A stretch of DNA of 61,358 nucleotides from Candidatus Methanoperedens sp. (GTDB taxonomy: Archaea > Halobacteriota > Methanosarcinia > Methanosarcinales > Methanoperedenaceae): positions 1 through 61,358 of the forward strand of contig VEPM01000024.1 of NCBI GenBank assembly GCA_012026795.1. The letters run 5' to 3'. Made by a program: the position numbers and the translations under genes. Shown here piece by piece: positions 1 to 61,358 of this stretch (the first letter of the stretch is position 1; every line of letters starts with the position of its first letter). The notes beneath the pieces were generated by a model. That model did not search any database. It was not told the DNA's origin and saw nothing but the letters and a program-made list of their open reading frames with translations.

Positions 1-30
1 GAAGCATTTATTCCGAATATAGCAGAATAA
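1..30 (+). CDS. possible 3' end of a gene cut by the window edge
   Basis: Frame 1 is open from the window edge and reads EAFIPNIAE before a TAA at 28-30. The next gene starts 33 nt later on the same strand. This could be the C-terminus of an upstream gene, but ten codons are too few to show coding character. No function can be inferred. Confidence 0.25.
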   Translation, partial: EAFIPNIAE

Positions 31-63
31 AAAATGAACTCAATTTTTTAGGATGAACGGAAT

Positions 64-645
64 ATGTTATGGGATAATTTGGGGGGTCTGAATAGTCACA
101 AAATGAAGATAAAAAACACAGGAATACTTTACCTGGTTGCAGCCACTATACTAATATCATTGCTAGCCGAGGCTGAAATAATAGAGATAGCCTGGAACAG
201 TATTCTGATACGCCCGCTTGGGGTTGAGATAAGTTTGCTCTGGCTGAACGTTTCCGGGATCGCAGCAGGTATATACCTGTTAATTCTGACAAAAAAATAT
301 TTAGATGCCAGAATGTCAGAAGCTAAAGATACTGAAGAAACGTACACTGGAATAATAATTTTAGTTGTATCTTTAATTCTTTTGTCCTTGATGATGAAGT
401 CTAGTACATCCGACCTTGCGATAATAATGTTTTTAGCGCTTATACTGCCTGCACTTCTGATAATTATGGATTACTGGTCCAGTGGATTGCAATGGGCACG
501 TGAAATGACTGAACAGTATGTCAAACAATCCACTGCAAGAGAAGAAGAAATAGCGGCTAAGATAGAGCAGTTGAATGAGTTAGCAAGAAAGATGGAAAAC
601 AAGGCAGAAAAAGTAGAGTGGATAGTCCGAAAAGTTTCGGATTAA
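64..645 (+). CDS. four-helix membrane protein with C-terminal coiled coil
   Basis: I do not recognise a family. The 193-residue product has four hydrophobic stretches (about residues 20-40, 57-76, 95-113 and 118-137). A charged, heptad-like tail from about 150 is rich in Glu, Lys and Leu and probably forms a cytoplasmic coiled coil. The ATG at 64 has an AGGATG Shine-Dalgarno-like stretch at 50-55. An internal ATG at 103, behind GGGGGG at 81-86, is the alternative start. The motif IYLL-x5-Y-x2-ARM after helix 2 recurs in the next gene (660-947), so the two proteins appear distantly paralogous. They are 14 nt apart and probably co-transcribed. A scaffold or membrane-stress role is possible but unsupported. 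Confidence 0.7.
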   Translation: MLWDNLGGLNSHKMKIKNTGILYLVAATILISLLAEAEIIEIAWNSILIRPLGVEISLLWLNVSGIAAGIYLLILTKKYLDARMSEAKDTEETYTGIIILVVSLILLSLMMKSSTSDLAIIMFLALILPALLIIMDYWSSGLQWAREMTEQYVKQSTAREEEIAAKIEQLNELARKMENKAEKVEWIVRKVSD

Positions 646-659
646 AGGAGGAATTCAAA

Positions 660-947
660 ATGAAAATCAGCAGCATTGAAACAGTAACAACAACTGTAAT
701 TCTTATTCTTGCATTCGTATTATTAAGTGCCCTTGGAGTTTATCCACCAATAGCGACGGTTTTTGCAATTATAATTACACTTGGCATATACCTGCTAACC
801 ATAATCGCCAAAAGCTATATGAGTGCAAGGATGCAAAAAACAAAAATATTTGCAGATCTGGATGCCAGAATAGACAATTTAAAAGAATACATGGATAAGA
901 TTGAGAGCAGGATCGATGAAATAGACCGCATGCTCGAAAAGGTTTAG
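660..947 (+). CDS. small two-helix membrane protein with coiled-coil tail
   Basis: The ATG at 660 is preceded by a strong AAAGGAGG at 645-652, so I prefer it over an in-frame ATG at 618 that overlaps the upstream gene. The 95-residue product has two adjacent hydrophobic helices (about residues 8-24 and 28-45) and then an acidic/basic coiled-coil tail ending IDEIDRMLEKV. The helix-2 boundary KSYMSARMQ resembles KKYLDARMS of the upstream protein, which marks a small paralogous pair. Function unknown. Confidence 0.7.
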   Translation: MKISSIETVTTTVILILAFVLLSALGVYPPIATVFAIIITLGIYLLTIIAKSYMSARMQKTKIFADLDARIDNLKEYMDKIESRIDEIDRMLEKV

Positions 948-957
948 GATTATAGCT

Positions 958-1083
958 ATGAGATGGGTTTTTGAAAGAAGCGTTCTTGAAAATAAGTCCC
1001 ATGCAGCTATTTATAGATATATAAAAAGAAAATCCAGTAACACATGCTCAAAATGCAAAGGTCTAAAAATTAAAGGAGGATAA
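958..1083 (+). CDS. possible 41-aa ORF with a CxxC pair
   Basis: An ATG at 958, 8 nt past the previous stop, opens a 41-codon frame ending at 1083. It is basic and contains TCSKCKG, a CxxC pair that could bind a metal. There is no clear ribosome binding site in front, and its 3' end overlaps an AAAGGAGGA stretch that looks like the ribosome binding site of something downstream. It may be a real small protein or chance. Confidence 0.2.
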   Translation: MRWVFERSVLENKSHAAIYRYIKRKSSNTCSKCKGLKIKGG

Positions 1084-1090
1084 GAATAAA

Positions 1091-1132
1091 GTTGATAAAA
1101 TCAATGTAATACTGGAAAAGGTTTCGGAATAG
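1091..1132 (+). pseudogene. remnant of a third coiled-coil membrane protein
   Basis: Behind an AAAGGAGGA at 1072-1080 lies a start-less frame reading VDKINVILEKVSE and then TAG. This matches the C-terminal ends of the two upstream membrane proteins (IDRMLEKV and VEWIVRKVSD). It looks like the tail of a third paralogue that lost its membrane part by deletion. The evidence is only 13 residues. Confidence 0.3.
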
Positions 1133-1235
1133 TGTGTTTATAGTCTTTCAGCAATCCATTATGAAATGGATTTCATGGTAATTGCAGGCAACTTATTTTG
1201 GTTCTTTCATCCTTTGGTTCAATGAGGTGACTTAT

Positions 1236-2129
1236 ATGAATGATGAATTAAATGATGAAGAAATTAGAGGAGAAAAGATGCCGACAGGTAAGAGACTGGT
1301 ATTCGCAATACTCGGCGCTGTACTTGCAGGAGCAGTGATTGCAGGAATATACTACTATGAAAATACGTACAAATTCAGGCAGTATAGTATTGATTTAGAT
1401 TCTGATTTGGGAAAGTTTGTTACAAAAATAGCACAAGATACTTTAGTAAGTGAAGGATACGATTTGGACAGCTTTATTCTTCGTTTCATCAAAGCTCAGA
1501 ACATTGGTAATGATACTCTAAGGCTGGGAGTTATTTTTTCAGAAAGCGATGTTTACAAGAATATAACCCTGATCACTAATCATCCAATTAAGAACGGAGA
1601 GAGTAGCGTTTTATTTTATGCATTTATACAGCCTGCTGAAAATGAAAAGGGGCCATGGAAACCTGGAATTGTAACGGTGACATGGCCTTTACAATACTAT
1701 ACAATAACCAAGCAGGATTCTATGATCGACGCCTCATTGAATGGGTTTAAGATGATACAAATTATGAACCCTACTGTTGTTGAGATGAGTGTTGAGCAGA
1801 ACATGGAGCAAACAGACAAAATCAATGAGTTTAAAGATCAAAACAAATTTAGTGGTAACAAGCTCTCTTATGATGATAATATTCTTATATTGTATAGCAC
1901 AGACCTCGATGGCATAATAAAGAACAGCAAATCCATTGAAATTATCATAGATATTGAAGGTAATAACGCAAAAATAGTCGGAATCACAAAACGTGGATTT
2001 GAAAATGAAAATGAAAGAAAAACTGTAATAGACAAGACCATTGAGAAAAAAATCGTAATAGATAAAACTGTTGAAGAGATCGAATGGTACAACAATCCAG
2101 AAATAGTGCCCATTAAACCAGAAAATTAA
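1236..2129 (+). CDS. single-pass membrane protein with large extracytoplasmic domain
   Basis: I chose the ATG at 1236 because GAGGTGA lies at 1224-1230; an upstream in-frame ATG at 1182 has no such site. The 297-residue product has a short charged N-terminus, one hydrophobic anchor (about residues 18-42, rich in Ala/Gly/Ile) and a soluble domain with alternating beta-like segments. Near the C-terminus a short run is repeated (RKTVIDKTIEKKIVIDKTVEE). No cysteine or haem motif and no known family are evident. It is 14 nt from the winged-helix membrane protein downstream, so the two probably form an operon. Confidence 0.7.
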   Translation: MNDELNDEEIRGEKMPTGKRLVFAILGAVLAGAVIAGIYYYENTYKFRQYSIDLDSDLGKFVTKIAQDTLVSEGYDLDSFILRFIKAQNIGNDTLRLGVIFSESDVYKNITLITNHPIKNGESSVLFYAFIQPAENEKGPWKPGIVTVTWPLQYYTITKQDSMIDASLNGFKMIQIMNPTVVEMSVEQNMEQTDKINEFKDQNKFSGNKLSYDDNILILYSTDLDGIIKNSKSIEIIIDIEGNNAKIVGITKRGFENENERKTVIDKTIEKKIVIDKTVEEIEWYNNPEIVPIKPEN

Positions 2130-2143
2130 CAGGACTGACCTTC

Positions 2144-2656
2144 ATGGAGATGAAAAAACAAAACCGGAAGTTTGTTGCAGCAATTATCATACTGGTTTTA
2201 GCAAGTTTCGTTCTAACAAACAAGCTTCTCGGAAACAGCCCTGGACTAAATCTTGTGATGAATGGAAGTACCGTGGTCATTGAGAGACCTGAAAAACTTT
2301 TTACGTACCCAGACCTGCTACTGAGTACGTTTAGCTCTTTTGTTTTGGGCACAACAATCATGTACCTGTTAGCAGGCAGATGGAGGGGATATTCAGAATC
2401 GATATCATCAGAATCAAAAGAGGTAGAAGAAAAAAAAAGTGAAAAGTGGCGAGTGGTTCTTGATGCCCTTAAAGAGGATGAATACAAAGTCTACAAAGAA
2501 ATACTTGATGCAGGCGGTGAAATGCTCCAGAAAGACCTGGTAGCCCTATCTTGTTTTAATGGACCAAAGGTGACCCGCATTCTTGATAACCTTGAAAAAA
2601 GAAATTGTATTGAGCGTAAGAGCTATGGCATGACAAACCTGGTGAGGTTGAAATAA
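2144..2656 (+). CDS. membrane-anchored winged helix-turn-helix regulator
   Basis: The 170-residue product has two hydrophobic segments (about residues 10-27 and 61-78) flanking a short external loop. A linker follows, then a C-terminal winged helix (about residues 103-170) with LKEDEYKVYKEIL, a recognition helix around FNGPKVTRILDNL and a wing at KRNCIERKSYG. This layout, anchor plus MarR/TrmB-like winged helix, is common in Methanosarcinales regulators. It probably binds DNA while membrane-bound and may respond to the extracytoplasmic domain of the upstream gene. Target genes are unknown. Confidence 0.75.
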   Translation: MEMKKQNRKFVAAIIILVLASFVLTNKLLGNSPGLNLVMNGSTVVIERPEKLFTYPDLLLSTFSSFVLGTTIMYLLAGRWRGYSESISSESKEVEEKKSEKWRVVLDALKEDEYKVYKEILDAGGEMLQKDLVALSCFNGPKVTRILDNLEKRNCIERKSYGMTNLVRLK

Positions 2657-2772
2657 AATATTTGTAGAGAATCCACAGAAAATATATACGCTCCTTTATC
2701 ATTTAAGAGATTATTTGATGGTAAATCGATGAATATTTACATCGCTGGAATTAATGCCGGAGAAGAGTTCTG

Positions 2773-2844
2773 GTGATAATTTTTACAGGGATTATCGGGG
2801 CGCTGATATATTATTTCCTTATTAAAGAAAGGGGTAACCATTAA
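2773..2844 (+). CDS. possible 23-aa membrane peptide
   Basis: In the gap between the winged-helix gene and the minus-strand leuC-like gene, a GTG at 2773 opens a 23-codon frame reading as one hydrophobic helix (IIFTGIIGALIYYFLIKERG). GGAGAAGAG lies just upstream at 2759-2767. It may be a small membrane protein or the tail of a decayed gene. Nothing else is evident in 2657-2856. Confidence 0.25.
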   Translation: MIIFTGIIGALIYYFLIKERGNH

Positions 2845-2856
2845 TGATACCAGGTA

Positions 2857-4116
2857 TTATTGATTCTCATCTGAAACAACGTCCCTCGGATCAGCAATCT
2901 CCCCTTTCAGCGCGCTTGCAGCCGCAGTCTCTGGCGAAGAGAGGTATATCAGCCCTCCAGCCCCCATCCTGCCCTTGAAATTGCGGTTGGACGTGGAGAG
3001 GCATGTTTCGCCCTCGCATATTACACCCATATGGGCGCCAAGGCAAGGACCGCATCCGGGCGGCGCAATAATGGCTCCGGCTTTAAGAAGAGTAGAAATA
3101 ATACCGGATTCCGTTGCTTTTATCAGGACAGAGCGCGAAGCAGGAAGCACAATTGTCCTGACTTTTACCTTTTTGCCTGAAAGGATCTTTGCCACAACTT
3201 CCAGGTCTTCAAATCTTCCGTTCGTACATGAGCCTATGAAAACCTGGTCAAGAGGCGTGCCAAGAAGTGTTCCGACCCCTGATACATTATCAACCTCGTG
3301 CGGTTTTGCAATTTGCGGTTCAATGTCTGCTGCATTAAAATTATATTCCTCACAATATTTAGCATCCTTATCGGCATAAACAGGCTCGAATTTATCACGC
3401 GCCCGTCCTTTAAGATATTCGAGGGTTTTAGCATCAGCAGGAATGATGCCTGCTTTTGCCCCCATCTCTATTGACATATTGCAAAGGGTCATACGCTCGG
3501 CCATTGATAATTCACTGATGGCACTGCCGTAATATTCTATAGCTTTATAATTAGCCCCATCTGCACCTACATTCTTGATTATGAAAAGTGTCATGTCCTT
3601 TGCTGACACGCCTTTTGCGAGTTTCCCTTCCACTGTGATCTTTATTGTTTGCGGGACGCGAAGCCACAATTTGCCGCTTGCGAAGATCTCAGCCATATCA
3701 GTTGCACCGACCCCTGTGGCAAAAGCCCCGAAGGCTCCGTAAGTGCATGAATGTGAATCCGCCCCGATTATAAGTTTTCCGGGCATGGCAAAACCCTGCT
3801 CAGGCAAGACCTGGTGACAGATGCCTTCGCCTACATCGAAGAAATTTATGATCCCCTGCTCTTTTATCCATTGCCTGGTGCTTTTGTGAAGTTTTGCAGC
3901 AGTTTCGTTATTGGCCGGAACTATGTGGTCAAATGGTATGATTATCCTGTCCGGGTCCCATACTTTCTTCACACCCATTTCCTTGAAGGATTTCACAGCC
4001 AGGATGCTTGTCCCGTCATGAGCCATCGCATAATCTACTTTTGCTAAAACAAAATCACCGGCATTTGCGGGCTTACCCGAAGCACGGGAAAGTATCTTTT
4101 CACTTATAGTAGGCAT
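2857..4116 (-). CDS. 3-isopropylmalate / homoaconitate hydro-lyase large subunit
   Basis: An aconitase-superfamily large subunit of about 419 residues, the usual archaeal LeuC/HacA length. The [4Fe-4S] cluster ligands are visible in [11 protein letters not shown] (around residue 297) and [10 protein letters not shown] (around 358). Substrate-loop signatures AMAHDGTS and [13 protein letters not shown] are near the N-terminus. It dehydrates and rehydrates isopropylmalate in leucine synthesis, or homocitrate-type acids for coenzyme B in methanogen relatives. The large subunit alone does not tell these apart, and the small subunit is not in the window. I chose the ATG at 4116; a TTG seven codons upstream (4137) is also in frame. 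No clear ribosome binding site precedes either, so the message may be leaderless. Confidence 0.9.
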
Positions 4117-4167
4117 TTCTGGATTATAGGATTCCAAGAAATAAATAAGTAATTGCCAGGATTATAC

Positions 4168-5646
4168 TTATTTTAAATATTCCCCATTTAACCATCTGGT
4201 ACCAGTAAGGATTGCCAGTTCCCTGTTCATTGAAACAAGATCATTGCTATCAAGCTCGTTGACATCATCTTTTCCCACGATCCTGGTCAGGTTAGCTATT
4301 TCCCTGGTACATACATTAATAAAATTGGATAGTTTTCCAACACTTTTTTCAATATTTACCCGCTTTACAAGTACCGGATTTGTGGTGGTCACACCTGTCG
4401 GGCACAGGCCGGTATAACAGATCCTGTACTGCTCACAATTGATAGCGATCAATGCAGATGTGCCTATGTAAACAGCATCCGCACCAAGCGCAAGGCATCT
4501 GGCAAAATCAGCAGAAGTGCGTAAGCCTCCTCCTGCGATGAGAGAAATATTATCTTTGACACCGAGGTCAGAAAGTAATTTAAAAGCACGTGGCAGGGCT
4601 GCAAAAATCGGAATTCCAACGTTTTCCCTCACATAAAGATCCGTGGCCCCTGTACCTCCGCCAAAACCATCAAGTGCAATAAAATCAACCCCGGCATCAA
4701 CCAGGGCCCGGATATCTTTTTCGATATTGCCGCATCCCAGTTTTGCACCGACGGGAATACCGCCTGTGAGATCACGCAGCCAGGAAACTTTTTCTTTAAG
4801 TTCCTGCACTGTGGTTATGTCGGTATGGTGTGCAGGTGAATATGCAGCTTCACCGATCTTTAAGCCTCTCATCCCCGCAATCTCAGGAGTGACTTTACTT
4901 GCAGGCAGATAACTCCCTTTACCCGGATATGCTCCTTCCCCAAACCTGATCTCTATAGCAGCGGCATGCTTCAACATGTCTTCATTAATGCCGAACCGGC
5001 CTGTAGCATACTGGGCAATAAGATAATCACGGGCGATACTGAGTTCATCATCCAGAATCCCGCCTTCGCCTGAGTTGAAGCCAATCTTTAACCTTGAAGC
5101 TGCCTGCGCGATTACCAGCCTGACATTCTTTGAAACTGCTCCGAAACTCATCCCTGAGATCAGAAGGGGGGATGAAACTTTTAACGGGTTTTTCGCATCA
5201 GGCCCGATGCAAACTTCAGTGTTTACGTCATCATCCATATTTAAAGGGATCTTTTCCACCTGCGCGGGAATAAAATGCAGTTCATCAAGAGAGAATGGGA
5301 GTTTTTTCAATGATCCCATTGCGGCTACTGTGCTTTCTCCCCTTGCTGCCATATCTTTAATTCCCACTACTGTCCGGTAAAAGGAATCATCTTCAGAAGA
5401 CCTTTTCCTGCGCATCAAAGTATTGCTTTCCCCGGCTTCTTCTTTATCACAAAAATACAACCCTTCCAGCTTGTATTCATAATAAACAGGGCAATTTACA
5501 CAATTGCATCCTCTGATGCTGATCTCGCAGGCACTATTACCCCTGCCGCAGTAAAGAATCTCCCCTTTGCAGTCGTGAGGATAACTCGGGCAATCCGGGC
5601 AAATGCATTTCATCCTGTTATCTTCAGTATCCTGAACTATCATCAT
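4168..5646 (-). CDS. DUF2769 / glutamate-synthase-domain iron-sulfur flavoprotein
   Basis: About 492 residues. The N-terminal 65 or so residues are cysteine-rich (CICPDCPS, CGRG, GCNCVNCP), as in archaeal DUF2769 domains. The rest is a glutamate synthase FMN/[3Fe-4S] domain with GGGTGATDLY, IAGGGLRTSADFARCLALGADAV and the C-x5-C-x4-C cluster motif CEQYRICYTGLC. GltB proteins make glutamate from 2-oxoglutarate and ammonia at this domain. Stand-alone archaeal versions lack the glutaminase part, so the amino or electron donor here is uncertain. It lies downstream of nothing obvious on its strand; the leuC-like gene follows 51 nt after its stop. The start could be M1 or the ATG at residue 12. Confidence 0.85.
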   Translation of the reverse strand: MMIVQDTEDNRMKCICPDCPSYPHDCKGEILYCGRGNSACEISIRGCNCVNCPVYYEYKLEGLYFCDKEEAGESNTLMRRKRSSEDDSFYRTVVGIKDMAARGESTVAAMGSLKKLPFSLDELHFIPAQVEKIPLNMDDDVNTEVCIGPDAKNPLKVSSPLLISGMSFGAVSKNVRLVIAQAASRLKIGFNSGEGGILDDELSIARDYLIAQYATGRFGINEDMLKHAAAIEIRFGEGAYPGKGSYLPASKVTPEIAGMRGLKIGEAAYSPAHHTDITTVQELKEKVSWLRDLTGGIPVGAKLGCGNIEKDIRALVDAGVDFIALDGFGGGTGATDLYVRENVGIPIFAALPRAFKLLSDLGVKDNISLIAGGGLRTSADFARCLALGADAVYIGTSALIAINCEQYRICYTGLCPTGVTTTNPVLVKRVNIEKSVGKLSNFINVCTREIANLTRIVGKDDVNELDSNDLVSMNRELAILTGTRWLNGEYLK

Positions 5647-5766
5647 AATTGCCTCGCCTTCTCATTTTTACACAAAAAATGGAACTTTCGGATCGGTTGC
5701 TTATTTCATAACCCCCCATATTTTAATACAATCTAAAGATTAAAAAGGCTTTCCATCCCTTAGAAA

Positions 5767-5778
5767 AGATATTTATAC
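5767..5778 (+). promoter_or_regulatory. TATA-type promoter for the oxidase operon
   Basis: The sequence GATATTTATACA, preceded by a purine-rich stretch (AGAAAA), fits an archaeal BRE/TATA element. Transcription would start near 5795-5805, about 65 nt ahead of the ribosome binding site at 5865. The gap 5647-5880 otherwise shows only AT-rich sequence shared with the divergent minus-strand gene. Confidence 0.4.
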
Positions 5779-5864
5779 ACAACAGTCCAATTTTAAAGAA
5801 AAGAGTACAATCTCTGTATTTCATTCAAAAACCAGGCAGGATAACAATAGTTACCTGTAGCAGT

Positions 5865-5882
5865 GAAGGGGGAAATTATATA
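5865..5882 (+). promoter_or_regulatory. ribosome binding site with probable ATA start of the oxidase
   Basis: GAAGGGGG (5865-5872) lies 7 nt before an ATA codon at 5880-5882 that is in frame with the oxidase gene. No ATG, GTG or TTG occurs in this frame between here and the TTG at 5970, and the frame is open through the gap. The 30 codons from 5880 encode a hydrophilic leader (ADISDHYSPQERKFKDGDG) of the length that CcoN proteins carry before helix 1. Initiation at ATA is therefore likely, although rare. Confidence 0.4.
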
Positions 5883-5969
5883 ACAGCAGATATATCGGAT
5901 CATTACAGCCCTCAGGAAAGAAAATTTAAAGACGGCGACGGAGCTGTAAAATTATGGTTCTTAGGTTCT

Positions 5970-8690
5970 TTGGTATGGTTCCCCATATTTGCCACGTTCG
6001 GGTTCATTCTTGCAATAAAATTCTTCCAGCCGTACTTTTTGAGTGATGCAGTCTATCTAACCTTTGGCAGGATTAGACCCTCCCATGTAAACGGTGTACT
6101 TTTCGGGTTTGTTTCTTCAGGTTTAATAGGAGGTATGTTCTGGGCGATTCCGAGGCTGGTAAACACACCGATCTTCAGTGCCAGGCTGGCAAAAATGGCA
6201 GCAATAATGTGGAATGGTACACTGGTCGGCGGAATACTGCTTATCCTCTTTTTCGGGCAAACCCAGGGCAGAGAATATGCTGAGCTTCCCTGGATTGCTG
6301 ATGTTTTTATTATGCTCACTCTTCTTCTGATACTTTATAATATCTTAGCTACACTCAGCAGGAGGGTTGAGAAGAAGCTCTATGTTTCCACATGGTATTA
6401 CACAGGTACTTTTCTATGGTTCCCAATCCTTTATTTCATCGGCAATGTGATGTGGAGACCTTCAACAGGCGCTATTACCGGCATTACCGATTCCATATTC
6501 AACTGGTACTATGGTCATAACGTTCTGGGGTTGTGGTTCACGACATTAGGAATAGCAACATGGTACTATGCTATCCCGCGTATGATAAACCGTCCTCTCT
6601 ACAGCCACCTGCTTTCACTGATAAGTTTCTTCACCATAGCTTTTTTCTATACAGGCGTTGGCGGTCATCACCTTTTGCAGACCCCCATACCCGAGTGGCT
6701 CAAAACAATAGCGGTCACAACAAGCGTCTTGATGCTGGTTCCTGTTCTGACCTTTATAGTAAACATAGGCCTTACCCTTCGCGGCTCCTGGAGCATGTTC
6801 ATCGAGAATATCCCGTTCAGGTTCATTGTAGCTGGTTTTCTCATGTATTTCCTTACCTCTCTCCAGGGAAGCCTGCAGGCATTGAGAAGCACAAATATGT
6901 ACCTGCACTTCTCCCAGTGGACAGTCGGTCATGCGCATCTGGCGATCCTGGGTGGTTTTGGGTTTCTTGCAGTTGGTATAATATACTGGCTGGTTCCCAA
7001 GCTTACAGGCATTAAAATTTACAGCCAGAGGCTCATGAGCATAAGCTGGTGGCTCGCGTTTGTTGCATTTAACATATTTTTCTGGGCTATGACCATTGCA
7101 GGGCTTGTTGCAAACTCTGCCTGGTGGCAGAACATGCACATACAATCTGTTCTTCTGCTTCTCCAGCCATGGTATATACTCCGGGCTATGGGCGGCGGGA
7201 TGATAGTGGTGGCCGCATATATTTTCGCTTTTAACGTCCTTATGACCTTCTATACAGCCCGTGAAAATATCGCCAGCAAGCCTCATGTGGAGAAAGAACA
7301 CCTTAAAGTCACCGCGGTTAATAGTTCAAAGCAGCATTCCAGCCTCCAGAGAAAGTCCCAGCATACCATCAACGTACCGATCATAGTAATTGGAGCTCTC
7401 AGTCTTTTTACCCTGATGACCTTCATGGTCGTAGCAATGCCTTATATGGCTGTATCGCCAGGGCCCAGCAACATATCCCATCCCTATACCATGCAGGAAG
7501 AGAAAGGAAGGGTTTTATATAAAAGCCTGGGATGTTTTTACTGCCATTCCCAGTTTGTAAGACCCCAGGACTGGGCTATTGGCAGGATTTCAGAAAAGGG
7601 CGACTACTATTATGACTCTCCTCATTTATTAGGCACCGAGCGAACAGGTCCTGATCTTGCCCAGATCGGAGGTATGAGACCGACTCAGTGGCATATAATC
7701 CATGATAAAGACCCAAGGAATACCAGCCCCCGTTCGATTATGCCCAAATTTGAGTTCTTATCCGAAGATGAACTCAATTCCCTGGTTGCCTATATTCAAA
7801 GGCTGGGGGGAGAAGACCTGGAACCTGCGAATTTCCATCCCGCAGTCCCATATGAGTATTCGGATAAGAAACAGCCTTATGCTCCTGTTATGAAGGAGGT
7901 GGTAAAGTATTATGATGCTGAGAATGGTACATATAATGGAAGTGAGAGTACAGGGCTTGAATTTGGGTCGGTTTTTGATGATGGCAAAATAATTTTTACG
8001 CAGAAATGTCTTCCCTGCCACGGGGGGTCCGGGAACGCTCAGGGACCATATGCCAGACACGTCATAACCCAGCCAGCCAACCTTCATGAAAGGATCAGAA
8101 CCTATCTGCCTGAACCAGGTGATGCTTACCATTTCTGGCGGGTGAGCGAAGGAGTTCCGGGAACAGCTATGCCTCCATGGAAGCTTTCTATGAATGAGAC
8201 AGATAGATGGAAAGTTGCTCTTTTTGAGATGAGCTTCGCTACAGGTGCAACAAGGACTATAAGTGGCGACTTTTCTGATAACGAAGCAATGCGGTTTGTC
8301 AATGAAACGAATTTTTCTCCACCCATATCAGGCACCTGGGAGCAGTTTGAGTCAGGAAAAAAATTATTTGCGCTTTACTGCGAACAGTGTCATGGGAAAG
8401 AAGGACAGGGCGATGGAGTAGCCTCTGTCCTGAGCAAAGAAGGATATATTTCACCTGTGCCTGCTAATTTTACTGAGACCGGGGGTGATTTTGAACATTA
8501 CGGGCAATATGTCTGGAAGATCAGGGAAGGGGTAGAAACTACAAATATGCCGCCATGGAAATATGTTTTAAGTGATGATGAGGTCTACAGGCTGATTTAT
8601 TATATCCAGAGCTTTTCAACTCCTGATGATTATAATACAAAGTGGATGCAGCTTTATGAAGATAAATATGCAAGAAATTTAAAGAGGTGA
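5970..8690 (+). CDS. ccoNO: fused cbb3-type cytochrome c oxidase (CcoN-CcoO-CcoP-like)
   Basis: From 5970 (TTG, the first standard start; translation probably begins at ATA 5880) the product has 906 residues. Residues 1-430 are CcoN, a 12-helix haem-copper subunit. It has low-spin haem His in RPSHVNG, CuB His in WYYGHNVLG and GGHHLLQ, and haem His in LHFSQWTVGHAH. A Tyr six residues before the HH pair matches the cross-linked Tyr of cbb3 oxidases, and NO-reductase Glu (HxWVE) is absent. A helix at about 470-490 leads into a CcoO-like domain with GCFYCHSQFVRP. Two further mono-haem c domains follow (CLPCHGG and CEQCHGK, each with a distal Met in MPPWK). It should reduce O2 to water with electrons from c-type haems. 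In the Glu position of helix 8 (FEG in cbb3) this protein has LQG. Confidence 0.9.
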   Translation: MVWFPIFATFGFILAIKFFQPYFLSDAVYLTFGRIRPSHVNGVLFGFVSSGLIGGMFWAIPRLVNTPIFSARLAKMAAIMWNGTLVGGILLILFFGQTQGREYAELPWIADVFIMLTLLLILYNILATLSRRVEKKLYVSTWYYTGTFLWFPILYFIGNVMWRPSTGAITGITDSIFNWYYGHNVLGLWFTTLGIATWYYAIPRMINRPLYSHLLSLISFFTIAFFYTGVGGHHLLQTPIPEWLKTIAVTTSVLMLVPVLTFIVNIGLTLRGSWSMFIENIPFRFIVAGFLMYFLTSLQGSLQALRSTNMYLHFSQWTVGHAHLAILGGFGFLAVGIIYWLVPKLTGIKIYSQRLMSISWWLAFVAFNIFFWAMTIAGLVANSAWWQNMHIQSVLLLLQPWYILRAMGGGMIVVAAYIFAFNVLMTFYTARENIASKPHVEKEHLKVTAVNSSKQHSSLQRKSQHTINVPIIVIGALSLFTLMTFMVVAMPYMAVSPGPSNISHPYTMQEEKGRVLYKSLGCFYCHSQFVRPQDWAIGRISEKGDYYYDSPHLLGTERTGPDLAQIGGMRPTQWHIIHDKDPRNTSPRSIMPKFEFLSEDELNSLVAYIQRLGGEDLEPANFHPAVPYEYSDKKQPYAPVMKEVVKYYDAENGTYNGSESTGLEFGSVFDDGKIIFTQKCLPCHGGSGNAQGPYARHVITQPANLHERIRTYLPEPGDAYHFWRVSEGVPGTAMPPWKLSMNETDRWKVALFEMSFATGATRTISGDFSDNEAMRFVNETNFSPPISGTWEQFESGKKLFALYCEQCHGKEGQGDGVASVLSKEGYISPVPANFTETGGDFEHYGQYVWKIREGVETTNMPPWKYVLSDDEVYRLIYYIQSFSTPDDYNTKWMQLYEDKYARNLKR

Positions 8691-8695
8691 AAATA

Positions 8696-8866
8696 ATGGA
8701 AGAGTACATGGTTGCCGAATTTATAATGACTTTTATTATATTCCTCATATTCCTGGGATTTTTAGTCTGGGGGATCAGAACAGGACAATTTACCGATGTT
8801 GAGGCTCCTAAATACAGAATATTCGAGGAACCCGAAGTATCTGAAAAAGAAGATAAGAAGGTTTAA
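8696..8866 (+). CDS. ccoS: CcoS-like oxidase assembly protein
   Basis: A 56-codon gene starting 5 nt after the oxidase stop; its ribosome binding site AGAGGTG overlaps that stop. It has one hydrophobic helix (about residues 7-26) followed by WGIRTGQFTDVEAPKYRIF. This matches the CcoS signature (W-A-x-R-S-G-Q-F-D-D-L-x-x-P-x-x-R-I) and ends in a charged tail. CcoS is needed for inserting cofactors into cbb3 oxidase. The gene is translationally coupled on both sides. The assembly genes ccoG, ccoH and ccoI are not in the window. Confidence 0.75.
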   Translation: MEEYMVAEFIMTFIIFLIFLGFLVWGIRTGQFTDVEAPKYRIFEEPEVSEKEDKKV

Positions 8867-8868
8867 AT

Positions 8869-9150
8869 ATGGTTTTTACCGAGAGTTACGGATTGTTGAT
8901 AAACTCCTACGTCTGGTTAACGATTGTTATCATAGCAGGAATCCTGGCAGGGGTGTGGTTAGCAGTCAAAAGTGGGGATAAATACAGCCCTGAGGATGCC
9001 AGCGCCCATGCTGAAGAATTTGGAGGAGTTATAGCCGAATCTCATGGTCCGATTACAGATTTTCTCTATGTAAGCTACGCTATTATGATACTGTGGGCTC
9101 TGGTTTACCTGTGGCAGCACTGGAGCGAGTTTATGCATCTCTCAACATGA
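8869..9150 (+). CDS. CcoP membrane-domain-like small subunit
   Basis: 93 residues with two hydrophobic helices (about 12-32 and 64-83) separated by an acidic loop. The order (short tail, helix, basic/polar linker WLAVKSGDKYSPED, acidic stretch, HGPITDF, second helix) resembles the N-terminal membrane domain of CcoP/FixP. There it is followed by two haem c domains; here there are none, and two haem c domains sit instead at the C-terminus of the oxidase chain. I infer a split CcoP whose anchor is this protein. It starts 2 nt after ccoS. Another small oxidase-associated subunit is the alternative. Confidence 0.55.
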   Translation: MVFTESYGLLINSYVWLTIVIIAGILAGVWLAVKSGDKYSPEDASAHAEEFGGVIAESHGPITDFLYVSYAIMILWALVYLWQHWSEFMHLST

Positions 9151-9165
9151 ATTTCAAGATAATCC

Positions 9166-9837
9166 ATGAAAAAGACCTGGTATCAGATTGAGGGTTCAAA
9201 GCGGGCCGAAATATGGACAATACTGCATCTTCCATACACAGCAATGAACCTGAGCTTCCTGGCTATCGGGTTCGGGATAGCAGGCATCCACAGGTGGGAT
9301 GTTTTTGCATGGGTTATTGTTGCATACTTCCTGGGACTGGGGATTGCAGCCCATTCCTTTGACCAGCTTCCGGGGATGGGAAGCAGTTACGTGAAATACC
9401 TGATGCCCAGAGAACTGCTGCTGCTGGGGCTGGCCGCAGTAAGCATAGCAGTTATAATAAGTATATACTGGATGATAGAGCTTGCTGCATGGCACCTGCT
9501 ATGGATGATCCCCCTGCAGACTTTTTTTGTCTGGGCATATCCTGCCAGGTTCATGAAAGGATTTTTTCATAATGATTTCTGGTTCGCTGTATCATTCGGG
9601 TTCATCCCTGTAATGGTCGGATTTTATCTGAATACGCTGACACTCAACCCGGCATTTTTAATATGGGCGGTTCTGGCAGCTAATATCTCTGCTATAGAAA
9701 TAACCCTTTCAAGGTATGTCAGGGCAGTAAGAAAAGACGTTGAAGATGCTGAATACTATATTCACAAACCTGAAATCGCTCTTAAGTTACTGTGCTTAAT
9801 GAGCTATTTCCTGGCAATCTCGTTTCTGGCAAGATAG
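9166..9837 (+). CDS. UbiA-like prenyltransferase-fold membrane protein (paralogue 1)
   Basis: 223 residues with about seven hydrophobic helices. Helix 1 begins LHLPYTAMNLSFLAIG, similar in shape to the start of MenA/UbiA enzymes. The first polar motif is AAHSFDQLPG where UbiA has a D-x3-D-type motif, so the metal-binding site is degenerate. It shares the HLP and H-x-F-D signatures with the gene at 10883-11566. UbiA-family enzymes attach isoprenyl chains to aromatic or lipid head groups. The altered motif makes the substrate uncertain. It follows the oxidase genes by 15 nt and is likely in the same operon. Confidence 0.55.
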   Translation: MKKTWYQIEGSKRAEIWTILHLPYTAMNLSFLAIGFGIAGIHRWDVFAWVIVAYFLGLGIAAHSFDQLPGMGSSYVKYLMPRELLLLGLAAVSIAVIISIYWMIELAAWHLLWMIPLQTFFVWAYPARFMKGFFHNDFWFAVSFGFIPVMVGFYLNTLTLNPAFLIWAVLAANISAIEITLSRYVRAVRKDVEDAEYYIHKPEIALKLLCLMSYFLAISFLAR

Positions 9838-9932
9838 TGGAAAAGTATATCTGGAATCATATCAAAATCTTTAGACGATTACAATAACAACGATAAAAAT
9901 TTCAATTAACCAGGGGGTGACGGGGAATAAAG

Positions 9933-10901
9933 ATGAAAATAGCGATAGCTGGCGCAGGAATATCAGGTGCATACCTGTACAGGCTCCTGCGCAACCGGGG
10001 ATTCGATGACGTGACTTTATTCGAACAGGAACAACCGCACAAGACAAGCTGCGGCATAAGTCCATGCGCATGGGGTACTTCATCCGGGTTTGAACAGCTT
10101 TTAGAGGATACCGGGCTTGACCCGGCTAAATATGTCAGGATGCGATTCGACCATATTATAATGGATGAGATGAAAATAAAAGCATACGCGCAAACTTTTG
10201 ATAAGCCGCTTCTTATATCCGATCTTTTGCATGGCGCTTCAGTAGAACGTTCGCCTGTAAAAATCGCAGAATACGACAGGGTCATCGATGCGACCGGGAT
10301 TTCCCGTGCATATCTGCCCCGGATAAAAAATGATATGATCCTTCCCTGCGTCCAGTACCGTATTCGCAGTGCAGAGTCTCTTGGAATGAGTATTAAAATA
10401 ACCAGAACAGGGTATGCGTGGATTTTTCCGATATCGAGAAACGAATACCATATAGGGGCAGGCAGTCTTGTGATTGAGCCCCATAATATTCTCAAAAACC
10501 TGAACTGGATTAAAGGCGATAAAAGAGAGGTGTTGTGCGGCTGTGCAGGTAAGGTACGCTTAACCGCCCCGCGCAGCAGCATGCCGTACATATTTCATAA
10601 TATATGGGGAGTGGGAGAGACAATAGGATGCGTTGCTCCCCTTGCAGGCGAAGGCATAATACCGGGAATGAGAAGCGCGCAGATATTAGTAGAGAATTGG
10701 GATGATCCTTCTGCGTATGAACATGCGATACAGAAGGAATTTGCATGGATGGAAGATGAACGCAGGGTAATGGACAGATTAAGGAAAGGAGCATATATCG
10801 GTATAAGAGATGGCTGGACACTTCAAAAAACTACAAAGATATTGAACATGAAACTTCATCTATGGGAGGCTTTGAAGTTATTATGGAGGGCGAGGAAATA
10901 A
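9933..10901 (+). CDS. geranylgeranyl-reductase-like FAD oxidoreductase
   Basis: 322 residues. The N-terminus is a Rossmann dinucleotide-binding fold with GAGISGAYLYRLLRNRG, and a second FAD contact is in GCVAPLAGEGIIPGMRSAQ near residue 230. This is the layout of archaeal geranylgeranyl reductase and digeranylgeranylglycerophospholipid reductase, which saturate isoprenoid double bonds. Many family members carry an early CPxxxCG-like motif; here a Cys pair lies in TSCGISPCAWG. The start ATG (9933) sits behind AGGGGGTGACGGGG. Its 3' end overlaps the next gene. In a cluster with a polyprenyl synthase and UbiA-like proteins it probably reduces their product. Confidence 0.75.
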   Translation: MKIAIAGAGISGAYLYRLLRNRGFDDVTLFEQEQPHKTSCGISPCAWGTSSGFEQLLEDTGLDPAKYVRMRFDHIIMDEMKIKAYAQTFDKPLLISDLLHGASVERSPVKIAEYDRVIDATGISRAYLPRIKNDMILPCVQYRIRSAESLGMSIKITRTGYAWIFPISRNEYHIGAGSLVIEPHNILKNLNWIKGDKREVLCGCAGKVRLTAPRSSMPYIFHNIWGVGETIGCVAPLAGEGIIPGMRSAQILVENWDDPSAYEHAIQKEFAWMEDERRVMDRLRKGAYIGIRDGWTLQKTTKILNMKLHLWEALKLLWRARK

Positions 10902-11566
10902 ACAGGCAGTTAGAATGGTACAAATACCTGGTATATAATAAAAGCACGGTCGGCAGTCTGTTTACCCTGATACACCTGCCTTTTATGCTGGCGTTTTTAT
11001 CCCTGGTCATAATCGGGACATCTGCATTCAGGGCTGTAGACAATGCGGTTCTGGGCCTGTCTCTTGCAGTTGTATCTCTTTTGCTATATGGTGAGCATAT
11101 GTTTGATGATACAACCAGGGCAGGAAAACCCTGGAAAACCGTTTTTGGCGATGCAGCTCTTATATCAGCAGGCTGTTTTGCGTTTATACTGGCATTATTA
11201 ACAGGTATATACGCAAATCGCATGCTGGGGTCTCTATTTCCCGGCATGGCAGTTGGTATTGGCATACTTTTCTGTACACTGTACGGTCTTGAATTCAGGA
11301 GGTTCCATACCATTGGGTTCGGTGCCCTGGGTATGGCTACAATACCCGTATCCTCTTATCTTGCACAGGCGCTTGCCCTGGGGCTTGAAGCAAACCTGAT
11401 TGTCATAACAGGTCTTGGTGTATTCGGTTTTGGTTATGGCTATGTTATGCTTGCACTTTATGAACATACCAAGACACAGGAATATAAAATCGCATGGAAG
11501 TTGCTGGGATTGCAGTTCGTTTTGATATATGCACTGGCAGGGACGCTATTCCTGGAGAGGATATAA
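10883..11566 (+). CDS. UbiA-like prenyltransferase-fold membrane protein (paralogue 2)
   Basis: I chose the ATG at 10883 (GGAGG at 10864-10868); an ATG at 10862 is in frame. About 227 residues, seven hydrophobic helices. Helix 1 opens LIHLPFMLAFLSLVIIG, and the first polar motif is YGEHMFDDTTRAGKPW, both matching paralogue 1 (HLP; H-x-F-D). This copy keeps two adjacent acidic residues (FDD) and is closer to a metal-binding UbiA motif. It overlaps the flavoprotein gene by 19 nt and abuts the polyprenyl synthase start, so the three are translationally coupled. It may transfer the polyprenyl chain made by that enzyme; the acceptor is unknown. Confidence 0.55.
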   Translation: MEGEEINRQLEWYKYLVYNKSTVGSLFTLIHLPFMLAFLSLVIIGTSAFRAVDNAVLGLSLAVVSLLLYGEHMFDDTTRAGKPWKTVFGDAALISAGCFAFILALLTGIYANRMLGSLFPGMAVGIGILFCTLYGLEFRRFHTIGFGALGMATIPVSSYLAQALALGLEANLIVITGLGVFGFGYGYVMLALYEHTKTQEYKIAWKLLGLQFVLIYALAGTLFLERI

Positions 11567-12484
11567 ATGAGAACCTTTCAGGAATACCTTGATAAAAAAA
11601 GACAGGAAATAAACAGTCATATAAAACTCATAGTCGAAAATAAAATATCCGACCCGGATGTAATTTTAACGCTGTTAAAAGGGAAAAGAATGCGTGCCGG
11701 GCTGCTTCTTCTTGTTTTTGATGCCGTATCTGACCGGGACAGGGATATATCCGGGGCGCTTGACCTTGCCTGTGCTATTGAACTGGCGCACAGTGCTTCG
11801 CTGATCCTGGATGATATGCTGGATGGGGATAAAGAGCGCAGGGGACAGCCGGCAGCGCACCTTACAAGAGGGCACAAAAGGGCTATTCTTGATGTAATGG
11901 ATATTCTGAGCCTGCCGTATGATATCGCTGCACATTACGGGGAATTGTATGTGCACATGCTGGCAGAAACCCAGAGAGGGATGGTCTCCGGTGTTGTAAA
12001 TGAGCTGTTCCACGCATCTAACCTGCAGTCGGCTGAAATTTACGATGCTATAATTACCCAGAAGACGGGGAGATTGTTCAGACTGGCAGCTATGTGGGGA
12101 TGCCTGGCTGCAAGATCAGGCGGCCAGGGGATATCCGGTGAGATGCGTCCGTATGAAAAAGAGATAGCATCTTTTGCAGAATACGGGCTTGGATGTGGAA
12201 AAGCAATGCAGATAGCTGATGACATAGTAGATCTGAAAAAAGTGATAGACGGAAATAAATCCGGTCTGCCGGGCCCAGGGTTATTGCTTCCAGGGTGCTT
12301 GAATACAGGCATCAACAGCCTTCTTGATAAGGAAATTGCCAGGTCCAGGAGGACGATTTCCTCAATTAATGTACCATATGCATATAGAGAGATGCTGCTT
12401 GATGTCCCCTCCGGGATTGTAAATATGATGCTTGGTGAGTACTGGCTAAAAAGAGAGTTCGGGGAAGTATGCCAGAGCGAATAA
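11567..12484 (+). CDS. polyprenyl diphosphate synthase
   Basis: 305 residues of the trans-isoprenyl diphosphate synthase family. The first Asp-rich motif is in LILDDMLDGDKERRG (DDxxD, about residue 83), and the second in QIADDIVDLKK (about 215). The KGKRMRAGL stretch corresponds to the GGKRxRP substrate site, with GG replaced by KG. The enzyme condenses isopentenyl diphosphate onto an allylic primer. Chain length cannot be read with confidence. It starts directly after the UbiA-like gene and overlaps the next gene by 16 nt. In this context it may supply the side chain of a quinone- or phenazine-type carrier, or a lipid. Confidence 0.85.
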   Translation: MRTFQEYLDKKRQEINSHIKLIVENKISDPDVILTLLKGKRMRAGLLLLVFDAVSDRDRDISGALDLACAIELAHSASLILDDMLDGDKERRGQPAAHLTRGHKRAILDVMDILSLPYDIAAHYGELYVHMLAETQRGMVSGVVNELFHASNLQSAEIYDAIITQKTGRLFRLAAMWGCLAARSGGQGISGEMRPYEKEIASFAEYGLGCGKAMQIADDIVDLKKVIDGNKSGLPGPGLLLPGCLNTGINSLLDKEIARSRRTISSINVPYAYREMLLDVPSGIVNMMLGEYWLKREFGEVCQSE

Positions 12485-13242
12485 TATTAATCACTCTCAT
12501 AATATCTATACTCTTCTGTGCAGTTCATCTTACTGCTCCCGGATTATATAGCTTCTCCGAACGATATAAGAAGCCAGTAATCTCGTTCTCAGGCGGTGTT
12601 GCAGCAGCCTACGTATTCTTCGATCTTTTGCCTACGATACAGAAGGCAGGCGGACATCTCAAGCTGCTACTGCGTAATTTCCCCGGCCAGATATTTACAT
12701 CAGAGGTTGCGATCTTCGGGGTTGCATTCATAGGCTTTCTTGTGTTCTTCATATCAGAACATGCTGCAATACACTCACGCCGCCATATTGCAGCAAAAGC
12801 AGGGCAAAATATGGATTCTGTCACAGCCCCAAAAGGAATATTTATTATCCATTTCAGCATGCTTGCCCTTGTAAGCCTGCTGATAGCCTTCAACCTGCGC
12901 TTCGAGGTCCGGACAAGTTTACCCGGAGCAGTACTATTCTCTGTTGCCCTGATACTTCACTTCTTCGGGATGGATAGAACCATGGAGATACACTATAGTT
13001 CCCTGTTCAACAGGTATGGCAGGTATATACTCAGTATAATGCCCCTTACAGGCTGGGCCCTGTCTGTTCTTTTTCCGGAGAGGCAATCAGAAGCAGCGGT
13101 ATTTCTGGCTTTTATAGCAGGTGCAGTGCTGTTCAATGTTATCAAAGATGAAGTCCCTGGCGCAGAAAGAGGAGAGCCGAAATTCTTTGTGGCCGGCTCA
13201 TTGATCTACGGAGGGGTATTGGTCATGCTGTTGCTCGTATGA
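12469..13242 (+). CDS. polytopic membrane protein, possibly ZIP-like
   Basis: 257 residues with about eight hydrophobic helices and a His-containing cytoplasmic loop (SEHAAIHSRRHIAAKAG, around residues 92-108). The segment ISFSGGVAAAYVFFDLLP resembles the helix carrying the metal-site motif of ZIP transporters (H replaced here by D), but similarity elsewhere is weak. It overlaps the polyprenyl synthase gene and is the last gene of the cluster. If ZIP-like it would move divalent metal ions; otherwise unknown. Confidence 0.5.
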   Translation: MPERIILITLIISILFCAVHLTAPGLYSFSERYKKPVISFSGGVAAAYVFFDLLPTIQKAGGHLKLLLRNFPGQIFTSEVAIFGVAFIGFLVFFISEHAAIHSRRHIAAKAGQNMDSVTAPKGIFIIHFSMLALVSLLIAFNLRFEVRTSLPGAVLFSVALILHFFGMDRTMEIHYSSLFNRYGRYILSIMPLTGWALSVLFPERQSEAAVFLAFIAGAVLFNVIKDEVPGAERGEPKFFVAGSLIYGGVLVMLLLV

Positions 13243-13369
13243 TGAGCATTTTTAGATTTTCTCGATATTGGATTTCCCAATTCCGTATTATAATAAGTTT
13301 CCAATGAACTTTAATTTTTCGTCAGAGTATCATCAAAAGGATTAATACTCAGGAGGTTTAAGTTAGATT

Positions 13370-13894
13370 ATGGGGGGAATCGTATTGAAAGCACTTATAT
13401 TAAGCGCGGATAATTTTGAAGACCAGGAGCTTTTATACCCGTTTAACAGGTTAAAAGAAGAAGGCATTATTGTGAAGGTTGCATCCTTGAAGCAGGGAAT
13501 AATTACAGGGGAATATGGTTATTCTATAAATGTGGATATGACATTTAACGAAGTGGACCCGAAAGATTTTGACATGCTAATTCTTCCCGGGGGAAAGGCG
13601 CCTGAAAAGGTCAGGCTTGAAAAAAAGGCGCTTGATATCGCAAGACATTTTTTCAGGGAGAATAAACTTGTGGGTGCAATATGTCATGGCGGCCAGACGC
13701 TTATTTCAGCAGGATTAATAGAAGGAAGGAAAGCGACGTGCTACATAGGTATCAGGGACGACATGAAATCTGCAGGTGTCCTGTATGAAGATAAGGAAGT
13801 TGTTGTGGACGGAAATCTTATCACTTCAAGACATCCGGGCGACCTTTATGCATTTGGTAGAGAACTTGTTAAGAAAATCCATACGCTCCTGTGA
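13370..13894 (+). CDS. DJ-1/PfpI family protein
   Basis: 174 residues. The fold signature is complete: ILSADNFEDQELLYP with the conserved Glu, LILPGGKAPE, and the nucleophile elbow GAICHGGQTLISAG with Cys at about residue 107 followed by His. Archaeal PfpI/DJ-1 proteins act as glyoxalases/deglycases or chaperone-like peptidases; the sequence does not separate these. An AGGAGGT at 13351-13357 precedes the ATG at 13370. A TTG at residue 6 behind GGGGGG would give the more common N-terminus MKALILSAD. It has its own upstream gap (13243-13369) and appears monocistronic. Confidence 0.85.
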   Translation: MGGIVLKALILSADNFEDQELLYPFNRLKEEGIIVKVASLKQGIITGEYGYSINVDMTFNEVDPKDFDMLILPGGKAPEKVRLEKKALDIARHFFRENKLVGAICHGGQTLISAGLIEGRKATCYIGIRDDMKSAGVLYEDKEVVVDGNLITSRHPGDLYAFGRELVKKIHTLL

Positions 13895-14052
13895 AATGAG
13901 GCGGTTGAATATTTTTATTTTTTTGGTGCCGGGGATTGATCCGGTGTTCTAAAATTCACACCTGCATATATATTCATGTGATTCTGAATATAATTAAAAA
14001 ATAAATCATTTATTTCGTCTCAGGATAATAATATGAATTACCATTATTTAAA

Positions 14053-14493
14053 ATGCGAGCTGGCAGGCAAATGAATTTTTTCAACCAGATACGGGGAGAA
14101 AACCCGGATAGACATGTTTGTTATCCCTCAGGATCACATTCTGATCTTATACTTGATGTACTTAAAACACTGCCAATTCACATTAAACTCATATTTTATG
14201 CATGCCTCAGGTTACATGACCGGGATAGAAAGAATGTCAGGATAACAGTAGATGATGTTGTTTTTGAATACCAGAGATTGGCTAATGAATCCAGTATAAA
14301 TAGTCTCTATATAAACCAGGTTTCAGAAAAAATTAAAGAACTTGAAATGCTTGGATTTTTAAAATGCAGATATATTCGTAAAGGTTCAGGTATAAAATTC
14401 ATTAGTATTTACCAACCTGCTGAAATCCCAAAATTTATTTCAGTACTTAAAGAAGAATTGACGAAGGTTAAAGTTGAAGATATTGTAAATTAA
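14053..14493 (+). CDS. stand-alone Orc1/Cdc6 C-terminal winged-helix protein
   Basis: 146 residues. From about residue 25 it reads like the C-terminal part of archaeal Orc1/Cdc6: LILDVLKTLPIHIKLIFYA, a short insertion, then a winged helix with INQVSEKIKELEMLGFL and a basic wing (CRYIRKGSG). The AAA+ ATPase part is missing, and the upstream frame is closed by stops, so no remnant remains. It could be a DNA-binding regulator derived from the initiator or a decayed orc1 copy. The start at 14053 is uncertain; an ATG at 14071 is possible. Confidence 0.65.
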   Translation: MRAGRQMNFFNQIRGENPDRHVCYPSGSHSDLILDVLKTLPIHIKLIFYACLRLHDRDRKNVRITVDDVVFEYQRLANESSINSLYINQVSEKIKELEMLGFLKCRYIRKGSGIKFISIYQPAEIPKFISVLKEELTKVKVEDIVN

Positions 14494-14496
14494 TTC

Positions 14497-16893
14497 TTAT
14501 TCTTCACTTATAACTTTGTGTATGATTTTGAGCAGCTTCCGGGCAGTATAAGGTTTTGGTAAAAAAGCCTTTGTATGAGAGCGTGCAATCTCTGCAAGTT
14601 TATCTTTCTCAGCTAATCCGCTAACCGCAATAACCTTAACCTCAGGGTTTATTTTATGAATCGCCCGGATGCTCGCAGGACCATCCATGACAGGCATCAT
14701 CATATCCATAAGGATAACTCTGACTTTATCCTTATTCCGGGCATACAATACTACCGCCTCCGCACCATCTTCGGCTGCAAGCGCACTATACCCGTATTTT
14801 TCCAGTGTCGAAACAGTAACCTTGCGGACAGAATCTTCATCTTCGACAACAAGAATCAATTCTCCATGCCCGAAGAGCAATTCAAGCTGTTGTTCCTGTG
14901 CACTTTGAATCTCGGTTTTAGTCGACGGCAAATATATGCTGAATTGCGTTCCTTTTCCAATCTCGCTGTGTACGTTTATGAAACCGCCATGACTTTTTAC
15001 AATAGCAAGAGACGTTGACAGGCCAAGTCCTGTTCCTTTTCCAAACTCCTTTGTCGTGAAGAACGGTTCAAAAACCCTATCAAGTACATCAGGAGGAATA
15101 CCTGTCCCGGTGTCCGAAACTGTAATGGCAACATAAGAACCCGCTTTAGCTTCGGAATGCATCCGTGCATAGTTCTCATCAACCAGGAAATTTTCAGCCG
15201 AGATTGTCAGAATACCTCCATCCGGCATAGCATCACGGGCGTTCACGCACAGGTTCATTATAACCTGGTGCAGTTGTGTGGCATCTCCCAGGATAGTAAT
15301 GAGATCTTCTGGTATATCAGTTCTGATTTCAATATTTCTTGGGAATGTTTCTTTTGCAACCTTCTTAATTTCAATTATGAGGTGTTTTGCAGCAAGGGAA
15401 ACGCGTTCACCTTCAACTCCCCGTGAAAACGACAGGACCTGCTTTATTAAGTCAGCGCTGCGCTGCGAGTTATTTTCAAGAATAGAAAGCAATTTCTGGC
15501 TCTGTTCATCTGTGAATTTTCCTTTTAACATTTGCAGGGATAGCATCACCGGCGTCAGCATATTGTTGAGGTTATGCGCTATGCCTCCTGCAAGAATGCC
15601 TATGCTTTCCATCCGCTGCGCTCGTAATAATTGCGACTCGAACATTTTCTTTTCAGTGATATCCGTGTTGACAACAAGTATTGATTTCGGTTTTCCTTCG
15701 CTGTCATATATCAGGGTCCAGTGACTTTCAACAATTACTTCTTTACCTTCTTTCGTAAGCTGATGCAGCTCGCCTATCCACTCTCCCTTCTCAAGCACAA
15801 TCTTTTTTGCCTCAATGAGCCGGGGTGGCTCTTTGTTGTCTTTAAACAGGAACTCAGCAGGATTTTTGCCTATAGCTTCCTGTGCTGTCCAGCCATACAG
15901 GCGTTGTGCGCCTTTATTCCAGTATGTGAGGATGTGCTCTAAGCTTCTGACCCCTATAGCCTCCTGTGCTTTATCAAGAAGCTCAGCTTGCTCCCGTACT
16001 TTCTCCTCAGCCAGCTTGCGTTCATTTATCTCAGTCTCTAATTCTATGTTGGCTATTCTCAGTTCCGCGGTCCGTTCCTGAACACGCAGTTCTAACTCAT
16101 CATGCACTTTACGCAGTGCCTCCTCAGCACACTTGCGCTCGGTAATTTCCTTCTCCAGCTCCGATTTGGAAGCAGTAACGGTTTTCAGGTTTGTTGCCAT
16201 CCGGTTAAAGGCGTGAGATAATTCCCAGAATTCATCGCCCTTTTCTTCTTCTATTGAGAAATCAAGGTTTCCGGAACCGATAATTCGTGTCCCTTCCTGC
16301 AGGTTCGATATCGATTTCAACGTGCGCCTGTAAATCAGGAAATAATTGGTGAGAAGAAATACGCCAAATATTCCCAGCAGGGCGACACTGAGCAGGTAAT
16401 TAATGAGCTTTGTTTGTTCCCCTTCGTCATGGATCTTTTGCGACAGGCTCGAAGCATCGGAGACTAACCCCTGGGTCTGAACGCCTATCCTGCTCCATGA
16501 TACCTGGATAAATGCCGGATCAAACGCGTTGGGTGAGGTTTCTATTTTTGATAATATATCAGTAAAGACTGCGTTCAGCCTCTGCTGATCTGACCTGATG
16601 CTATTGATAAGCGCCTGCTGATCCGGCCTGTCCACATTCAGGTTAGATATATCGTCGGAGATAGAGGAATACAGTGACTTCCACCTGTCGATTTGCTGGC
16701 TTTCATGGTACAGAAGAAAATCGTTCGATAAATAACTGAGCTCGTTGGCTTTAATCTCGATATTATTTGTCAGTTCTTCCTGTATATGCAGCCGCTCTAG
16801 CTGCCGGTCTGTGATAATCATCGATGCGGAAACGATAAGCAGGGCTATACTGAAGAAAACCATGCTGATAATCAACTGTGTCCTGATTTTCAT
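14497..16893 (-). CDS. hybrid histidine kinase: HAMP-PAS-kinase-receiver
   Basis: About 798 residues from the ATG at 16893 (GGGGA just upstream; a TTG at 16908 overlaps the previous stop). Order: helix 1 (about 5-27), extracytoplasmic helical sensor (30-165), helix 2 (168-190), HAMP, coiled coil, PAS (about 305-425), dimerisation/phospho-acceptor with GGIAHNLNNMLTP, HATPase with [10 protein letters not shown] and [12 protein letters not shown], and a receiver with EDED, DMMMPVMDG and KPYT. The residue after the phospho-His is Asn where the family has Asp or Glu. Last gene of the kinase-binding protein-kinase operon; it overlaps the binding protein gene. The C-terminal 480 residues are almost identical to the kinase at 18018. 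Confidence 0.85.
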   Translation of the reverse strand: MKIRTQLIISMVFFSIALLIVSASMIITDRQLERLHIQEELTNNIEIKANELSYLSNDFLLYHESQQIDRWKSLYSSISDDISNLNVDRPDQQALINSIRSDQQRLNAVFTDILSKIETSPNAFDPAFIQVSWSRIGVQTQGLVSDASSLSQKIHDEGEQTKLINYLLSVALLGIFGVFLLTNYFLIYRRTLKSISNLQEGTRIIGSGNLDFSIEEEKGDEFWELSHAFNRMATNLKTVTASKSELEKEITERKCAEEALRKVHDELELRVQERTAELRIANIELETEINERKLAEEKVREQAELLDKAQEAIGVRSLEHILTYWNKGAQRLYGWTAQEAIGKNPAEFLFKDNKEPPRLIEAKKIVLEKGEWIGELHQLTKEGKEVIVESHWTLIYDSEGKPKSILVVNTDITEKKMFESQLLRAQRMESIGILAGGIAHNLNNMLTPVMLSLQMLKGKFTDEQSQKLLSILENNSQRSADLIKQVLSFSRGVEGERVSLAAKHLIIEIKKVAKETFPRNIEIRTDIPEDLITILGDATQLHQVIMNLCVNARDAMPDGGILTISAENFLVDENYARMHSEAKAGSYVAITVSDTGTGIPPDVLDRVFEPFFTTKEFGKGTGLGLSTSLAIVKSHGGFINVHSEIGKGTQFSIYLPSTKTEIQSAQEQQLELLFGHGELILVVEDEDSVRKVTVSTLEKYGYSALAAEDGAEAVVLYARNKDKVRVILMDMMMPVMDGPASIRAIHKINPEVKVIAVSGLAEKDKLAEIARSHTKAFLPKPYTARKLLKIIHKVISEE
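14529..15977 (-). repeat. 1.45-kb direct duplication, copy 1
   Basis: The segment coding PAS, kinase and receiver domains is nearly identical to 18047-19495 at a constant offset of 3518 nt. Only scattered base changes were seen, clustered around 15370-15420 and at both ends. Outside it the two kinases are unrelated. Recent duplication or gene conversion is the simplest reading. Confidence 0.8.
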
Positions 16894-16904
16894 TTTTCCC
16901 CGTC

Positions 16905-18017
16905 TCAACGTATGATGTTCACAGATTCCGGCTTTATCGTAATTAAGCCGTCGAAATATATGTACTTGAGGAAATCTGGAGTCTTCTTTTCACTGGTAAG
17001 GTTATTCTTGATCATCCACCGGGCTTCATCTTCCATCATGAGAATGAGCGACTGTTCAAGTGAGAGGGAGAACTGGTGTTCAGACCATACTGTTTCCATA
17101 TACGCATCTTTATAGTTCAGTCTCTTTTGTATTATAGCCTTTGCTTCAGCGGGATGCTTTGCCGTATATTCTTCAGCCTGGACAAGAGATTTCAGGAACC
17201 TGTTAATTGTTCCGGGATGACTGGCGATCCAGTCGTTTCTGGAAGCCATAACGCTGTAAAGCAGCTGGCTGCTTTGCGCTGGCCAGAATACCCCATTGTC
17301 ACCCAGCCTGTCTTTGATAGTATCATTATACTGCCGACTGTAAATGACCGCATCTACGCTGCCATTTGTTATGGCATTCACGGATTGGGACGTCTGGACA
17401 TCAATACGGGTTATGTCCTGCAACCTAATGCCGCGCAGGTTGAGAAATCTGCCAAGAAAGAATTCAGCCTGGCTTCCCTGCGTAACACCGATCTTTTTTC
17501 CCTTCAAGTCTAAAATGTTTTCAATTCCCCTGTCTTTGCGGCCAGCAAGATAGAAGACCTGGTAATTATCTATGCTTGCGATTATGTTAATATTCTTTTT
17601 ATTGAATGCGCTTCTAACGACAACATACTCGCCTGATCCTGAAATGTCCACTTCATTGTCTAACAATCCCTGGATTGCCGCAGGTCCTGTATTGTAATCC
17701 CGTATTGTCACATCGAGGCCATTTTCGGAAAAAAATCCCTTATCTTCGGCAACATAGATTAATGCATGTGATTCAATGGGCATTATCCCGATAGTTATTT
17801 GCTCTGAGGCTCCTGAACTCATTTTTGGTAAACCCGTTAAGTACCACGCACACAATGCACTAAAACCCACCAGCACTATCATAGCTACCACCGCTACAAT
17901 TTTTTCTGATTTCATTCGTTTTACCATATCAATAGCAAGCAATGAATCTGGACTTATTCGCATCTTAATATAGTTTTGGAAATTCTCATTCTGGCTGTAT
18001 TCCAGAGCCTGATGCAT
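16905..18017 (-). CDS. tethered NMT1/SsuA-like substrate-binding protein
   Basis: 370 residues. A basic N-terminus precedes one hydrophobic helix (about 36-59), then a periplasmic-binding-protein fold of the NMT1/THI5/SsuA group: ITIGIMPIESHALIYVAEDKG, GLDVTIRDYNTGPAA, LKGKKIGVTQGSQAEF and ITNGSVDAVIYSRQ. Such proteins bind thiamine precursors, sulfonates, nitrate-like ions or similar ligands for ABC importers. No permease or ATPase gene is nearby; both neighbours are membrane histidine kinases, so I infer a ligand receptor for signalling. TAAATG links the upstream kinase stop to this start, and its end overlaps the downstream kinase. No lipobox Cys is evident at the expected place, so the helix is probably an uncleaved anchor. 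Confidence 0.8.
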   Translation of the reverse strand: MHQALEYSQNENFQNYIKMRISPDSLLAIDMVKRMKSEKIVAVVAMIVLVGFSALCAWYLTGLPKMSSGASEQITIGIMPIESHALIYVAEDKGFFSENGLDVTIRDYNTGPAAIQGLLDNEVDISGSGEYVVVRSAFNKKNINIIASIDNYQVFYLAGRKDRGIENILDLKGKKIGVTQGSQAEFFLGRFLNLRGIRLQDITRIDVQTSQSVNAITNGSVDAVIYSRQYNDTIKDRLGDNGVFWPAQSSQLLYSVMASRNDWIASHPGTINRFLKSLVQAEEYTAKHPAEAKAIIQKRLNYKDAYMETVWSEHQFSLSLEQSLILMMEDEARWMIKNNLTSEKKTPDFLKYIYFDGLITIKPESVNIIR

Positions 18018-21000
18018 TTACCTGGTGCTCAAAACTTCATCTAAGGTTTTGAGCAGCTTCCGGGCAGTGTAAGGTTTTGGCAAGAACGCGTTTGCAAGGT
18101 CTTCAACCTCCTCAAGGATGTCTTTCTCAGCTAATCCGCTAACCGCAATAACCTTAACCTCAGGGTTTATTTTATGAATCGCCCGGATGCTCGCAGGACC
18201 ATCCATGACAGGCATCATCATATCCATAAGGATAACTCTGACTTTATCCTTATTCCGGGCATACAATACTACCGCCTCCGCACCATCTTCGGCTGCAAGC
18301 GCACTATACCCGTATTTTTCCAGTGTCGAAACAGTAACCTTGCGGACAGAATCTTCATCTTCGACAACAAGAATCAATTCTCCATGCCCGAAGAGCAATT
18401 CAAGCTGTTGTTCCTGTGCACTTTGAATCTCGGTTTTAGTCGACGGCAAATATATGCTGAATTGCGTCCCTTTTCCAATCTCGCTGTGTACTTTTATGAA
18501 ACCGCCATGACTTTTTACAATAGCAAGAGACGTTGACAGGCCAAGTCCGGTTCCTTTTCCAAACTCCTTTGTCGTGAAGAACGGTTCAAAAACCCTATCA
18601 AGTACATCAGGAGGAATACCTGTCCCGGTATCCGAAACTGTAATGGCAACATAAGAACCCGCTTTAGCTTCGGAATGCATCCGTGCATAGTTCTCATCAA
18701 CTAAGAAATTTTCAGCCGAGATTGTCAGAATACCTCCATCCGGCATAGCATCACGGGCATTCACGCACAGGTTCATTATAACCTGGTGCAGTTGTGTGGC
18801 ATCTCCCAGGATGGTAATGAGATCTTCTGGTATATCAGTTCTGATTTCAATATTTCCTGGGAATGTTTCTTTTGCGATCTTCTTAATTTCAAAGATAATA
18901 TGTTTTGTTTCAAGAGGATTGCGTTCACCTTCGACTCCCTGTGAAAATGACAGGACCTGCTTTATTAAGTCAGCGCTGCGCTGCGAGTTATTTTCAAGAA
19001 TAGAAAGCAATTTCCGGCTATGCTCATCTGTGAATTTTCCTTTTAACATTTGCAGGGATAGCATCACCGGCGTCAGCATATTGTTGAGGTTATGCGCTAT
19101 GCCTCCTGCAAGAATGCCTATGCTTTCCATCCGCTGCGCTCGTAATAATTGCGACTCGAACATTTTCTTTTCAGTGATATCCGTGTTGACAACAAGTATT
19201 GATTTCGGTTTTCCTTCGCTGTCATATATCAGGGTCCAGTGACTTTCAACAATTACTTCTTTACCTTCTTTCGTAAGCTGATGCAGCTCGCCTATCCACT
19301 CTCCCTTCTCAAGCACAATCTTTTTTGCCTCAATGAGCCGGGGTGGCTCTTTGTTGTCTTTAAACAGGAACTCAGCAGGATTTTTGCCTATAGCTTCCTG
19401 TGCTGTCCAGCCATACAGGCGTTGTGCGCCTTTATTCCAGTATGTGAGGATGTGCTCTAAGCTTCTGACCCCTATAGCCTCCTGTGCTTTATCAATGAGT
19501 GCGGCCTGTTCTCTTATTTTTTCCTCAGCCTTTTTGTACTCGGTGATGTCGTTCATATAAATATGCACAACATTCAGTTTTTTCGATACATATATGGACT
19601 CGCTGAATATTCTGTCTTTGACCTCAACAAGGCGATAAAAAGGTTGGATCTCTTTTTCCTGTTTCAGGGCTTTCATGATATCTTCAAAATCACCTGGCAA
19701 AAAGACACGTGCATCGTCCCGGATCCCTAATGTCTTCAGGATTTGCGAAGTCGCTGCATTGGAGAATGTAATCGTTCCTTCTGCATTTATTTCGATGATC
19801 GGGTTCGGATTTAACTCCGGGAACAATGCAAGGTGTTCGATTTTTTTCTTGGCTTGTTTATGCATGGTGATTTCAGCCAGTAATATTATATTAGATTCTT
19901 TCAGTTCAGCTGTCCTCTTCTGAACACGCAGTTCTAATTCATTGTGCGCTTTGTGCAGATCTTCTTCAGCTCGCTTGCGCTCAGTGATATCGCGAAAGAC
20001 CAGCACCACACCCATGATCTTACCGTCAGTGTCTCTTACAGGTGCACCGCTATCGTCGATCGGGACTTGAGTTTTGTCCTTTTTTACCAGAATAGTATGA
20101 TTGGCAAGGCCGACCACTGTCCCTTCCTGAAGCACCCTGATAACAGGGTTATCAGCTTCCTTGAAGGTGTATTCGTTGATGATATTGAAGACCTCAGTTA
20201 TCGGTTTTGTCGCAGCCTCAGCGAGCATCCAGCCTGTCAATTCTTCAGCCCTGGCATTCATGAAAGTAATCCTGCCATCGACATCGGTGGAAATGACCGC
20301 ATCACCGATGCTGGCCAGGGTGGTTGCCCAGCGCTGCTCGCTTTTTTGCAGCGCCTCTTCAGCCCGCTTGCGTTCGGTAATATCCCTCAGGATCAGTGTA
20401 GTGATATAAAGCCGCCCCATTGACAGCTTTCTTGAAGCCAGCCTCAGTTCCACCGGGAACTCCTCTGTGTTTCTTCTCCTGACTTTTAGTTCCATAGTCA
20501 CAGAAGACCCATCGTTTTCCTTATCCTGATCAACTGCATATGCCGCCTTTTTGTAAGAGTCCACGTCATCGGGGCTGATTAACAGATAAATAAAGGCTGA
20601 GCCTACAGCCTCACCCCGGCTATAGCCGAACATTTTCTCTGCGGCTGGATTCCACGTCAATATCCTGCCCAGGTTATCCACAGCAATTATCGCATCGCTG
20701 GCAGTATTGACCAGAAACTCATAGTTTACGTTTGCATGTTTGGCAAATTCAGCTATGAGTTCATGGATATCCATACCCCTGGTCTGTGCATCGGTTCTGG
20801 CGACAAGGCCTGCAATTATGAAGTATATGCCGCTGAAATACAAGCCTATCCTGGCGAGCCAGCTAACCGAATCCGAGAGAATAACCGCAAAAAGCCCGGC
20901 AGTAAAGCCGATAGTAATCAGCATAAGTCCCAGACAGCTCCAGTATAGGAAATCGGCTTTTGACCTGGAGTAAAGACGCAGTAACCAGAAAGCTGAAATC

Positions 21001-21623
21001 CCGGTTATCGCCGCCGCCGTCCCGTATATGACCTGTCTTAGCATCGTAGGGCCAGAAGCGTTAACGAAGGTGGGTATGAGATTCTCCAGAGCCAGCACTG
21101 TCACCAGGGCTACGAATGCCAGTGCAATTGTATAAACGCTAATCAAGATCCGTAGCCGACCTGGTTTTTTTCTTGGTAATACACCTTTCCAGGCGAAAGC
21201 TGCTACAGAGAGCATTAAGAAGGATGCTGCCAGGGCATTCACATTATGTATTTTCGCTACCAGGTTCAGCCCGCCTGCAATTGATAGCCATGCTGCGAGG
21301 GTGGCAGATATACCTAACATCAGGATGCCGGTGCCAAACAACAGTAATTGCCATGAGCCGGTTCTTAAGAAGTTCCTCGCGGCAAAGTATGCAGCAAGAG
21401 AATACGTGCTGAATATGAACAGGGTGTTGAGTATGGGGAAGAGAACGGGTGAGACCATACTTGCACGAATATTTAACATGGCTAATAGTGAAGTCAGCAT
21501 CACGATAAGCGCAATGGGTATCAGTCCCAGCCAGCGGCTCCAGCCGCGAGACCGGACCTGGCCAGCCTCACCGGGGCTACCGCTGTTCATTCTTGAATTT
21601 ATCCCATCAGCTGATTTTTTCAT
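18018..21623 (-). CDS. hybrid histidine kinase: 8-helix sensor, four PAS, receiver
   Basis: About 1200 residues from the ATG at 21623, which has AAGGATGATG in front; an ATG at 21680 lacks a ribosome binding site. About eight hydrophobic helices (residues 30-270) form an integral membrane sensor. Four PAS domains follow, beginning near NTASDAIIAVD, LASIGDAVISTD, ELNPNPIIEIN and [16 protein letters not shown]. Then a phospho-acceptor domain (GGIAHNLNNMLTP), HATPase ([12 protein letters not shown]) and receiver (DMMMPVMDG, KPYT). The acidic residue after the phospho-His is Asn, as in the downstream kinase. First gene of the operon, behind three palindromic repeats at 21754-21837. Confidence 0.85.
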   Translation of the reverse strand: MKKSADGINSRMNSGSPGEAGQVRSRGWSRWLGLIPIALIVMLTSLLAMLNIRASMVSPVLFPILNTLFIFSTYSLAAYFAARNFLRTGSWQLLLFGTGILMLGISATLAAWLSIAGGLNLVAKIHNVNALAASFLMLSVAAFAWKGVLPRKKPGRLRILISVYTIALAFVALVTVLALENLIPTFVNASGPTMLRQVIYGTAAAITGISAFWLLRLYSRSKADFLYWSCLGLMLITIGFTAGLFAVILSDSVSWLARIGLYFSGIYFIIAGLVARTDAQTRGMDIHELIAEFAKHANVNYEFLVNTASDAIIAVDNLGRILTWNPAAEKMFGYSRGEAVGSAFIYLLISPDDVDSYKKAAYAVDQDKENDGSSVTMELKVRRRNTEEFPVELRLASRKLSMGRLYITTLILRDITERKRAEEALQKSEQRWATTLASIGDAVISTDVDGRITFMNARAEELTGWMLAEAATKPITEVFNIINEYTFKEADNPVIRVLQEGTVVGLANHTILVKKDKTQVPIDDSGAPVRDTDGKIMGVVLVFRDITERKRAEEDLHKAHNELELRVQKRTAELKESNIILLAEITMHKQAKKKIEHLALFPELNPNPIIEINAEGTITFSNAATSQILKTLGIRDDARVFLPGDFEDIMKALKQEKEIQPFYRLVEVKDRIFSESIYVSKKLNVVHIYMNDITEYKKAEEKIREQAALIDKAQEAIGVRSLEHILTYWNKGAQRLYGWTAQEAIGKNPAEFLFKDNKEPPRLIEAKKIVLEKGEWIGELHQLTKEGKEVIVESHWTLIYDSEGKPKSILVVNTDITEKKMFESQLLRAQRMESIGILAGGIAHNLNNMLTPVMLSLQMLKGKFTDEHSRKLLSILENNSQRSADLIKQVLSFSQGVEGERNPLETKHIIFEIKKIAKETFPGNIEIRTDIPEDLITILGDATQLHQVIMNLCVNARDAMPDGGILTISAENFLVDENYARMHSEAKAGSYVAITVSDTGTGIPPDVLDRVFEPFFTTKEFGKGTGLGLSTSLAIVKSHGGFIKVHSEIGKGTQFSIYLPSTKTEIQSAQEQQLELLFGHGELILVVEDEDSVRKVTVSTLEKYGYSALAAEDGAEAVVLYARNKDKVRVILMDMMMPVMDGPASIRAIHKINPEVKVIAVSGLAEKDILEEVEDLANAFLPKPYTARKLLKTLDEVLSTR
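18047..19495 (-). repeat. 1.45-kb direct duplication, copy 2
   Basis: Counterpart of 14529-15977, coding the last PAS, kinase and receiver domains of the first operon kinase. The match ends abruptly at the PAS start (GCTTTATCAA followed by unrelated sequence) and inside the last receiver helix. Confidence 0.8.
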
Positions 21624-21753
21624 CTCATCATCCTTACCTTTTTGATTCTCGCAAAAGCGCATCAACCTGTTTCCAGGCATACGCTTTTGGGCATGCGATG
21701 CATCCTAACCCGCTTACGTGGAATTTTTGGTATTAAATCTTCGCTTGCTGTTT

Positions 21754-21837
21754 ATTATCTCAGTAATGAGATAGAGCCGTAATTATCTCAGTAATGAGAT
21801 AGAGCCGTAATTATCTCAGTAATGAGAAAGAGGCGTA
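21754..21837. promoter_or_regulatory. three tandem 28-bp palindromic repeats, likely operator array
   Basis: Three direct copies of a 28-bp unit, the first two identical and the third with two changes. Each contains TATCTCAGTAATGAGATA, a palindrome with 7-bp arms around GTAA. Units follow without spacers, so this is not a CRISPR. They lie 131 bp upstream of the chosen kinase start (21623) and downstream of the minus-strand kinase ending at 21906. A regulator dimer binding each palindrome in phase is the natural reading (28 bp is about 2.7 turns). The gap 21624-21905 also holds AT-rich sequence near 21850-21890. Confidence 0.55.
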
Positions 21838-21905
21838 TATTAACCTGATGGTCATATATCTTTAAATTATTCAATAAATTTTATTCCACAGTTTGTTAAC
21901 CGCCT

Positions 21906-24260
21906 CTATTTTGCGTTTAAAACCTTGTGTATGGTTTTAAGCAGCATCCAGGCCGTATAAGGCTTTGGCAAAAAAAAATCTGTATGTTCAGCGACTTTCG
22001 TAAGTCTATCTTTTTCTGTTAATCCGCTAACTGCAATAATCCTGACTTCGGAATTAATTTTACGGATAGCCCGGATGCCTGCTTCACCATCCATGACAGG
22101 CATCATCAGATCCATAAGAACAAGTTTGATTTCATCTTTATTTTTAGCATGCAAAGCTACTGCCTCTGCACCATCACTGGCTGTAAGCACTCTATATCCA
22201 AATGATTTCAGGGTCGAACTTGTAATCTCACGAATTGATCCTTCGTCCTCAGCAACGAGAATCAATTCCCCGTTCCCTACTGGCAATTCAGCCTGTTGCT
22301 CTTCTACTTTTTGTGTTTCGTCTGTTTTAATAGCAGGCAGATATACCCTGAATGTCGTTCCCTTTTCAACCTCGCTATAAATAGTTATAAACCCGCCATG
22401 ACTTTTCAAAACTGCAAGAACTGTTGAAAGACCCAGTCCTGTGCCTTTGCCAGTTTCCTTCGTCGTAAAAAACGGCTCAAAAACCCTATCCAATATATGC
22501 GGAGGAATACCTGTTCCGGTATCTGAGACCGCGATAACGATATATGAACCGACTTTTGCGTCAGTATGCATCTGAGCATAGTTCTTATCAATAAAGAAAT
22601 TATAAGCTGTAATGCCCAATGTGCCGCCATCTGGCATTGCATCGCGGGCGTTCACGCACAGGTTCATTAGAACCTGGTGCAGTTGTGTAGCATCCCCGGA
22701 GATTGTAAAGAGATCTTTCTGTATATCCGTTCGGATTTCAATTGATCTTGGAAATGTCTCTTTTAAAACTTTCTCAATTTCCCCGATAACATGTTTTGCA
22801 GCAAGAGGATTTCGTTCACCCTCGACACCCCGTGCAAATGACAGAACCTGCTTTATTAAACCGGCCCCGCGCTCCGAGTTATTTTCAAGAATAGTAAGCA
22901 ATCTCTGGCTCTGCTCGTCTTTGAATTTTTCTTTTAACATTTGCAAAGATAGTATTATCGGTGTCAACACATTGTTAAGGTCATGCGCAATACCTCCAGC
23001 AAGCCTGCCAATGCTTTCTATCCTCTGGGCACGCAATAATTGCGATTCAATCTTTTTCTTCTCTGTGATATCAGTGTTTATGACGAGTATTGATTTTGGT
23101 TTTCCTTCGCTATCACGCATCAAAGTCCAGCGACTTTCTACAATGATTTCTTTACCATCTTTAGTTACCTGATGCAGTTCACCTGTCCATTCGCCATTCC
23201 TGATAACGCTTTTTTTAGCTTCAATAAGACCGGGTGACTCTTTATTATATATAAGCCTGTCAGCATTTTTGCCTATGGCTTCCTCTGCAGTCCAGCCATA
23301 TAGCCTCTGTGCACCTTTATTCCAGTAGGTGAGATGGTGTTCCATGTCACGTACTCCAATAGCATCCCGCGCTTTATCGAGAAGGGCAGCTTGTTCCTGT
23401 ATTTGCTTCTCAGCCTTCTTACGCTCAGTGACGTCCTTGGCAATAATGGAAAGACCGAACCTGGACGGATAGGCGTTAATTTCAAAAAAGCGGTCTTTGC
23501 CCTTAACCCGATACTTATTCACGAAACGCTCTGGTTTCTGTGTTTCTAATACTTTTCTGTACAACCTCTCTGCCCTTGTCTCTTTTAACTCCGGGAAAAG
23601 CTCAAAGAGAGATTTTCCAATAGCATCCTTCGCCAGGATACCTGTAAGGGCTTCAGATGCAGTGTTCCAGTAGGTATATCTTAAATCCCTGTCCATCGCA
23701 TAAAAGACCTCGCCTATGCTTTCAGCAAGCTCCCTGTATCTCTCTTCGCTGTCCTCTAATTCTTTATCAATCTGTTTGTGCTCAGTAATGTCGATTATTG
23801 CTGTTCTGCATTGACCGAATTTACCTTCGCTACCTTGCACTAATAGGCTTTCCAGCCGGGCATCGAACTGAACCCCATCCTTATCTGCAAGTTTGATTTC
23901 ACAGGTTCGTTTGATGTTTGTCCTGAAAACCTGTCTGAGGTGTAAATAAAACGTATCCTTGCTATCCGGTGTAACATAAAGAGAAAATGGTTTTTTGATC
24001 AACAACCGCCTTTCTACACCTAATTTATCAGCGCCGACAAGATTAACATCTAAAATCTGCCCGCTTTTATCAAAAATAAAATAACCAATGGGAGCAAAAT
24101 CATACAGGTCAGCATATTCGTTACGTGATCTTTCGAGTTCATTTTGTGCTTTGCAAAGCTCCTCATTCTGCATTTCAAGTTCGATCTGATGGGTTTTCAA
24201 TTCATGGACAAGGCTCTGAACTTCCTCAACTGACATTTCTTGCAGATCTGTTATTCCCAT
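21906..24260 (-). CDS. cytoplasmic hybrid histidine kinase with three PAS domains
   Basis: 784 residues, no membrane helix. An N-terminal coiled coil ([19 protein letters not shown]) leads into PAS 1 (about 50-160), PAS 2 (175-280) and PAS 3 (295-410, [20 protein letters not shown]). Then phospho-acceptor [13 protein letters not shown], HATPase ([22 protein letters not shown]) and receiver ([15 protein letters not shown]). It is clearly related to the two operon kinases over the C-terminal half but more diverged, and it keeps the normal His-Asp pair. The ATG at 24260 is the first in frame. Probably transcribed alone from the divergent gap at 24261-24568. Confidence 0.85.
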
Positions 24261-24568
24261 GTAGTATTTTTTTCTATCCGCGTGCGCAGATTTTCTGATT
24301 CTTCATTTTTTTCACCGTTTTTCTATTCGGATAGGCGATATATGGCAACAGTTTACCTCCCTCATCCCATGATAAATACCTTTGCATCCTTTATATCAGA
24401 CATAGATTTTACATATTATATTAATCTGACGCTCCGACAGTCCCACTATTTCACGTTTAAATTTTCTCAATTTCAAGAATAGTAAGCACGATGTTAAAGG
24501 GAAAATAGAATAACCCGGACTGAGTCCAGGTATAGCTTTTACAGTGAAAGTTAAATGTTAATAGAACA
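24261..24568. other. divergent intergenic region between kinase and CheB-CheR gene
   Basis: About 308 bp between two divergent signalling genes. It is AT-rich with several TATA-like stretches (for example ACATATTATATTAA near 24411-24424, and GATATATGG near 24339). I see no conserved operator and no RNA gene. A short hairpin CCCGGACTGAGTCCAGG at 24512-24528 may form in the leader of the plus-strand gene. Confidence 0.35.
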
Positions 24569-27500
24569 ATGGTTATCAAGATGGCTGAAAAGATGGCTGA
24601 AAATAAAAAGAAACCAAAAAATAATGGAAGAAATGCTACTAATTCTACTTCCCCTGCCCATGAAAATATAGTGGCCATTAAACAGGATCAAGAAAGCCAG
24701 GAAAGCGCCTTTCCGGTAGTCGGCATGGGAGCTTCTGCAGGCGGGCTTGAGGCTTTAGAGAAATTTTTCAGCAATATGCCAATTGATAGCGGTATGGCCT
24801 TTGTCATCGTTGTGCACTTTTATCCTACTGCAAAAAGCGTCATGGCTGAGATATTAAAGAGATACACAAAAATGGAGGTATTCCAGGTAGAAGATGGGAT
24901 GAAGATTGAACCAAACCGTGTGTACATCATTCCGCCTAATAAGGATATGGCAATACTGCAAAGGACATTGCACTTATATGATCCTGTAGTGAGCAGGGGT
25001 ATCAGGCATCCGATCGATTTCTTTTTCCAATCTCTGGCAGATGACCAGAAAGAAAATGCCATTTGCATCATACTCTCAGGAGCGGGAACTGAAGGAACCC
25101 TGGGATTAAAAGCCATAAAAGGTGAAGGCGGCATGGTTATGGTTCAGAGTATGGAGTCTGCTGAATATGACGGCATGCCAAGAAGTGCAATAGCCACAGG
25201 ACTTGTAGATTATATCCTGTCGCCGGAAAAAATACCAGAGCAACTGGTAAGCTATGTAAACCAATTTTATGATACGAAATTATTGAAACCTGAAAGAATC
25301 GTAACCGAACAAATTGCCAATTATTTACAGAAAATAATTATTTTGGTCAAAAATCAGACCGAGATTGATTTTTCTGCATACAAAAAGAATACTATCATTC
25401 GCAGAATTGAGCGGCGAATGAGCCTCCATCAAATCGGGAACATGTCAGATTATGTACATTACCTCCAGGAAAACCAGGCTGAGGTCCAGACCCTGTGCAA
25501 AGAATTTTTTATCGGAGTTACAAGTTTTTTCAGAGATCCTGCAGCTTTTGGAGCCCTCAAAGAAAAAGTAATACCGGAGATATTAAAAAATAAAAAACCT
25601 GATCAACCTTTGCGGATATGGGCTCCGGGCTGTTCAACAGGCGAAGAAGCATACTCTATAGCCATAGCCTTCAAGGAGTACATGGATGAGGTAAAAAATA
25701 ATTTTCAAGTCCAGATTTTTGCAACTGATATTGACCGGGATTCTGTTGAAATAGGGCGTTCTGGTGTTTACCCGGGTAACATCGCAGTTAACGTGTCTTC
25801 TGAACGTTTAAATCATTTTTTTATAAAAAATCCAGATACATATACTATAAAAAAAGAGATAAGGGACATGGTTGTCTTCGCTCCTCAGAATGTTATAACC
25901 GATCCATCTTTTCTAAGGTTAGACCTGATAAGTTGTAGAAACTTATTGATCTATCTTATCCCAGAAGCACAGAAAAGGCTATTGTTCCTCTTTCATTACT
26001 CTTTAAATCCGGATGGGTACCTTTTCCTTGGCAGTTCTGAAACGATAGGTGAATTCACAGATCTCTACTCTGCCGTCGATAAAAAATGGAAAATTTATAA
26101 ACGCATAGGACCGAGGGCACATGTACCTTTGATGATTGAACATGCCCCTATGGCTCCATCGGTTGAAATCCCGAAAATAGGTGAAATGAAAACAAGAGCG
26201 ATAAATATCAACATTGGCGAAAAGATCGAAAAGACGCTGCTTGATATCCACATACCTCCATGCGCTATTATAAATGAGAAAGGCGATATCCTCTATATCC
26301 ATGGAAGAACAGGTAAATATCTTGAGCCTGCCTCCGGAAATTTCCGTTCTAATATCAGTGATATGGCACGTGAAGGCTTAAGGACTGAATTGAATATAGC
26401 TATTCATAGAGTTATAACACAAAAAAAGGATGTTATCTTTCAGGATTTGAATGTAAAAACTAATGGCGCTTATCAAACCATTGATTTAACGGTCAGGCCT
26501 ATAAAAGAACCGGAATTGCAGGGACTGATAATGGTCACCTTCCAGGATGTCCCATCTCCCAGGCAGTCAAGGTCAGTCAGAGCAACTTACAAATCAAAAC
26601 AAGCTAAAGAGCATATTGCAGAGCTTGAAAATGAATTAAAGTTCACCAAAGAGAATCTCCAGGCTACAATAGAGGAACTTCAGACATCCAATGAAGAACT
26701 TAAATCAACCAATGAGGAGTTGATGTCTGCTAATGAGGAACTGCAAAGTACCAATGAGGAACTGAGTGCATCAAAAGAGGAACTCCAATCGCTTAATGAG
26801 GAACTGTCAACGCTTAACGCTGAACATCAGGCTCAAATTGGAGGGCTATCAAACACAGTTAGCGACCTGAACAATGTAATCGCAAGCACGGAAATTGCCA
26901 CGCTCTTTCTGGATAACGACCTTCGAATTAAAGGTTATACCCCTGCAACCACAAGAGTAATCAACCTTATTAAAACTGATATTGGACGCCCTGTTAGTGA
27001 CATTGTTTCAAATATAGAAGATGAAGACATATATAGAGAAGTTAAGGAAGTGCTCAATACTCTGGTTCCTAAGGAAAAAGAAATACTTGATAAAAAAGGG
27101 TACTGGTATTTAATGAGGATCTTACCCTATCGAACCGTAGACAATGTCGTAGATGGCGTTGTTATCACATTCATTGATGTCACTAAGCGCAAGCTGGCAG
27201 AGCAGAATGAGAAGGATGCACGGGTATACTCAGAGAGCATTGTAGAAACGATACAGCAACCCATCATGGTGCTGGATAAAGACCTGAAGGTAATATCTGC
27301 AAATCCGTCTTTTTACAGCACGTTTCAAGTTTCACCAGATGAAACTGAGAACAAATTCATCTACGATGTAGGCAATGGTCAGTGGGACATTCCCCAATTA
27401 AGAAAATTGCTGGAAGAAATCATACCCAGGAGTAAACAAATTAAAAATTTCGAGGTTGATCATGAGTTCCCCGGCATAGGGCGAAAGATAATGTCACTGA

Positions 27501-27580
27501 ATGCCCGCCGAATCTATCAGGAGGGAAAAGGCACAGAGAAAATATTTCTGGCTATAGAAGAGATGATTTATCCTTGTTAA
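24569..27580 (+). CDS. CheB-CheR-PAS fusion signalling protein
   Basis: 1003 residues. CheB methylesterase domain (about 45-235) with Ser in VGMGASAGGLEAL and His in VIVVHFYP; the catalytic Asp position (usually G-T/N-D-G) reads SGAGTEGTLG, a Glu. CheR methyltransferase domain (about 255-520) with APGCSTGEEAYSIA and SCRNLLIY. Then a PAS-like domain (about 565-660), a long coiled coil of EEL-x4-EEL repeats (680-765) and two more PAS domains (775-1000). No kinase domain follows; the protein stops after the last PAS. Such proteins methylate and demethylate glutamates or act as PAS-controlled scaffolds. No chemoreceptor or cheA is in the window, so the partner is unknown. Confidence 0.85.
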   Translation: MVIKMAEKMAENKKKPKNNGRNATNSTSPAHENIVAIKQDQESQESAFPVVGMGASAGGLEALEKFFSNMPIDSGMAFVIVVHFYPTAKSVMAEILKRYTKMEVFQVEDGMKIEPNRVYIIPPNKDMAILQRTLHLYDPVVSRGIRHPIDFFFQSLADDQKENAICIILSGAGTEGTLGLKAIKGEGGMVMVQSMESAEYDGMPRSAIATGLVDYILSPEKIPEQLVSYVNQFYDTKLLKPERIVTEQIANYLQKIIILVKNQTEIDFSAYKKNTIIRRIERRMSLHQIGNMSDYVHYLQENQAEVQTLCKEFFIGVTSFFRDPAAFGALKEKVIPEILKNKKPDQPLRIWAPGCSTGEEAYSIAIAFKEYMDEVKNNFQVQIFATDIDRDSVEIGRSGVYPGNIAVNVSSERLNHFFIKNPDTYTIKKEIRDMVVFAPQNVITDPSFLRLDLISCRNLLIYLIPEAQKRLLFLFHYSLNPDGYLFLGSSETIGEFTDLYSAVDKKWKIYKRIGPRAHVPLMIEHAPMAPSVEIPKIGEMKTRAININIGEKIEKTLLDIHIPPCAIINEKGDILYIHGRTGKYLEPASGNFRSNISDMAREGLRTELNIAIHRVITQKKDVIFQDLNVKTNGAYQTIDLTVRPIKEPELQGLIMVTFQDVPSPRQSRSVRATYKSKQAKEHIAELENELKFTKENLQATIEELQTSNEELKSTNEELMSANEELQSTNEELSASKEELQSLNEELSTLNAEHQAQIGGLSNTVSDLNNVIASTEIATLFLDNDLRIKGYTPATTRVINLIKTDIGRPVSDIVSNIEDEDIYREVKEVLNTLVPKEKEILDKKGYWYLMRILPYRTVDNVVDGVVITFIDVTKRKLAEQNEKDARVYSESIVETIQQPIMVLDKDLKVISANPSFYSTFQVSPDETENKFIYDVGNGQWDIPQLRKLLEEIIPRSKQIKNFEVDHEFPGIGRKIMSLNARRIYQEGKGTEKIFLAIEEMIYPC

Positions 27581-27616
27581 TTACAGGGCAAGTTGCAGAG
27601 GTAACCGTTTGAAACA

Positions 27617-27745
27617 TCAGCGCGCCCGAAAGAAGTTCAGATGTTCGCAATTTCGCATACACCTTCCCTAATTCACCGGGCTGCGCCGTCAGGGGATGCG
27701 GCTGGAAGCAGCATAGAAGGGGACGCGCTGGGTTTGAATGAGCGC
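27617..27745. repeat. dispersed non-coding repeat, copy 1
   Basis: First of six copies in 27.6-31.7 kb. The core begins CGCGCCCGAAAGAAGTTC and includes GGGCTGCGCCGTCAGGGG followed by ATGCGGCTGGAAGCAGC. GCTGC/GCAGC and GCCG/CGGC can pair, so the core may fold as a hairpin. Core positions (CTGCGCCGTC) in the six copies: 27681, 28273, 28664, 29124, 29657 and 31631. Confidence 0.7.
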
Positions 27746-27754
27746 AATCTACTT

Positions 27755-28195
27755 CTATCTATCAGCTAATTTGTCAAGAATTTTTTCGAGATTCTGATTA
27801 TGTACCCTTTGCTCAGCAACAAAAGAACTCAATACAGAAGTATCCCCTTTAATATTTCTCAATACGTCAATTCCAATATCCAACTTTCTACCTAAATCCA
27901 CAATCTCATCTGTATAAAGTTTTGAGAATTTTTCTGGAAGGAAAATATTAACAGATATTTCTTCTTTTTGAATATTATCGATTATAGCACCCTTTTGTTC
28001 TCCAAATGTTTGTATTTCTTTAAAGAACTTGGTAATTACACCGGATTCTCCCCTGCATACCATTCTTACACTACCATCAGAAGCATTGAAAACATAACCA
28101 GCTAAATTCAGTAGTCTTCCAACTTCCTCTATAAGATTTCTAAAGCCCACGTCCTGGACTTTACCAATAATTGATACATTGTAGCATTTCTGCAT
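27755..28195 (-). CDS. acylphosphatase with C-terminal extension
   Basis: 146 residues. The first 90 are an acylphosphatase domain: VSIIGKVQDVGFRN with the phosphate-binding Arg, and GYVFNASDGSVRMVCRG with the catalytic Asn. The family normally ends at about 90-95 residues; here a further 50 charged, helical residues follow, containing FSKLYTDEIVDLGRKL and a coiled-coil-like end. The enzyme hydrolyses acyl phosphates; the extension may give oligomerisation or a partner contact. It sits between two copies of the dispersed repeat, with no operon partner. Confidence 0.75.
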   Translation of the reverse strand: MQKCYNVSIIGKVQDVGFRNLIEEVGRLLNLAGYVFNASDGSVRMVCRGESGVITKFFKEIQTFGEQKGAIIDNIQKEEISVNIFLPEKFSKLYTDEIVDLGRKLDIGIDVLRNIKGDTSVLSSFVAEQRVHNQNLEKILDKLADR

Positions 28196-28257
28196 TCTTT
28201 AACTCATAGTTTTAAACTATATTAAGCTTAACTTGAAATATAACTCAATTTTTAGAG

Positions 28258-28396
28258 GTCCAATTCACCGGGCTGCGCCGTCAGGGGGATGGCTGGAAGA
28301 TGCATCAACGGGAATGCGCCTGGGTATGAATGAGCGCTTGCGTCCTGGCTCATGCAATAATTGACCGTTATGATGAGGACAATAGCAAAATGGGAG
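28258..28396. repeat. dispersed non-coding repeat, copy 2 (short form)
   Basis: Core at 28273, then CGCCTGGGTATGAATGAGCG and a tail GCAATAATTGACCGTTATGA running to 28396. The same tail precedes the IS insertion at 29753, which lets the empty site be reconstructed. The first part of the unit (CGCGCCCGAAAGAAG) is absent. Confidence 0.65.
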
Positions 28397-28720
28397 AACT
28401 TACGAAAAACCGTAGATAAACGCAAATGAACGCAGATTTACCGCTACGCTTTACAAAAATCATATTGATGTCTCGGTTACAATATATATTATAATATCAA
28501 AAAAATAAAATTCAGGCGCGCCCAAAAATCACGATGCGTATCTGTGTTCATCTGTGTTCATCTGTGGCTAATTTGCCAGATGCATCGAGCATATCAAAAA
28601 TCAGCGCGCCCGAAAGAAGTTCGGCTGCTCGCAATTTCGTATACATCTTCCTCAATTCACCAGGCTGCGCCGTCAGGGATGCGGCTGGGGAGCAGAAACG
28701 AAGGGGGAGGGAAACGATTG
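28397..28720. repeat. dispersed repeat, copy 3, full form with inverted arms
   Basis: Left arm 28410-28436 and right arm 28541-28567 (TCTGTGTTCATCTGTG and on) are imperfect inverted repeats about 27 nt long, built of 10-bp steps and enclosing about 105 nt of AT-rich sequence. The core follows at 28600-28700. The whole region 28196-29222 has no convincing gene; short frames starting MFICVHLW are by-products of the arm. Confidence 0.65.
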
Positions 28721-28731
28721 GCTTTTGAAGT

Positions 28732-29171
28732 GCATGGGATAACTTACGAAAAAACCACAGATAAACACAGATGAACACAGATTTATTGCTATGCTTTCTG
28801 AAAATCAGATTGATGTCTCGGCCACAATATAAATTATAAAATAAATATAATAAAATTTCGGCGCGCCATCAGAACCTCAGGCAACCACAAGCGCATCATG
28901 AAAAACAAATTTCCATGGAAGAAAAACAAATCCGGTCAAAAACACCACGAATTATTCAACTTTTATTATAAAATTATCATGCGCTCGAAAATCATGATGC
29001 GTATCTGTGTTTATCTGTGTTCATCTGTGGCTAATTTGCCCGATGCATCGAACAAATCGAAAATCAGCGCGCCCGATAGAAGTTCCGATGTTCGTACTGT
29101 CGCCCAATCTCCCAATCACCAGGCTGCGCCGTCAGGGATGCGGCTGGAAGCGGCACATAGGGGGGCGCGCA
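28732..29171. repeat. dispersed repeat, copy 4, full form with inverted arms
   Basis: Left arm 28755-28781 (CCACAGATAAACACAGATGA and on) and right arm 29004-29030 are inverted repeats with near-perfect pairing. The enclosed part is about 220 nt, longer than in copies 3 and 6, with extra sequence around 28870-28985. Core CTGCGCCGTC at 29124. Confidence 0.65.
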
Positions 29172-29222
29172 TGTCTTAACACAAAAGAAATGAATCTGCC
29201 ATAAGTCTTTTGTAAACTATTA

Positions 29223-29459
29223 TTAAGTTGTTTGCTCAATGCTTGTTTCTGCAACAGCCACATATTCTGCAAATGACTTTGATTCTGGAATAGGTAACTT
29301 GTCCTCTATTAACCCGTGTATATGCATTTCAATAGCTTCATAAATGTTGTTTTCAGCTTCTTCACGAGTTGCACCTGTAGCCACACAACCCGGTAAGTCC
29401 GGCGAATATGCCGAATAATTATTATCCGCTTTTTCGATCACAACAAGGAAACGATACAT
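29223..29459 (-). CDS. orphan HicB-like protein
   Basis: 78 residues matching the HicB/UPF0150 fold: YRFLVVIEKADNNYSAYSPD, LPGCVATGATREEAENNI, then a helix and a short tail. HicB proteins are antitoxins to the HicA mRNA interferase. No HicA-like frame is found on either side (29172-29222 and 29460-29640). A free-standing HicB-fold protein of other function, or a leftover antitoxin, fits. The ATG at 29459 has no strong ribosome binding site. The gap 29460-29640 shows nothing else. Confidence 0.75.
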   Translation of the reverse strand: MYRFLVVIEKADNNYSAYSPDLPGCVATGATREEAENNIYEAIEMHIHGLIEDKLPIPESKSFAEYVAVAETSIEQTT

Positions 29460-29640
29460 ATTATTTCATTTTCATTATAATCCATCTATAGGGATATTTA
29501 AACAATTCTATAATCAATCCTAATGGTGCTTTATTTATTTAAGTGGTTGGAATTGAATTTATTGTCATTCGCATCCTTTTTAAGGGAACAACTTCAAACA
29601 TTTTTTGAATGAAAAACCGTGAATCTGTACTGTGGTCTAA

Positions 29641-29758
29641 GCCCCAATTCACCGGGCTGCGCCGTCAGGGGATGCGGCTGGAAGCGGCATTAACGGGGAT
29701 GCGCCCGGGTATGAATGAGCTCTCGCGTATAGGCTTATGCAATAATTGACCGTTATAA
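29641..29758. repeat. dispersed repeat, copy 5, interrupted by the IS
   Basis: Core CTGCGCCGTC at 29657, then CGCCCGGGTATGAATGAGC and GCAATAATTGACCGTTATAA, where the insertion sequence begins. The continuation lies beyond the element at 31294. Confidence 0.65.
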
Positions 29759-31293
29759 CTTAACTTCGCCACCTGCGGCTAAGTAAAACGTATTTTTATC
29801 CCTTTATACAATTTGCCAGATGGCTTTTTACCAACGTAATTTCAGACTATTATCCTCATATTTTTTGGTAAAATCCCCTAAAATACTGATTACTTCATTT
29901 GAAATATTGGATAGTACTGTAAATTTGAAGGCATTTTTTGGGTATACAACTGTAAGTGTCAAATTGTTCAGGAATTTCCTGAGTAATCTTATGTCTCTGA
30001 CTACTGGTTTTTTAGCTAAATAAAGTGTCAAATTTACCAGGAAATTCGTGAGGAACGTAAGCAGCAAATAACCTTTGACTGCAAGAGGACTCCAATGTCG
30101 TATCGGTCTCAACTCCAGCCCATCCTTCAAACCTCGGATGAATTTTTCAGCTTTATCCCTTTCTTTGTATAACGAAAGAATTTTTTCGGGTTCATCATCG
30201 ACAGAACTTTCAAGAGCAAAAAATCCCTCCAATCCATTGATGAAAGGATTACTTATTGGAGTAAGGGTTTTTTGGATACTTCCATGCAGAATAATGTAAC
30301 CATCTTTCGTTATGACTGAACCAAGTTTCTTTCCTTTTTTGACTTTCTTCAGGTCCTTATCGTTTTTTTCGAGAAGCTTTAGATATTTCTTCTCTCTTTT
30401 CTGTAGCTGCTCCTGATACAGCTTTTCTGAAAAGAAAATATATATTGTTTCGTCATCTTTTTTCAGTTTGACACACTCATAAAAGGAATCGTTCATTTCA
30501 AATCTTTTCATGTTTCCATTCTTTTTTCCCTGATGAAAAAAATGAATAATTGGTTTGTAGATTTTCTTTTTCTTAGCTTTCAAAGTAAGATAATGATATT
30601 TTCCATTGCGAACCATTTTTTTATTTGTTTTTGTGTTGGCTCCACAATCGAATATTAAAACACTGCCTTCACCTAATACTTTTTTGACTGCTTTGAAAAT
30701 ATGATCGAAATGTGTTTTATCCTGGATATTTCCTTTTTGGATTGTCAATGCAGTTGGAATATTGTTGATTCCGGTACTGATCCCAAATGTGATTTGTTTC
30801 TTTCCGGGGGCTCCATCTCTTGAGTAGCCTAAAGCACCCAATTCAGGTTTAGTACCTTCAAAATATGTTGACGAGAAATCAATGAATTGCTCTTTTGAGA
30901 CGAGATCGTTTTTTGCTAGGAATTGCTGATGAAGTTCCAAGATAATCTCAAATTTATCTCCAATTCGTTCAATAGTTCTATAGAAATTTCGTTCTGCTGG
31001 TGTTTCTTTTAATCCCAAGCATTCAAAAGCTTCATCAGGGTATATATTCGGGATTTGATTAATGGAAACATTATCTGTCAATTTGTTGTAGATTAATGAT
31101 TTTACGATTTTCTGGAAATCCTTGGCTTTTCCTCCGATTTTTCCGAACAAAAAATCAAGGTAACCAAAATCTTTTTTAATTCTATCGAGCAATACAATAT
31201 TGCCTATTGGGAAAGTTACATTTTCATGCAAGGTTGTTCACAAAAACTTCTGAAATGTGATTTCCCTTTTATAGGCTATCTGGCGAAGTCAAG
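29759..31293 (-). mobile_element. complete IS1634-like insertion sequence (1535 bp)
   Basis: Ends CTTAACTTCGCCA (29759-29771) and TGGCGAAGTCAAG (31281-31293) form terminal inverted repeats with one mismatch. TTATAA flanks both sides (29753-29758 and 31294-31299) and reads as a 6-bp target duplication. Removing the element and one TTATAA gives GACCGTTATAATTAGGAAAATAGC, which aligns with intact copy 2 (GACCGTTATGATGAGGACAATAGC). One full-length transposase gene lies inside, so the element may be active. Confidence 0.8.
29828..31231 (-). CDS. IS1634-type DDE transposase
   Basis: 467 residues, full length for the IS1634/IS4 group. First catalytic Asp in [12 protein letters not shown] (about 118), second Asp in [12 protein letters not shown] (about 196), Glu in the Y-x2-R-x3-E signature [20 protein letters not shown] (about 374). 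The frame is intact. An in-frame ATG at 31231 starts the gene 62 nt inside the right end of the element. Confidence 0.9.
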
Positions 31294-31690
31294 TTATAAT
31301 TAGGAAAATAGCAAACATGGATAAGTAATAAATGGGGACAAAAAACCGATAAACTTTAGAAGGGCATGGGATAACTTACGAAAAAACCGCAGATGAACAC
31401 AGATTTACTGCTGTGCTTTACGAAAATCATATTGATGTCTCAGTTAAAATATGAATTATAATATCATAAAAATAAAACTCAGGCGCGCCCAAAATCATGA
31501 CGCGTATCTGTGTTTATCTGTGTTCATCTGTGGTTAATATGCCAGATTCAACAAAATCATCAAAAATCAGCGCGGCCGAAAGAAGTTCGGCTGTTCGCAA
31601 TTTCGCATACATCTTCCCTAATTCATCGGGCTGCGCCGTCAGGGGATGCGGCTGGGAGTAGCATCGAAGGGGGCGCACCGGGTGAAAATT
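31294..31690. repeat. dispersed repeat, continuation of copy 5 and full copy 6
   Basis: The interrupted copy 5 tail resumes at 31300. Copy 6 follows: left arm 31387-31403 (10 nt shorter than in copies 3 and 4), right arm 31507-31533, core 31631. The stretch 31300-31762 shows no gene apart from frames caused by the repeat. Confidence 0.65.
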
Positions 31691-31762
31691 GGCGTCCACA
31701 ACTTGGAATTCATATAATTGCTGCCAGTATTGGGAGAAGTATTTTTATGAGTATAGCATATA

Positions 31763-31852
31763 ATGGATAAAAAAGATTTAGTTCTGGATCAAGGAAAGGT
31801 AAGCATAGAAGGCAATTCAGTCATAATTGTTAGGCAGGAAAAACATAAATGA
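31763..31852 (+). CDS. possible 29-aa leader peptide coupled to the EEP gene
   Basis: ATG at 31763 opens a 29-codon frame whose TGA overlaps the ATG of the next gene (ATGA, 31849-31852). The peptide is polar with a short beta-like run (KVSIEGNSVIIVRQ). Overlap of this kind suggests translational coupling, but a ribosome binding site is not evident. Confidence 0.3.
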   Translation: MDKKDLVLDQGKVSIEGNSVIIVRQEKHK

Positions 31853-32550
31853 AAATTGTAACTTGGAATGCAAATATGAAATTCAGAAAAAAAGAAGGAC
31901 TCTTAGTCAAGCAACTTGATCCAGACATTGCCTTTATACAAGAGTGTGAGTCTCCTGATAAGTATCCTGATGAGTTTCCATATAAATTATTTCCATTTAG
32001 AATTTGGAAAGGTGAAAATAGAACCAAAGGCATAGCTGTATTTTCTAAATATGAAATTAGGAAACTGGATGAAAAAAGTTTATCATCACGGTATTATATC
32101 CCTTTTAAGATAAATGATACTTTTTTTATTGGAATATGGGCAATGAATGATAAAGAAAAACCTCAAAATCGTTATATTGCGCAAGTGTGGAATATTTTAA
32201 ATGAATACCATGAATTATTTAATAAAAATCTAATTATATTGGGTGATTTTAATTGGAATATAATCTGGGATAAAAAAGAAAGTAATTCTCTTGAAGGAGA
32301 TTTTCAAAATGTTAATGAAATACTAAATAAGAACGATATTGAGAGTGTTTATCATCATTGGTTCAAAGAAGATTTTGGGAGAGAAAAAAATCCAACATAT
32401 TTCATGTTCAAAAAAGAATCAAAATCATATCATACGGATTATATTTTTTTAAAGAAAAATACAATAGATAATATTAAAAATTTTTCAGTTGGAAAATATA
32501 ATGAATGGATTGGTTATAGTGATCATATGCCTCTATTGATAGAGATTTAA
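31849..32550 (+). CDS. endonuclease/exonuclease/phosphatase family protein
   Basis: 233 residues with all family motifs: VTWNAN (Asn), FIQECES (metal Glu), ILGDFNWN (Asp and Asn), HTDYIF and GYSDHMPLLIEI (Asp-His). This is a minimal DNase I-like fold that cleaves phosphodiesters in nucleic acids or phospholipid-type substrates. It is AT-rich and lysine-rich compared with flanking genes and borders the repeat/IS island, so transfer is possible. No operon partner except the possible leader peptide. Confidence 0.85.
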   Translation: MKIVTWNANMKFRKKEGLLVKQLDPDIAFIQECESPDKYPDEFPYKLFPFRIWKGENRTKGIAVFSKYEIRKLDEKSLSSRYYIPFKINDTFFIGIWAMNDKEKPQNRYIAQVWNILNEYHELFNKNLIILGDFNWNIIWDKKESNSLEGDFQNVNEILNKNDIESVYHHWFKEDFGREKNPTYFMFKKESKSYHTDYIFLKKNTIDNIKNFSVGKYNEWIGYSDHMPLLIEI

Positions 32551-32603
32551 TTGTATTATGGTACTTCAACACAAATAAAAACAATCCCCAAAAACAACAC
32601 ACT

Positions 32604-34235
32604 ATGCGCGTCCTGATCCTTGACGGGTATGTAGACGAACCTGCATGCCTTGGCGTTCCGCCGTATATGGCTCCTTATCCTCGTTATATAGCAGGCGCTC
32701 TCATCGAAAAAGGAGTTCAAAAAGAGAATATCGTCTATCGCACTATAGACCAGCTCAGAACGCGCAGAGAGCCTCTGCAATTTGATCTTTATATTATCAT
32801 AGCAGGAATGACAGTCCCGGGGAAATATTTGAGATCATCACCCATCACCCTTAAAGAGATCAGCGAATTATCGCACCTTGAGGGTACAAAGATAATCGGA
32901 GGACCTATCAGGTTAGGATTTGGCGAGGAAGGCGGCTCATCTGCAAAAGATTTTTCTGTTCCCGGAATTACGCTTGCAAAGAAAGATATCGAAGCGTTCG
33001 TTTTTGATCTTATGGAACACAACGATCCGGCTTCAATCAACCACAGGATGCGCACAACCAGCGAGATAGGCAGATGGGCAGAATCGGGCGCTTTCATCAT
33101 CACCCAGCATCCTGATTACCCGTTTGTTATGTGCGAGCTTGAGACATACAGGGGATGTCCGCGCCATTCACATTGTTCTTTCTGTACAGAACCATTCTAC
33201 GGAAAACCTGATTTTCGTGAAATAAACGATTGTTTAAGAGAGGTTTCAGCTCTTTACCAGAATGGGGCGCGCTATTTCAGGCTGGGAAGACAGCCCGACC
33301 TGTTCATGTACCAATCAAAAAAAGGTGTTCCTGACCCGGAAGCTTTAGAAGAACTCTATAGCGGCATACGAAAAGCTGCCCCAGCCCTCAAGGTGCTGCA
33401 TATGGATAATGCCAATCCCGTAACAATAGCAAAGTATCCGGATGAATCGCGAAAGATCGCAGAAATAATCGTAAAATATCACACACCAGGAGATGTCGCA
33501 GCACTTGGAATGGAAAGCGCAGACCCTGATGTGATAAGTGCAAACGACCTGAAAGCAGCGCCTGATGAAGTATTTGAAGCCATAAAACTCTTAAACGAGG
33601 TCGGAGGGACACGCGGAACAAGCGGCCTTCCTGAACTTCTGCCGGGAATTAATTTTGTTCATGGATTGAAAGGTGAAACAAAAAAGACATTTGAACTCAA
33701 CTCTGGCTTCCTGAAAAAAGTGTTAGATAGCGGCCTTATGGTCAGGAGAGTGAATATCAGGCAGGTCATGACATTTGCGGGAACCCCGATGCAGGGGCAT
33801 GATGAAGCCGTATGGAAGAATAAGGAGCTATTCCTTCGCTATAAAGAAAAGATCAGGAACGAGATTGACCTTCCCATGCTTCGTCGCCTGGTCCCGGCAG
33901 GCACGATCCTTAAAGACGTCAGGACGGAAATTTTCGATAAAATTACATTCGGAAGGCAGCTTGGTACATATCCCCTGCTTGTGGGAATCCCACTCAAACT
34001 TGATCCTGGCTGCTCCTTTGATATTCTCGTCACAGGCCACGGTCACAGATCGATAACCGGGATTCCTGTGCCTGTCGATATTAACCGTCTTCCGGTTAAA
34101 TTACTGGATATGCTCCCCGGAATTGATAATAAACAGGTTGCAGAGGTGATGCGGGGAAGACCATTCAAAGACAGGGAGGATATTATGAAACGGACATCCA
34201 TCCGGGGAAAGATACTGGATACAATTCTTTTATAA
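32604..34235 (+). CDS. radical SAM protein with N-terminal B12-binding-like and C-terminal HhH domains
   Basis: 543 residues. Residues 1-175 resemble the cobalamin-binding-like Rossmann domain of class B radical SAM proteins. The radical SAM core follows with the variant cluster motif CPRHSHCSFC (C-x5-C-x2-C, around residue 190) instead of C-x3-C-x2-C. Around 440-500 is a small beta domain of TRAM type (VGIPLKLDPGCSFDILVTG), and the end is a helix-hairpin-helix (LPVKLLDMLPGIDNKQVAEV). Methylation or methylthiolation of RNA or protein is plausible from this layout, but the substrate is unknown. Confidence 0.85.
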   Translation: MRVLILDGYVDEPACLGVPPYMAPYPRYIAGALIEKGVQKENIVYRTIDQLRTRREPLQFDLYIIIAGMTVPGKYLRSSPITLKEISELSHLEGTKIIGGPIRLGFGEEGGSSAKDFSVPGITLAKKDIEAFVFDLMEHNDPASINHRMRTTSEIGRWAESGAFIITQHPDYPFVMCELETYRGCPRHSHCSFCTEPFYGKPDFREINDCLREVSALYQNGARYFRLGRQPDLFMYQSKKGVPDPEALEELYSGIRKAAPALKVLHMDNANPVTIAKYPDESRKIAEIIVKYHTPGDVAALGMESADPDVISANDLKAAPDEVFEAIKLLNEVGGTRGTSGLPELLPGINFVHGLKGETKKTFELNSGFLKKVLDSGLMVRRVNIRQVMTFAGTPMQGHDEAVWKNKELFLRYKEKIRNEIDLPMLRRLVPAGTILKDVRTEIFDKITFGRQLGTYPLLVGIPLKLDPGCSFDILVTGHGHRSITGIPVPVDINRLPVKLLDMLPGIDNKQVAEVMRGRPFKDREDIMKRTSIRGKILDTILL

Positions 34236-34262
34236 TCATAAATATTATTATAAGGATTTTTC

Positions 34263-34397
34263 ATGCAATATCTTTATGATTATGAGGAACATTATATTAA
34301 CCGGATAGAGATGATGAATATTCGAATAACAAAAGAAAAAATTGCAATATGGGTGCTTGCCCTGATTGCCATAGGCTTTTCCAGTTTTCCAAGATAG
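34263..34397 (+). CDS. possible 44-aa single-helix protein
   Basis: ATG at 34263, 27 nt after the radical SAM stop, opens a 44-codon frame ending at 34397. It has a charged N-terminal half and a hydrophobic end (IAIWVLALIAIGFSSF) like a tail anchor. A second start at MM (34311) is possible behind GGATAGAG. Expression is uncertain. Confidence 0.35.
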   Translation: MQYLYDYEEHYINRIEMMNIRITKEKIAIWVLALIAIGFSSFPR

Positions 34398-34418
34398 TTC
34401 CGGTAATTCTTTATTTTG

Positions 34419-35234
34419 TTAATTATTTAATAATGCATTTTTCGCAAGTGTCTTATAATATTCTCTTGTGATCTCCTTTGATATCTCCGCCGCTTCATCC
34501 GGAAGTTTTTTATCACCTGATTTTTTTCCGATCTCAACACCTGTTTCCAGTATCTTTAACAAAACTGCGGACTTCTCAAAATCATCCGTGACATTTTCAG
34601 CCATTTCTCTTGCTTTCCTGAAAAAACCATAACTCCGGTTATCATTAAGCCTGGCCAGGATAGCACTGGTATCGCAATATGCCGGTATTTGATATATCGT
34701 TTTGATCCCTTGGCTTTTTTCGAGTATCCCAATAGACCTGTCAAGCAATTCCAGTGATTTTAATCGATCAATATCTGCCATTACCTTTGAAAGATTCCTA
34801 TAAGCCATTGCACGATATGTGTTCATCGGTATTCTTTTTGCAAGGTCAAGAGACCCGGAATAGATCATCTCATCTTTTTTATTAATACCATATTTCCCGA
34901 ACGCAGATACGATTTCAGAAAGCCCGACGGAAAGGTCAAGATCATTATCTGTTTTTTCCGTGATCTTAACAGCATCATCGAATGTTTTTTTATCTTTCCG
35001 GTTCATCTTCGAAATGGCACGGATGATCTCAACATAAGCTTTGGATGGATCATCAGAAACCATTCCTGCGATCTTCATTGCCTCTTCAATATACTCCGGA
35101 TCGTTTGAACGTACCGCATCCTGGGACAGGATTCCAACTATGGTCCTGTATTTCCTTGAGCGTTCTACCGGGTCGGGAATACCAGCAGCCAATCCGATAA
35201 TTTTTTTTATTTTGTTGATGTTTTCATCATGCAT
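34419..35234 (-). CDS. alpha-helical repeat protein (TPR-like)
   Basis: 271 residues, almost entirely helical and rich in Lys, Asp and Ile. Paired helices recur roughly every 33-35 residues (for example EEAMKIAGMVSDDPSKAYV, FDDAVKITEKTDNDLDLSVG, LDLAKRIPMNTYRAMAYRN, FRKAREMAENVTDDFEKSAV), in the manner of TPR or Sel1-like scaffolds. No catalytic motif. It probably serves protein-protein contacts; partners unknown. It faces the radical SAM gene tail to tail and the giant cytochrome gene head to head. Confidence 0.7.
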   Translation of the reverse strand: MHDENINKIKKIIGLAAGIPDPVERSRKYRTIVGILSQDAVRSNDPEYIEEAMKIAGMVSDDPSKAYVEIIRAISKMNRKDKKTFDDAVKITEKTDNDLDLSVGLSEIVSAFGKYGINKKDEMIYSGSLDLAKRIPMNTYRAMAYRNLSKVMADIDRLKSLELLDRSIGILEKSQGIKTIYQIPAYCDTSAILARLNDNRSYGFFRKAREMAENVTDDFEKSAVLLKILETGVEIGKKSGDKKLPDEAAEISKEITREYYKTLAKNALLNN

Positions 35235-35605
35235 ATTCCCGGATTTACAGGCGCTTTTGTTATATATCCTTGCTCATTCCTGATCGAACAGTGAACATAT
35301 GAGAGTTGTTTTAATATTATTAAACATTATATATATTGCATATCTCCTGGCGAAATTACCATAACATTTATAACTCACTTCTTTCCATAATTACAATCAG
35401 GATAATTGGATAGAATAGGAAAATAGATCAAAAAACGCAGTTCAGCGACATATCAGTTTAATGACAGTATGTCTTATTTCCTGAGTCATCCTTAAAAATT
35501 GGAAAAATGACTTCATTTTCTGAAACTGAGCATAACTAACTGTATTGTCCGGTTAAAAAACGGGTAGAATAGAAAAAACGGTGTACTTGAAAATAGAGGA
35601 ACCGT
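35235..35605. other. intergenic region upstream of the giant cytochrome gene
   Basis: 371 bp between divergent genes. It contains a TATA-like run ATTATATATATTGCATA around 35327-35343 (orientation ambiguous) and a second AT-rich stretch near 35360. GAGGAA at 35596-35601 is the ribosome binding site of the 35606 gene. AGAATAGGAAAATAG (35412-35426) and AGAATAGAAAAAACG (35566-35580) look like a loose direct repeat. No RNA gene was recognised. Confidence 0.35.
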
Positions 35606-38600
35606 ATGACTCAAGCCCAAAACAAGAAATTAGTATTAATTGTAATACTGATGATATCATTAGTATTTACCGCAACAGCGCAAACAAAAGATGAAACCCA
35701 TACAGACATAATTTCACTCATATCGATTTTTATTAATTCTCCGTATCCTGGCTATACATCCACAGGTCAGGCTGATACTGCTGGAAATACCTATTCGATC
35801 GCTATCGAAGATATCAAAACACTGTCCCAGAAATCAAACGACGGAAATAGCAGGCTTCGCGCATTAAAGCTTACTGGAAAACCGGTTGAAATAAAAACAC
35901 CTGGATTTGAACCTTTAATTTACCTTGACATACATACTGACAGTCTCAATTATTCCAGTATTACAATCCGTATCATAAATGAATGGAACCGGTCTGATCT
36001 TATAATATATCACTACAAAGATAATGAGTGGCAGCCTCTTGAAACAACAATAACCGGGAATTATCTTGAAGCTGTTACAGAGTCACTCTCTGTTTTCGCC
36101 GTAGGCGCCCCTGGAGGGATAAACATCCATCTTCTTGCAGATAAGGAGGTCATGACAGGCGGCAATGCAGTGATCGCAGGTGCCGCATATTTTAATAATA
36201 GCACTGCTGCCTCCGGCATCAATATCGAGATCAATCCGTCATGGGATAATTTATCCGGCACAATAACAGATTCGCAGGGAAACTTCCAAAAAATCCTGAA
36301 AGTACCCCAGCAGCCTGGCAATTACACAATCAGGGTCAATGCAACATCAGGGATACAGGACGGAGAGAACCAGACAACTATCCGGGTAACGAACACGAGT
36401 TTATTTGTTATTAGCACAGGCGCTACAATCCGAAATACTACAGTCTCAAAAGCAGAGGCAAACATATCTTTTTCTTTCCCCCAAGATGCAGTTCCGGTAT
36501 CAGCCGATTTGTTGCTTTCACTTGATTCGGCCGCGGGCATGAAAGTCAGTATGAATAATATAACGATCTACAATTCTACAACAAACAATGTAACCCTGAA
36601 CCTTACGGGTTACCTCGACAGCCAGAACGACATCAATATTACAACCGATACATCAGCAAATATCACTTATACCATAAACCAGAGTTTCCATATTACAAAA
36701 ACGGCATCAGTAACCAAACCTGATTATTACAGCGCAAATCTCATTGTTATCAACGATATGGATTACAACTGGAACAATACCGATATTTCCTATCATTTGC
36801 CAGATGGCGCTTACAATGTTTCTGTATGGGAAAATAGCACAAATCTTACAGGGAACAGCATAATACCTGGAAACGGCGGGATCCTGACAATAAAAAACAG
36901 CGCGATCGGAACCATTTACAATAAAACGGCCAGGAATTTTGTCGTTAACTACAGCCTGGCACAATTAACAATTAACATGACAGTTAGCCATGAAGAAGCA
37001 GAAAAAGGGGAGATCATTTATGTGACCCCGGATGTGTATTATAACGGTTCGGGGATAAGTACCGGTGTCTGGATACGGATATACCGTGATACCACACTCG
37101 TATATAACAGCAATGTCAGCAGCGGAACTCCTTTTTCTTTCTCAGATATAACTGCCGGGGTATATAATATCACAGCAACAGCCTCATCCAATATAGATGG
37201 TGTGGAAAGGAATGATGCAAATCGCACCTATATACATGTAAAAGACCTCCTGCTTTACCTTAATGTAAAACCGGCCTTATCGCAGCGGCAGATAAATGTT
37301 ACCGGGAGAGCATATTATACTAACAATACAGGCTATGAAGGACCTATATGGATCAGTTCCGGAAGCGATCATTATAGCACCTTCTCTGATCCATCCGGAT
37401 TTTTCAGCTACACTTTACCTGGAAAAAACCCGGGAAAATATACAATATCAGCAAATATCACATCTGGCAACTATACGCCGTCAGCAAGCGCTTCTCTTGA
37501 TGTCATGGATAAATATTTTTACCTGTTAAACGGGACGCTGCCCGTGGTAAATGGGGAAATGACCCTTGCCCCGGATGCGACTCTCTGGATAAATAGCACT
37601 AACATCACGCGCGCAAACCTATATATATTCTGCAAGACTGCAATACGTCTTCTCTATAATCCACTGCCTGTAGCTCACAAGATCATCCCTGCAAACCTCG
37701 GGGGAAACATAAGCGGGACATTCAAATTGCCCCTGTATCCTTACGATTATCTTGAAATACTCGGCGCCTATCTGAATACCACAGCAGAAGACCCTGTGGA
37801 TACTGTAAAAGATATGGCATTCAACCTGACAATAGATAACCGGGAGATCAACAGCTTAATAATACCTCATGGTGATCTGTCATTTGAACACAGCGACAAT
37901 ATTAATGGATATATTCCGGGCATGCTAAAGCCCGGGGTCACCCAGACTGTCAGGGTATATAATAAGAACACGGGAAGCAACCAGCAGTATTATTTCACGG
38001 AGGAAATATATGTCGATTACATAGGTCGCATATCCTCACCCTGCGACCTGTATATAAAAACCAACAACAATTTCACTTATGCTAATACCGGGAACTTCAC
38101 TAATGCAACTGTGGATATATCGGGTCTGGATTCAGCCAATAATTCCATTCGCCTGAATAACTGCAGAAGGACGTCAATACTTGGATATAACCTGACGCTT
38201 GATAAACAATATTCAGGATATACCATACATAACCAGGCCGAATCATCGGGCAGGTATAATATCACAGATACAGTGACCTTCATTCCCGAATCTAACCTTA
38301 CCTCAGTTACCGTAACCATACCGCTGCTTGAACGCGCAAAAGATGTTATTGTTTATGTTAACGGGACAGATATGACATACAGTGCCGTTATCAGCGAGAA
38401 CCTTGAACTTCCCCTTCCCCAGGTCAATACTGCAAAGATCATAAATATCACATACTGGGTGCCAATCCTTGATATTATTCCATCTGTCGGCCAGCAATTC
38501 AATCGCGGGGACATCGTGGATATCAGCGCGAATATTACTTATTCCGGTGAAAATGTAAGCGATGCGACAGTTTTTGCCAATGTGACAAAAGGTGGAGATG

Positions 38601-41600
38601 CGATCGCGAATTTAAGTCTTGCCAATATATATGGCGGTTTATACTCTGCTAACTTCACACTGCAACCTGATGCAGCACTTGGTCTGTATAATGTTACAAT
38701 CCGGGCTTATAATAGTTCAACTGAAATTGACAACGAGAGCATCGCCTTCAGGGTCAACGGCCTTAATGTCACAGTGAATGCAGGCGGGCCTTATGTTGTG
38801 GATAAAAATGCATCGATATCAGGATACATAAAAGACCTTGAGAACAACACAAATGTAAGCGGTGCATTGGTTAACATCTCGGTATGGAACAATACATTTT
38901 ATAATAGCACAGCCACAACCTCTACACCATCAGGATATTATAATCTCACGCGGCCTGTTGATACCGCCGGGGATTATAATATCACCGTGGCAGCTTTTAA
39001 TAACAACATCCGGGGAATCGCCAGTACAACTTATAAAGTAAAATATAATGTCTCTGTTTCTGTTTTGCAGGCATCGTATAATAAGAACAATCCCGTTCCT
39101 GCCAATCTCTCGGTTTATGACCGCTCCCTCATACCTGTTCCGGGAGCGGCTGTCAATTCCGTTGTTAATATTTCGAACCGGTATTTCTACTATAATGGTA
39201 CAACTGACCTGAACGGGATGTTTAATTTCACCCACAGTAATACCAGCAATTACGGGCAATACAATATTACTGCCAGTATCTCAAAGGACAACAATACCGG
39301 GAACGCAAATACAAGTTTCAGGATTAGCAGTCTGACCGTCACTGCGAACACTGCGCCGGAATACAACGCTGGCAATGTAGTTGTGATCAACGGGACAGTA
39401 TATGACGATGAGACTGGCACAAAAGTAACAGGAGCTGCTGTCAATATCACAATTAACAATGGAAGCGCTGAGATATCCAGGAACACTACTTCATCAGCAG
39501 GGAATTATTCCGTATCCTTCATGAATTTATCAGCAGGTGTTTATACAGCCTGGGCGGATGTGACCTACACAACATTGTCAGGAAGCGCAGCAGGCGGATT
39601 CCATATTCACTATAATGTGAATACCACCACCAACAGGGCAATTTATTCAATTGGCGAAGCAGTGCCGATAAATATAACAGTTTCGGATGTGAACAACCAG
39701 CCGGCAACAGCTGATATATCGGTTAACATCAGGAAACCGGACTCCGGCATTGAAACAATATCGGGCTTCGCAATTAACGGGTCATTTAATACAACATTTA
39801 CAAATTCAAGTATTGATGGGGATTATACCATAAGTGCAGGCGCACTGAATAATTCCACATCAGCACATGGCAATGCTATGAACCGGAGCTTCAGGGCATC
39901 CGGATTTTTCGTGAATGCAAGCTTTGACCGGGATCCTGTCCGATACAGGCCGGGTGAAACAGTCATTATATCCGGTTTGATGAGGGACACATTAGGAGCA
40001 GCAAGGGTTGCTGATGTGTTTATCAGTATTAATAACTCATCCGGTATCGGGATTGCAAATACAACACTGTACGGTATGAACGGCAGCTATACCTGGAACT
40101 ATACGCTTTCAAACGCGTCAAAAGCAGGATGGTACGCTGTAAATGTAAATGCCGTCACTCCGGAAGGTGTTGGAAGCAGCGCAACTGCCCGGTTCGAAGT
40201 TGTTTTGAATATTATTGTGAGCACTGGCACCCATTATAATCCCGGGGATGCAGTCAATGTCACCGTTTTTGCCAGGAACGGCAGCGTTCCGGAGGACGCT
40301 GTGATTAACATGTCGGTGCAGAAATTCGATATCTGGGATGAGTTCACAGGCACATATTTCGATACAAATAAAATGATGGCAACCGCACCTGATTATGATT
40401 CAGGTTATTATCTAACTCTTTTCCAGAATGATGAACTGGTGTTCTATACAGCAAACCTCACTATAAATAATACATGGATTGGAAAAGCTGTACAGCTCAA
40501 CACTACATCTTTACCATCCCACTTTATACTTGATTATGAAGTTTCTACGGGCGGCACTTCAAGCCAGCTCTTAGCAAGACCTGATATTGGAAATACAACG
40601 AATTACGTTCGCCTGAATTTCCGGAACTATCTGGATAATGCACAGGACGGATACGATGTAGTCGTAAACGGAGTGTCACAATATGTGTTCAAAGAGAGCA
40701 TGGATAACGAGAAAATCCGTATAACCATAGAATACAATGCAGGCACAGTTCGTTTTTATAAAAACGGTGAGCAGTTCTACCAGACCAATTTCATGATGCC
40801 CGCAAATTCTGCCATAAAATTAAATGGCTATGCACTCAACCCGGATACTGGTACAAGCGCATATATAAAATATGACAATGTAACCCTTTATAACCTGAGT
40901 TCACCCGTGCTGTCCCAGGGCACTCCCGAAGGGACCGGAGGCAACTACAGCTTTAATTTTACAGCAGGATCTGTCGGAATGTACAGGATAAATGCAACAT
41001 CCGGCAACAGCAGCAGTTTCACAGCTTTCAAGGTCAGTACCCTGGATGTTTCCTCGGTTGTGTATGGCCCGTATAATTTCAATGAATCAACACTTTCAAA
41101 CAATACTGTTGTTCCTCTTATAGTGCATGGAACTGTCCAGGATACTGAGACCAGGGCAGGTATTACAGGCGCCGATGTCAGTGTAACGATACTTAAAAAT
41201 GCAATCCCGCTGACACAAAAAGTTACCTCTTCAATATCGGGAAACTATGTCATCAGTTTTGCAGGTGAACTGGACAATACAGCTGTCGGCATATTCAACC
41301 TGAGCGTAAATGTGAATAAAAGCGGCATACTTGCTTCCCGGAACAACTCATTCAATGCAATCACAATAAACCAGTCATGGATCGACCCGTCCCTGGATTA
41401 CAGGGTTCCTATCCTGCTTAATAATGAAAGTGGCCTGGCAGGCAGATGGCAATTTAATGAAGGAACCGGCACAAATGTTGCTGATTCAAGCGGAAATGGA
41501 AATACGGGAACGCTGTATGGTGCATCTGTTGCAAATCCCGCAGAGTCATGGACAGACGGGAAGTCCGGGACTGCCTTGCAGTTTGACGGATTGGATGATT

Positions 41601-44600
41601 ATGTCCAGGTCAATCCGGCTCTGTCATTGAATTTATCTTATGCTACATATTCCATGTGGGTGAAAGTTGGTCCATGGATTCAACAGTGGGGTGGAACCAA
41701 CGTAACAACTGCCCTGTTCCAGGGGATGTGGGCTAACGGATCGGCATTCTTGATAACAAACGATCCTATCCCTGCTTTCTCAGCGAGGATCTATGTGAAC
41801 AAGACTGTATACGATTCAACCACTATTCCGATAGACAGGAACTCGTACCATATGCTAACTATGTCTTTCAATGGAACTAATTTCAGGGTATATCTTGACG
41901 GAACATTGAAATATGAACATTCAGGCGCAACAGGTGTCCTGGATACCTCGGTCTTTTCGAATCCGCTGATCATCGGTGCAGCCACGAACGGGGCATGGAG
42001 GGACTTCTCAGGTTCTATTGATGAAGTCAAAATATACAACCGGGCACTTTCAGATTCTGAAATTGCAGACAGTTTTAATTCCTCTAACCTTGCCCATATC
42101 TATAATCCCGGTATTGTATCATTTAACCTTGCCCTTCCGGGCGGAGCTACGGATAGCAGCGCAGCACTCTATGATATAGAAGGGAACAGGCAGACAGCGG
42201 CCATATTGGATATGGGAAGCTATCTTAATATTACATTTACAAGGACGCTTTCAGCATATGAAGGAAAGCCACTTTATCTTTATTTTGAGCGGCCCTATCC
42301 GGTCACACCCCACAATTCAGCCCTTAGTTCCTTGAGTTCACCATACAGCGTGGTCACCGGGACTGTTGAGGGATACAGGTCGACTATTACTCCTGACAGG
42401 AACATATACTCAGCAGGCGAGACCGTAGTGCTAAAATCGGAACTCAGGAACATCACAGGAGATCCATTAGTATCCGCCATTACTACAACGATATATTATC
42501 CCAACGGGACTATTGCACAGGTTAATTATTCTTCGACGAACGACTCAGGCGAAGCTTATGTAAACTACTCAATTCCAGCGTTAAAAGGGAGTTTCAGTGC
42601 AGTTACAGAGACTATCGTAAACGGGATACCCAGAAAAGAGAGTACAAGCTTCAGTGTCGGAAATCTCACGGTTGATATTGATACTGATAAATCAGTATAT
42701 AATATATTTGAGAACGTAAAAATTGGAGTGAATGCAAACGATAACGGAAATACAATAGCTGCCAGCGTCACACTTAAAATATCCAATCCTGATGGCACAA
42801 AAGTCCTTGAAGAAACAAAGAACACAAAATCATTCTGGTTACAAACAACAGATGCTGATTTTAACACCGCGTCCTTATGGAATGTGAATGTCAGCGATGG
42901 AAACGTTGTTCTTGCAAAAACAGGGAGTAATTATTATACATCAGGAAGCCTGACCTCGCAAGTATATGATAGCGAATGGGCAACCGACTGGGGAATCCTT
43001 CAATGGAACGCGACAACGCATACTTCTAATAATATTACGATATACACGAGAACATCACAAAATAACATCACATGGTCCTCATGGGTGGCAGCGGCAAACG
43101 GCGGAGAAATAGAAAGCAGTTCAAGGTATATCCAGTACCGGGCCAATCTTACAACAACCGATATTACAAGAACACCCACACTTGAAGATGTCACTCTGGA
43201 TTTCGGGATACCTGCAGAATTCAATTATCCTTTAACTGATTCGCCCCTGGGCAATTATACGATTGCAGTAAGCGCGAACAAGACCGGGAATGCCGGATTC
43301 AATAGCACGATTGTTGAACTCGATTCATTTGACTTAAGCGCAACAGTCGGCAAACCAGTTTATACTTCAAACGAAAATATCACGATAAGCGGTGTAACAG
43401 CATACAGGGGAGCAAATTCAAATGCGGGTGTGAACCTGGCGATTAAAAAAGACCTTGCTATCAATCCGTCGTTTGAAACAGACCTTGATGCTAATTCGCA
43501 ACCAGATGGCTGGATTCCTGCATGGGATGGAATAATGACACGGGATGCTGCGGCAAGAACCGGAAATTATACTGTAAAAGTTTCAAGATCAGCAGGCAAT
43601 GTCACCGAAGGGCTGTGGTACTATCCCAACATGTATGTGGTCTCACCCAATACAAATTACACATTCGGCATGTGGGCAAGGACAGATAATTTTACAGGAG
43701 GTTCTGTAAGATTGTGGGCGTCCTGGTACAATGGAACGACTTCTATTGCCACAGCCATAAACGCGATCAAAACCATAAATTCACAAAACGGATGGACATT
43801 CATCCAGGGAAGCGCAGTATCTCCGCTAAATGCCAATAACGTGAGAGTGCACCTTGTTTCAAACATCCTGGGAAGCGTATGGTTCGATGATGTGAATATC
43901 GAGCCCCCGGATAACACTGCGGTTTACACATCCGGTACCACATCCGATCCTGCTTACAGCTTTAATCTTTCACTTCCCGGTCCAGGCTCATACATAGCTT
44001 ATGTTAACGGGAACTACACAACTAATGGAACTCTTTCCAGGACAAACACAACAACATTCACAACAAGAATCCTTGATGTCACTGCCAGCGCAGGCGGTCC
44101 GTACGGACAGGGTTCCGGTAATGTCACTATATCCGGTAATGTTACAGATAACAGTACAAAAATGAATATTCGCGGGGCTGCTGTCGATATTGAGATCATA
44201 TATCCTGACAATTCAACTAAAAAATATACTAATACCTCGAATATACTGGGTTATTATGAACTTATTATAGCTACACCCGGCCTTGCAGGAAAATATAGTG
44301 TGAATATAACAGCAAGAGATTACCAGGGCGTAAAAGGAACAGCAAACACCCAATTCAATATTGGCCTCATTTCTACATTGTCAACAGAAAAAATATATAT
44401 AAATAGCGGCAGTTTCCAGAACCTCACAGCAGAAGCATTCGAGGATACAAGGATTGATGATCTTGAAGGAACCTCCACGAGCTGGACATACCGCACCGGG
44501 ACTGATGGCACCATCAGGGGACAAAGCACCCTTAATCATAAGAGCGGATCAAAATCGCTCAAAGTAGATTATAGTCTCGCCGCAGGAAATGAGTACATGT

Positions 44601-47600
44601 ACCTTGAATCAGGAATGGGAGCAGTGAATGTCAGCAACTACAGGATCATATCGTTCTGGCTTTACATTCCCCCGCCTGGTGCATTTGATTCTGTAGCGCT
44701 TGTTCTTGAGAATGACCCGACAGGATTGAGCAGCGATGAAAAGATATACGGGCAAAACCCGGTTCCTGGCTGGAACTATTATTCGTTCAATGTCAGCACC
44801 TTCGGAAATGATCTTTCCCACAACCATTACCTGACAGTCTTCATAGATGATAATAACGGCACAGGTGAAGTCACAGGTACCGGATCATTATATATTGATG
44901 ACCTGAAACTGGTAAAAGGCGCTCCTGTTACTGGTGCATTTGTCACAATAAATATCACAAGACCTGATATGACTATAAATAATTTTTCAACCCTTTCAGG
45001 TATTGTCGATAACGGTGACGGCACATATTCCCTGAACTATACAAACACGGATCTGGCTGGTAATTATACCGCCATTTCGAATATAGATACTGGAACATAT
45101 AATAGCACGTCATCGACCACTTTTGGGATTGATGGTATATCAATATCCTCAAAGATAACAGGACCTTATGTTTTAGGGAATAACCTTACAGTTTCGGGTA
45201 ATATCAGTTCGGTATTGAAAGATATAGCTTTTGAAGGGAACATTACTTTTGACCTGGCATATCCTGATGGTACGATGGCCAGGTATAATAAATCAGGCAC
45301 GATCCCTGCAACCGAAAGTTATACGCAAACAGGGAGCTCAGGGCAATCAGGATTTAACAACCCTTCAAAAGTTAATGATGGTTCTACTTCAACTTATGCT
45401 TACACTTCCAGCTGCGCAGGCTGTTATATCCAGGTAACATGGCCGGATAACAGAACTATCAGCAGAATAAGAGCGTACTATTACTCACAATACTGGCCAA
45501 AGTCTTATAAGATCCAGGTTCTTGCGCCTGATGGTGTTACATGGGTCGATAAGAAAACAGTATCCGGTTTCATAGCAAGCCCCACAACATATCCAACAAT
45601 AGAGGACAGGATACCAACAACCATAACAAAAGGTGTTAGAATATATTATCAAACATCATATTATAATTCATATATTTATATCTATGAAATGTGGGCATAC
45701 GGTCCTGAAGGGTATTCCATTGATGGAATTCCCCTGCCGCTTCCGGGTAATTATACGTTGAACGTTTCTGCCGTGGACTCTTATGGTATCAGTGGAAGCG
45801 CTCCATCCCTGAATGTACCTGTGAGGTATATTGTCTCGGTGCAGTTTGACAAGAAAAATTATGAATTAAAAGACCATGTCAGGGCTTATGTCCGCGCTTT
45901 CAATAGCACGGGTTTTGAACCCGGCGTCCAGGTAACATCGCAGCTTGTATATGCTGCGAATGGTTCTATCATAGACACAGAAAATACCACTTCAAATTCA
46001 ACGGGTGTTGCCAATGTGAGTTTCACACTTCCGGACGAGCTTACCTCATATAAATTGATCACAAATGTGAGTAAGAATGGCATCCAGGGTATTAGTTCGG
46101 ATATGATCGCAACCACAAACCTTCGTATCTGGACTGAGAGAGGAGAAGCACAGATAGGTGTTTCTTCCTGGGCTGAAAATTCAGCGCCCCAGGAGTACCG
46201 GAACATCACGATCAAAGTGGCAGCGCTTGCCATATCAGGAATGCGTATGACAGGCCAGAACCTGACCGCCAGGATTTATTACCCGAACGGGACAATTTTC
46301 GGTTCTTATGTCATGAACGAAAGTGATAAGATATATTCTACAAATGTCCTTCTGCCTGGCAAGAACGTCCCGGAAGGTACTTATGATATAGAAATAGCAG
46401 AATATCCTGGCCTGAGGAGTAATTTCAGTGTCATGGTCTGGGGATGTGCCCAGTGTCATAAACCCAATACTGTCACATATCATTACGTTTATCACGATGA
46501 CCCAAGTATAGCTCCTTCCACATTTGCTATCAATCATTCACACAGGACTTTAAGATACGATATGTGCGGAGGGGGCGGATGCCATAGCTCTCTGGATTCA
46601 CGCTGCAGTGGATGCCATGCCTTTGAAGGAAGCACGAATGCGCCTTTAAAATGCAAGGCATGTCACAACAGCGCTATGAACAATAGCCAGGGATATCTCA
46701 ACACAACCTATGGAGCAGACCTCCATGCAAACATAAATACAAAACCCGGCGGCCCATGGTACGGCAAGAGCACAGCATGCGAATCCTGTCATGGCACATT
46801 AAACAGCACAAATAAACCCGGTATTCCGCAATGCACGAACTGTCACCCGAATTCATCCGGCTCCGGCATGAAGACAATGCCGGGAAACCTGAACGGGTAC
46901 AGTACAACTCTTGAGGACTTTGAGGACGTATCGGATATCGTAGCTACAAGCGGATACCGATATAGCACTATATCAATCGTTGCTGATTCGAATAATCACG
47001 GCGGCAGTTACTCAGGGAAGATCAATTACGGCTTCGGTCCGGGTTACGGCAGGGTATATCTCGACAAGAAAAACCTTGACCTGACAAATGCAACCAGAAT
47101 AAGCGCCTGGGTGTATGGAGATAACTCCGGGACCACCATGTACCTTGGCATCAATAACACAAAATCCTCAAAAGTCAACTGGCACCAGTCAGCCCCGATA
47201 ATTATCAACTGGACAGGCTGGAAAAAGGTTTCTGTCCCCATAAAGGAACTCAGCCAGTCAGCTCTCCTGTACATTACTTTTGCAGATACTGTGAGGATCA
47301 GGCTTGAAAGCAATAATGAACTCGGATCAAGCGGCACAATATTTATTGATGATTTGAAAAAAGAAGCTGTGGGAAGCCACACCCAGTATGATGAGGTAGA
47401 ATGTGGTGTCTGTCATGCCGGAAGACATGAAATCAAGAAAGCTCCCCGGTGCCAGGATTGCCACCAGAACCAGGAACATGGCTGGCCAGCGCAGGATAAA
47501 TATGCAGGCGATAATGCATCATGCATGAACTGCCATAACGCGGATGCTTCAGAGAATCTCATCAATATCAGCAACATCAGTGAACACGCAGAAATTTTGG

Positions 47601-50600
47601 AGAGCTTCGAGAATATCTCGGTATTTACAACAGATTTAACCGGATTTAACCAGTCCGGTATTTATTATAACGGGATTTACGAGGATAACGGAAATCACAG
47701 TGCAGTCCTTAATTATACAAACCTGGGCGGGTATCTTGGCAACAGTATCAATGTTACCGATGCTTATAAATTCAAAGGAATAAGCGTGTTCGTGAAAGCA
47801 TCCGGTGATCCGGGAACAAAAATCGCATTCGGAGTTTATACGACCATGTGGTATAATTATTCTGTCCCGATGGACTGGGATGGATGGAAGGAGATCAATA
47901 TATTATATCACAATGTCACGGTCAACGAAACCATTTCGTTTAACGCCTCAGGAAACCCATCAAAGATATGGTTTGGTGTCTATGAGGCAAATAGTACCGG
48001 AACGGTCTATTTTGATGACCTGAGACAGGCTGTTTCTGACGATTACCACCAGTATGAAAGCTGGAAGTGCGCTGATTGCCACACCCGGATCAAGAACCTT
48101 CACGGTATAACAGATATTACATCAGCGATCGTTGATTGTTCCCTGTGCCACAATCTCAATGAACCTCATTACAAACAATTCACACGCGTTTGTATGGACT
48201 GTCATTTTGACTCACGGCATGGGGAGGTCGAGGATGGGAATTTCACGAATTATGAAAAAGCTTCCACATGCCTGAAATGCCACACAGTCCCGCATGATTT
48301 CAACCGGACGCATCTTGAAACTGCGGAATGCAACACCTGCCACCAGCAAAGGATACATGGCCAGAATTACCAGAACGTCCAGTACAATAAGAGCCTGCAT
48401 CTTGATTGTGAGCGATGTCACGGCAAGACCACGGAGGAAGCACCGCTTCCGGTTGGCTCAGGAAGCCCGCGCACAACGATACTTCGCCTTTCATATACAT
48501 ACAATAATGAAACCCAGTGCCTGTTCTGCCATAAGAACCCGGTATCTGCATACAACATTCATGCCAACGATTCAGTAAATGAAAGCAACCAGGGACTTGT
48601 TAACAGGGTCCTGGACAATTCAATATGCTCTGACTGCCACGGAATAAAATCGGTCCTGGCCGATACAGACAGGGATGAATTGGTAGCAGCCGATCCGGAT
48701 CGGGAACCGTACGCTCCCCAGATAGACGGGCACGGGAATGTATCCTGCTATAAATGCCACGGGCACAGGCCAGAGACCCTTACACTCAATTACGGGTCAA
48801 ATTGCGCTGGATGCCACCAGAACATGGCAGAATTGACCGAGCTTATTCCTGGAACTCTTAATGATTCACGTCTCACCAATGTAACAAACCCCGGGGAAAA
48901 AGCCCTTATCGTTCATCCCCCGCAGGTCACCGGCCATGGGAATGCATCATGCAGCAACTGCCATGGCCATGTGAACTCCAATCTGACCTATGTTGGATCA
49001 TCGGCCATTGACTGTGCAAACTGCCACAGGAACACAAGCACAAGTTACCCCCTGATCCCATTCAGGGAGCCGGACTCTTTCAGGAGCATTGTTACAAATC
49101 CGGGGGGAAATCCGCTTAATGTGATTGCGCCGCAGGTGCTGGGGCATGGCAATGCAAGCTGCAGGGAATGTCATGATCATACACCTTCGTATTTCAATGG
49201 GTTTGATTTCACAGAAGGAACAATTTGTGAATCATGTCACCAGAACTCGAGTAAGAACATTTCACTGATCGAAAATACACATCCTGATTCAAAACGAACG
49301 GAAATCGTAGATAATTCCACCTCCATATCCATTGTGCATTCTCCCCAGGTAATGGGACATGGACAGACGGCCTGTACCGTATGCCATTCCCATAGCGCAG
49401 AACGTCTTGTTTACTATGGCGGGAATAATACGGATTGTGTTATATGTCACTATAACGAAAGTTCAGCAGCTACCCTGTTGCAGAATGGCAGCTATATGGT
49501 ATCTACCCAGGTCACGCCGCATCTTGACATGAACTGCACCGCCTGTCACGGCCATACTCCTGCAAACATGACGAGAATAAAAGATTGCAGCATGTGCCAC
49601 CAGGATTCCACTTTTGCAGATTCACTATCTGATACCTATGGTAAAGGATTGAATCTTACAGGGCCGGAAAGCAACATTTCGGCTGTCCAGATACCCGGAT
49701 TGCAGCATAGTACAAGCAATATAGCAGGAAGGAAATGGAACAAGACCACTGCATACTGGAATAATAATTATGAAGCCTGCCAGTACTGTCATACCATTTC
49801 GAAAAACTTCAGCAGCCATAATCCCCTCGGAAGGATAGCAGCGATAGCAGGCAATAATACTGCAAATAATAGCCTGTCAGGCTCATACTGGTGTGCTGCA
49901 TGCCATTACCAGGGATATGTATCCGGGAATGTCACATACAATGACATGGTCAATACTTTTATCGAAATGGGTCTTCCTGTGCCTCCGGAGATAACCGGAA
50001 ACGCAAGCTATGGGAACTATGCGACTTCCAATGACGGGGTTATTTATTATGATCATGGCCTTTCTGACTATTCGGATAATGAATGTACAAGATGCCATGG
50101 AAAAGCCAATAATACAAAAAAGTTCATGCATGGTGTTACCACAGGATCAGGCGGGAGTGAATGCCTGAACTGCCATGATGGCAGGCCAACAGGGCCGGTG
50201 GATGACCCTGATAAATATCCGGGGATCGTCAATACCTCATTTGGAAAACATAAGAACCTGGATACCACGAACGGGTCTGACATATTGGATAATAATGACT
50301 GTGTTGCATGCCATTATAATACTTCATTAATGGATAATCCGGAATGGACAACTCCTACACGCGCATGTAATGATTGTCATCTGGAAGGAAACTTCCCGGC
50401 TCCTGAAATAGTAAATCACAGACCTGGCGGGACAAACATAAAAACAACTGCTAACTGTACCACATGCCATAACAATAGTATCAATACATTTGAATATAAT
50501 AAAAATGCAAGTGTCAGCCATTATGTCACAAATAGATCAATATTGCATCCAACTGTCAACCAGACTGCAATTCCCAGGTTCGGATTCTTCACCCAGGCAG

Positions 50601-51568
50601 ATTCCCTGGAATATAATAAAGAATGCAATTCCTGTCATAATCCATCCAATTCAAGCTATGGCAATGGCACACTTATTACAAAATCCCACACCGGACGCGG
50701 TACATGCAATGGGTGCCATGTAAATGGCAGTGCGTCTGACCTGCATAATAGTTCGCTTGGAATGCCGTTAACGACCTCATGTAAATCATGCCACACAACA
50801 TACGCATCAAAATATAATGCGCCGAACCTCACAGGGACGCCCATGGTCGATTATTCAACATGTAATGGGGGAAATTGCCATGGCACTGATATTTCCAATA
50901 GCCTGGATACCCTGGCAAGGCATAATGCTGACAGGACATATCCGGGTACAGGAGGTTCTACCGATACAGTTTATCTAAATAACAATGTTTCACTCACAGT
51001 TACAAAAGGAACTACTGTTGAAGTTACAGCAAGGGTTAAAGATGCACCTGGCGCTGCTTCACGTGTTGGTGGGGCTGAATATTATATCGATATCGATCCC
51101 GGCCAGGGAAAAGGAATTCCTATGTCAGCAGCGGACGGCTTGTATGATGCAGCCAGGGGAAACTGGGAGAATATTAATGTAACAATCGATACAGGCAGCC
51201 TCTCAGATGGTAACCATACTATATTTGTCAGGAGTGTTGATATCGGGAAACAGTGGAGTCCCTCAAAGAATGCAACGCTCTTTGTCCAATCTCTTGGATA
51301 TATCAACGGGACAGCAACAAGCAGCGGCGTGCCCTTAGCAGGTGCGATAATAACGACAACCGGCGCGAACACAACCACATCAGCAGATGGTAATTTTTCG
51401 TTGAGAGTACCTGCAGGCACTTACAATGTCACTGCCAGCAAGCAGCCGACGCACTACGACAATACCAGTATGGGTGTGGTGGTTGTTCCGGGTAATATTA
51501 CTACAATACTCCTTGATCTTGCGAAGAAACCAACGGGAAATATAAGTGGTGTGGTGAGTAGCATATAG
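35606..51568 (+). CDS. giant S-layer-like multiheme cytochrome c (5320 aa)
   Basis: Signal peptide (residues 1-26). Residues 170-3600 are a string of Ig-like, carboxypeptidase-regulatory-like and other beta domains. They include a LamG-like domain (about 1940-2155), CBM-like domains (2618-2770, 2951-3105) and a discoidin-like domain (3235-3367), with dense N-x-S/T sites. Residues 3613-5090 hold, by hand count, 36 CxxCH and two CX4CH motifs (CGGGGCH, CNGGNCH). Two CBM-like domains are inserted between haem motifs (about 3768-3925, 3998-4140). A short beta C-terminus ends at NISGVVSSI with no membrane helix, sorting tail or C-terminal anchor. It is probably exported and surface-bound, carrying electrons through or along the cell envelope. 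It resembles S-layer-fused cytochromes of ANME archaea in layout. Confidence 0.88.
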   Translation: MTQAQNKKLVLIVILMISLVFTATAQTKDETHTDIISLISIFINSPYPGYTSTGQADTAGNTYSIAIEDIKTLSQKSNDGNSRLRALKLTGKPVEIKTPGFEPLIYLDIHTDSLNYSSITIRIINEWNRSDLIIYHYKDNEWQPLETTITGNYLEAVTESLSVFAVGAPGGINIHLLADKEVMTGGNAVIAGAAYFNNSTAASGINIEINPSWDNLSGTITDSQGNFQKILKVPQQPGNYTIRVNATSGIQDGENQTTIRVTNTSLFVISTGATIRNTTVSKAEANISFSFPQDAVPVSADLLLSLDSAAGMKVSMNNITIYNSTTNNVTLNLTGYLDSQNDINITTDTSANITYTINQSFHITKTASVTKPDYYSANLIVINDMDYNWNNTDISYHLPDGAYNVSVWENSTNLTGNSIIPGNGGILTIKNSAIGTIYNKTARNFVVNYSLAQLTINMTVSHEEAEKGEIIYVTPDVYYNGSGISTGVWIRIYRDTTLVYNSNVSSGTPFSFSDITAGVYNITATASSNIDGVERNDANRTYIHVKDLLLYLNVKPALSQRQINVTGRAYYTNNTGYEGPIWISSGSDHYSTFSDPSGFFSYTLPGKNPGKYTISANITSGNYTPSASASLDVMDKYFYLLNGTLPVVNGEMTLAPDATLWINSTNITRANLYIFCKTAIRLLYNPLPVAHKIIPANLGGNISGTFKLPLYPYDYLEILGAYLNTTAEDPVDTVKDMAFNLTIDNREINSLIIPHGDLSFEHSDNINGYIPGMLKPGVTQTVRVYNKNTGSNQQYYFTEEIYVDYIGRISSPCDLYIKTNNNFTYANTGNFTNATVDISGLDSANNSIRLNNCRRTSILGYNLTLDKQYSGYTIHNQAESSGRYNITDTVTFIPESNLTSVTVTIPLLERAKDVIVYVNGTDMTYSAVISENLELPLPQVNTAKIINITYWVPILDIIPSVGQQFNRGDIVDISANITYSGENVSDATVFANVTKGGDAIANLSLANIYGGLYSANFTLQPDAALGLYNVTIRAYNSSTEIDNESIAFRVNGLNVTVNAGGPYVVDKNASISGYIKDLENNTNVSGALVNISVWNNTFYNSTATTSTPSGYYNLTRPVDTAGDYNITVAAFNNNIRGIASTTYKVKYNVSVSVLQASYNKNNPVPANLSVYDRSLIPVPGAAVNSVVNISNRYFYYNGTTDLNGMFNFTHSNTSNYGQYNITASISKDNNTGNANTSFRISSLTVTANTAPEYNAGNVVVINGTVYDDETGTKVTGAAVNITINNGSAEISRNTTSSAGNYSVSFMNLSAGVYTAWADVTYTTLSGSAAGGFHIHYNVNTTTNRAIYSIGEAVPINITVSDVNNQPATADISVNIRKPDSGIETISGFAINGSFNTTFTNSSIDGDYTISAGALNNSTSAHGNAMNRSFRASGFFVNASFDRDPVRYRPGETVIISGLMRDTLGAARVADVFISINNSSGIGIANTTLYGMNGSYTWNYTLSNASKAGWYAVNVNAVTPEGVGSSATARFEVVLNIIVSTGTHYNPGDAVNVTVFARNGSVPEDAVINMSVQKFDIWDEFTGTYFDTNKMMATAPDYDSGYYLTLFQNDELVFYTANLTINNTWIGKAVQLNTTSLPSHFILDYEVSTGGTSSQLLARPDIGNTTNYVRLNFRNYLDNAQDGYDVVVNGVSQYVFKESMDNEKIRITIEYNAGTVRFYKNGEQFYQTNFMMPANSAIKLNGYALNPDTGTSAYIKYDNVTLYNLSSPVLSQGTPEGTGGNYSFNFTAGSVGMYRINATSGNSSSFTAFKVSTLDVSSVVYGPYNFNESTLSNNTVVPLIVHGTVQDTETRAGITGADVSVTILKNAIPLTQKVTSSISGNYVISFAGELDNTAVGIFNLSVNVNKSGILASRNNSFNAITINQSWIDPSLDYRVPILLNNESGLAGRWQFNEGTGTNVADSSGNGNTGTLYGASVANPAESWTDGKSGTALQFDGLDDYVQVNPALSLNLSYATYSMWVKVGPWIQQWGGTNVTTALFQGMWANGSAFLITNDPIPAFSARIYVNKTVYDSTTIPIDRNSYHMLTMSFNGTNFRVYLDGTLKYEHSGATGVLDTSVFSNPLIIGAATNGAWRDFSGSIDEVKIYNRALSDSEIADSFNSSNLAHIYNPGIVSFNLALPGGATDSSAALYDIEGNRQTAAILDMGSYLNITFTRTLSAYEGKPLYLYFERPYPVTPHNSALSSLSSPYSVVTGTVEGYRSTITPDRNIYSAGETVVLKSELRNITGDPLVSAITTTIYYPNGTIAQVNYSSTNDSGEAYVNYSIPALKGSFSAVTETIVNGIPRKESTSFSVGNLTVDIDTDKSVYNIFENVKIGVNANDNGNTIAASVTLKISNPDGTKVLEETKNTKSFWLQTTDADFNTASLWNVNVSDGNVVLAKTGSNYYTSGSLTSQVYDSEWATDWGILQWNATTHTSNNITIYTRTSQNNITWSSWVAAANGGEIESSSRYIQYRANLTTTDITRTPTLEDVTLDFGIPAEFNYPLTDSPLGNYTIAVSANKTGNAGFNSTIVELDSFDLSATVGKPVYTSNENITISGVTAYRGANSNAGVNLAIKKDLAINPSFETDLDANSQPDGWIPAWDGIMTRDAAARTGNYTVKVSRSAGNVTEGLWYYPNMYVVSPNTNYTFGMWARTDNFTGGSVRLWASWYNGTTSIATAINAIKTINSQNGWTFIQGSAVSPLNANNVRVHLVSNILGSVWFDDVNIEPPDNTAVYTSGTTSDPAYSFNLSLPGPGSYIAYVNGNYTTNGTLSRTNTTTFTTRILDVTASAGGPYGQGSGNVTISGNVTDNSTKMNIRGAAVDIEIIYPDNSTKKYTNTSNILGYYELIIATPGLAGKYSVNITARDYQGVKGTANTQFNIGLISTLSTEKIYINSGSFQNLTAEAFEDTRIDDLEGTSTSWTYRTGTDGTIRGQSTLNHKSGSKSLKVDYSLAAGNEYMYLESGMGAVNVSNYRIISFWLYIPPPGAFDSVALVLENDPTGLSSDEKIYGQNPVPGWNYYSFNVSTFGNDLSHNHYLTVFIDDNNGTGEVTGTGSLYIDDLKLVKGAPVTGAFVTINITRPDMTINNFSTLSGIVDNGDGTYSLNYTNTDLAGNYTAISNIDTGTYNSTSSTTFGIDGISISSKITGPYVLGNNLTVSGNISSVLKDIAFEGNITFDLAYPDGTMARYNKSGTIPATESYTQTGSSGQSGFNNPSKVNDGSTSTYAYTSSCAGCYIQVTWPDNRTISRIRAYYYSQYWPKSYKIQVLAPDGVTWVDKKTVSGFIASPTTYPTIEDRIPTTITKGVRIYYQTSYYNSYIYIYEMWAYGPEGYSIDGIPLPLPGNYTLNVSAVDSYGISGSAPSLNVPVRYIVSVQFDKKNYELKDHVRAYVRAFNSTGFEPGVQVTSQLVYAANGSIIDTENTTSNSTGVANVSFTLPDELTSYKLITNVSKNGIQGISSDMIATTNLRIWTERGEAQIGVSSWAENSAPQEYRNITIKVAALAISGMRMTGQNLTARIYYPNGTIFGSYVMNESDKIYSTNVLLPGKNVPEGTYDIEIAEYPGLRSNFSVMVWGCAQCHKPNTVTYHYVYHDDPSIAPSTFAINHSHRTLRYDMCGGGGCHSSLDSRCSGCHAFEGSTNAPLKCKACHNSAMNNSQGYLNTTYGADLHANINTKPGGPWYGKSTACESCHGTLNSTNKPGIPQCTNCHPNSSGSGMKTMPGNLNGYSTTLEDFEDVSDIVATSGYRYSTISIVADSNNHGGSYSGKINYGFGPGYGRVYLDKKNLDLTNATRISAWVYGDNSGTTMYLGINNTKSSKVNWHQSAPIIINWTGWKKVSVPIKELSQSALLYITFADTVRIRLESNNELGSSGTIFIDDLKKEAVGSHTQYDEVECGVCHAGRHEIKKAPRCQDCHQNQEHGWPAQDKYAGDNASCMNCHNADASENLINISNISEHAEILESFENISVFTTDLTGFNQSGIYYNGIYEDNGNHSAVLNYTNLGGYLGNSINVTDAYKFKGISVFVKASGDPGTKIAFGVYTTMWYNYSVPMDWDGWKEINILYHNVTVNETISFNASGNPSKIWFGVYEANSTGTVYFDDLRQAVSDDYHQYESWKCADCHTRIKNLHGITDITSAIVDCSLCHNLNEPHYKQFTRVCMDCHFDSRHGEVEDGNFTNYEKASTCLKCHTVPHDFNRTHLETAECNTCHQQRIHGQNYQNVQYNKSLHLDCERCHGKTTEEAPLPVGSGSPRTTILRLSYTYNNETQCLFCHKNPVSAYNIHANDSVNESNQGLVNRVLDNSICSDCHGIKSVLADTDRDELVAADPDREPYAPQIDGHGNVSCYKCHGHRPETLTLNYGSNCAGCHQNMAELTELIPGTLNDSRLTNVTNPGEKALIVHPPQVTGHGNASCSNCHGHVNSNLTYVGSSAIDCANCHRNTSTSYPLIPFREPDSFRSIVTNPGGNPLNVIAPQVLGHGNASCRECHDHTPSYFNGFDFTEGTICESCHQNSSKNISLIENTHPDSKRTEIVDNSTSISIVHSPQVMGHGQTACTVCHSHSAERLVYYGGNNTDCVICHYNESSAATLLQNGSYMVSTQVTPHLDMNCTACHGHTPANMTRIKDCSMCHQDSTFADSLSDTYGKGLNLTGPESNISAVQIPGLQHSTSNIAGRKWNKTTAYWNNNYEACQYCHTISKNFSSHNPLGRIAAIAGNNTANNSLSGSYWCAACHYQGYVSGNVTYNDMVNTFIEMGLPVPPEITGNASYGNYATSNDGVIYYDHGLSDYSDNECTRCHGKANNTKKFMHGVTTGSGGSECLNCHDGRPTGPVDDPDKYPGIVNTSFGKHKNLDTTNGSDILDNNDCVACHYNTSLMDNPEWTTPTRACNDCHLEGNFPAPEIVNHRPGGTNIKTTANCTTCHNNSINTFEYNKNASVSHYVTNRSILHPTVNQTAIPRFGFFTQADSLEYNKECNSCHNPSNSSYGNGTLITKSHTGRGTCNGCHVNGSASDLHNSSLGMPLTTSCKSCHTTYASKYNAPNLTGTPMVDYSTCNGGNCHGTDISNSLDTLARHNADRTYPGTGGSTDTVYLNNNVSLTVTKGTTVEVTARVKDAPGAASRVGGAEYYIDIDPGQGKGIPMSAADGLYDAARGNWENINVTIDTGSLSDGNHTIFVRSVDIGKQWSPSKNATLFVQSLGYINGTATSSGVPLAGAIITTTGANTTTSADGNFSLRVPAGTYNVTASKQPTHYDNTSMGVVVVPGNITTILLDLAKKPTGNISGVVSSI
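48715..49620 (+). repeat. five tandem diheme modules inside the giant cytochrome
   Basis: The protein repeats a unit of about 65-80 residues: (P)QV-x-GHG-x-x-S/A-C-x-x-CH-x-H, a 20-30 residue stretch, a second CxxCH, then a linker to the next PQV. Units start near the CYKCH, CSNCH, CRECH, CTVCH and CTACH sites. The GHG histidine before each first haem may be a distal ligand. Confidence 0.65.
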
Positions 51569-51677
51569 ATAAAATATTATTATAAAACGAAATACGGTAG
51601 GCAGGGTCCTGACTTTCATTTTTAGTAGGATTCCAACGAAATAATTTCAGAATCCTGCAAAACCAAACAATTTAGAA

Positions 51678-51690
51678 ACCTATATATAAT
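51678..51690 (+). promoter_or_regulatory. TATA-type promoter of the second cytochrome gene
   Basis: CCTATATATAATA in 51569-51737 is a good archaeal TATA element about 48 nt ahead of the gene's AGGATAGGGTG ribosome binding site. It suggests that the second cytochrome can be transcribed separately from the first. Confidence 0.45.
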
Positions 51691-51737
51691 AATTAATTTA
51701 ATTCGATAAAAGGATTTTCAGGATAGGGTGTAAAATA

Positions 51738-54700
51738 ATGTCGGAACCAGGGATAATCTTAAAAAATGTCAACAGAATTAAATTGTTGCTTGTTGTAATC
51801 GGTTTGTTCTTACTGGGATTTTCGAGTACTTCAGCTTCATCTCCCAACGATGAGTGTTTTGCCTGTCATGCCACAGAAAACAGGTCTGTCAATCAGTCTC
51901 TATATAATTCAAATCCTCATAATATTCTTGAATGCATTGACTGTCACGTAAATTCAACCACTCCTCAACCTGGTGATCCGGGTCATGGCCAATTCATAAG
52001 ACAATTTAATGGAAGTAATTTGACCGGGCCGATATTAACGAAATATTATTCCGAATATTTTTCTCTATGTTATTTCTGTCATGCGGAAGAAAAGGTTGTT
52101 GGTATAACATCTGAATATGTTTCGGGTTTAAGCCCGGACCATATGAATGATCCTATCATAGTAAGCAGTATGGGAACTAATTTTATTAATACGAATCCCA
52201 ACGGCCAACCGGACGCAGGAAGTTTCCCGGCAAATATTCACTGGGATCATCTGGATGATTTTGGAAGCATTCTGCACAACGGCTCTGCTTATTTTGACTC
52301 TAATCATGATGGGATAAAAGACTCTTATTATTCATGTGTTGCCTGTCATAATGTTCATGGAACTAACTACCCGAAGATGACAAGGGATAGTATGGCTATT
52401 TCATACAGCAATGATACGAATGGCGATTATGGATTCATAAAAAGCAGGGATTACAAGAATACATCTAATAAGGATTATATTTGCAATGGTGCATGCCATT
52501 CCAATGGAACCACGTTTACAAATTATTACAGAACAGAAATAAAGCTATTTCAGGGGTGTGTTTCCTGTCATTCGACCAATATGACAAAAGATTTCAATGT
52601 GACCGCTTTTGCCCGGGGGGTCCATGTCGATATTAATACGTCGAACGGAAGCGGATCTGTCAATAACAGCGATTGCTGGACATGCCATTATAACAGGAAC
52701 ATGAATAAATCCAATAAATATACATGTGTTGAATGCCATGTGCAGATACCCGGTATTGTACCCGATGCTCCTAAAGTAATATCGCATAAACCTGAAAAGA
52801 CAAATAAAACCTCATGTGAGGCCTGTCATGACCTTGTTAAACTTAATCCGGGTTTGAACGATGATGACCAGGAGTACCCAAATATTACTTCACACTACGC
52901 CCAGTTACCTTTAGTTCCGACAGAAAATTATTGTGACTACTGTCACGGTCCTGATGCCTCCTCTTTATTCCAGGCCCCATATAGAAATATCACTTCATTT
53001 TACCACAATAGTTCGAATGATTCATTCTCTGGTAATTCTACCTGCAGGACATGCCACACCAGGACTGATGTAACAGCCGATCCGTTAGCTAAGAATGATT
53101 CTAATTTCCACAATCTCACAACAGAGTATGGGGATGTAAAAATTAATGATACTGGCGTTGTTGCTAATTGTGTAGATTGTCATGTAGATCACAACACTAC
53201 ATTTGTAAATGCACCTTCACCGTCTCATAATATAACAGGGATGAATTTGACTCATTGCTACCTGTGCCATGGCAACAAAGTAACTGGAACGAACGTACAA
53301 AAGTTGCATGATGTTCGTTCAAATATTACGACAGATTGTATTTCGTGCCATCAACAAAATGAAGTTAATGTAAGTGTGTTTGGTTCTCACATGAATATAA
53401 ATTTAACAGGCGGTCAGGACAATATCACGGATGATGACTGCAAGACATGTCACTTTGGAAGTCAGACAGGAGAGCTGGATATGGTTCCAGGTGGAGCAAA
53501 TCGTAATAACACATATTATTGCGAAGATTGTCACGAAAATAATAGCTTACCCGGTGCGCCTGATGTTATATCACATAGACCTGGAAAGACTAACAAAACT
53601 TCGTGTGAGGATTGTCATGATCTTGTTAAACTTGATCCTGGCTTGAATGACAGAGGCCAGAATTATTCTAAAATTACATCTCATTATCTGCAAAAACCAA
53701 TCATACTGACCCAGAATTATTGTGATTATTGCCATGGTCCGGATGCATCCTCACCCTTCCAGGCTTCGAATCGTTCAATTCCTTCATTCTACCACAATAG
53801 TTCAAATGCTTCATTCCCGGAGAATGCTAATTGCAGGACGTGCCACACCAGGACTGATGTAACAGCCGATCCGTTGGCTAACAATGATTCTAATTTCCAC
53901 AACCTCACAACAGAGTATGGGGATGTAAAAAATAGTACTGGCGTTGTTGCCGATTGCATATATTGTCATGTAGATCATGACCCCCAGTTTGCCAGTGCCC
54001 CGCAGCCATCCCACTCAACATCAGGATTGGGCATTAATAAGTGTTATCTGTGTCATGGTACAAAAGTGACCGGAACGAATGCCCAAAAGCTGCATGATGT
54101 ACCCGCTGATGTTACGACAGGGTGCGTACAGTGCCATGCTGAACTTGATGAAATTAATATAACCCTGTTTGGCCGTCATATAAATCTCAATATAACAGAT
54201 GGCGGCCAGGAAAATCTCACAGATGATGATTGCAAGACCTGCCATTTTGGAGGCAAAACCGGAGATTTACTTATGATTCCGGGCGGGGCAAACAGCAGCA
54301 ACACTTATGATTGTGTAGATTGCCATGTTGATGGCGATGTACCTGCTCCCGGTATAAAGAATCACAGGCCTAACGGGACAAACATAGAAACAACTGCTAA
54401 CTGTACCACATGCCACAATAACAGTATCAATTTGTACGCTTTTTCATTAAATGCAAGTGTCAGTCATTATTTAACAAATGTATCACTCGTAAAAACAGTA
54501 AACCAGACCTTAAAACCACGCTTTGGATTCATGACTTCAGGAGATGCTCTTGCATATAACAAAGACTGCAATAATTGCCATAATCCATCAAATTCAAGCT
54601 ATGGTAATGCTACACTTATAACAACAGGCCATATTGGTAAAGCAACATGCAATGGGTGCCACGTGGATGGCAGTGCACCAGACCTGCACAATGAAAGCCT

Positions 54701-55514
54701 GGGCTTCCCGGTCACCTTTAATTGCCGCTCATGTCATACGACATATGCAGACAAATATGGGGCAGCTAACTTATCAGGGACTAACATGGCCGATTATTCG
54801 ACATGTGGTGGCAACAATTGCCATCTTGGAATCAGTAGTACTGGTAGTCTGGATACTCTGGCAAAGCACAATGTTGACAGGACATTTTCTGGTACAGCGG
54901 GTTCTACCGATACAGTCTATCTAAATAACAATGTTTCACTCACAGTCACAAAAGGAGTTCCTGTTGAAGTTACAGCAAGAATTAAAGATGCACCTGGTGC
55001 AGCTTCACGTGTTGGCGGGGCTGAATACTATATAGATGTTGATCCCGGCCAGGGGAAAGGAATCCCCATGGACCCGTCAGATGGTTATTATAATGCAGTC
55101 AAAGGAAACTGGGAGAACATTAATGCAACGCTCGATACAGGCAATCTCTCAGACGGTAACCATACTGTATTTGTCAGGGGTATGGATATCGGGAAACAGT
55201 GGAGTGCCCCGATGAATGCTCAGCTTGTTATCCAGCCCCTGGGATATATCAACGGGACAGTAACAAGCAACAGCGTGGCCTTAGCAGGAGCGATAATAAC
55301 GACCACCGACGCGAACACAATCACATTAGAAAACGGTAATTTTTCGTTGAGAGTACCTGCAGGCACTTACAATGTCACTGCCAGCAAACAGCCGACACAC
55401 TACGACAATACCAGTACAGATGTGATGGTTGCTTCAGGTAATACTACTATAATACTCCTTGATCTTGCGAAGAAACCAACGGGAAACATAAGTGGTATGG
55501 TAACGAATGAATAG
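51738..55514 (+). CDS. exported multiheme cytochrome c (1258 aa)
   Basis: Signal peptide with a hydrophobic core at residues 14-30. Hand count gives 27 CxxCH motifs, one CX3CH (CNGACH, about residue 251) and one CX4CH (CGGNNCH, near 1030). Two tandem modules of about 263 residues each carry eight haem motifs in the same order (52790-54350). From about residue 870 the sequence follows the C-terminal region of the 5320-aa protein, including the non-haem beta domains and the end AKKPTGNISG. No membrane anchor. It is probably an extracellular electron carrier working with the giant cytochrome. Confidence 0.88.
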   Translation: MSEPGIILKNVNRIKLLLVVIGLFLLGFSSTSASSPNDECFACHATENRSVNQSLYNSNPHNILECIDCHVNSTTPQPGDPGHGQFIRQFNGSNLTGPILTKYYSEYFSLCYFCHAEEKVVGITSEYVSGLSPDHMNDPIIVSSMGTNFINTNPNGQPDAGSFPANIHWDHLDDFGSILHNGSAYFDSNHDGIKDSYYSCVACHNVHGTNYPKMTRDSMAISYSNDTNGDYGFIKSRDYKNTSNKDYICNGACHSNGTTFTNYYRTEIKLFQGCVSCHSTNMTKDFNVTAFARGVHVDINTSNGSGSVNNSDCWTCHYNRNMNKSNKYTCVECHVQIPGIVPDAPKVISHKPEKTNKTSCEACHDLVKLNPGLNDDDQEYPNITSHYAQLPLVPTENYCDYCHGPDASSLFQAPYRNITSFYHNSSNDSFSGNSTCRTCHTRTDVTADPLAKNDSNFHNLTTEYGDVKINDTGVVANCVDCHVDHNTTFVNAPSPSHNITGMNLTHCYLCHGNKVTGTNVQKLHDVRSNITTDCISCHQQNEVNVSVFGSHMNINLTGGQDNITDDDCKTCHFGSQTGELDMVPGGANRNNTYYCEDCHENNSLPGAPDVISHRPGKTNKTSCEDCHDLVKLDPGLNDRGQNYSKITSHYLQKPIILTQNYCDYCHGPDASSPFQASNRSIPSFYHNSSNASFPENANCRTCHTRTDVTADPLANNDSNFHNLTTEYGDVKNSTGVVADCIYCHVDHDPQFASAPQPSHSTSGLGINKCYLCHGTKVTGTNAQKLHDVPADVTTGCVQCHAELDEINITLFGRHINLNITDGGQENLTDDDCKTCHFGGKTGDLLMIPGGANSSNTYDCVDCHVDGDVPAPGIKNHRPNGTNIETTANCTTCHNNSINLYAFSLNASVSHYLTNVSLVKTVNQTLKPRFGFMTSGDALAYNKDCNNCHNPSNSSYGNATLITTGHIGKATCNGCHVDGSAPDLHNESLGFPVTFNCRSCHTTYADKYGAANLSGTNMADYSTCGGNNCHLGISSTGSLDTLAKHNVDRTFSGTAGSTDTVYLNNNVSLTVTKGVPVEVTARIKDAPGAASRVGGAEYYIDVDPGQGKGIPMDPSDGYYNAVKGNWENINATLDTGNLSDGNHTVFVRGMDIGKQWSAPMNAQLVIQPLGYINGTVTSNSVALAGAIITTTDANTITLENGNFSLRVPAGTYNVTASKQPTHYDNTSTDVMVASGNTTIILLDLAKKPTGNISGMVTNE
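52773..54350 (+). repeat. tandem octaheme duplication
   Basis: Two adjacent units of about 789 bp, each opening KTNKTSCE-x-CHDLVKL and carrying CDYCH, CRTCH, C-x2-CHVDH, CYLCH, C-x2-CH, CKTCHFG and a final C-x2-CH. HTRTDVTADPLA and LTTEYGDVK are conserved word for word. Part of an earlier unit (last two haem sites) precedes the array at 52675-52770. Confidence 0.75.
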
Positions 55515-55610
55515 TATGATCAGGAGATAAGTCACTATACGAGGCATTAAATAAGAGGAGACAGGACAAAATGGAAAGATATTTGATATAATAAATTAAT
55601 AAATTTATCC

Positions 55611-55805
55611 ATGGAAAAAACGAACTCGTATTTTACAGCCTCTGCGGCATCATTAACATATTTTGTTACATTTATTATCCTGAAATATCTTTTACACAAT
55701 AAAGTCCTGGACTGGAATGGCGCTCTAATAGGAGCTATTATTTTCTGGATAGTTATTTTTATTGTTCATCAAATCCTTAACAAACGCTCTGATAATCTGG
55801 ATTAA
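55611..55805 (+). CDS. small two-helix membrane protein
   Basis: 64 residues with two hydrophobic helices (about 10-26 and 37-56) joined by a short polar turn, and a charged C-terminus (NKRSDNLD). It follows the cytochrome gene by 96 nt, with an AT-rich gap that may hold its own promoter. Family not recognised. Confidence 0.55.
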   Translation: MEKTNSYFTASAASLTYFVTFIILKYLLHNKVLDWNGALIGAIIFWIVIFIVHQILNKRSDNLD

Positions 55806-55810
55806 TATTG

Positions 55811-55963
55811 TTATAATTTTTTTAAAAATAAATAGATTACAGACACAACGATTAAAAATATAACGAGTTTAAAAATAATTGCAGTAATCGTCCATAAGAT
55901 ATTAATTACAATTAAAGCAAGAATGATCGCGATAATGACAAGGACAATATCCTTAAGTTGCAT
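55811..55963 (-). CDS. 50-aa hydrophobic small protein
   Basis: ATG at 55963 opens a minus-strand frame of 50 codons ending at 55811: MQLKDIVLVIIAIILALI, then NILWTITAII and a run of V, I, F and L ending FLKKL. Two helices, almost no polar residues. A divergent start from the DUF2117 gene and clear coding-type composition support it, though a ribosome binding site is weak. Likely a small membrane protein of unknown function. Confidence 0.5.
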   Translation of the reverse strand: MQLKDIVLVIIAIILALIVINILWTITAIIFKLVIFLIVVSVIYLFLKKL

Positions 55964-56026
55964 AAATAGCTTTTATTATTTTTGATACTTAAATATTTAT
56001 TCCGATACCTCCAATTACTCAATCGC

Positions 56027-57133
56027 ATGCGCATAGGGATAATTCTTCACGGACCTGAGATAGTTGATATAGGTTCTGCACGGAAGATAATCGACATATT
56101 CAAAAAAGAGCATGACGTAATCGCAAGACTTGGGGGGACAATGGGAAGAACAGCAGTTCTGGATGCCGGTCTTGAAAACGTTATTGATATTTCAAAGGGG
56201 CTCACACCCAGTGAAACTATAATCGCACTGAAGAATGATATTGACCTTGCAATACTCCTTAACCACGGAAAAACACTGGATACCGGCCGTTATTTCGGCA
56301 GGATCGTAGCATCTAAACTGGATAATTTACTGCCATTTGTGCATATCGAGAGCCCGGATAGTAATGGCAGGATAATCTACTACTATCCGTCTTCAAAACG
56401 ATGCGCTGAATTTGTCAGGAACTTCCTCGCAAAATATGATGAAAACTATCCCCTGCCTGTGGAGCCGGGAACACCTGGACCCTCGCATGTCCGGATCGAT
56501 GGGGATTCTGTCATCCGCAGCATAGGAGGCGCATTCATTGGTGAAAACATCCGCCTCGATGGTGTGGTGATCGGTGAAATCATAACCCCTGATGTTGGAA
56601 TCGTATGCAGGGGTGGAAAGATCACAGGGCTTGAGGGTATAAGAGCAAAACCTCATGGTCTTGAAAAACTTGAAAATCGCACAATCGATCTTTTCACTTC
56701 AAAGGTAAAAACCGGCGGGATCAGGAGAACAAGATCAAAACCAAGGATAAAAGGTATTTCAAAATATCCGAACAATAAGATCGCAATAATTGACCACGCT
56801 GCTGAATCAACCTTTGAACTTGTTCATGATGCGGGGCTTGTCATAACAATGGGGGATGATACTACGATCATTGCTGCGGACATCCTGGCGCGTCTTGGTA
56901 TTCCGGTTATCGGTATTATTGACGGGGATATAGACAATGTACTTCCGAATACAGTGGTTCCGGAAGGGTCAATTATCATTCGCGTCCGGCCGGGATTTGA
57001 TGATGTTGTGGGAAGGGAAGTTTCCCGGGAAATAATGCAAAGGAAACAGCAAATCATGCATGATAAGGATGATTTGACCGCAAAGATACTTGCAATTGCT
57101 GAAAAATATGTGGTTGAAGTGACTTATTATTAA
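56027..57133 (+). CDS. DUF2117-like archaeal protein
   Basis: About 368 residues starting at the ATG 56027, which gives MRIGIILHGPEIVDIG; a TTG 15 codons upstream also lies in frame but has no support. The N-terminal Rossmann-like start and GGTMGRTAVLDAGLE match archaeal DUF2117. The middle has RIDGDSVIRSIGGAFIGENI and the C-terminal half has GLVITMGDDTTIIAADILAR and GIPVIGIIDGDIDN. No function is established. It lies 83 nt upstream of the tRNA gene, in the same direction. Confidence 0.75.
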   Translation: MRIGIILHGPEIVDIGSARKIIDIFKKEHDVIARLGGTMGRTAVLDAGLENVIDISKGLTPSETIIALKNDIDLAILLNHGKTLDTGRYFGRIVASKLDNLLPFVHIESPDSNGRIIYYYPSSKRCAEFVRNFLAKYDENYPLPVEPGTPGPSHVRIDGDSVIRSIGGAFIGENIRLDGVVIGEIITPDVGIVCRGGKITGLEGIRAKPHGLEKLENRTIDLFTSKVKTGGIRRTRSKPRIKGISKYPNNKIAIIDHAAESTFELVHDAGLVITMGDDTTIIAADILARLGIPVIGIIDGDIDNVLPNTVVPEGSIIIRVRPGFDDVVGREVSREIMQRKQQIMHDKDDLTAKILAIAEKYVVEVTYY

Positions 57134-57216
57134 CTTTGTGTTCCAAACAGTCCCGTTTTTGGCGATGGATACGATATATTAAATACAAACCACTGACATT
57201 TAGACAAAACCCCAAA

Positions 57217-57306
57217 GGGCGCGTGGCCTAGTCTGGATAGGGCGGCAGCCTCCTAAATAATATTGGAGCTAGCTGTAGGTCGGGGGTTCGAATCCCTCCG
57301 CGCCCG
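57217..57306 (+). tRNA. tRNA-Arg (CCU) with 15-nt intron
   Basis: Acceptor GGGCGCG (57217-57223) pairs with CGCGCCC (57299-57305), with discriminator G at 57306; no CCA encoded. The D arm is GCCTAGTCTGGATAGGGC. The anticodon stem GCAGC (57245-57249) pairs with GCTGT (57272-57276); the loop is CT-CCT-A then A. An intron, AATAATATTGGAGCT (57256-57270), sits between positions 37 and 38. GGAG in the intron pairs with CTCC of the exon, which fits a bulge-helix-bulge target for the archaeal splicing endonuclease. T arm GGTTCGAATCC is present. A TATA-like GATATATTAAATAC lies at 57172-57185. Confidence 0.92.
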
Positions 57307-57511
57307 TTTTATATCTCGCAATCTGAATCTTAAACACTGCAAAGGACGCAAAGAGCGCAAAGCGTAGCAGCAATTTTTTTTATGTTTTGCACTGGTATGA
57401 AAAATCGGATCAACTTCAACCAGCGGAAGCAAGCTCATAAAGCAATAATTTTAAGATAGATTTCATGATTTGGACAATTTTCAGCCTGAATTAATAAGAT
57501 GCTATCCGTAT
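57307..57511. other. gap after the tRNA gene
   Basis: About 205 bp without a gene. TTTTATATC after the tRNA may end transcription. CTGCAAAGGACGCAAAGAGC at 57337-57356 is a short low-complexity motif of a kind often seen repeated in archaeal and bacterial genomes; only one copy lies in this window. Confidence 0.3.
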
Positions 57512-59572
57512 TTATTGATTCTTGATATGTTTCGATCGTCCAATTTCATTTAATCTTACATCCTTTAAATCCTTCATGAAATTAATTGATCCCTGGACAG
57601 ATTTTAATATAGTCATAAATAATATATATACTAAAATAATTATATATAAACCATTAATATATTTGAATCTTTCATACTCTGTTTTTATGGTACTAAGTTT
57701 CTCCTGAGATATTTCAAAATTTTTGTTATTACCAGTCAGCTTATAACTTCTTGATATCTCATTAAAATTAGTGATTATTTTGACATAATTGTTCAGAAAA
57801 TACTGGAACTTAAATGGATTTTTAACAAAATTTTCACCAAACAAACCCCATGTGTTTAAAATTATTTCATCATGAATATTTTTATTTTTATTTTCCATAT
57901 CATTTGCTTTTTTTTCCAATTCAACGATTTTATTTTTTATTTCATTTATTTTATTTTCATGTAGTTGCACGCGATCATTTTCATTTAGCCACGAATATAT
58001 GTTTCGAATTTTTTCATTTGCCTCCAAGGCTTTCAAATAGGATGCATCCGAATAGCTTGAATCCATTAACTTATTTACATTTTGTTCAAGACCATTGATG
58101 AGTTTCATTGCAATGTATCTCATAATATTTTGTGCAGAATTTTTTATATCATTACTCTGGGAACTATATTCTGTTTTCAATAGAATGGTATCAAATTTCT
58201 TAATTTCCTCATTGCTTTTGCTAAATTCTTCATAAGCTTCATTATATAAATTATCTCCTTGTTGAATGTATTCATATGCATTATTTATGGAATTAAAATA
58301 CGTAATCACAACATTGGTTAAAGAGATAACATTTGATATATCGGACATCACACTTACATCTTTTATCAGGAGTGATTTTGAAGTTTTGATAAATGTATCC
58401 GCTTCCTGATAATTTCTAACTAGAGGAGTGCTCTCGAATTCTGTTAAATTATTTATAAGACTATTGACATCAGGAGGCTGAACTATGAAATTAAATATTA
58501 ATGATTTATCTCCTGAATATTGTGTCTTTATTTTTCCTTCCCAGATATATTTTCCTGTTAGAGCTTCTTCCGGTTTTGAAATCATTATATCAATGGATTT
58601 TGATGTTCCCTGTATTATATAATCAATATTTTTTGGAAAGTTAAACCAGTTTGCATTTTGATATTCTTTTTTCTGACCCTCAAATTCCCTGCTCAATTTT
58701 TCAAAAGAGATTATCGTGTTTTCTAAGGGTGTTTTACCTCCATTCTCCGTAATCATAATTTGCTGATTCTTTTGTTCTTTTTTGCCATACTCGAAAAAAA
58801 GCTCTGTTTCTGATTTTGAAATTTCTGCAATTGGATTGGGGATGGAATATTCAAAATAATCATTTAATAATTCTGCATTATTTGTTGAAGATATACTGAA
58901 ATGCGGCCTGTAAGTACCAGGCGCTAAACCTTTATCTTTTATTATAAAGGAAAAAGTAACATCGCTTCCCTTTGTATCTATATAGGAAAAAGAGGAAGGA
59001 TCTACATTGATGTTATAGATCGGTCCTGCTTCATTTAATCTTAGATTAACATTTCTTGCAGCATTAAATTTTAATACCTCTTTAATCGTAATTGTTTTGG
59101 TATAGGTTTTTCCAGCTGATAATTCACCTAAATCGTAATTTTCTAATAAACTCAGGGTTGGAGAAGGATAGTTTGTTTTAATCGAGACACGTACATTTTG
59201 TGTATCATAACCACTTGCAAATCTGATATTTTCAGAATAGGTATTTTCTCCTGCGCTATCTACAACTTTAACAGTTATTTTTATTTTTTTTCTCTCCAAA
59301 CGAGGAATAGATATTGAAGATTCGGAAGGCGTCAAACGAACGTAAGAGTTATAATTTGAAGAAGTGCTTATACTTACCGGTAATGTAACATTTAAATTAT
59401 TTAATACTTCAATGTCAAAATCCTGGATATAAGGATCTGACCACCCCTTATCTCCTTTTGGATAAGAATAGGTTAGTTCGATGTTTTCGTTCAGAGGGTT
59501 GACATTAAAATCTCGTGCACTTGCATTAAAAATTAAGAAACCAAATATAAAGAATAGAATAATTATTTTCAT
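57512..59572 (-). CDS. exported beta/helical protein with C-terminal membrane anchor
   Basis: 686 residues. Signal peptide (1-20), then beta-rich repeats to about residue 370 that alternate NINV-like strands and Pro, similar to bacterial-Ig/NPCBM-type exported domains. A helical coiled-coil-rich part follows (380-620, for example KINEIKNKIVELEKKANDM), then one hydrophobic helix (about 640-660) and a basic end. Topology: most of the chain outside, short tail inside. It starts one nucleotide after the stop of the 59574 gene (TGATATG), so the two are translationally coupled. Function unknown. Confidence 0.75.
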   Translation of the reverse strand: MKIIILFFIFGFLIFNASARDFNVNPLNENIELTYSYPKGDKGWSDPYIQDFDIEVLNNLNVTLPVSISTSSNYNSYVRLTPSESSISIPRLERKKIKITVKVVDSAGENTYSENIRFASGYDTQNVRVSIKTNYPSPTLSLLENYDLGELSAGKTYTKTITIKEVLKFNAARNVNLRLNEAGPIYNINVDPSSFSYIDTKGSDVTFSFIIKDKGLAPGTYRPHFSISSTNNAELLNDYFEYSIPNPIAEISKSETELFFEYGKKEQKNQQIMITENGGKTPLENTIISFEKLSREFEGQKKEYQNANWFNFPKNIDYIIQGTSKSIDIMISKPEEALTGKYIWEGKIKTQYSGDKSLIFNFIVQPPDVNSLINNLTEFESTPLVRNYQEADTFIKTSKSLLIKDVSVMSDISNVISLTNVVITYFNSINNAYEYIQQGDNLYNEAYEEFSKSNEEIKKFDTILLKTEYSSQSNDIKNSAQNIMRYIAMKLINGLEQNVNKLMDSSYSDASYLKALEANEKIRNIYSWLNENDRVQLHENKINEIKNKIVELEKKANDMENKNKNIHDEIILNTWGLFGENFVKNPFKFQYFLNNYVKIITNFNEISRSYKLTGNNKNFEISQEKLSTIKTEYERFKYINGLYIIILVYILFMTILKSVQGSINFMKDLKDVRLNEIGRSKHIKNQ

Positions 59573-59573
59573 A

Positions 59574-60572
59574 TCAATCTTTTCTGAGTATTTTAGTCAA
59601 TCTGGAATCTGTGAAATCTCTTTCCCAGTTTTTAAATCCGATTATAAAGAGTATCATTATGATCAATAAAGGAATTATTATTTTGATAATGACAATTAAC
59701 AGCTCCCGAAAGATTCGGGAGGAGATATCTTGTGCATTTATTTTCTTACTTGAAAGTTCCATATAGTTTTTTGCATATTGTTCAGGAAGTCGTTCTAGGG
59801 TTTTATTAGATATTCCGTTGCTATTGTATAATTCTAAAGCTTTATCATAATTGTTCTTGGCATCTTTTGATCTTGAATAGCTCCCTAATAATTTGAAAAA
59901 TCCTTCTTCATCATTTTTTAATCCACTTATCAAGATACCAGCTTTACTGGAATATTCAGAAGCCTTCACCATTTCATTTTTGAAATTAGATTCTGTTTTT
60001 TCTTTTTTTTGTGTAATTAATTGGCATTCACTGCTGCTATAATCACAATATGCTTTTTTAATATATTCCATATAATCTATTTTAAGCGGGACAGCTTCTT
60101 CTTTTTCTGTAATTTCTTCCAGATTTTTTGCCTGGTCATCCAAAAAGCGATTTATGGATTTTTTCTCTTTCTCTATTATTTCAGCCATTTTAGAAGGTTC
60201 AAGATATTTTGAAGTTTTAGATAATTCTTCAAGATAGATGACTTCATTTCGCAATTCTATTGCTCTATTCACTACTTCTTTACAATCCGAAGGCTGGCAA
60301 TTATTGGATTTTTGAAAAATAGCATTGAATTCCTGTAAAAATTTCTTAATGGAATTTGCGAATTTGTTATAATCAGAATTGATCCCTTCTTTTCCAGATA
60401 AAAAAAGATTTGCCAGGCTTCTTATATTTGTGATATCAGAGTAAATATCTGAAGAAATTGATACTTCATTTATGGATTTTATCAATTCAAGGTTTTGTTT
60501 ATCTTCCTGGGCTGCTGCTAATATTATGCTTAAGAACAGAATTATCAGAACCACACAACCCTTACTGGTCAT
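59574..60572 (-). CDS. exported helical protein with C-terminal membrane helix
   Basis: 332 residues. Signal peptide (1-22), a charged all-helical body (30-285) with two Cys pairs (NCQPSDC near 93-99 and CDYSSSEC near 175-182), and a long hydrophobic helix at about 289-312 followed by a basic tail. Same topology as the downstream gene. Cys pairs probably form disulfides outside the cell. No known family. Confidence 0.75.
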   Translation of the reverse strand: MTSKGCVVLIILFLSIILAAAQEDKQNLELIKSINEVSISSDIYSDITNIRSLANLFLSGKEGINSDYNKFANSIKKFLQEFNAIFQKSNNCQPSDCKEVVNRAIELRNEVIYLEELSKTSKYLEPSKMAEIIEKEKKSINRFLDDQAKNLEEITEKEEAVPLKIDYMEYIKKAYCDYSSSECQLITQKKEKTESNFKNEMVKASEYSSKAGILISGLKNDEEGFFKLLGSYSRSKDAKNNYDKALELYNSNGISNKTLERLPEQYAKNYMELSSKKINAQDISSRIFRELLIVIIKIIIPLLIIMILFIIGFKNWERDFTDSRLTKILRKD

Positions 60573-60669
60573 ATTCGTTGATTATTTTATGAGTACAAAA
60601 AGGTAACTATTTAATGTGGAGGTTTTCTCATATTTGCTAGTGTTAACCATTTTAATTTGAAATTCGATG

Positions 60670-61358
60670 TTACCGCCAGCGTTTATCATCATTTTCTTTC
60701 TTATCTTTCTTTTGTTTCATTTCTATTTCTTTATTCATTTTTATATTTTTTTCACTTATTTCTTTTTCCAAATTCTTTGAATATACATTTAAGAATGAAG
60801 TAATCAAACTATAAAAATATATAAGCGCAGCTGGTATTGATACGAGTGTTATTTCGAAAACAAGAATACTAAATTTTTGAGATGGATTTTTATTTTCCCA
60901 TAAAGTGACAAACTCTGGCTTTGATTCCAATAAAATACCAACAAATGAAAAAATAATTATCAAAATAAATATTGCTGCAAATACTTTAAATGCTGGAACA
61001 AAATCATGCCTTACTTTGTTTCCTTCATGTGATATCACTATACTACACATTGCCAAAATAATTGCAAGAATTGCTGCAAATGATTGTACTGTCGAACTAT
61101 AGAAATAATAAAGAGTAGAATTATCTAAAAATTTAAAATAATTATTGTAATAAAATATGAAAAAAGCCATCATTATAAAAAATGCTAAATCGCTTTTTAA
61201 TACTATTATCTTGATTATAGATATTATATTCTTAATCACCATCCATATTATTTTTAAAATCTTAGCCTCTAAATTTTGATATATATCTATTCTCGGATAT
61301 TTTATAAGTTCTTTAGATATTATCTTATTAAGGAATATTTCTTTTAGATATTCAAAAG
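60670..61358 (-). CDS. membrane protein running off the window edge
   Basis: From ATG 61242 the product has 190 residues with four hydrophobic helices (about 19-33, 47-70, 85-106, 127-148) and a Lys/Glu-rich coiled-coil tail. The frame upstream of that ATG remains open to the window edge (61358) and reads coding-like sequence (EYLKEIFLNKIISKELIKY), so the gene is probably longer and its start lies outside. It precedes the exported gene pair on the same strand, separated by a gap of 97 nt. Function unknown. Confidence 0.6.
   Translation of the reverse strand, partial: FEYLKEIFLNKIISKELIKYPRIDIYQNLEAKILKIIWMVIKNIISIIKIIVLKSDLAFFIMMAFFIFYYNNYFKFLDNSTLYYFYSSTVQSFAAILAIILAMCSIVISHEGNKVRHDFVPAFKVFAAIFILIIIFSFVGILLESKPEFVTLWENKNPSQKFSILVFEITLVSIPAALIYFYSLITSFLNVYSKNLEKEISEKNIKMNKEIEMKQKKDKKENDDKRWR

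Follow-up and report, generated by a model that had tools for sequence, protein, structure and literature searches.

A 5320-residue Methanoperedens cytochrome with the apparent front of an S-layer conduit and a shared, putatively tagged tail

The locus and its giant cytochrome gene

The window, by which we mean the whole 61,358-nucleotide stretch analysed here (contig VEPM01000024.1 of Candidatus Methanoperedens sp., assembly GCA_012026795.1), contains one giant open reading frame together with a neighbouring cytochrome gene (Table 1). The giant frame runs from an ATG, preceded by the ribosome-site-like sequence AGAGGA, to a TAG with no internal stops, and the strand opposite it carries 190 stops. 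The first-pass annotation had described a single 5320-aa frame with about 3600 residues of surface-type domains plus 38 haem sites, and the observation is confirmed: the frame is uninterrupted and has orthologous giant frames in two other genomes, and the 36 CXXCH motifs lie between aa 3614, the first motif of all, and aa 5059, with two CX4CH motifs at aa 3654 and 5086.

The haem part (aa 3601-5110) contains 76 Cys, exactly 2 x 38, and 84 His, of which 38 are proximal ligands and 46 are spare, a number sufficient for bis-His ligation. Its cysteines are used solely in haem motifs and its histidines suffice, as is characteristic of a multihaem c-type cytochrome, and the 3600-aa front has a Cys count of only 5. 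Because the haem part holds exactly two Cys per motif, all 38 sites, including both of the CX4CH type, are very probably real haem sites. The haem part matches the Pfam families Cytochrome_C7, MtrC/MtrF II/IV and cytochrome c3 and includes a CBM11-like domain, while the front matches MG2, Big_1 and LamG_3; on the basis of these matches the initial description of an extracellular cytochrome with adhesive or sugar-binding modules is supported. The first 3600 residues contain 178 N-x-S/T sites. Four insertion regions in the front, one of them the LamG_3 domain, are without counterpart in the orthologues from two other species of the genus (genomes G008 and G012). AlphaFold2 (AF2) modelling of the haem chain segment aa 4150-4870 gave a mean pLDDT of 29. 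Midway along the haem chain (48746-49438, aa 4381-4611) there is a repeat of ~70 residues with two haems per repeat, of the form HGN-x-SC-x-x-CHGH ... C-x-x-CH with spacings of 19-22 and 49, and it is kept in another family of the order.

Table 1. Features of the giant cytochrome gene and its neighbour, in window coordinates.
Feature	Position	Strand	Basis
Multihaem surface cytochrome, 5320 aa, 36 CXXCH + 2 CX4CH	35606..51568	+	ORF; motif and Cys counts
Signal peptide, aa 1-26 (approximate), sole hydrophobic segment of the protein	35606..35683	+	Sequence; hydropathy
Haem-free front, about 3570 aa, beta-sandwich-type surface domains (MG2, Big_1, LamG_3)	35684..46405	+	
LamG_3 (concanavalin-like) insertion, aa 1957-2166, not in G008/G012 orthologues	41474..42103	+	Pfam; orthologue alignment
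Window-only insertion, aa 2410-2535	42833..43210	+	Orthologue alignment
Window-only insertion(s), aa 2942-3087, galactose-binding/CBM-like by eye	44429..44866	+	Orthologue alignment; sequence
Window-only insertion, aa 3271-3380, discoidin-like by eye	45416..45745	+	Orthologue alignment; sequence
Haem chain, front part, 31 motifs	46445..50176	+	Motif spacing against G008 and G012
CBM11-like domain between haem motifs, aa 3759-3881	46880..47248	+	Pfam
Second module resembling the CBM11-like one, about aa 3995-4150	47588-48055	+	Sequence, by eye
Putative junction, aa about 4858-4885, between motifs 31 and 32; S-layer-type orthology stops, tagged-tail homology starts	50177..50260	+	
Putative swapped-in tail module with the final seven haem motifs, an Ig-like and a TTR-like domain, and the C-terminal peptide	50261..51565	+	
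Transthyretin-like (CarboxypepD_reg) domain, aa 5231-5307, AF2 pLDDT about 95	51296..51526	+	Pfam; AF2
Putative C-terminal tag K-P-T-G-N-I-S-G-V-V-S-S-I, aa 5308-5320, not part of the predicted fold	51527..51565	+	
Neighbouring cytochrome N52, 1258 aa, 27 CXXCH, same tail and tag (KKPTGNISGMVTNE)	51738..55514	+	

The remaining genes of the window include a 906-aa fusion (5970-8690, +) of a COX1 haem-copper oxidase subunit I with FixO-type mono-haem cytochrome c and cbb3 subunit-III-type cytochrome domains, followed by UbiA-like and polyprenyl synthase genes. This fusion occurs in a genome that also encodes methyl-coenzyme M reductase, of which the gamma subunit was found. A cluster of large hybrid histidine kinases, rich in PAS domains and equipped with receiver domains, lies upstream of the cytochrome genes (14497-24260, -, and 24569-27580, +); it also contains an NMT1-type binding protein and a CheB-CheR-PAS fusion. 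Three putative secreted or membrane protein genes of 686, 332 and 190 aa lie at 57512-61242 (-), the 190-aa one near the window end, and Pfam gave no match to those of their translations that were scanned.

Orthologues and the exchanged back end

The orthologues in G008 and G012 are about 60% identical to the window protein; one is a single 5442-aa frame and the other, of about 5439 aa, is broken by one TAG. In the G012 orthologue (contig C87, L046:12949-12951) this lone TAG lies in NQSWFDP*RDYRVPILL and could be a sequencing error, the mark of a pseudogene or a read-through site. Thirty CXXCH motifs, those of the front part of the haem chain, have nearly identical spacing in all three proteins. 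Part of a giant orthologue is present at a contig end in G023, and the front and parts of the haem chain also occur in another family of the order, as a 6598-aa protein with 67 CXXCH in G034, a 5308-aa protein at a contig end in G073 and a partial copy in G079. The 6598-aa frame (G034:C5:614-20407) stops right after a CXXCH; it lacks a C-terminal membrane helix, and no tag was seen where it ends. Because the front and the haem spacing are conserved in relatives, and no 20-mer is repeated inside the giant gene, a frameshift or assembly artefact is very unlikely to be the source of the giant size.

The earlier suggestion that this is among the largest cytochromes of any archaeon stands for chain length but not for haem number. 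An 86-haem archaeal cytochrome has been published from ANME-2c (PMC9012536) and a 113-haem cytochrome from Ca. M. manganireducens (PMC7082337), and these, together with the 6598-aa relative, rule out a record size. The window protein is thus among the longest by residues, with a haem number ordinary for its group.

Beyond the shared haem chain, the G008 and G012 proteins continue with 22 more haems, an S-layer region whose two halves are separated by a lone haem, and a C-terminal membrane helix, which hydropathy indicates in both. In the G008 orthologue the S-layer domain is matched by PF07752 (44.8 bits; cut-off 30), and a gene with a PF01578 (CcmF-type) match adjoins it. In the window protein no Pfam match to the S-layer domain (PF07752/DUF1608) was found, hydropathy gave no hydrophobic segment besides the N-terminal one, and none of the window genes scanned had a PF01578 cytochrome-assembly match. 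The idea that the protein forms an arm spanning the S-layer is therefore not borne out, as S-layer domain, C-terminal helix and CcmF-type neighbour are all lacking.

The change of ending can be placed within the haem chain. Identity between the window protein and the G008 orthologue drops from about 12 to 2 of every 20 residues at aa 4861-4880 and reaches background from about aa 4980, the residual identity between aa ~4880 and 4980 reflecting intervening haem motifs that align by chance. From about aa 4921, identity to cytochromes of the same genome climbs to 10-19 of every 20 residues, and the last ~450 residues of the giant are a module common to other cytochromes of the genome. As judged by sequence comparison, the surface domains and haem motifs 1-31 that make up the front are orthologous to those of S-layer-conduit cytochromes with the ANME MHC-B layout (see below), and the back end appears to have been replaced by the shared tail.

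This exact front-tail join was found only in the window genome among the genomes searched. In G034, contig C43 carries a second copy with this kind of tail, its front cut by the contig end and its join elsewhere; the C5 copy is 72% identical to it up to their divergence and has a different ending. Since the C43 copy carries such a tail and the C5 copy ends differently, it seems likely that tail exchange on the giant front happened more than once. Contig C213 of G023 was considered as a second instance of the same fusion and was rejected, as its upstream part is not the giant's front.

S-layer cytochromes are encoded elsewhere in the window genome. On each of contigs C27, C45 and C47, a 12-haem/S-layer gene is accompanied by a 16-haem membrane-anchored one and by a gene of 640-650 aa in the CcmF position, which is termed CcmF-like here by position and by likeness to the G008 neighbour. 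At all three loci the 12-haem/S-layer gene stops at a TGA inside a region that is continuous as S-layer in G008, and right after that TGA begins the 16-haem gene, whose product has a signal peptide of its own as well as a C-terminal TM helix. Recoding of an in-frame TGA in three S-layer cytochromes was considered and rejected in favour of two adjacent genes, the second having its own signal peptide. C45 and C47 contain an additional 514-aa gene resembling a multicopper oxidase.

The tail module and its C-terminal peptide

The last 261 residues of the giant are 70-76% identical to the tails of N52 and of cytochromes on contigs C7 and C15 of the same genome, the value for N52 being 76%. AF2 modelling of the tail from 60 sequences gave a mean pLDDT of 84.7 and two well-predicted beta-sandwiches, and the model of the transthyretin (TTR)-like domain superposes on the carboxypeptidase D domain 5aq0 with an rmsd of 1.3 over 80 columns. 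The final 13 residues have no secondary structure in the model, with declining confidence; because the prediction was of a monomer, an unpaired terminal strand would be expected in any case.

The last ~97 residues, comprising the CarboxypepD_reg/TTR-like domain and these 13 residues, close 60 fetched proteins from this genus and from G034 and G079. With a model from which the peptide was excluded, 65 complete ORFs were recovered, 60 with a terminal domain followed by the motif and 5 with an internal domain and no motif, a ratio in which internal and other non-terminal copies are under-sampled, the carriers having been fetched mainly from matches that reach the tail's end. Two internal copies continue past the position of the motif. 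Among the carriers are cytochromes with 5 to 54 haems and also haem-less proteins, which by eye resemble subtilases and beta-helix, beta-propeller, phosphoesterase and cohesin proteins; signal peptides are present in most. The window genome alone has 16 carriers, 9 of them cytochromes. Within the domain, no other stretch of 10 residues is as conserved as [KR]-P-T-G-x-I-x-G-x-[VI] (3.39 bits against an average of 2.45), and the first G of this pattern lies 9 or 10 residues from the C-terminus in 50 of the 60 carriers. The fronts of the carriers are unrelated, and the remainder of the domain is about 31-76% identical among them.

The distribution of the tail is narrow. The exact peptide pattern occurs in at least 3 of 393 genomes of the phylum, a lower bound because the scan took the DNA pattern with a stop three codons on and only TAA or TGA as stops; all three belong to the Methanoperedens genus or to that of G034 and G079, and the reversed control gave 0. 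With the tail profile, strong matches were obtained in many species of the genus, though not in every one, and beyond it only in G034 and G079 (genus g4) among 80 genomes searched.

Short conserved C-terminal signals on many unrelated secreted proteins of one organism are familiar from PEP-CTERM, PGF-CTERM and sortase tails. The distribution of the tail ending on such varied carriers suggests that it, too, acts as a sorting or attachment tag. Unlike those systems, the peptide is followed by neither a membrane segment nor a basic run, and no PF04203 sortase was found in 36 genomes of the group. Anchoring by a sortase of this family was rejected on that result. In literature of partial coverage, searches for a carboxypeptidase-regulatory-like C-terminal archaeal sorting signal and for Methanoperedens with 'carboxypeptidase' gave nothing relevant, and the novelty of the signal is accordingly unproven.

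The peptide reads as the first strand (G-x-I-x-G-x-V) of a next TTR-like repeat, the domain itself beginning G-Y-I-N-G-T-V. Such a strand, lacking the rest of its sandwich, has the look expected of a donor strand. As the peptide duplicates the opening beta-strand of a TTR-like repeat whose other parts are missing, we favour attachment by beta-strand donation to a partner as the mechanism by which it might act. By analogy, a beta-strand completes a partner's sandwich in the archaeal thread pilin Saci_0406 and other donor-strand proteins (PMC9715654); the strand of Saci_0406 is N-terminal and builds a homopolymer, whereas the window tag is C-terminal, and the analogy proposed is one of mechanism. 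Alternatively, the peptide could be no tag at all but simply what is left, inert, of a truncated tandem repeat carried along with a duplicated module. In favour of this, it has just the appearance of the opening strand of a further repeat, and in two internal copies the sequence extends beyond the motif. Against it, the peptide is the most conserved part of the domain, on unrelated fronts and at a near-fixed distance from the stop, and we regard this explanation as unlikely.

Relation to known cytochromes and possible role

The published layout of ANME multihaem cytochromes (MHC) of type B is a haem-free N-terminal region, a long haem chain, an S-layer domain and a C-terminal TM helix (PMC9012536); a CcmF2 gene alongside and a peptidase M6-like domain in the haem-free region are further marks of the type. 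The window protein shares with it a long haem chain preceded by an N-terminal region without haem sites. The layout is matched further in G008 and G012, whose orthologues also have the S-layer region, split by a single haem, and the C-terminal TM; the G008 gene moreover has a CcmF-type neighbour, matched at the level of family PF01578. In contrast, the window protein is without S-layer domain, C-terminal TM and CcmF neighbour and has four extra insertion regions and a different tail. Its haem-free region gave no Pfam or NCBIfam match to a peptidase M6-like domain. With MHC type C (PMC9012536) it shares the absence of an S-layer domain and of a C-terminal TM and the presence of a large haem-free N-terminal region, but it has no Pfam or NCBIfam match of the pectin-lyase type, its front is orthologous to the S-layer type, and the published description consulted (PMC9012536) contains no tagged tail. 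The MHC/S-layer proteins of Methanoperedens, apparently the same genus, carry 12-113 haems (PMC7082337) and are likewise giant multihaem surface proteins, whereas the window protein lacks the S-layer domain and has only 38 haem sites. The window genome also resembles that of Ca. Methanoperedens manganicus (PMC7082337) in having three 12-haem/S-layer loci.

Conservation of the front and of 30 haem sites with the S-layer type would be compatible with the window protein still being an S-layer-spanning MHC-B conduit by a route that does not need the lost domain. Against this, the S-layer domain, the TM helix, 22 haems and the CcmF-type neighbour are all missing, and the genome retains three other S-layer/TM cytochrome loci for that role, which makes a conduit function quite unlikely. 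The junction itself could be suspected of having been made in silico, by joining an S-layer-type front to the tail of another cytochrome, as it falls within the haem chain, where paralogues are alike, and is unique to the window genome among those searched. A repeat-driven mis-join is unsupported because no stretch around the junction longer than about 15-21 bases recurs elsewhere in the genome. Moreover, the tail is just 70-76% identical to the paralogues found, and the missing S-layer end is present elsewhere in the genome only as loci of their own, at 37-39% identity. The frame remains open with exactly two Cys per motif, and a comparable front joined to a tail of this kind is also present in the other family, so that we consider an assembly chimera to be very unlikely.

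On balance we favour the explanation that the protein is a giant front whose S-layer and membrane end has been replaced by the tagged tail, and that it acts as an extracellular relay, delivered or fixed by way of that tail and not spanning the S-layer. According to this proposal the giant would be exported by its signal peptide and gain its haems outside the membrane. The tail would then deliver it to, or fix it in, the matrix or the cell surface, in place of anchoring in membrane and S-layer. The relay might be fed with electrons by shorter cytochromes or by the S-layer conduits that the genome encodes separately, and the LamG/CBM/Ig-like front could bind sugars, a mineral or other cells. The earlier interpretation of the protein is thus supported in part.

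We also put forward, tentatively and with slightly more doubt than confidence, the broader idea that the TTR-like domain and [KR]-P-T-G-x-I-x-G-x-[VI] together constitute a sorting or attachment tag, probably acting as a donor strand, that is undescribed and confined to this lineage and that brings cytochromes and enzymes to a common extracellular site. Tail swapping would add or remove this tag, so that one and the same giant front could be built into the S-layer of one species, while in another the tag would serve to release or attach it.

Giant ANME cytochromes were already known; what is new here is the back end and the lead provided by the C-terminal tag. In published models of ANME extracellular electron transfer, S-layer-fused giant cytochromes cross the S-layer. 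The same giant front can exist without its S-layer and membrane parts, and a short C-terminal signal may define an extracellular protein set of these methane-oxidising archaea. Through the tag, it becomes directly testable which cytochromes wire into the coat and which work outside it.
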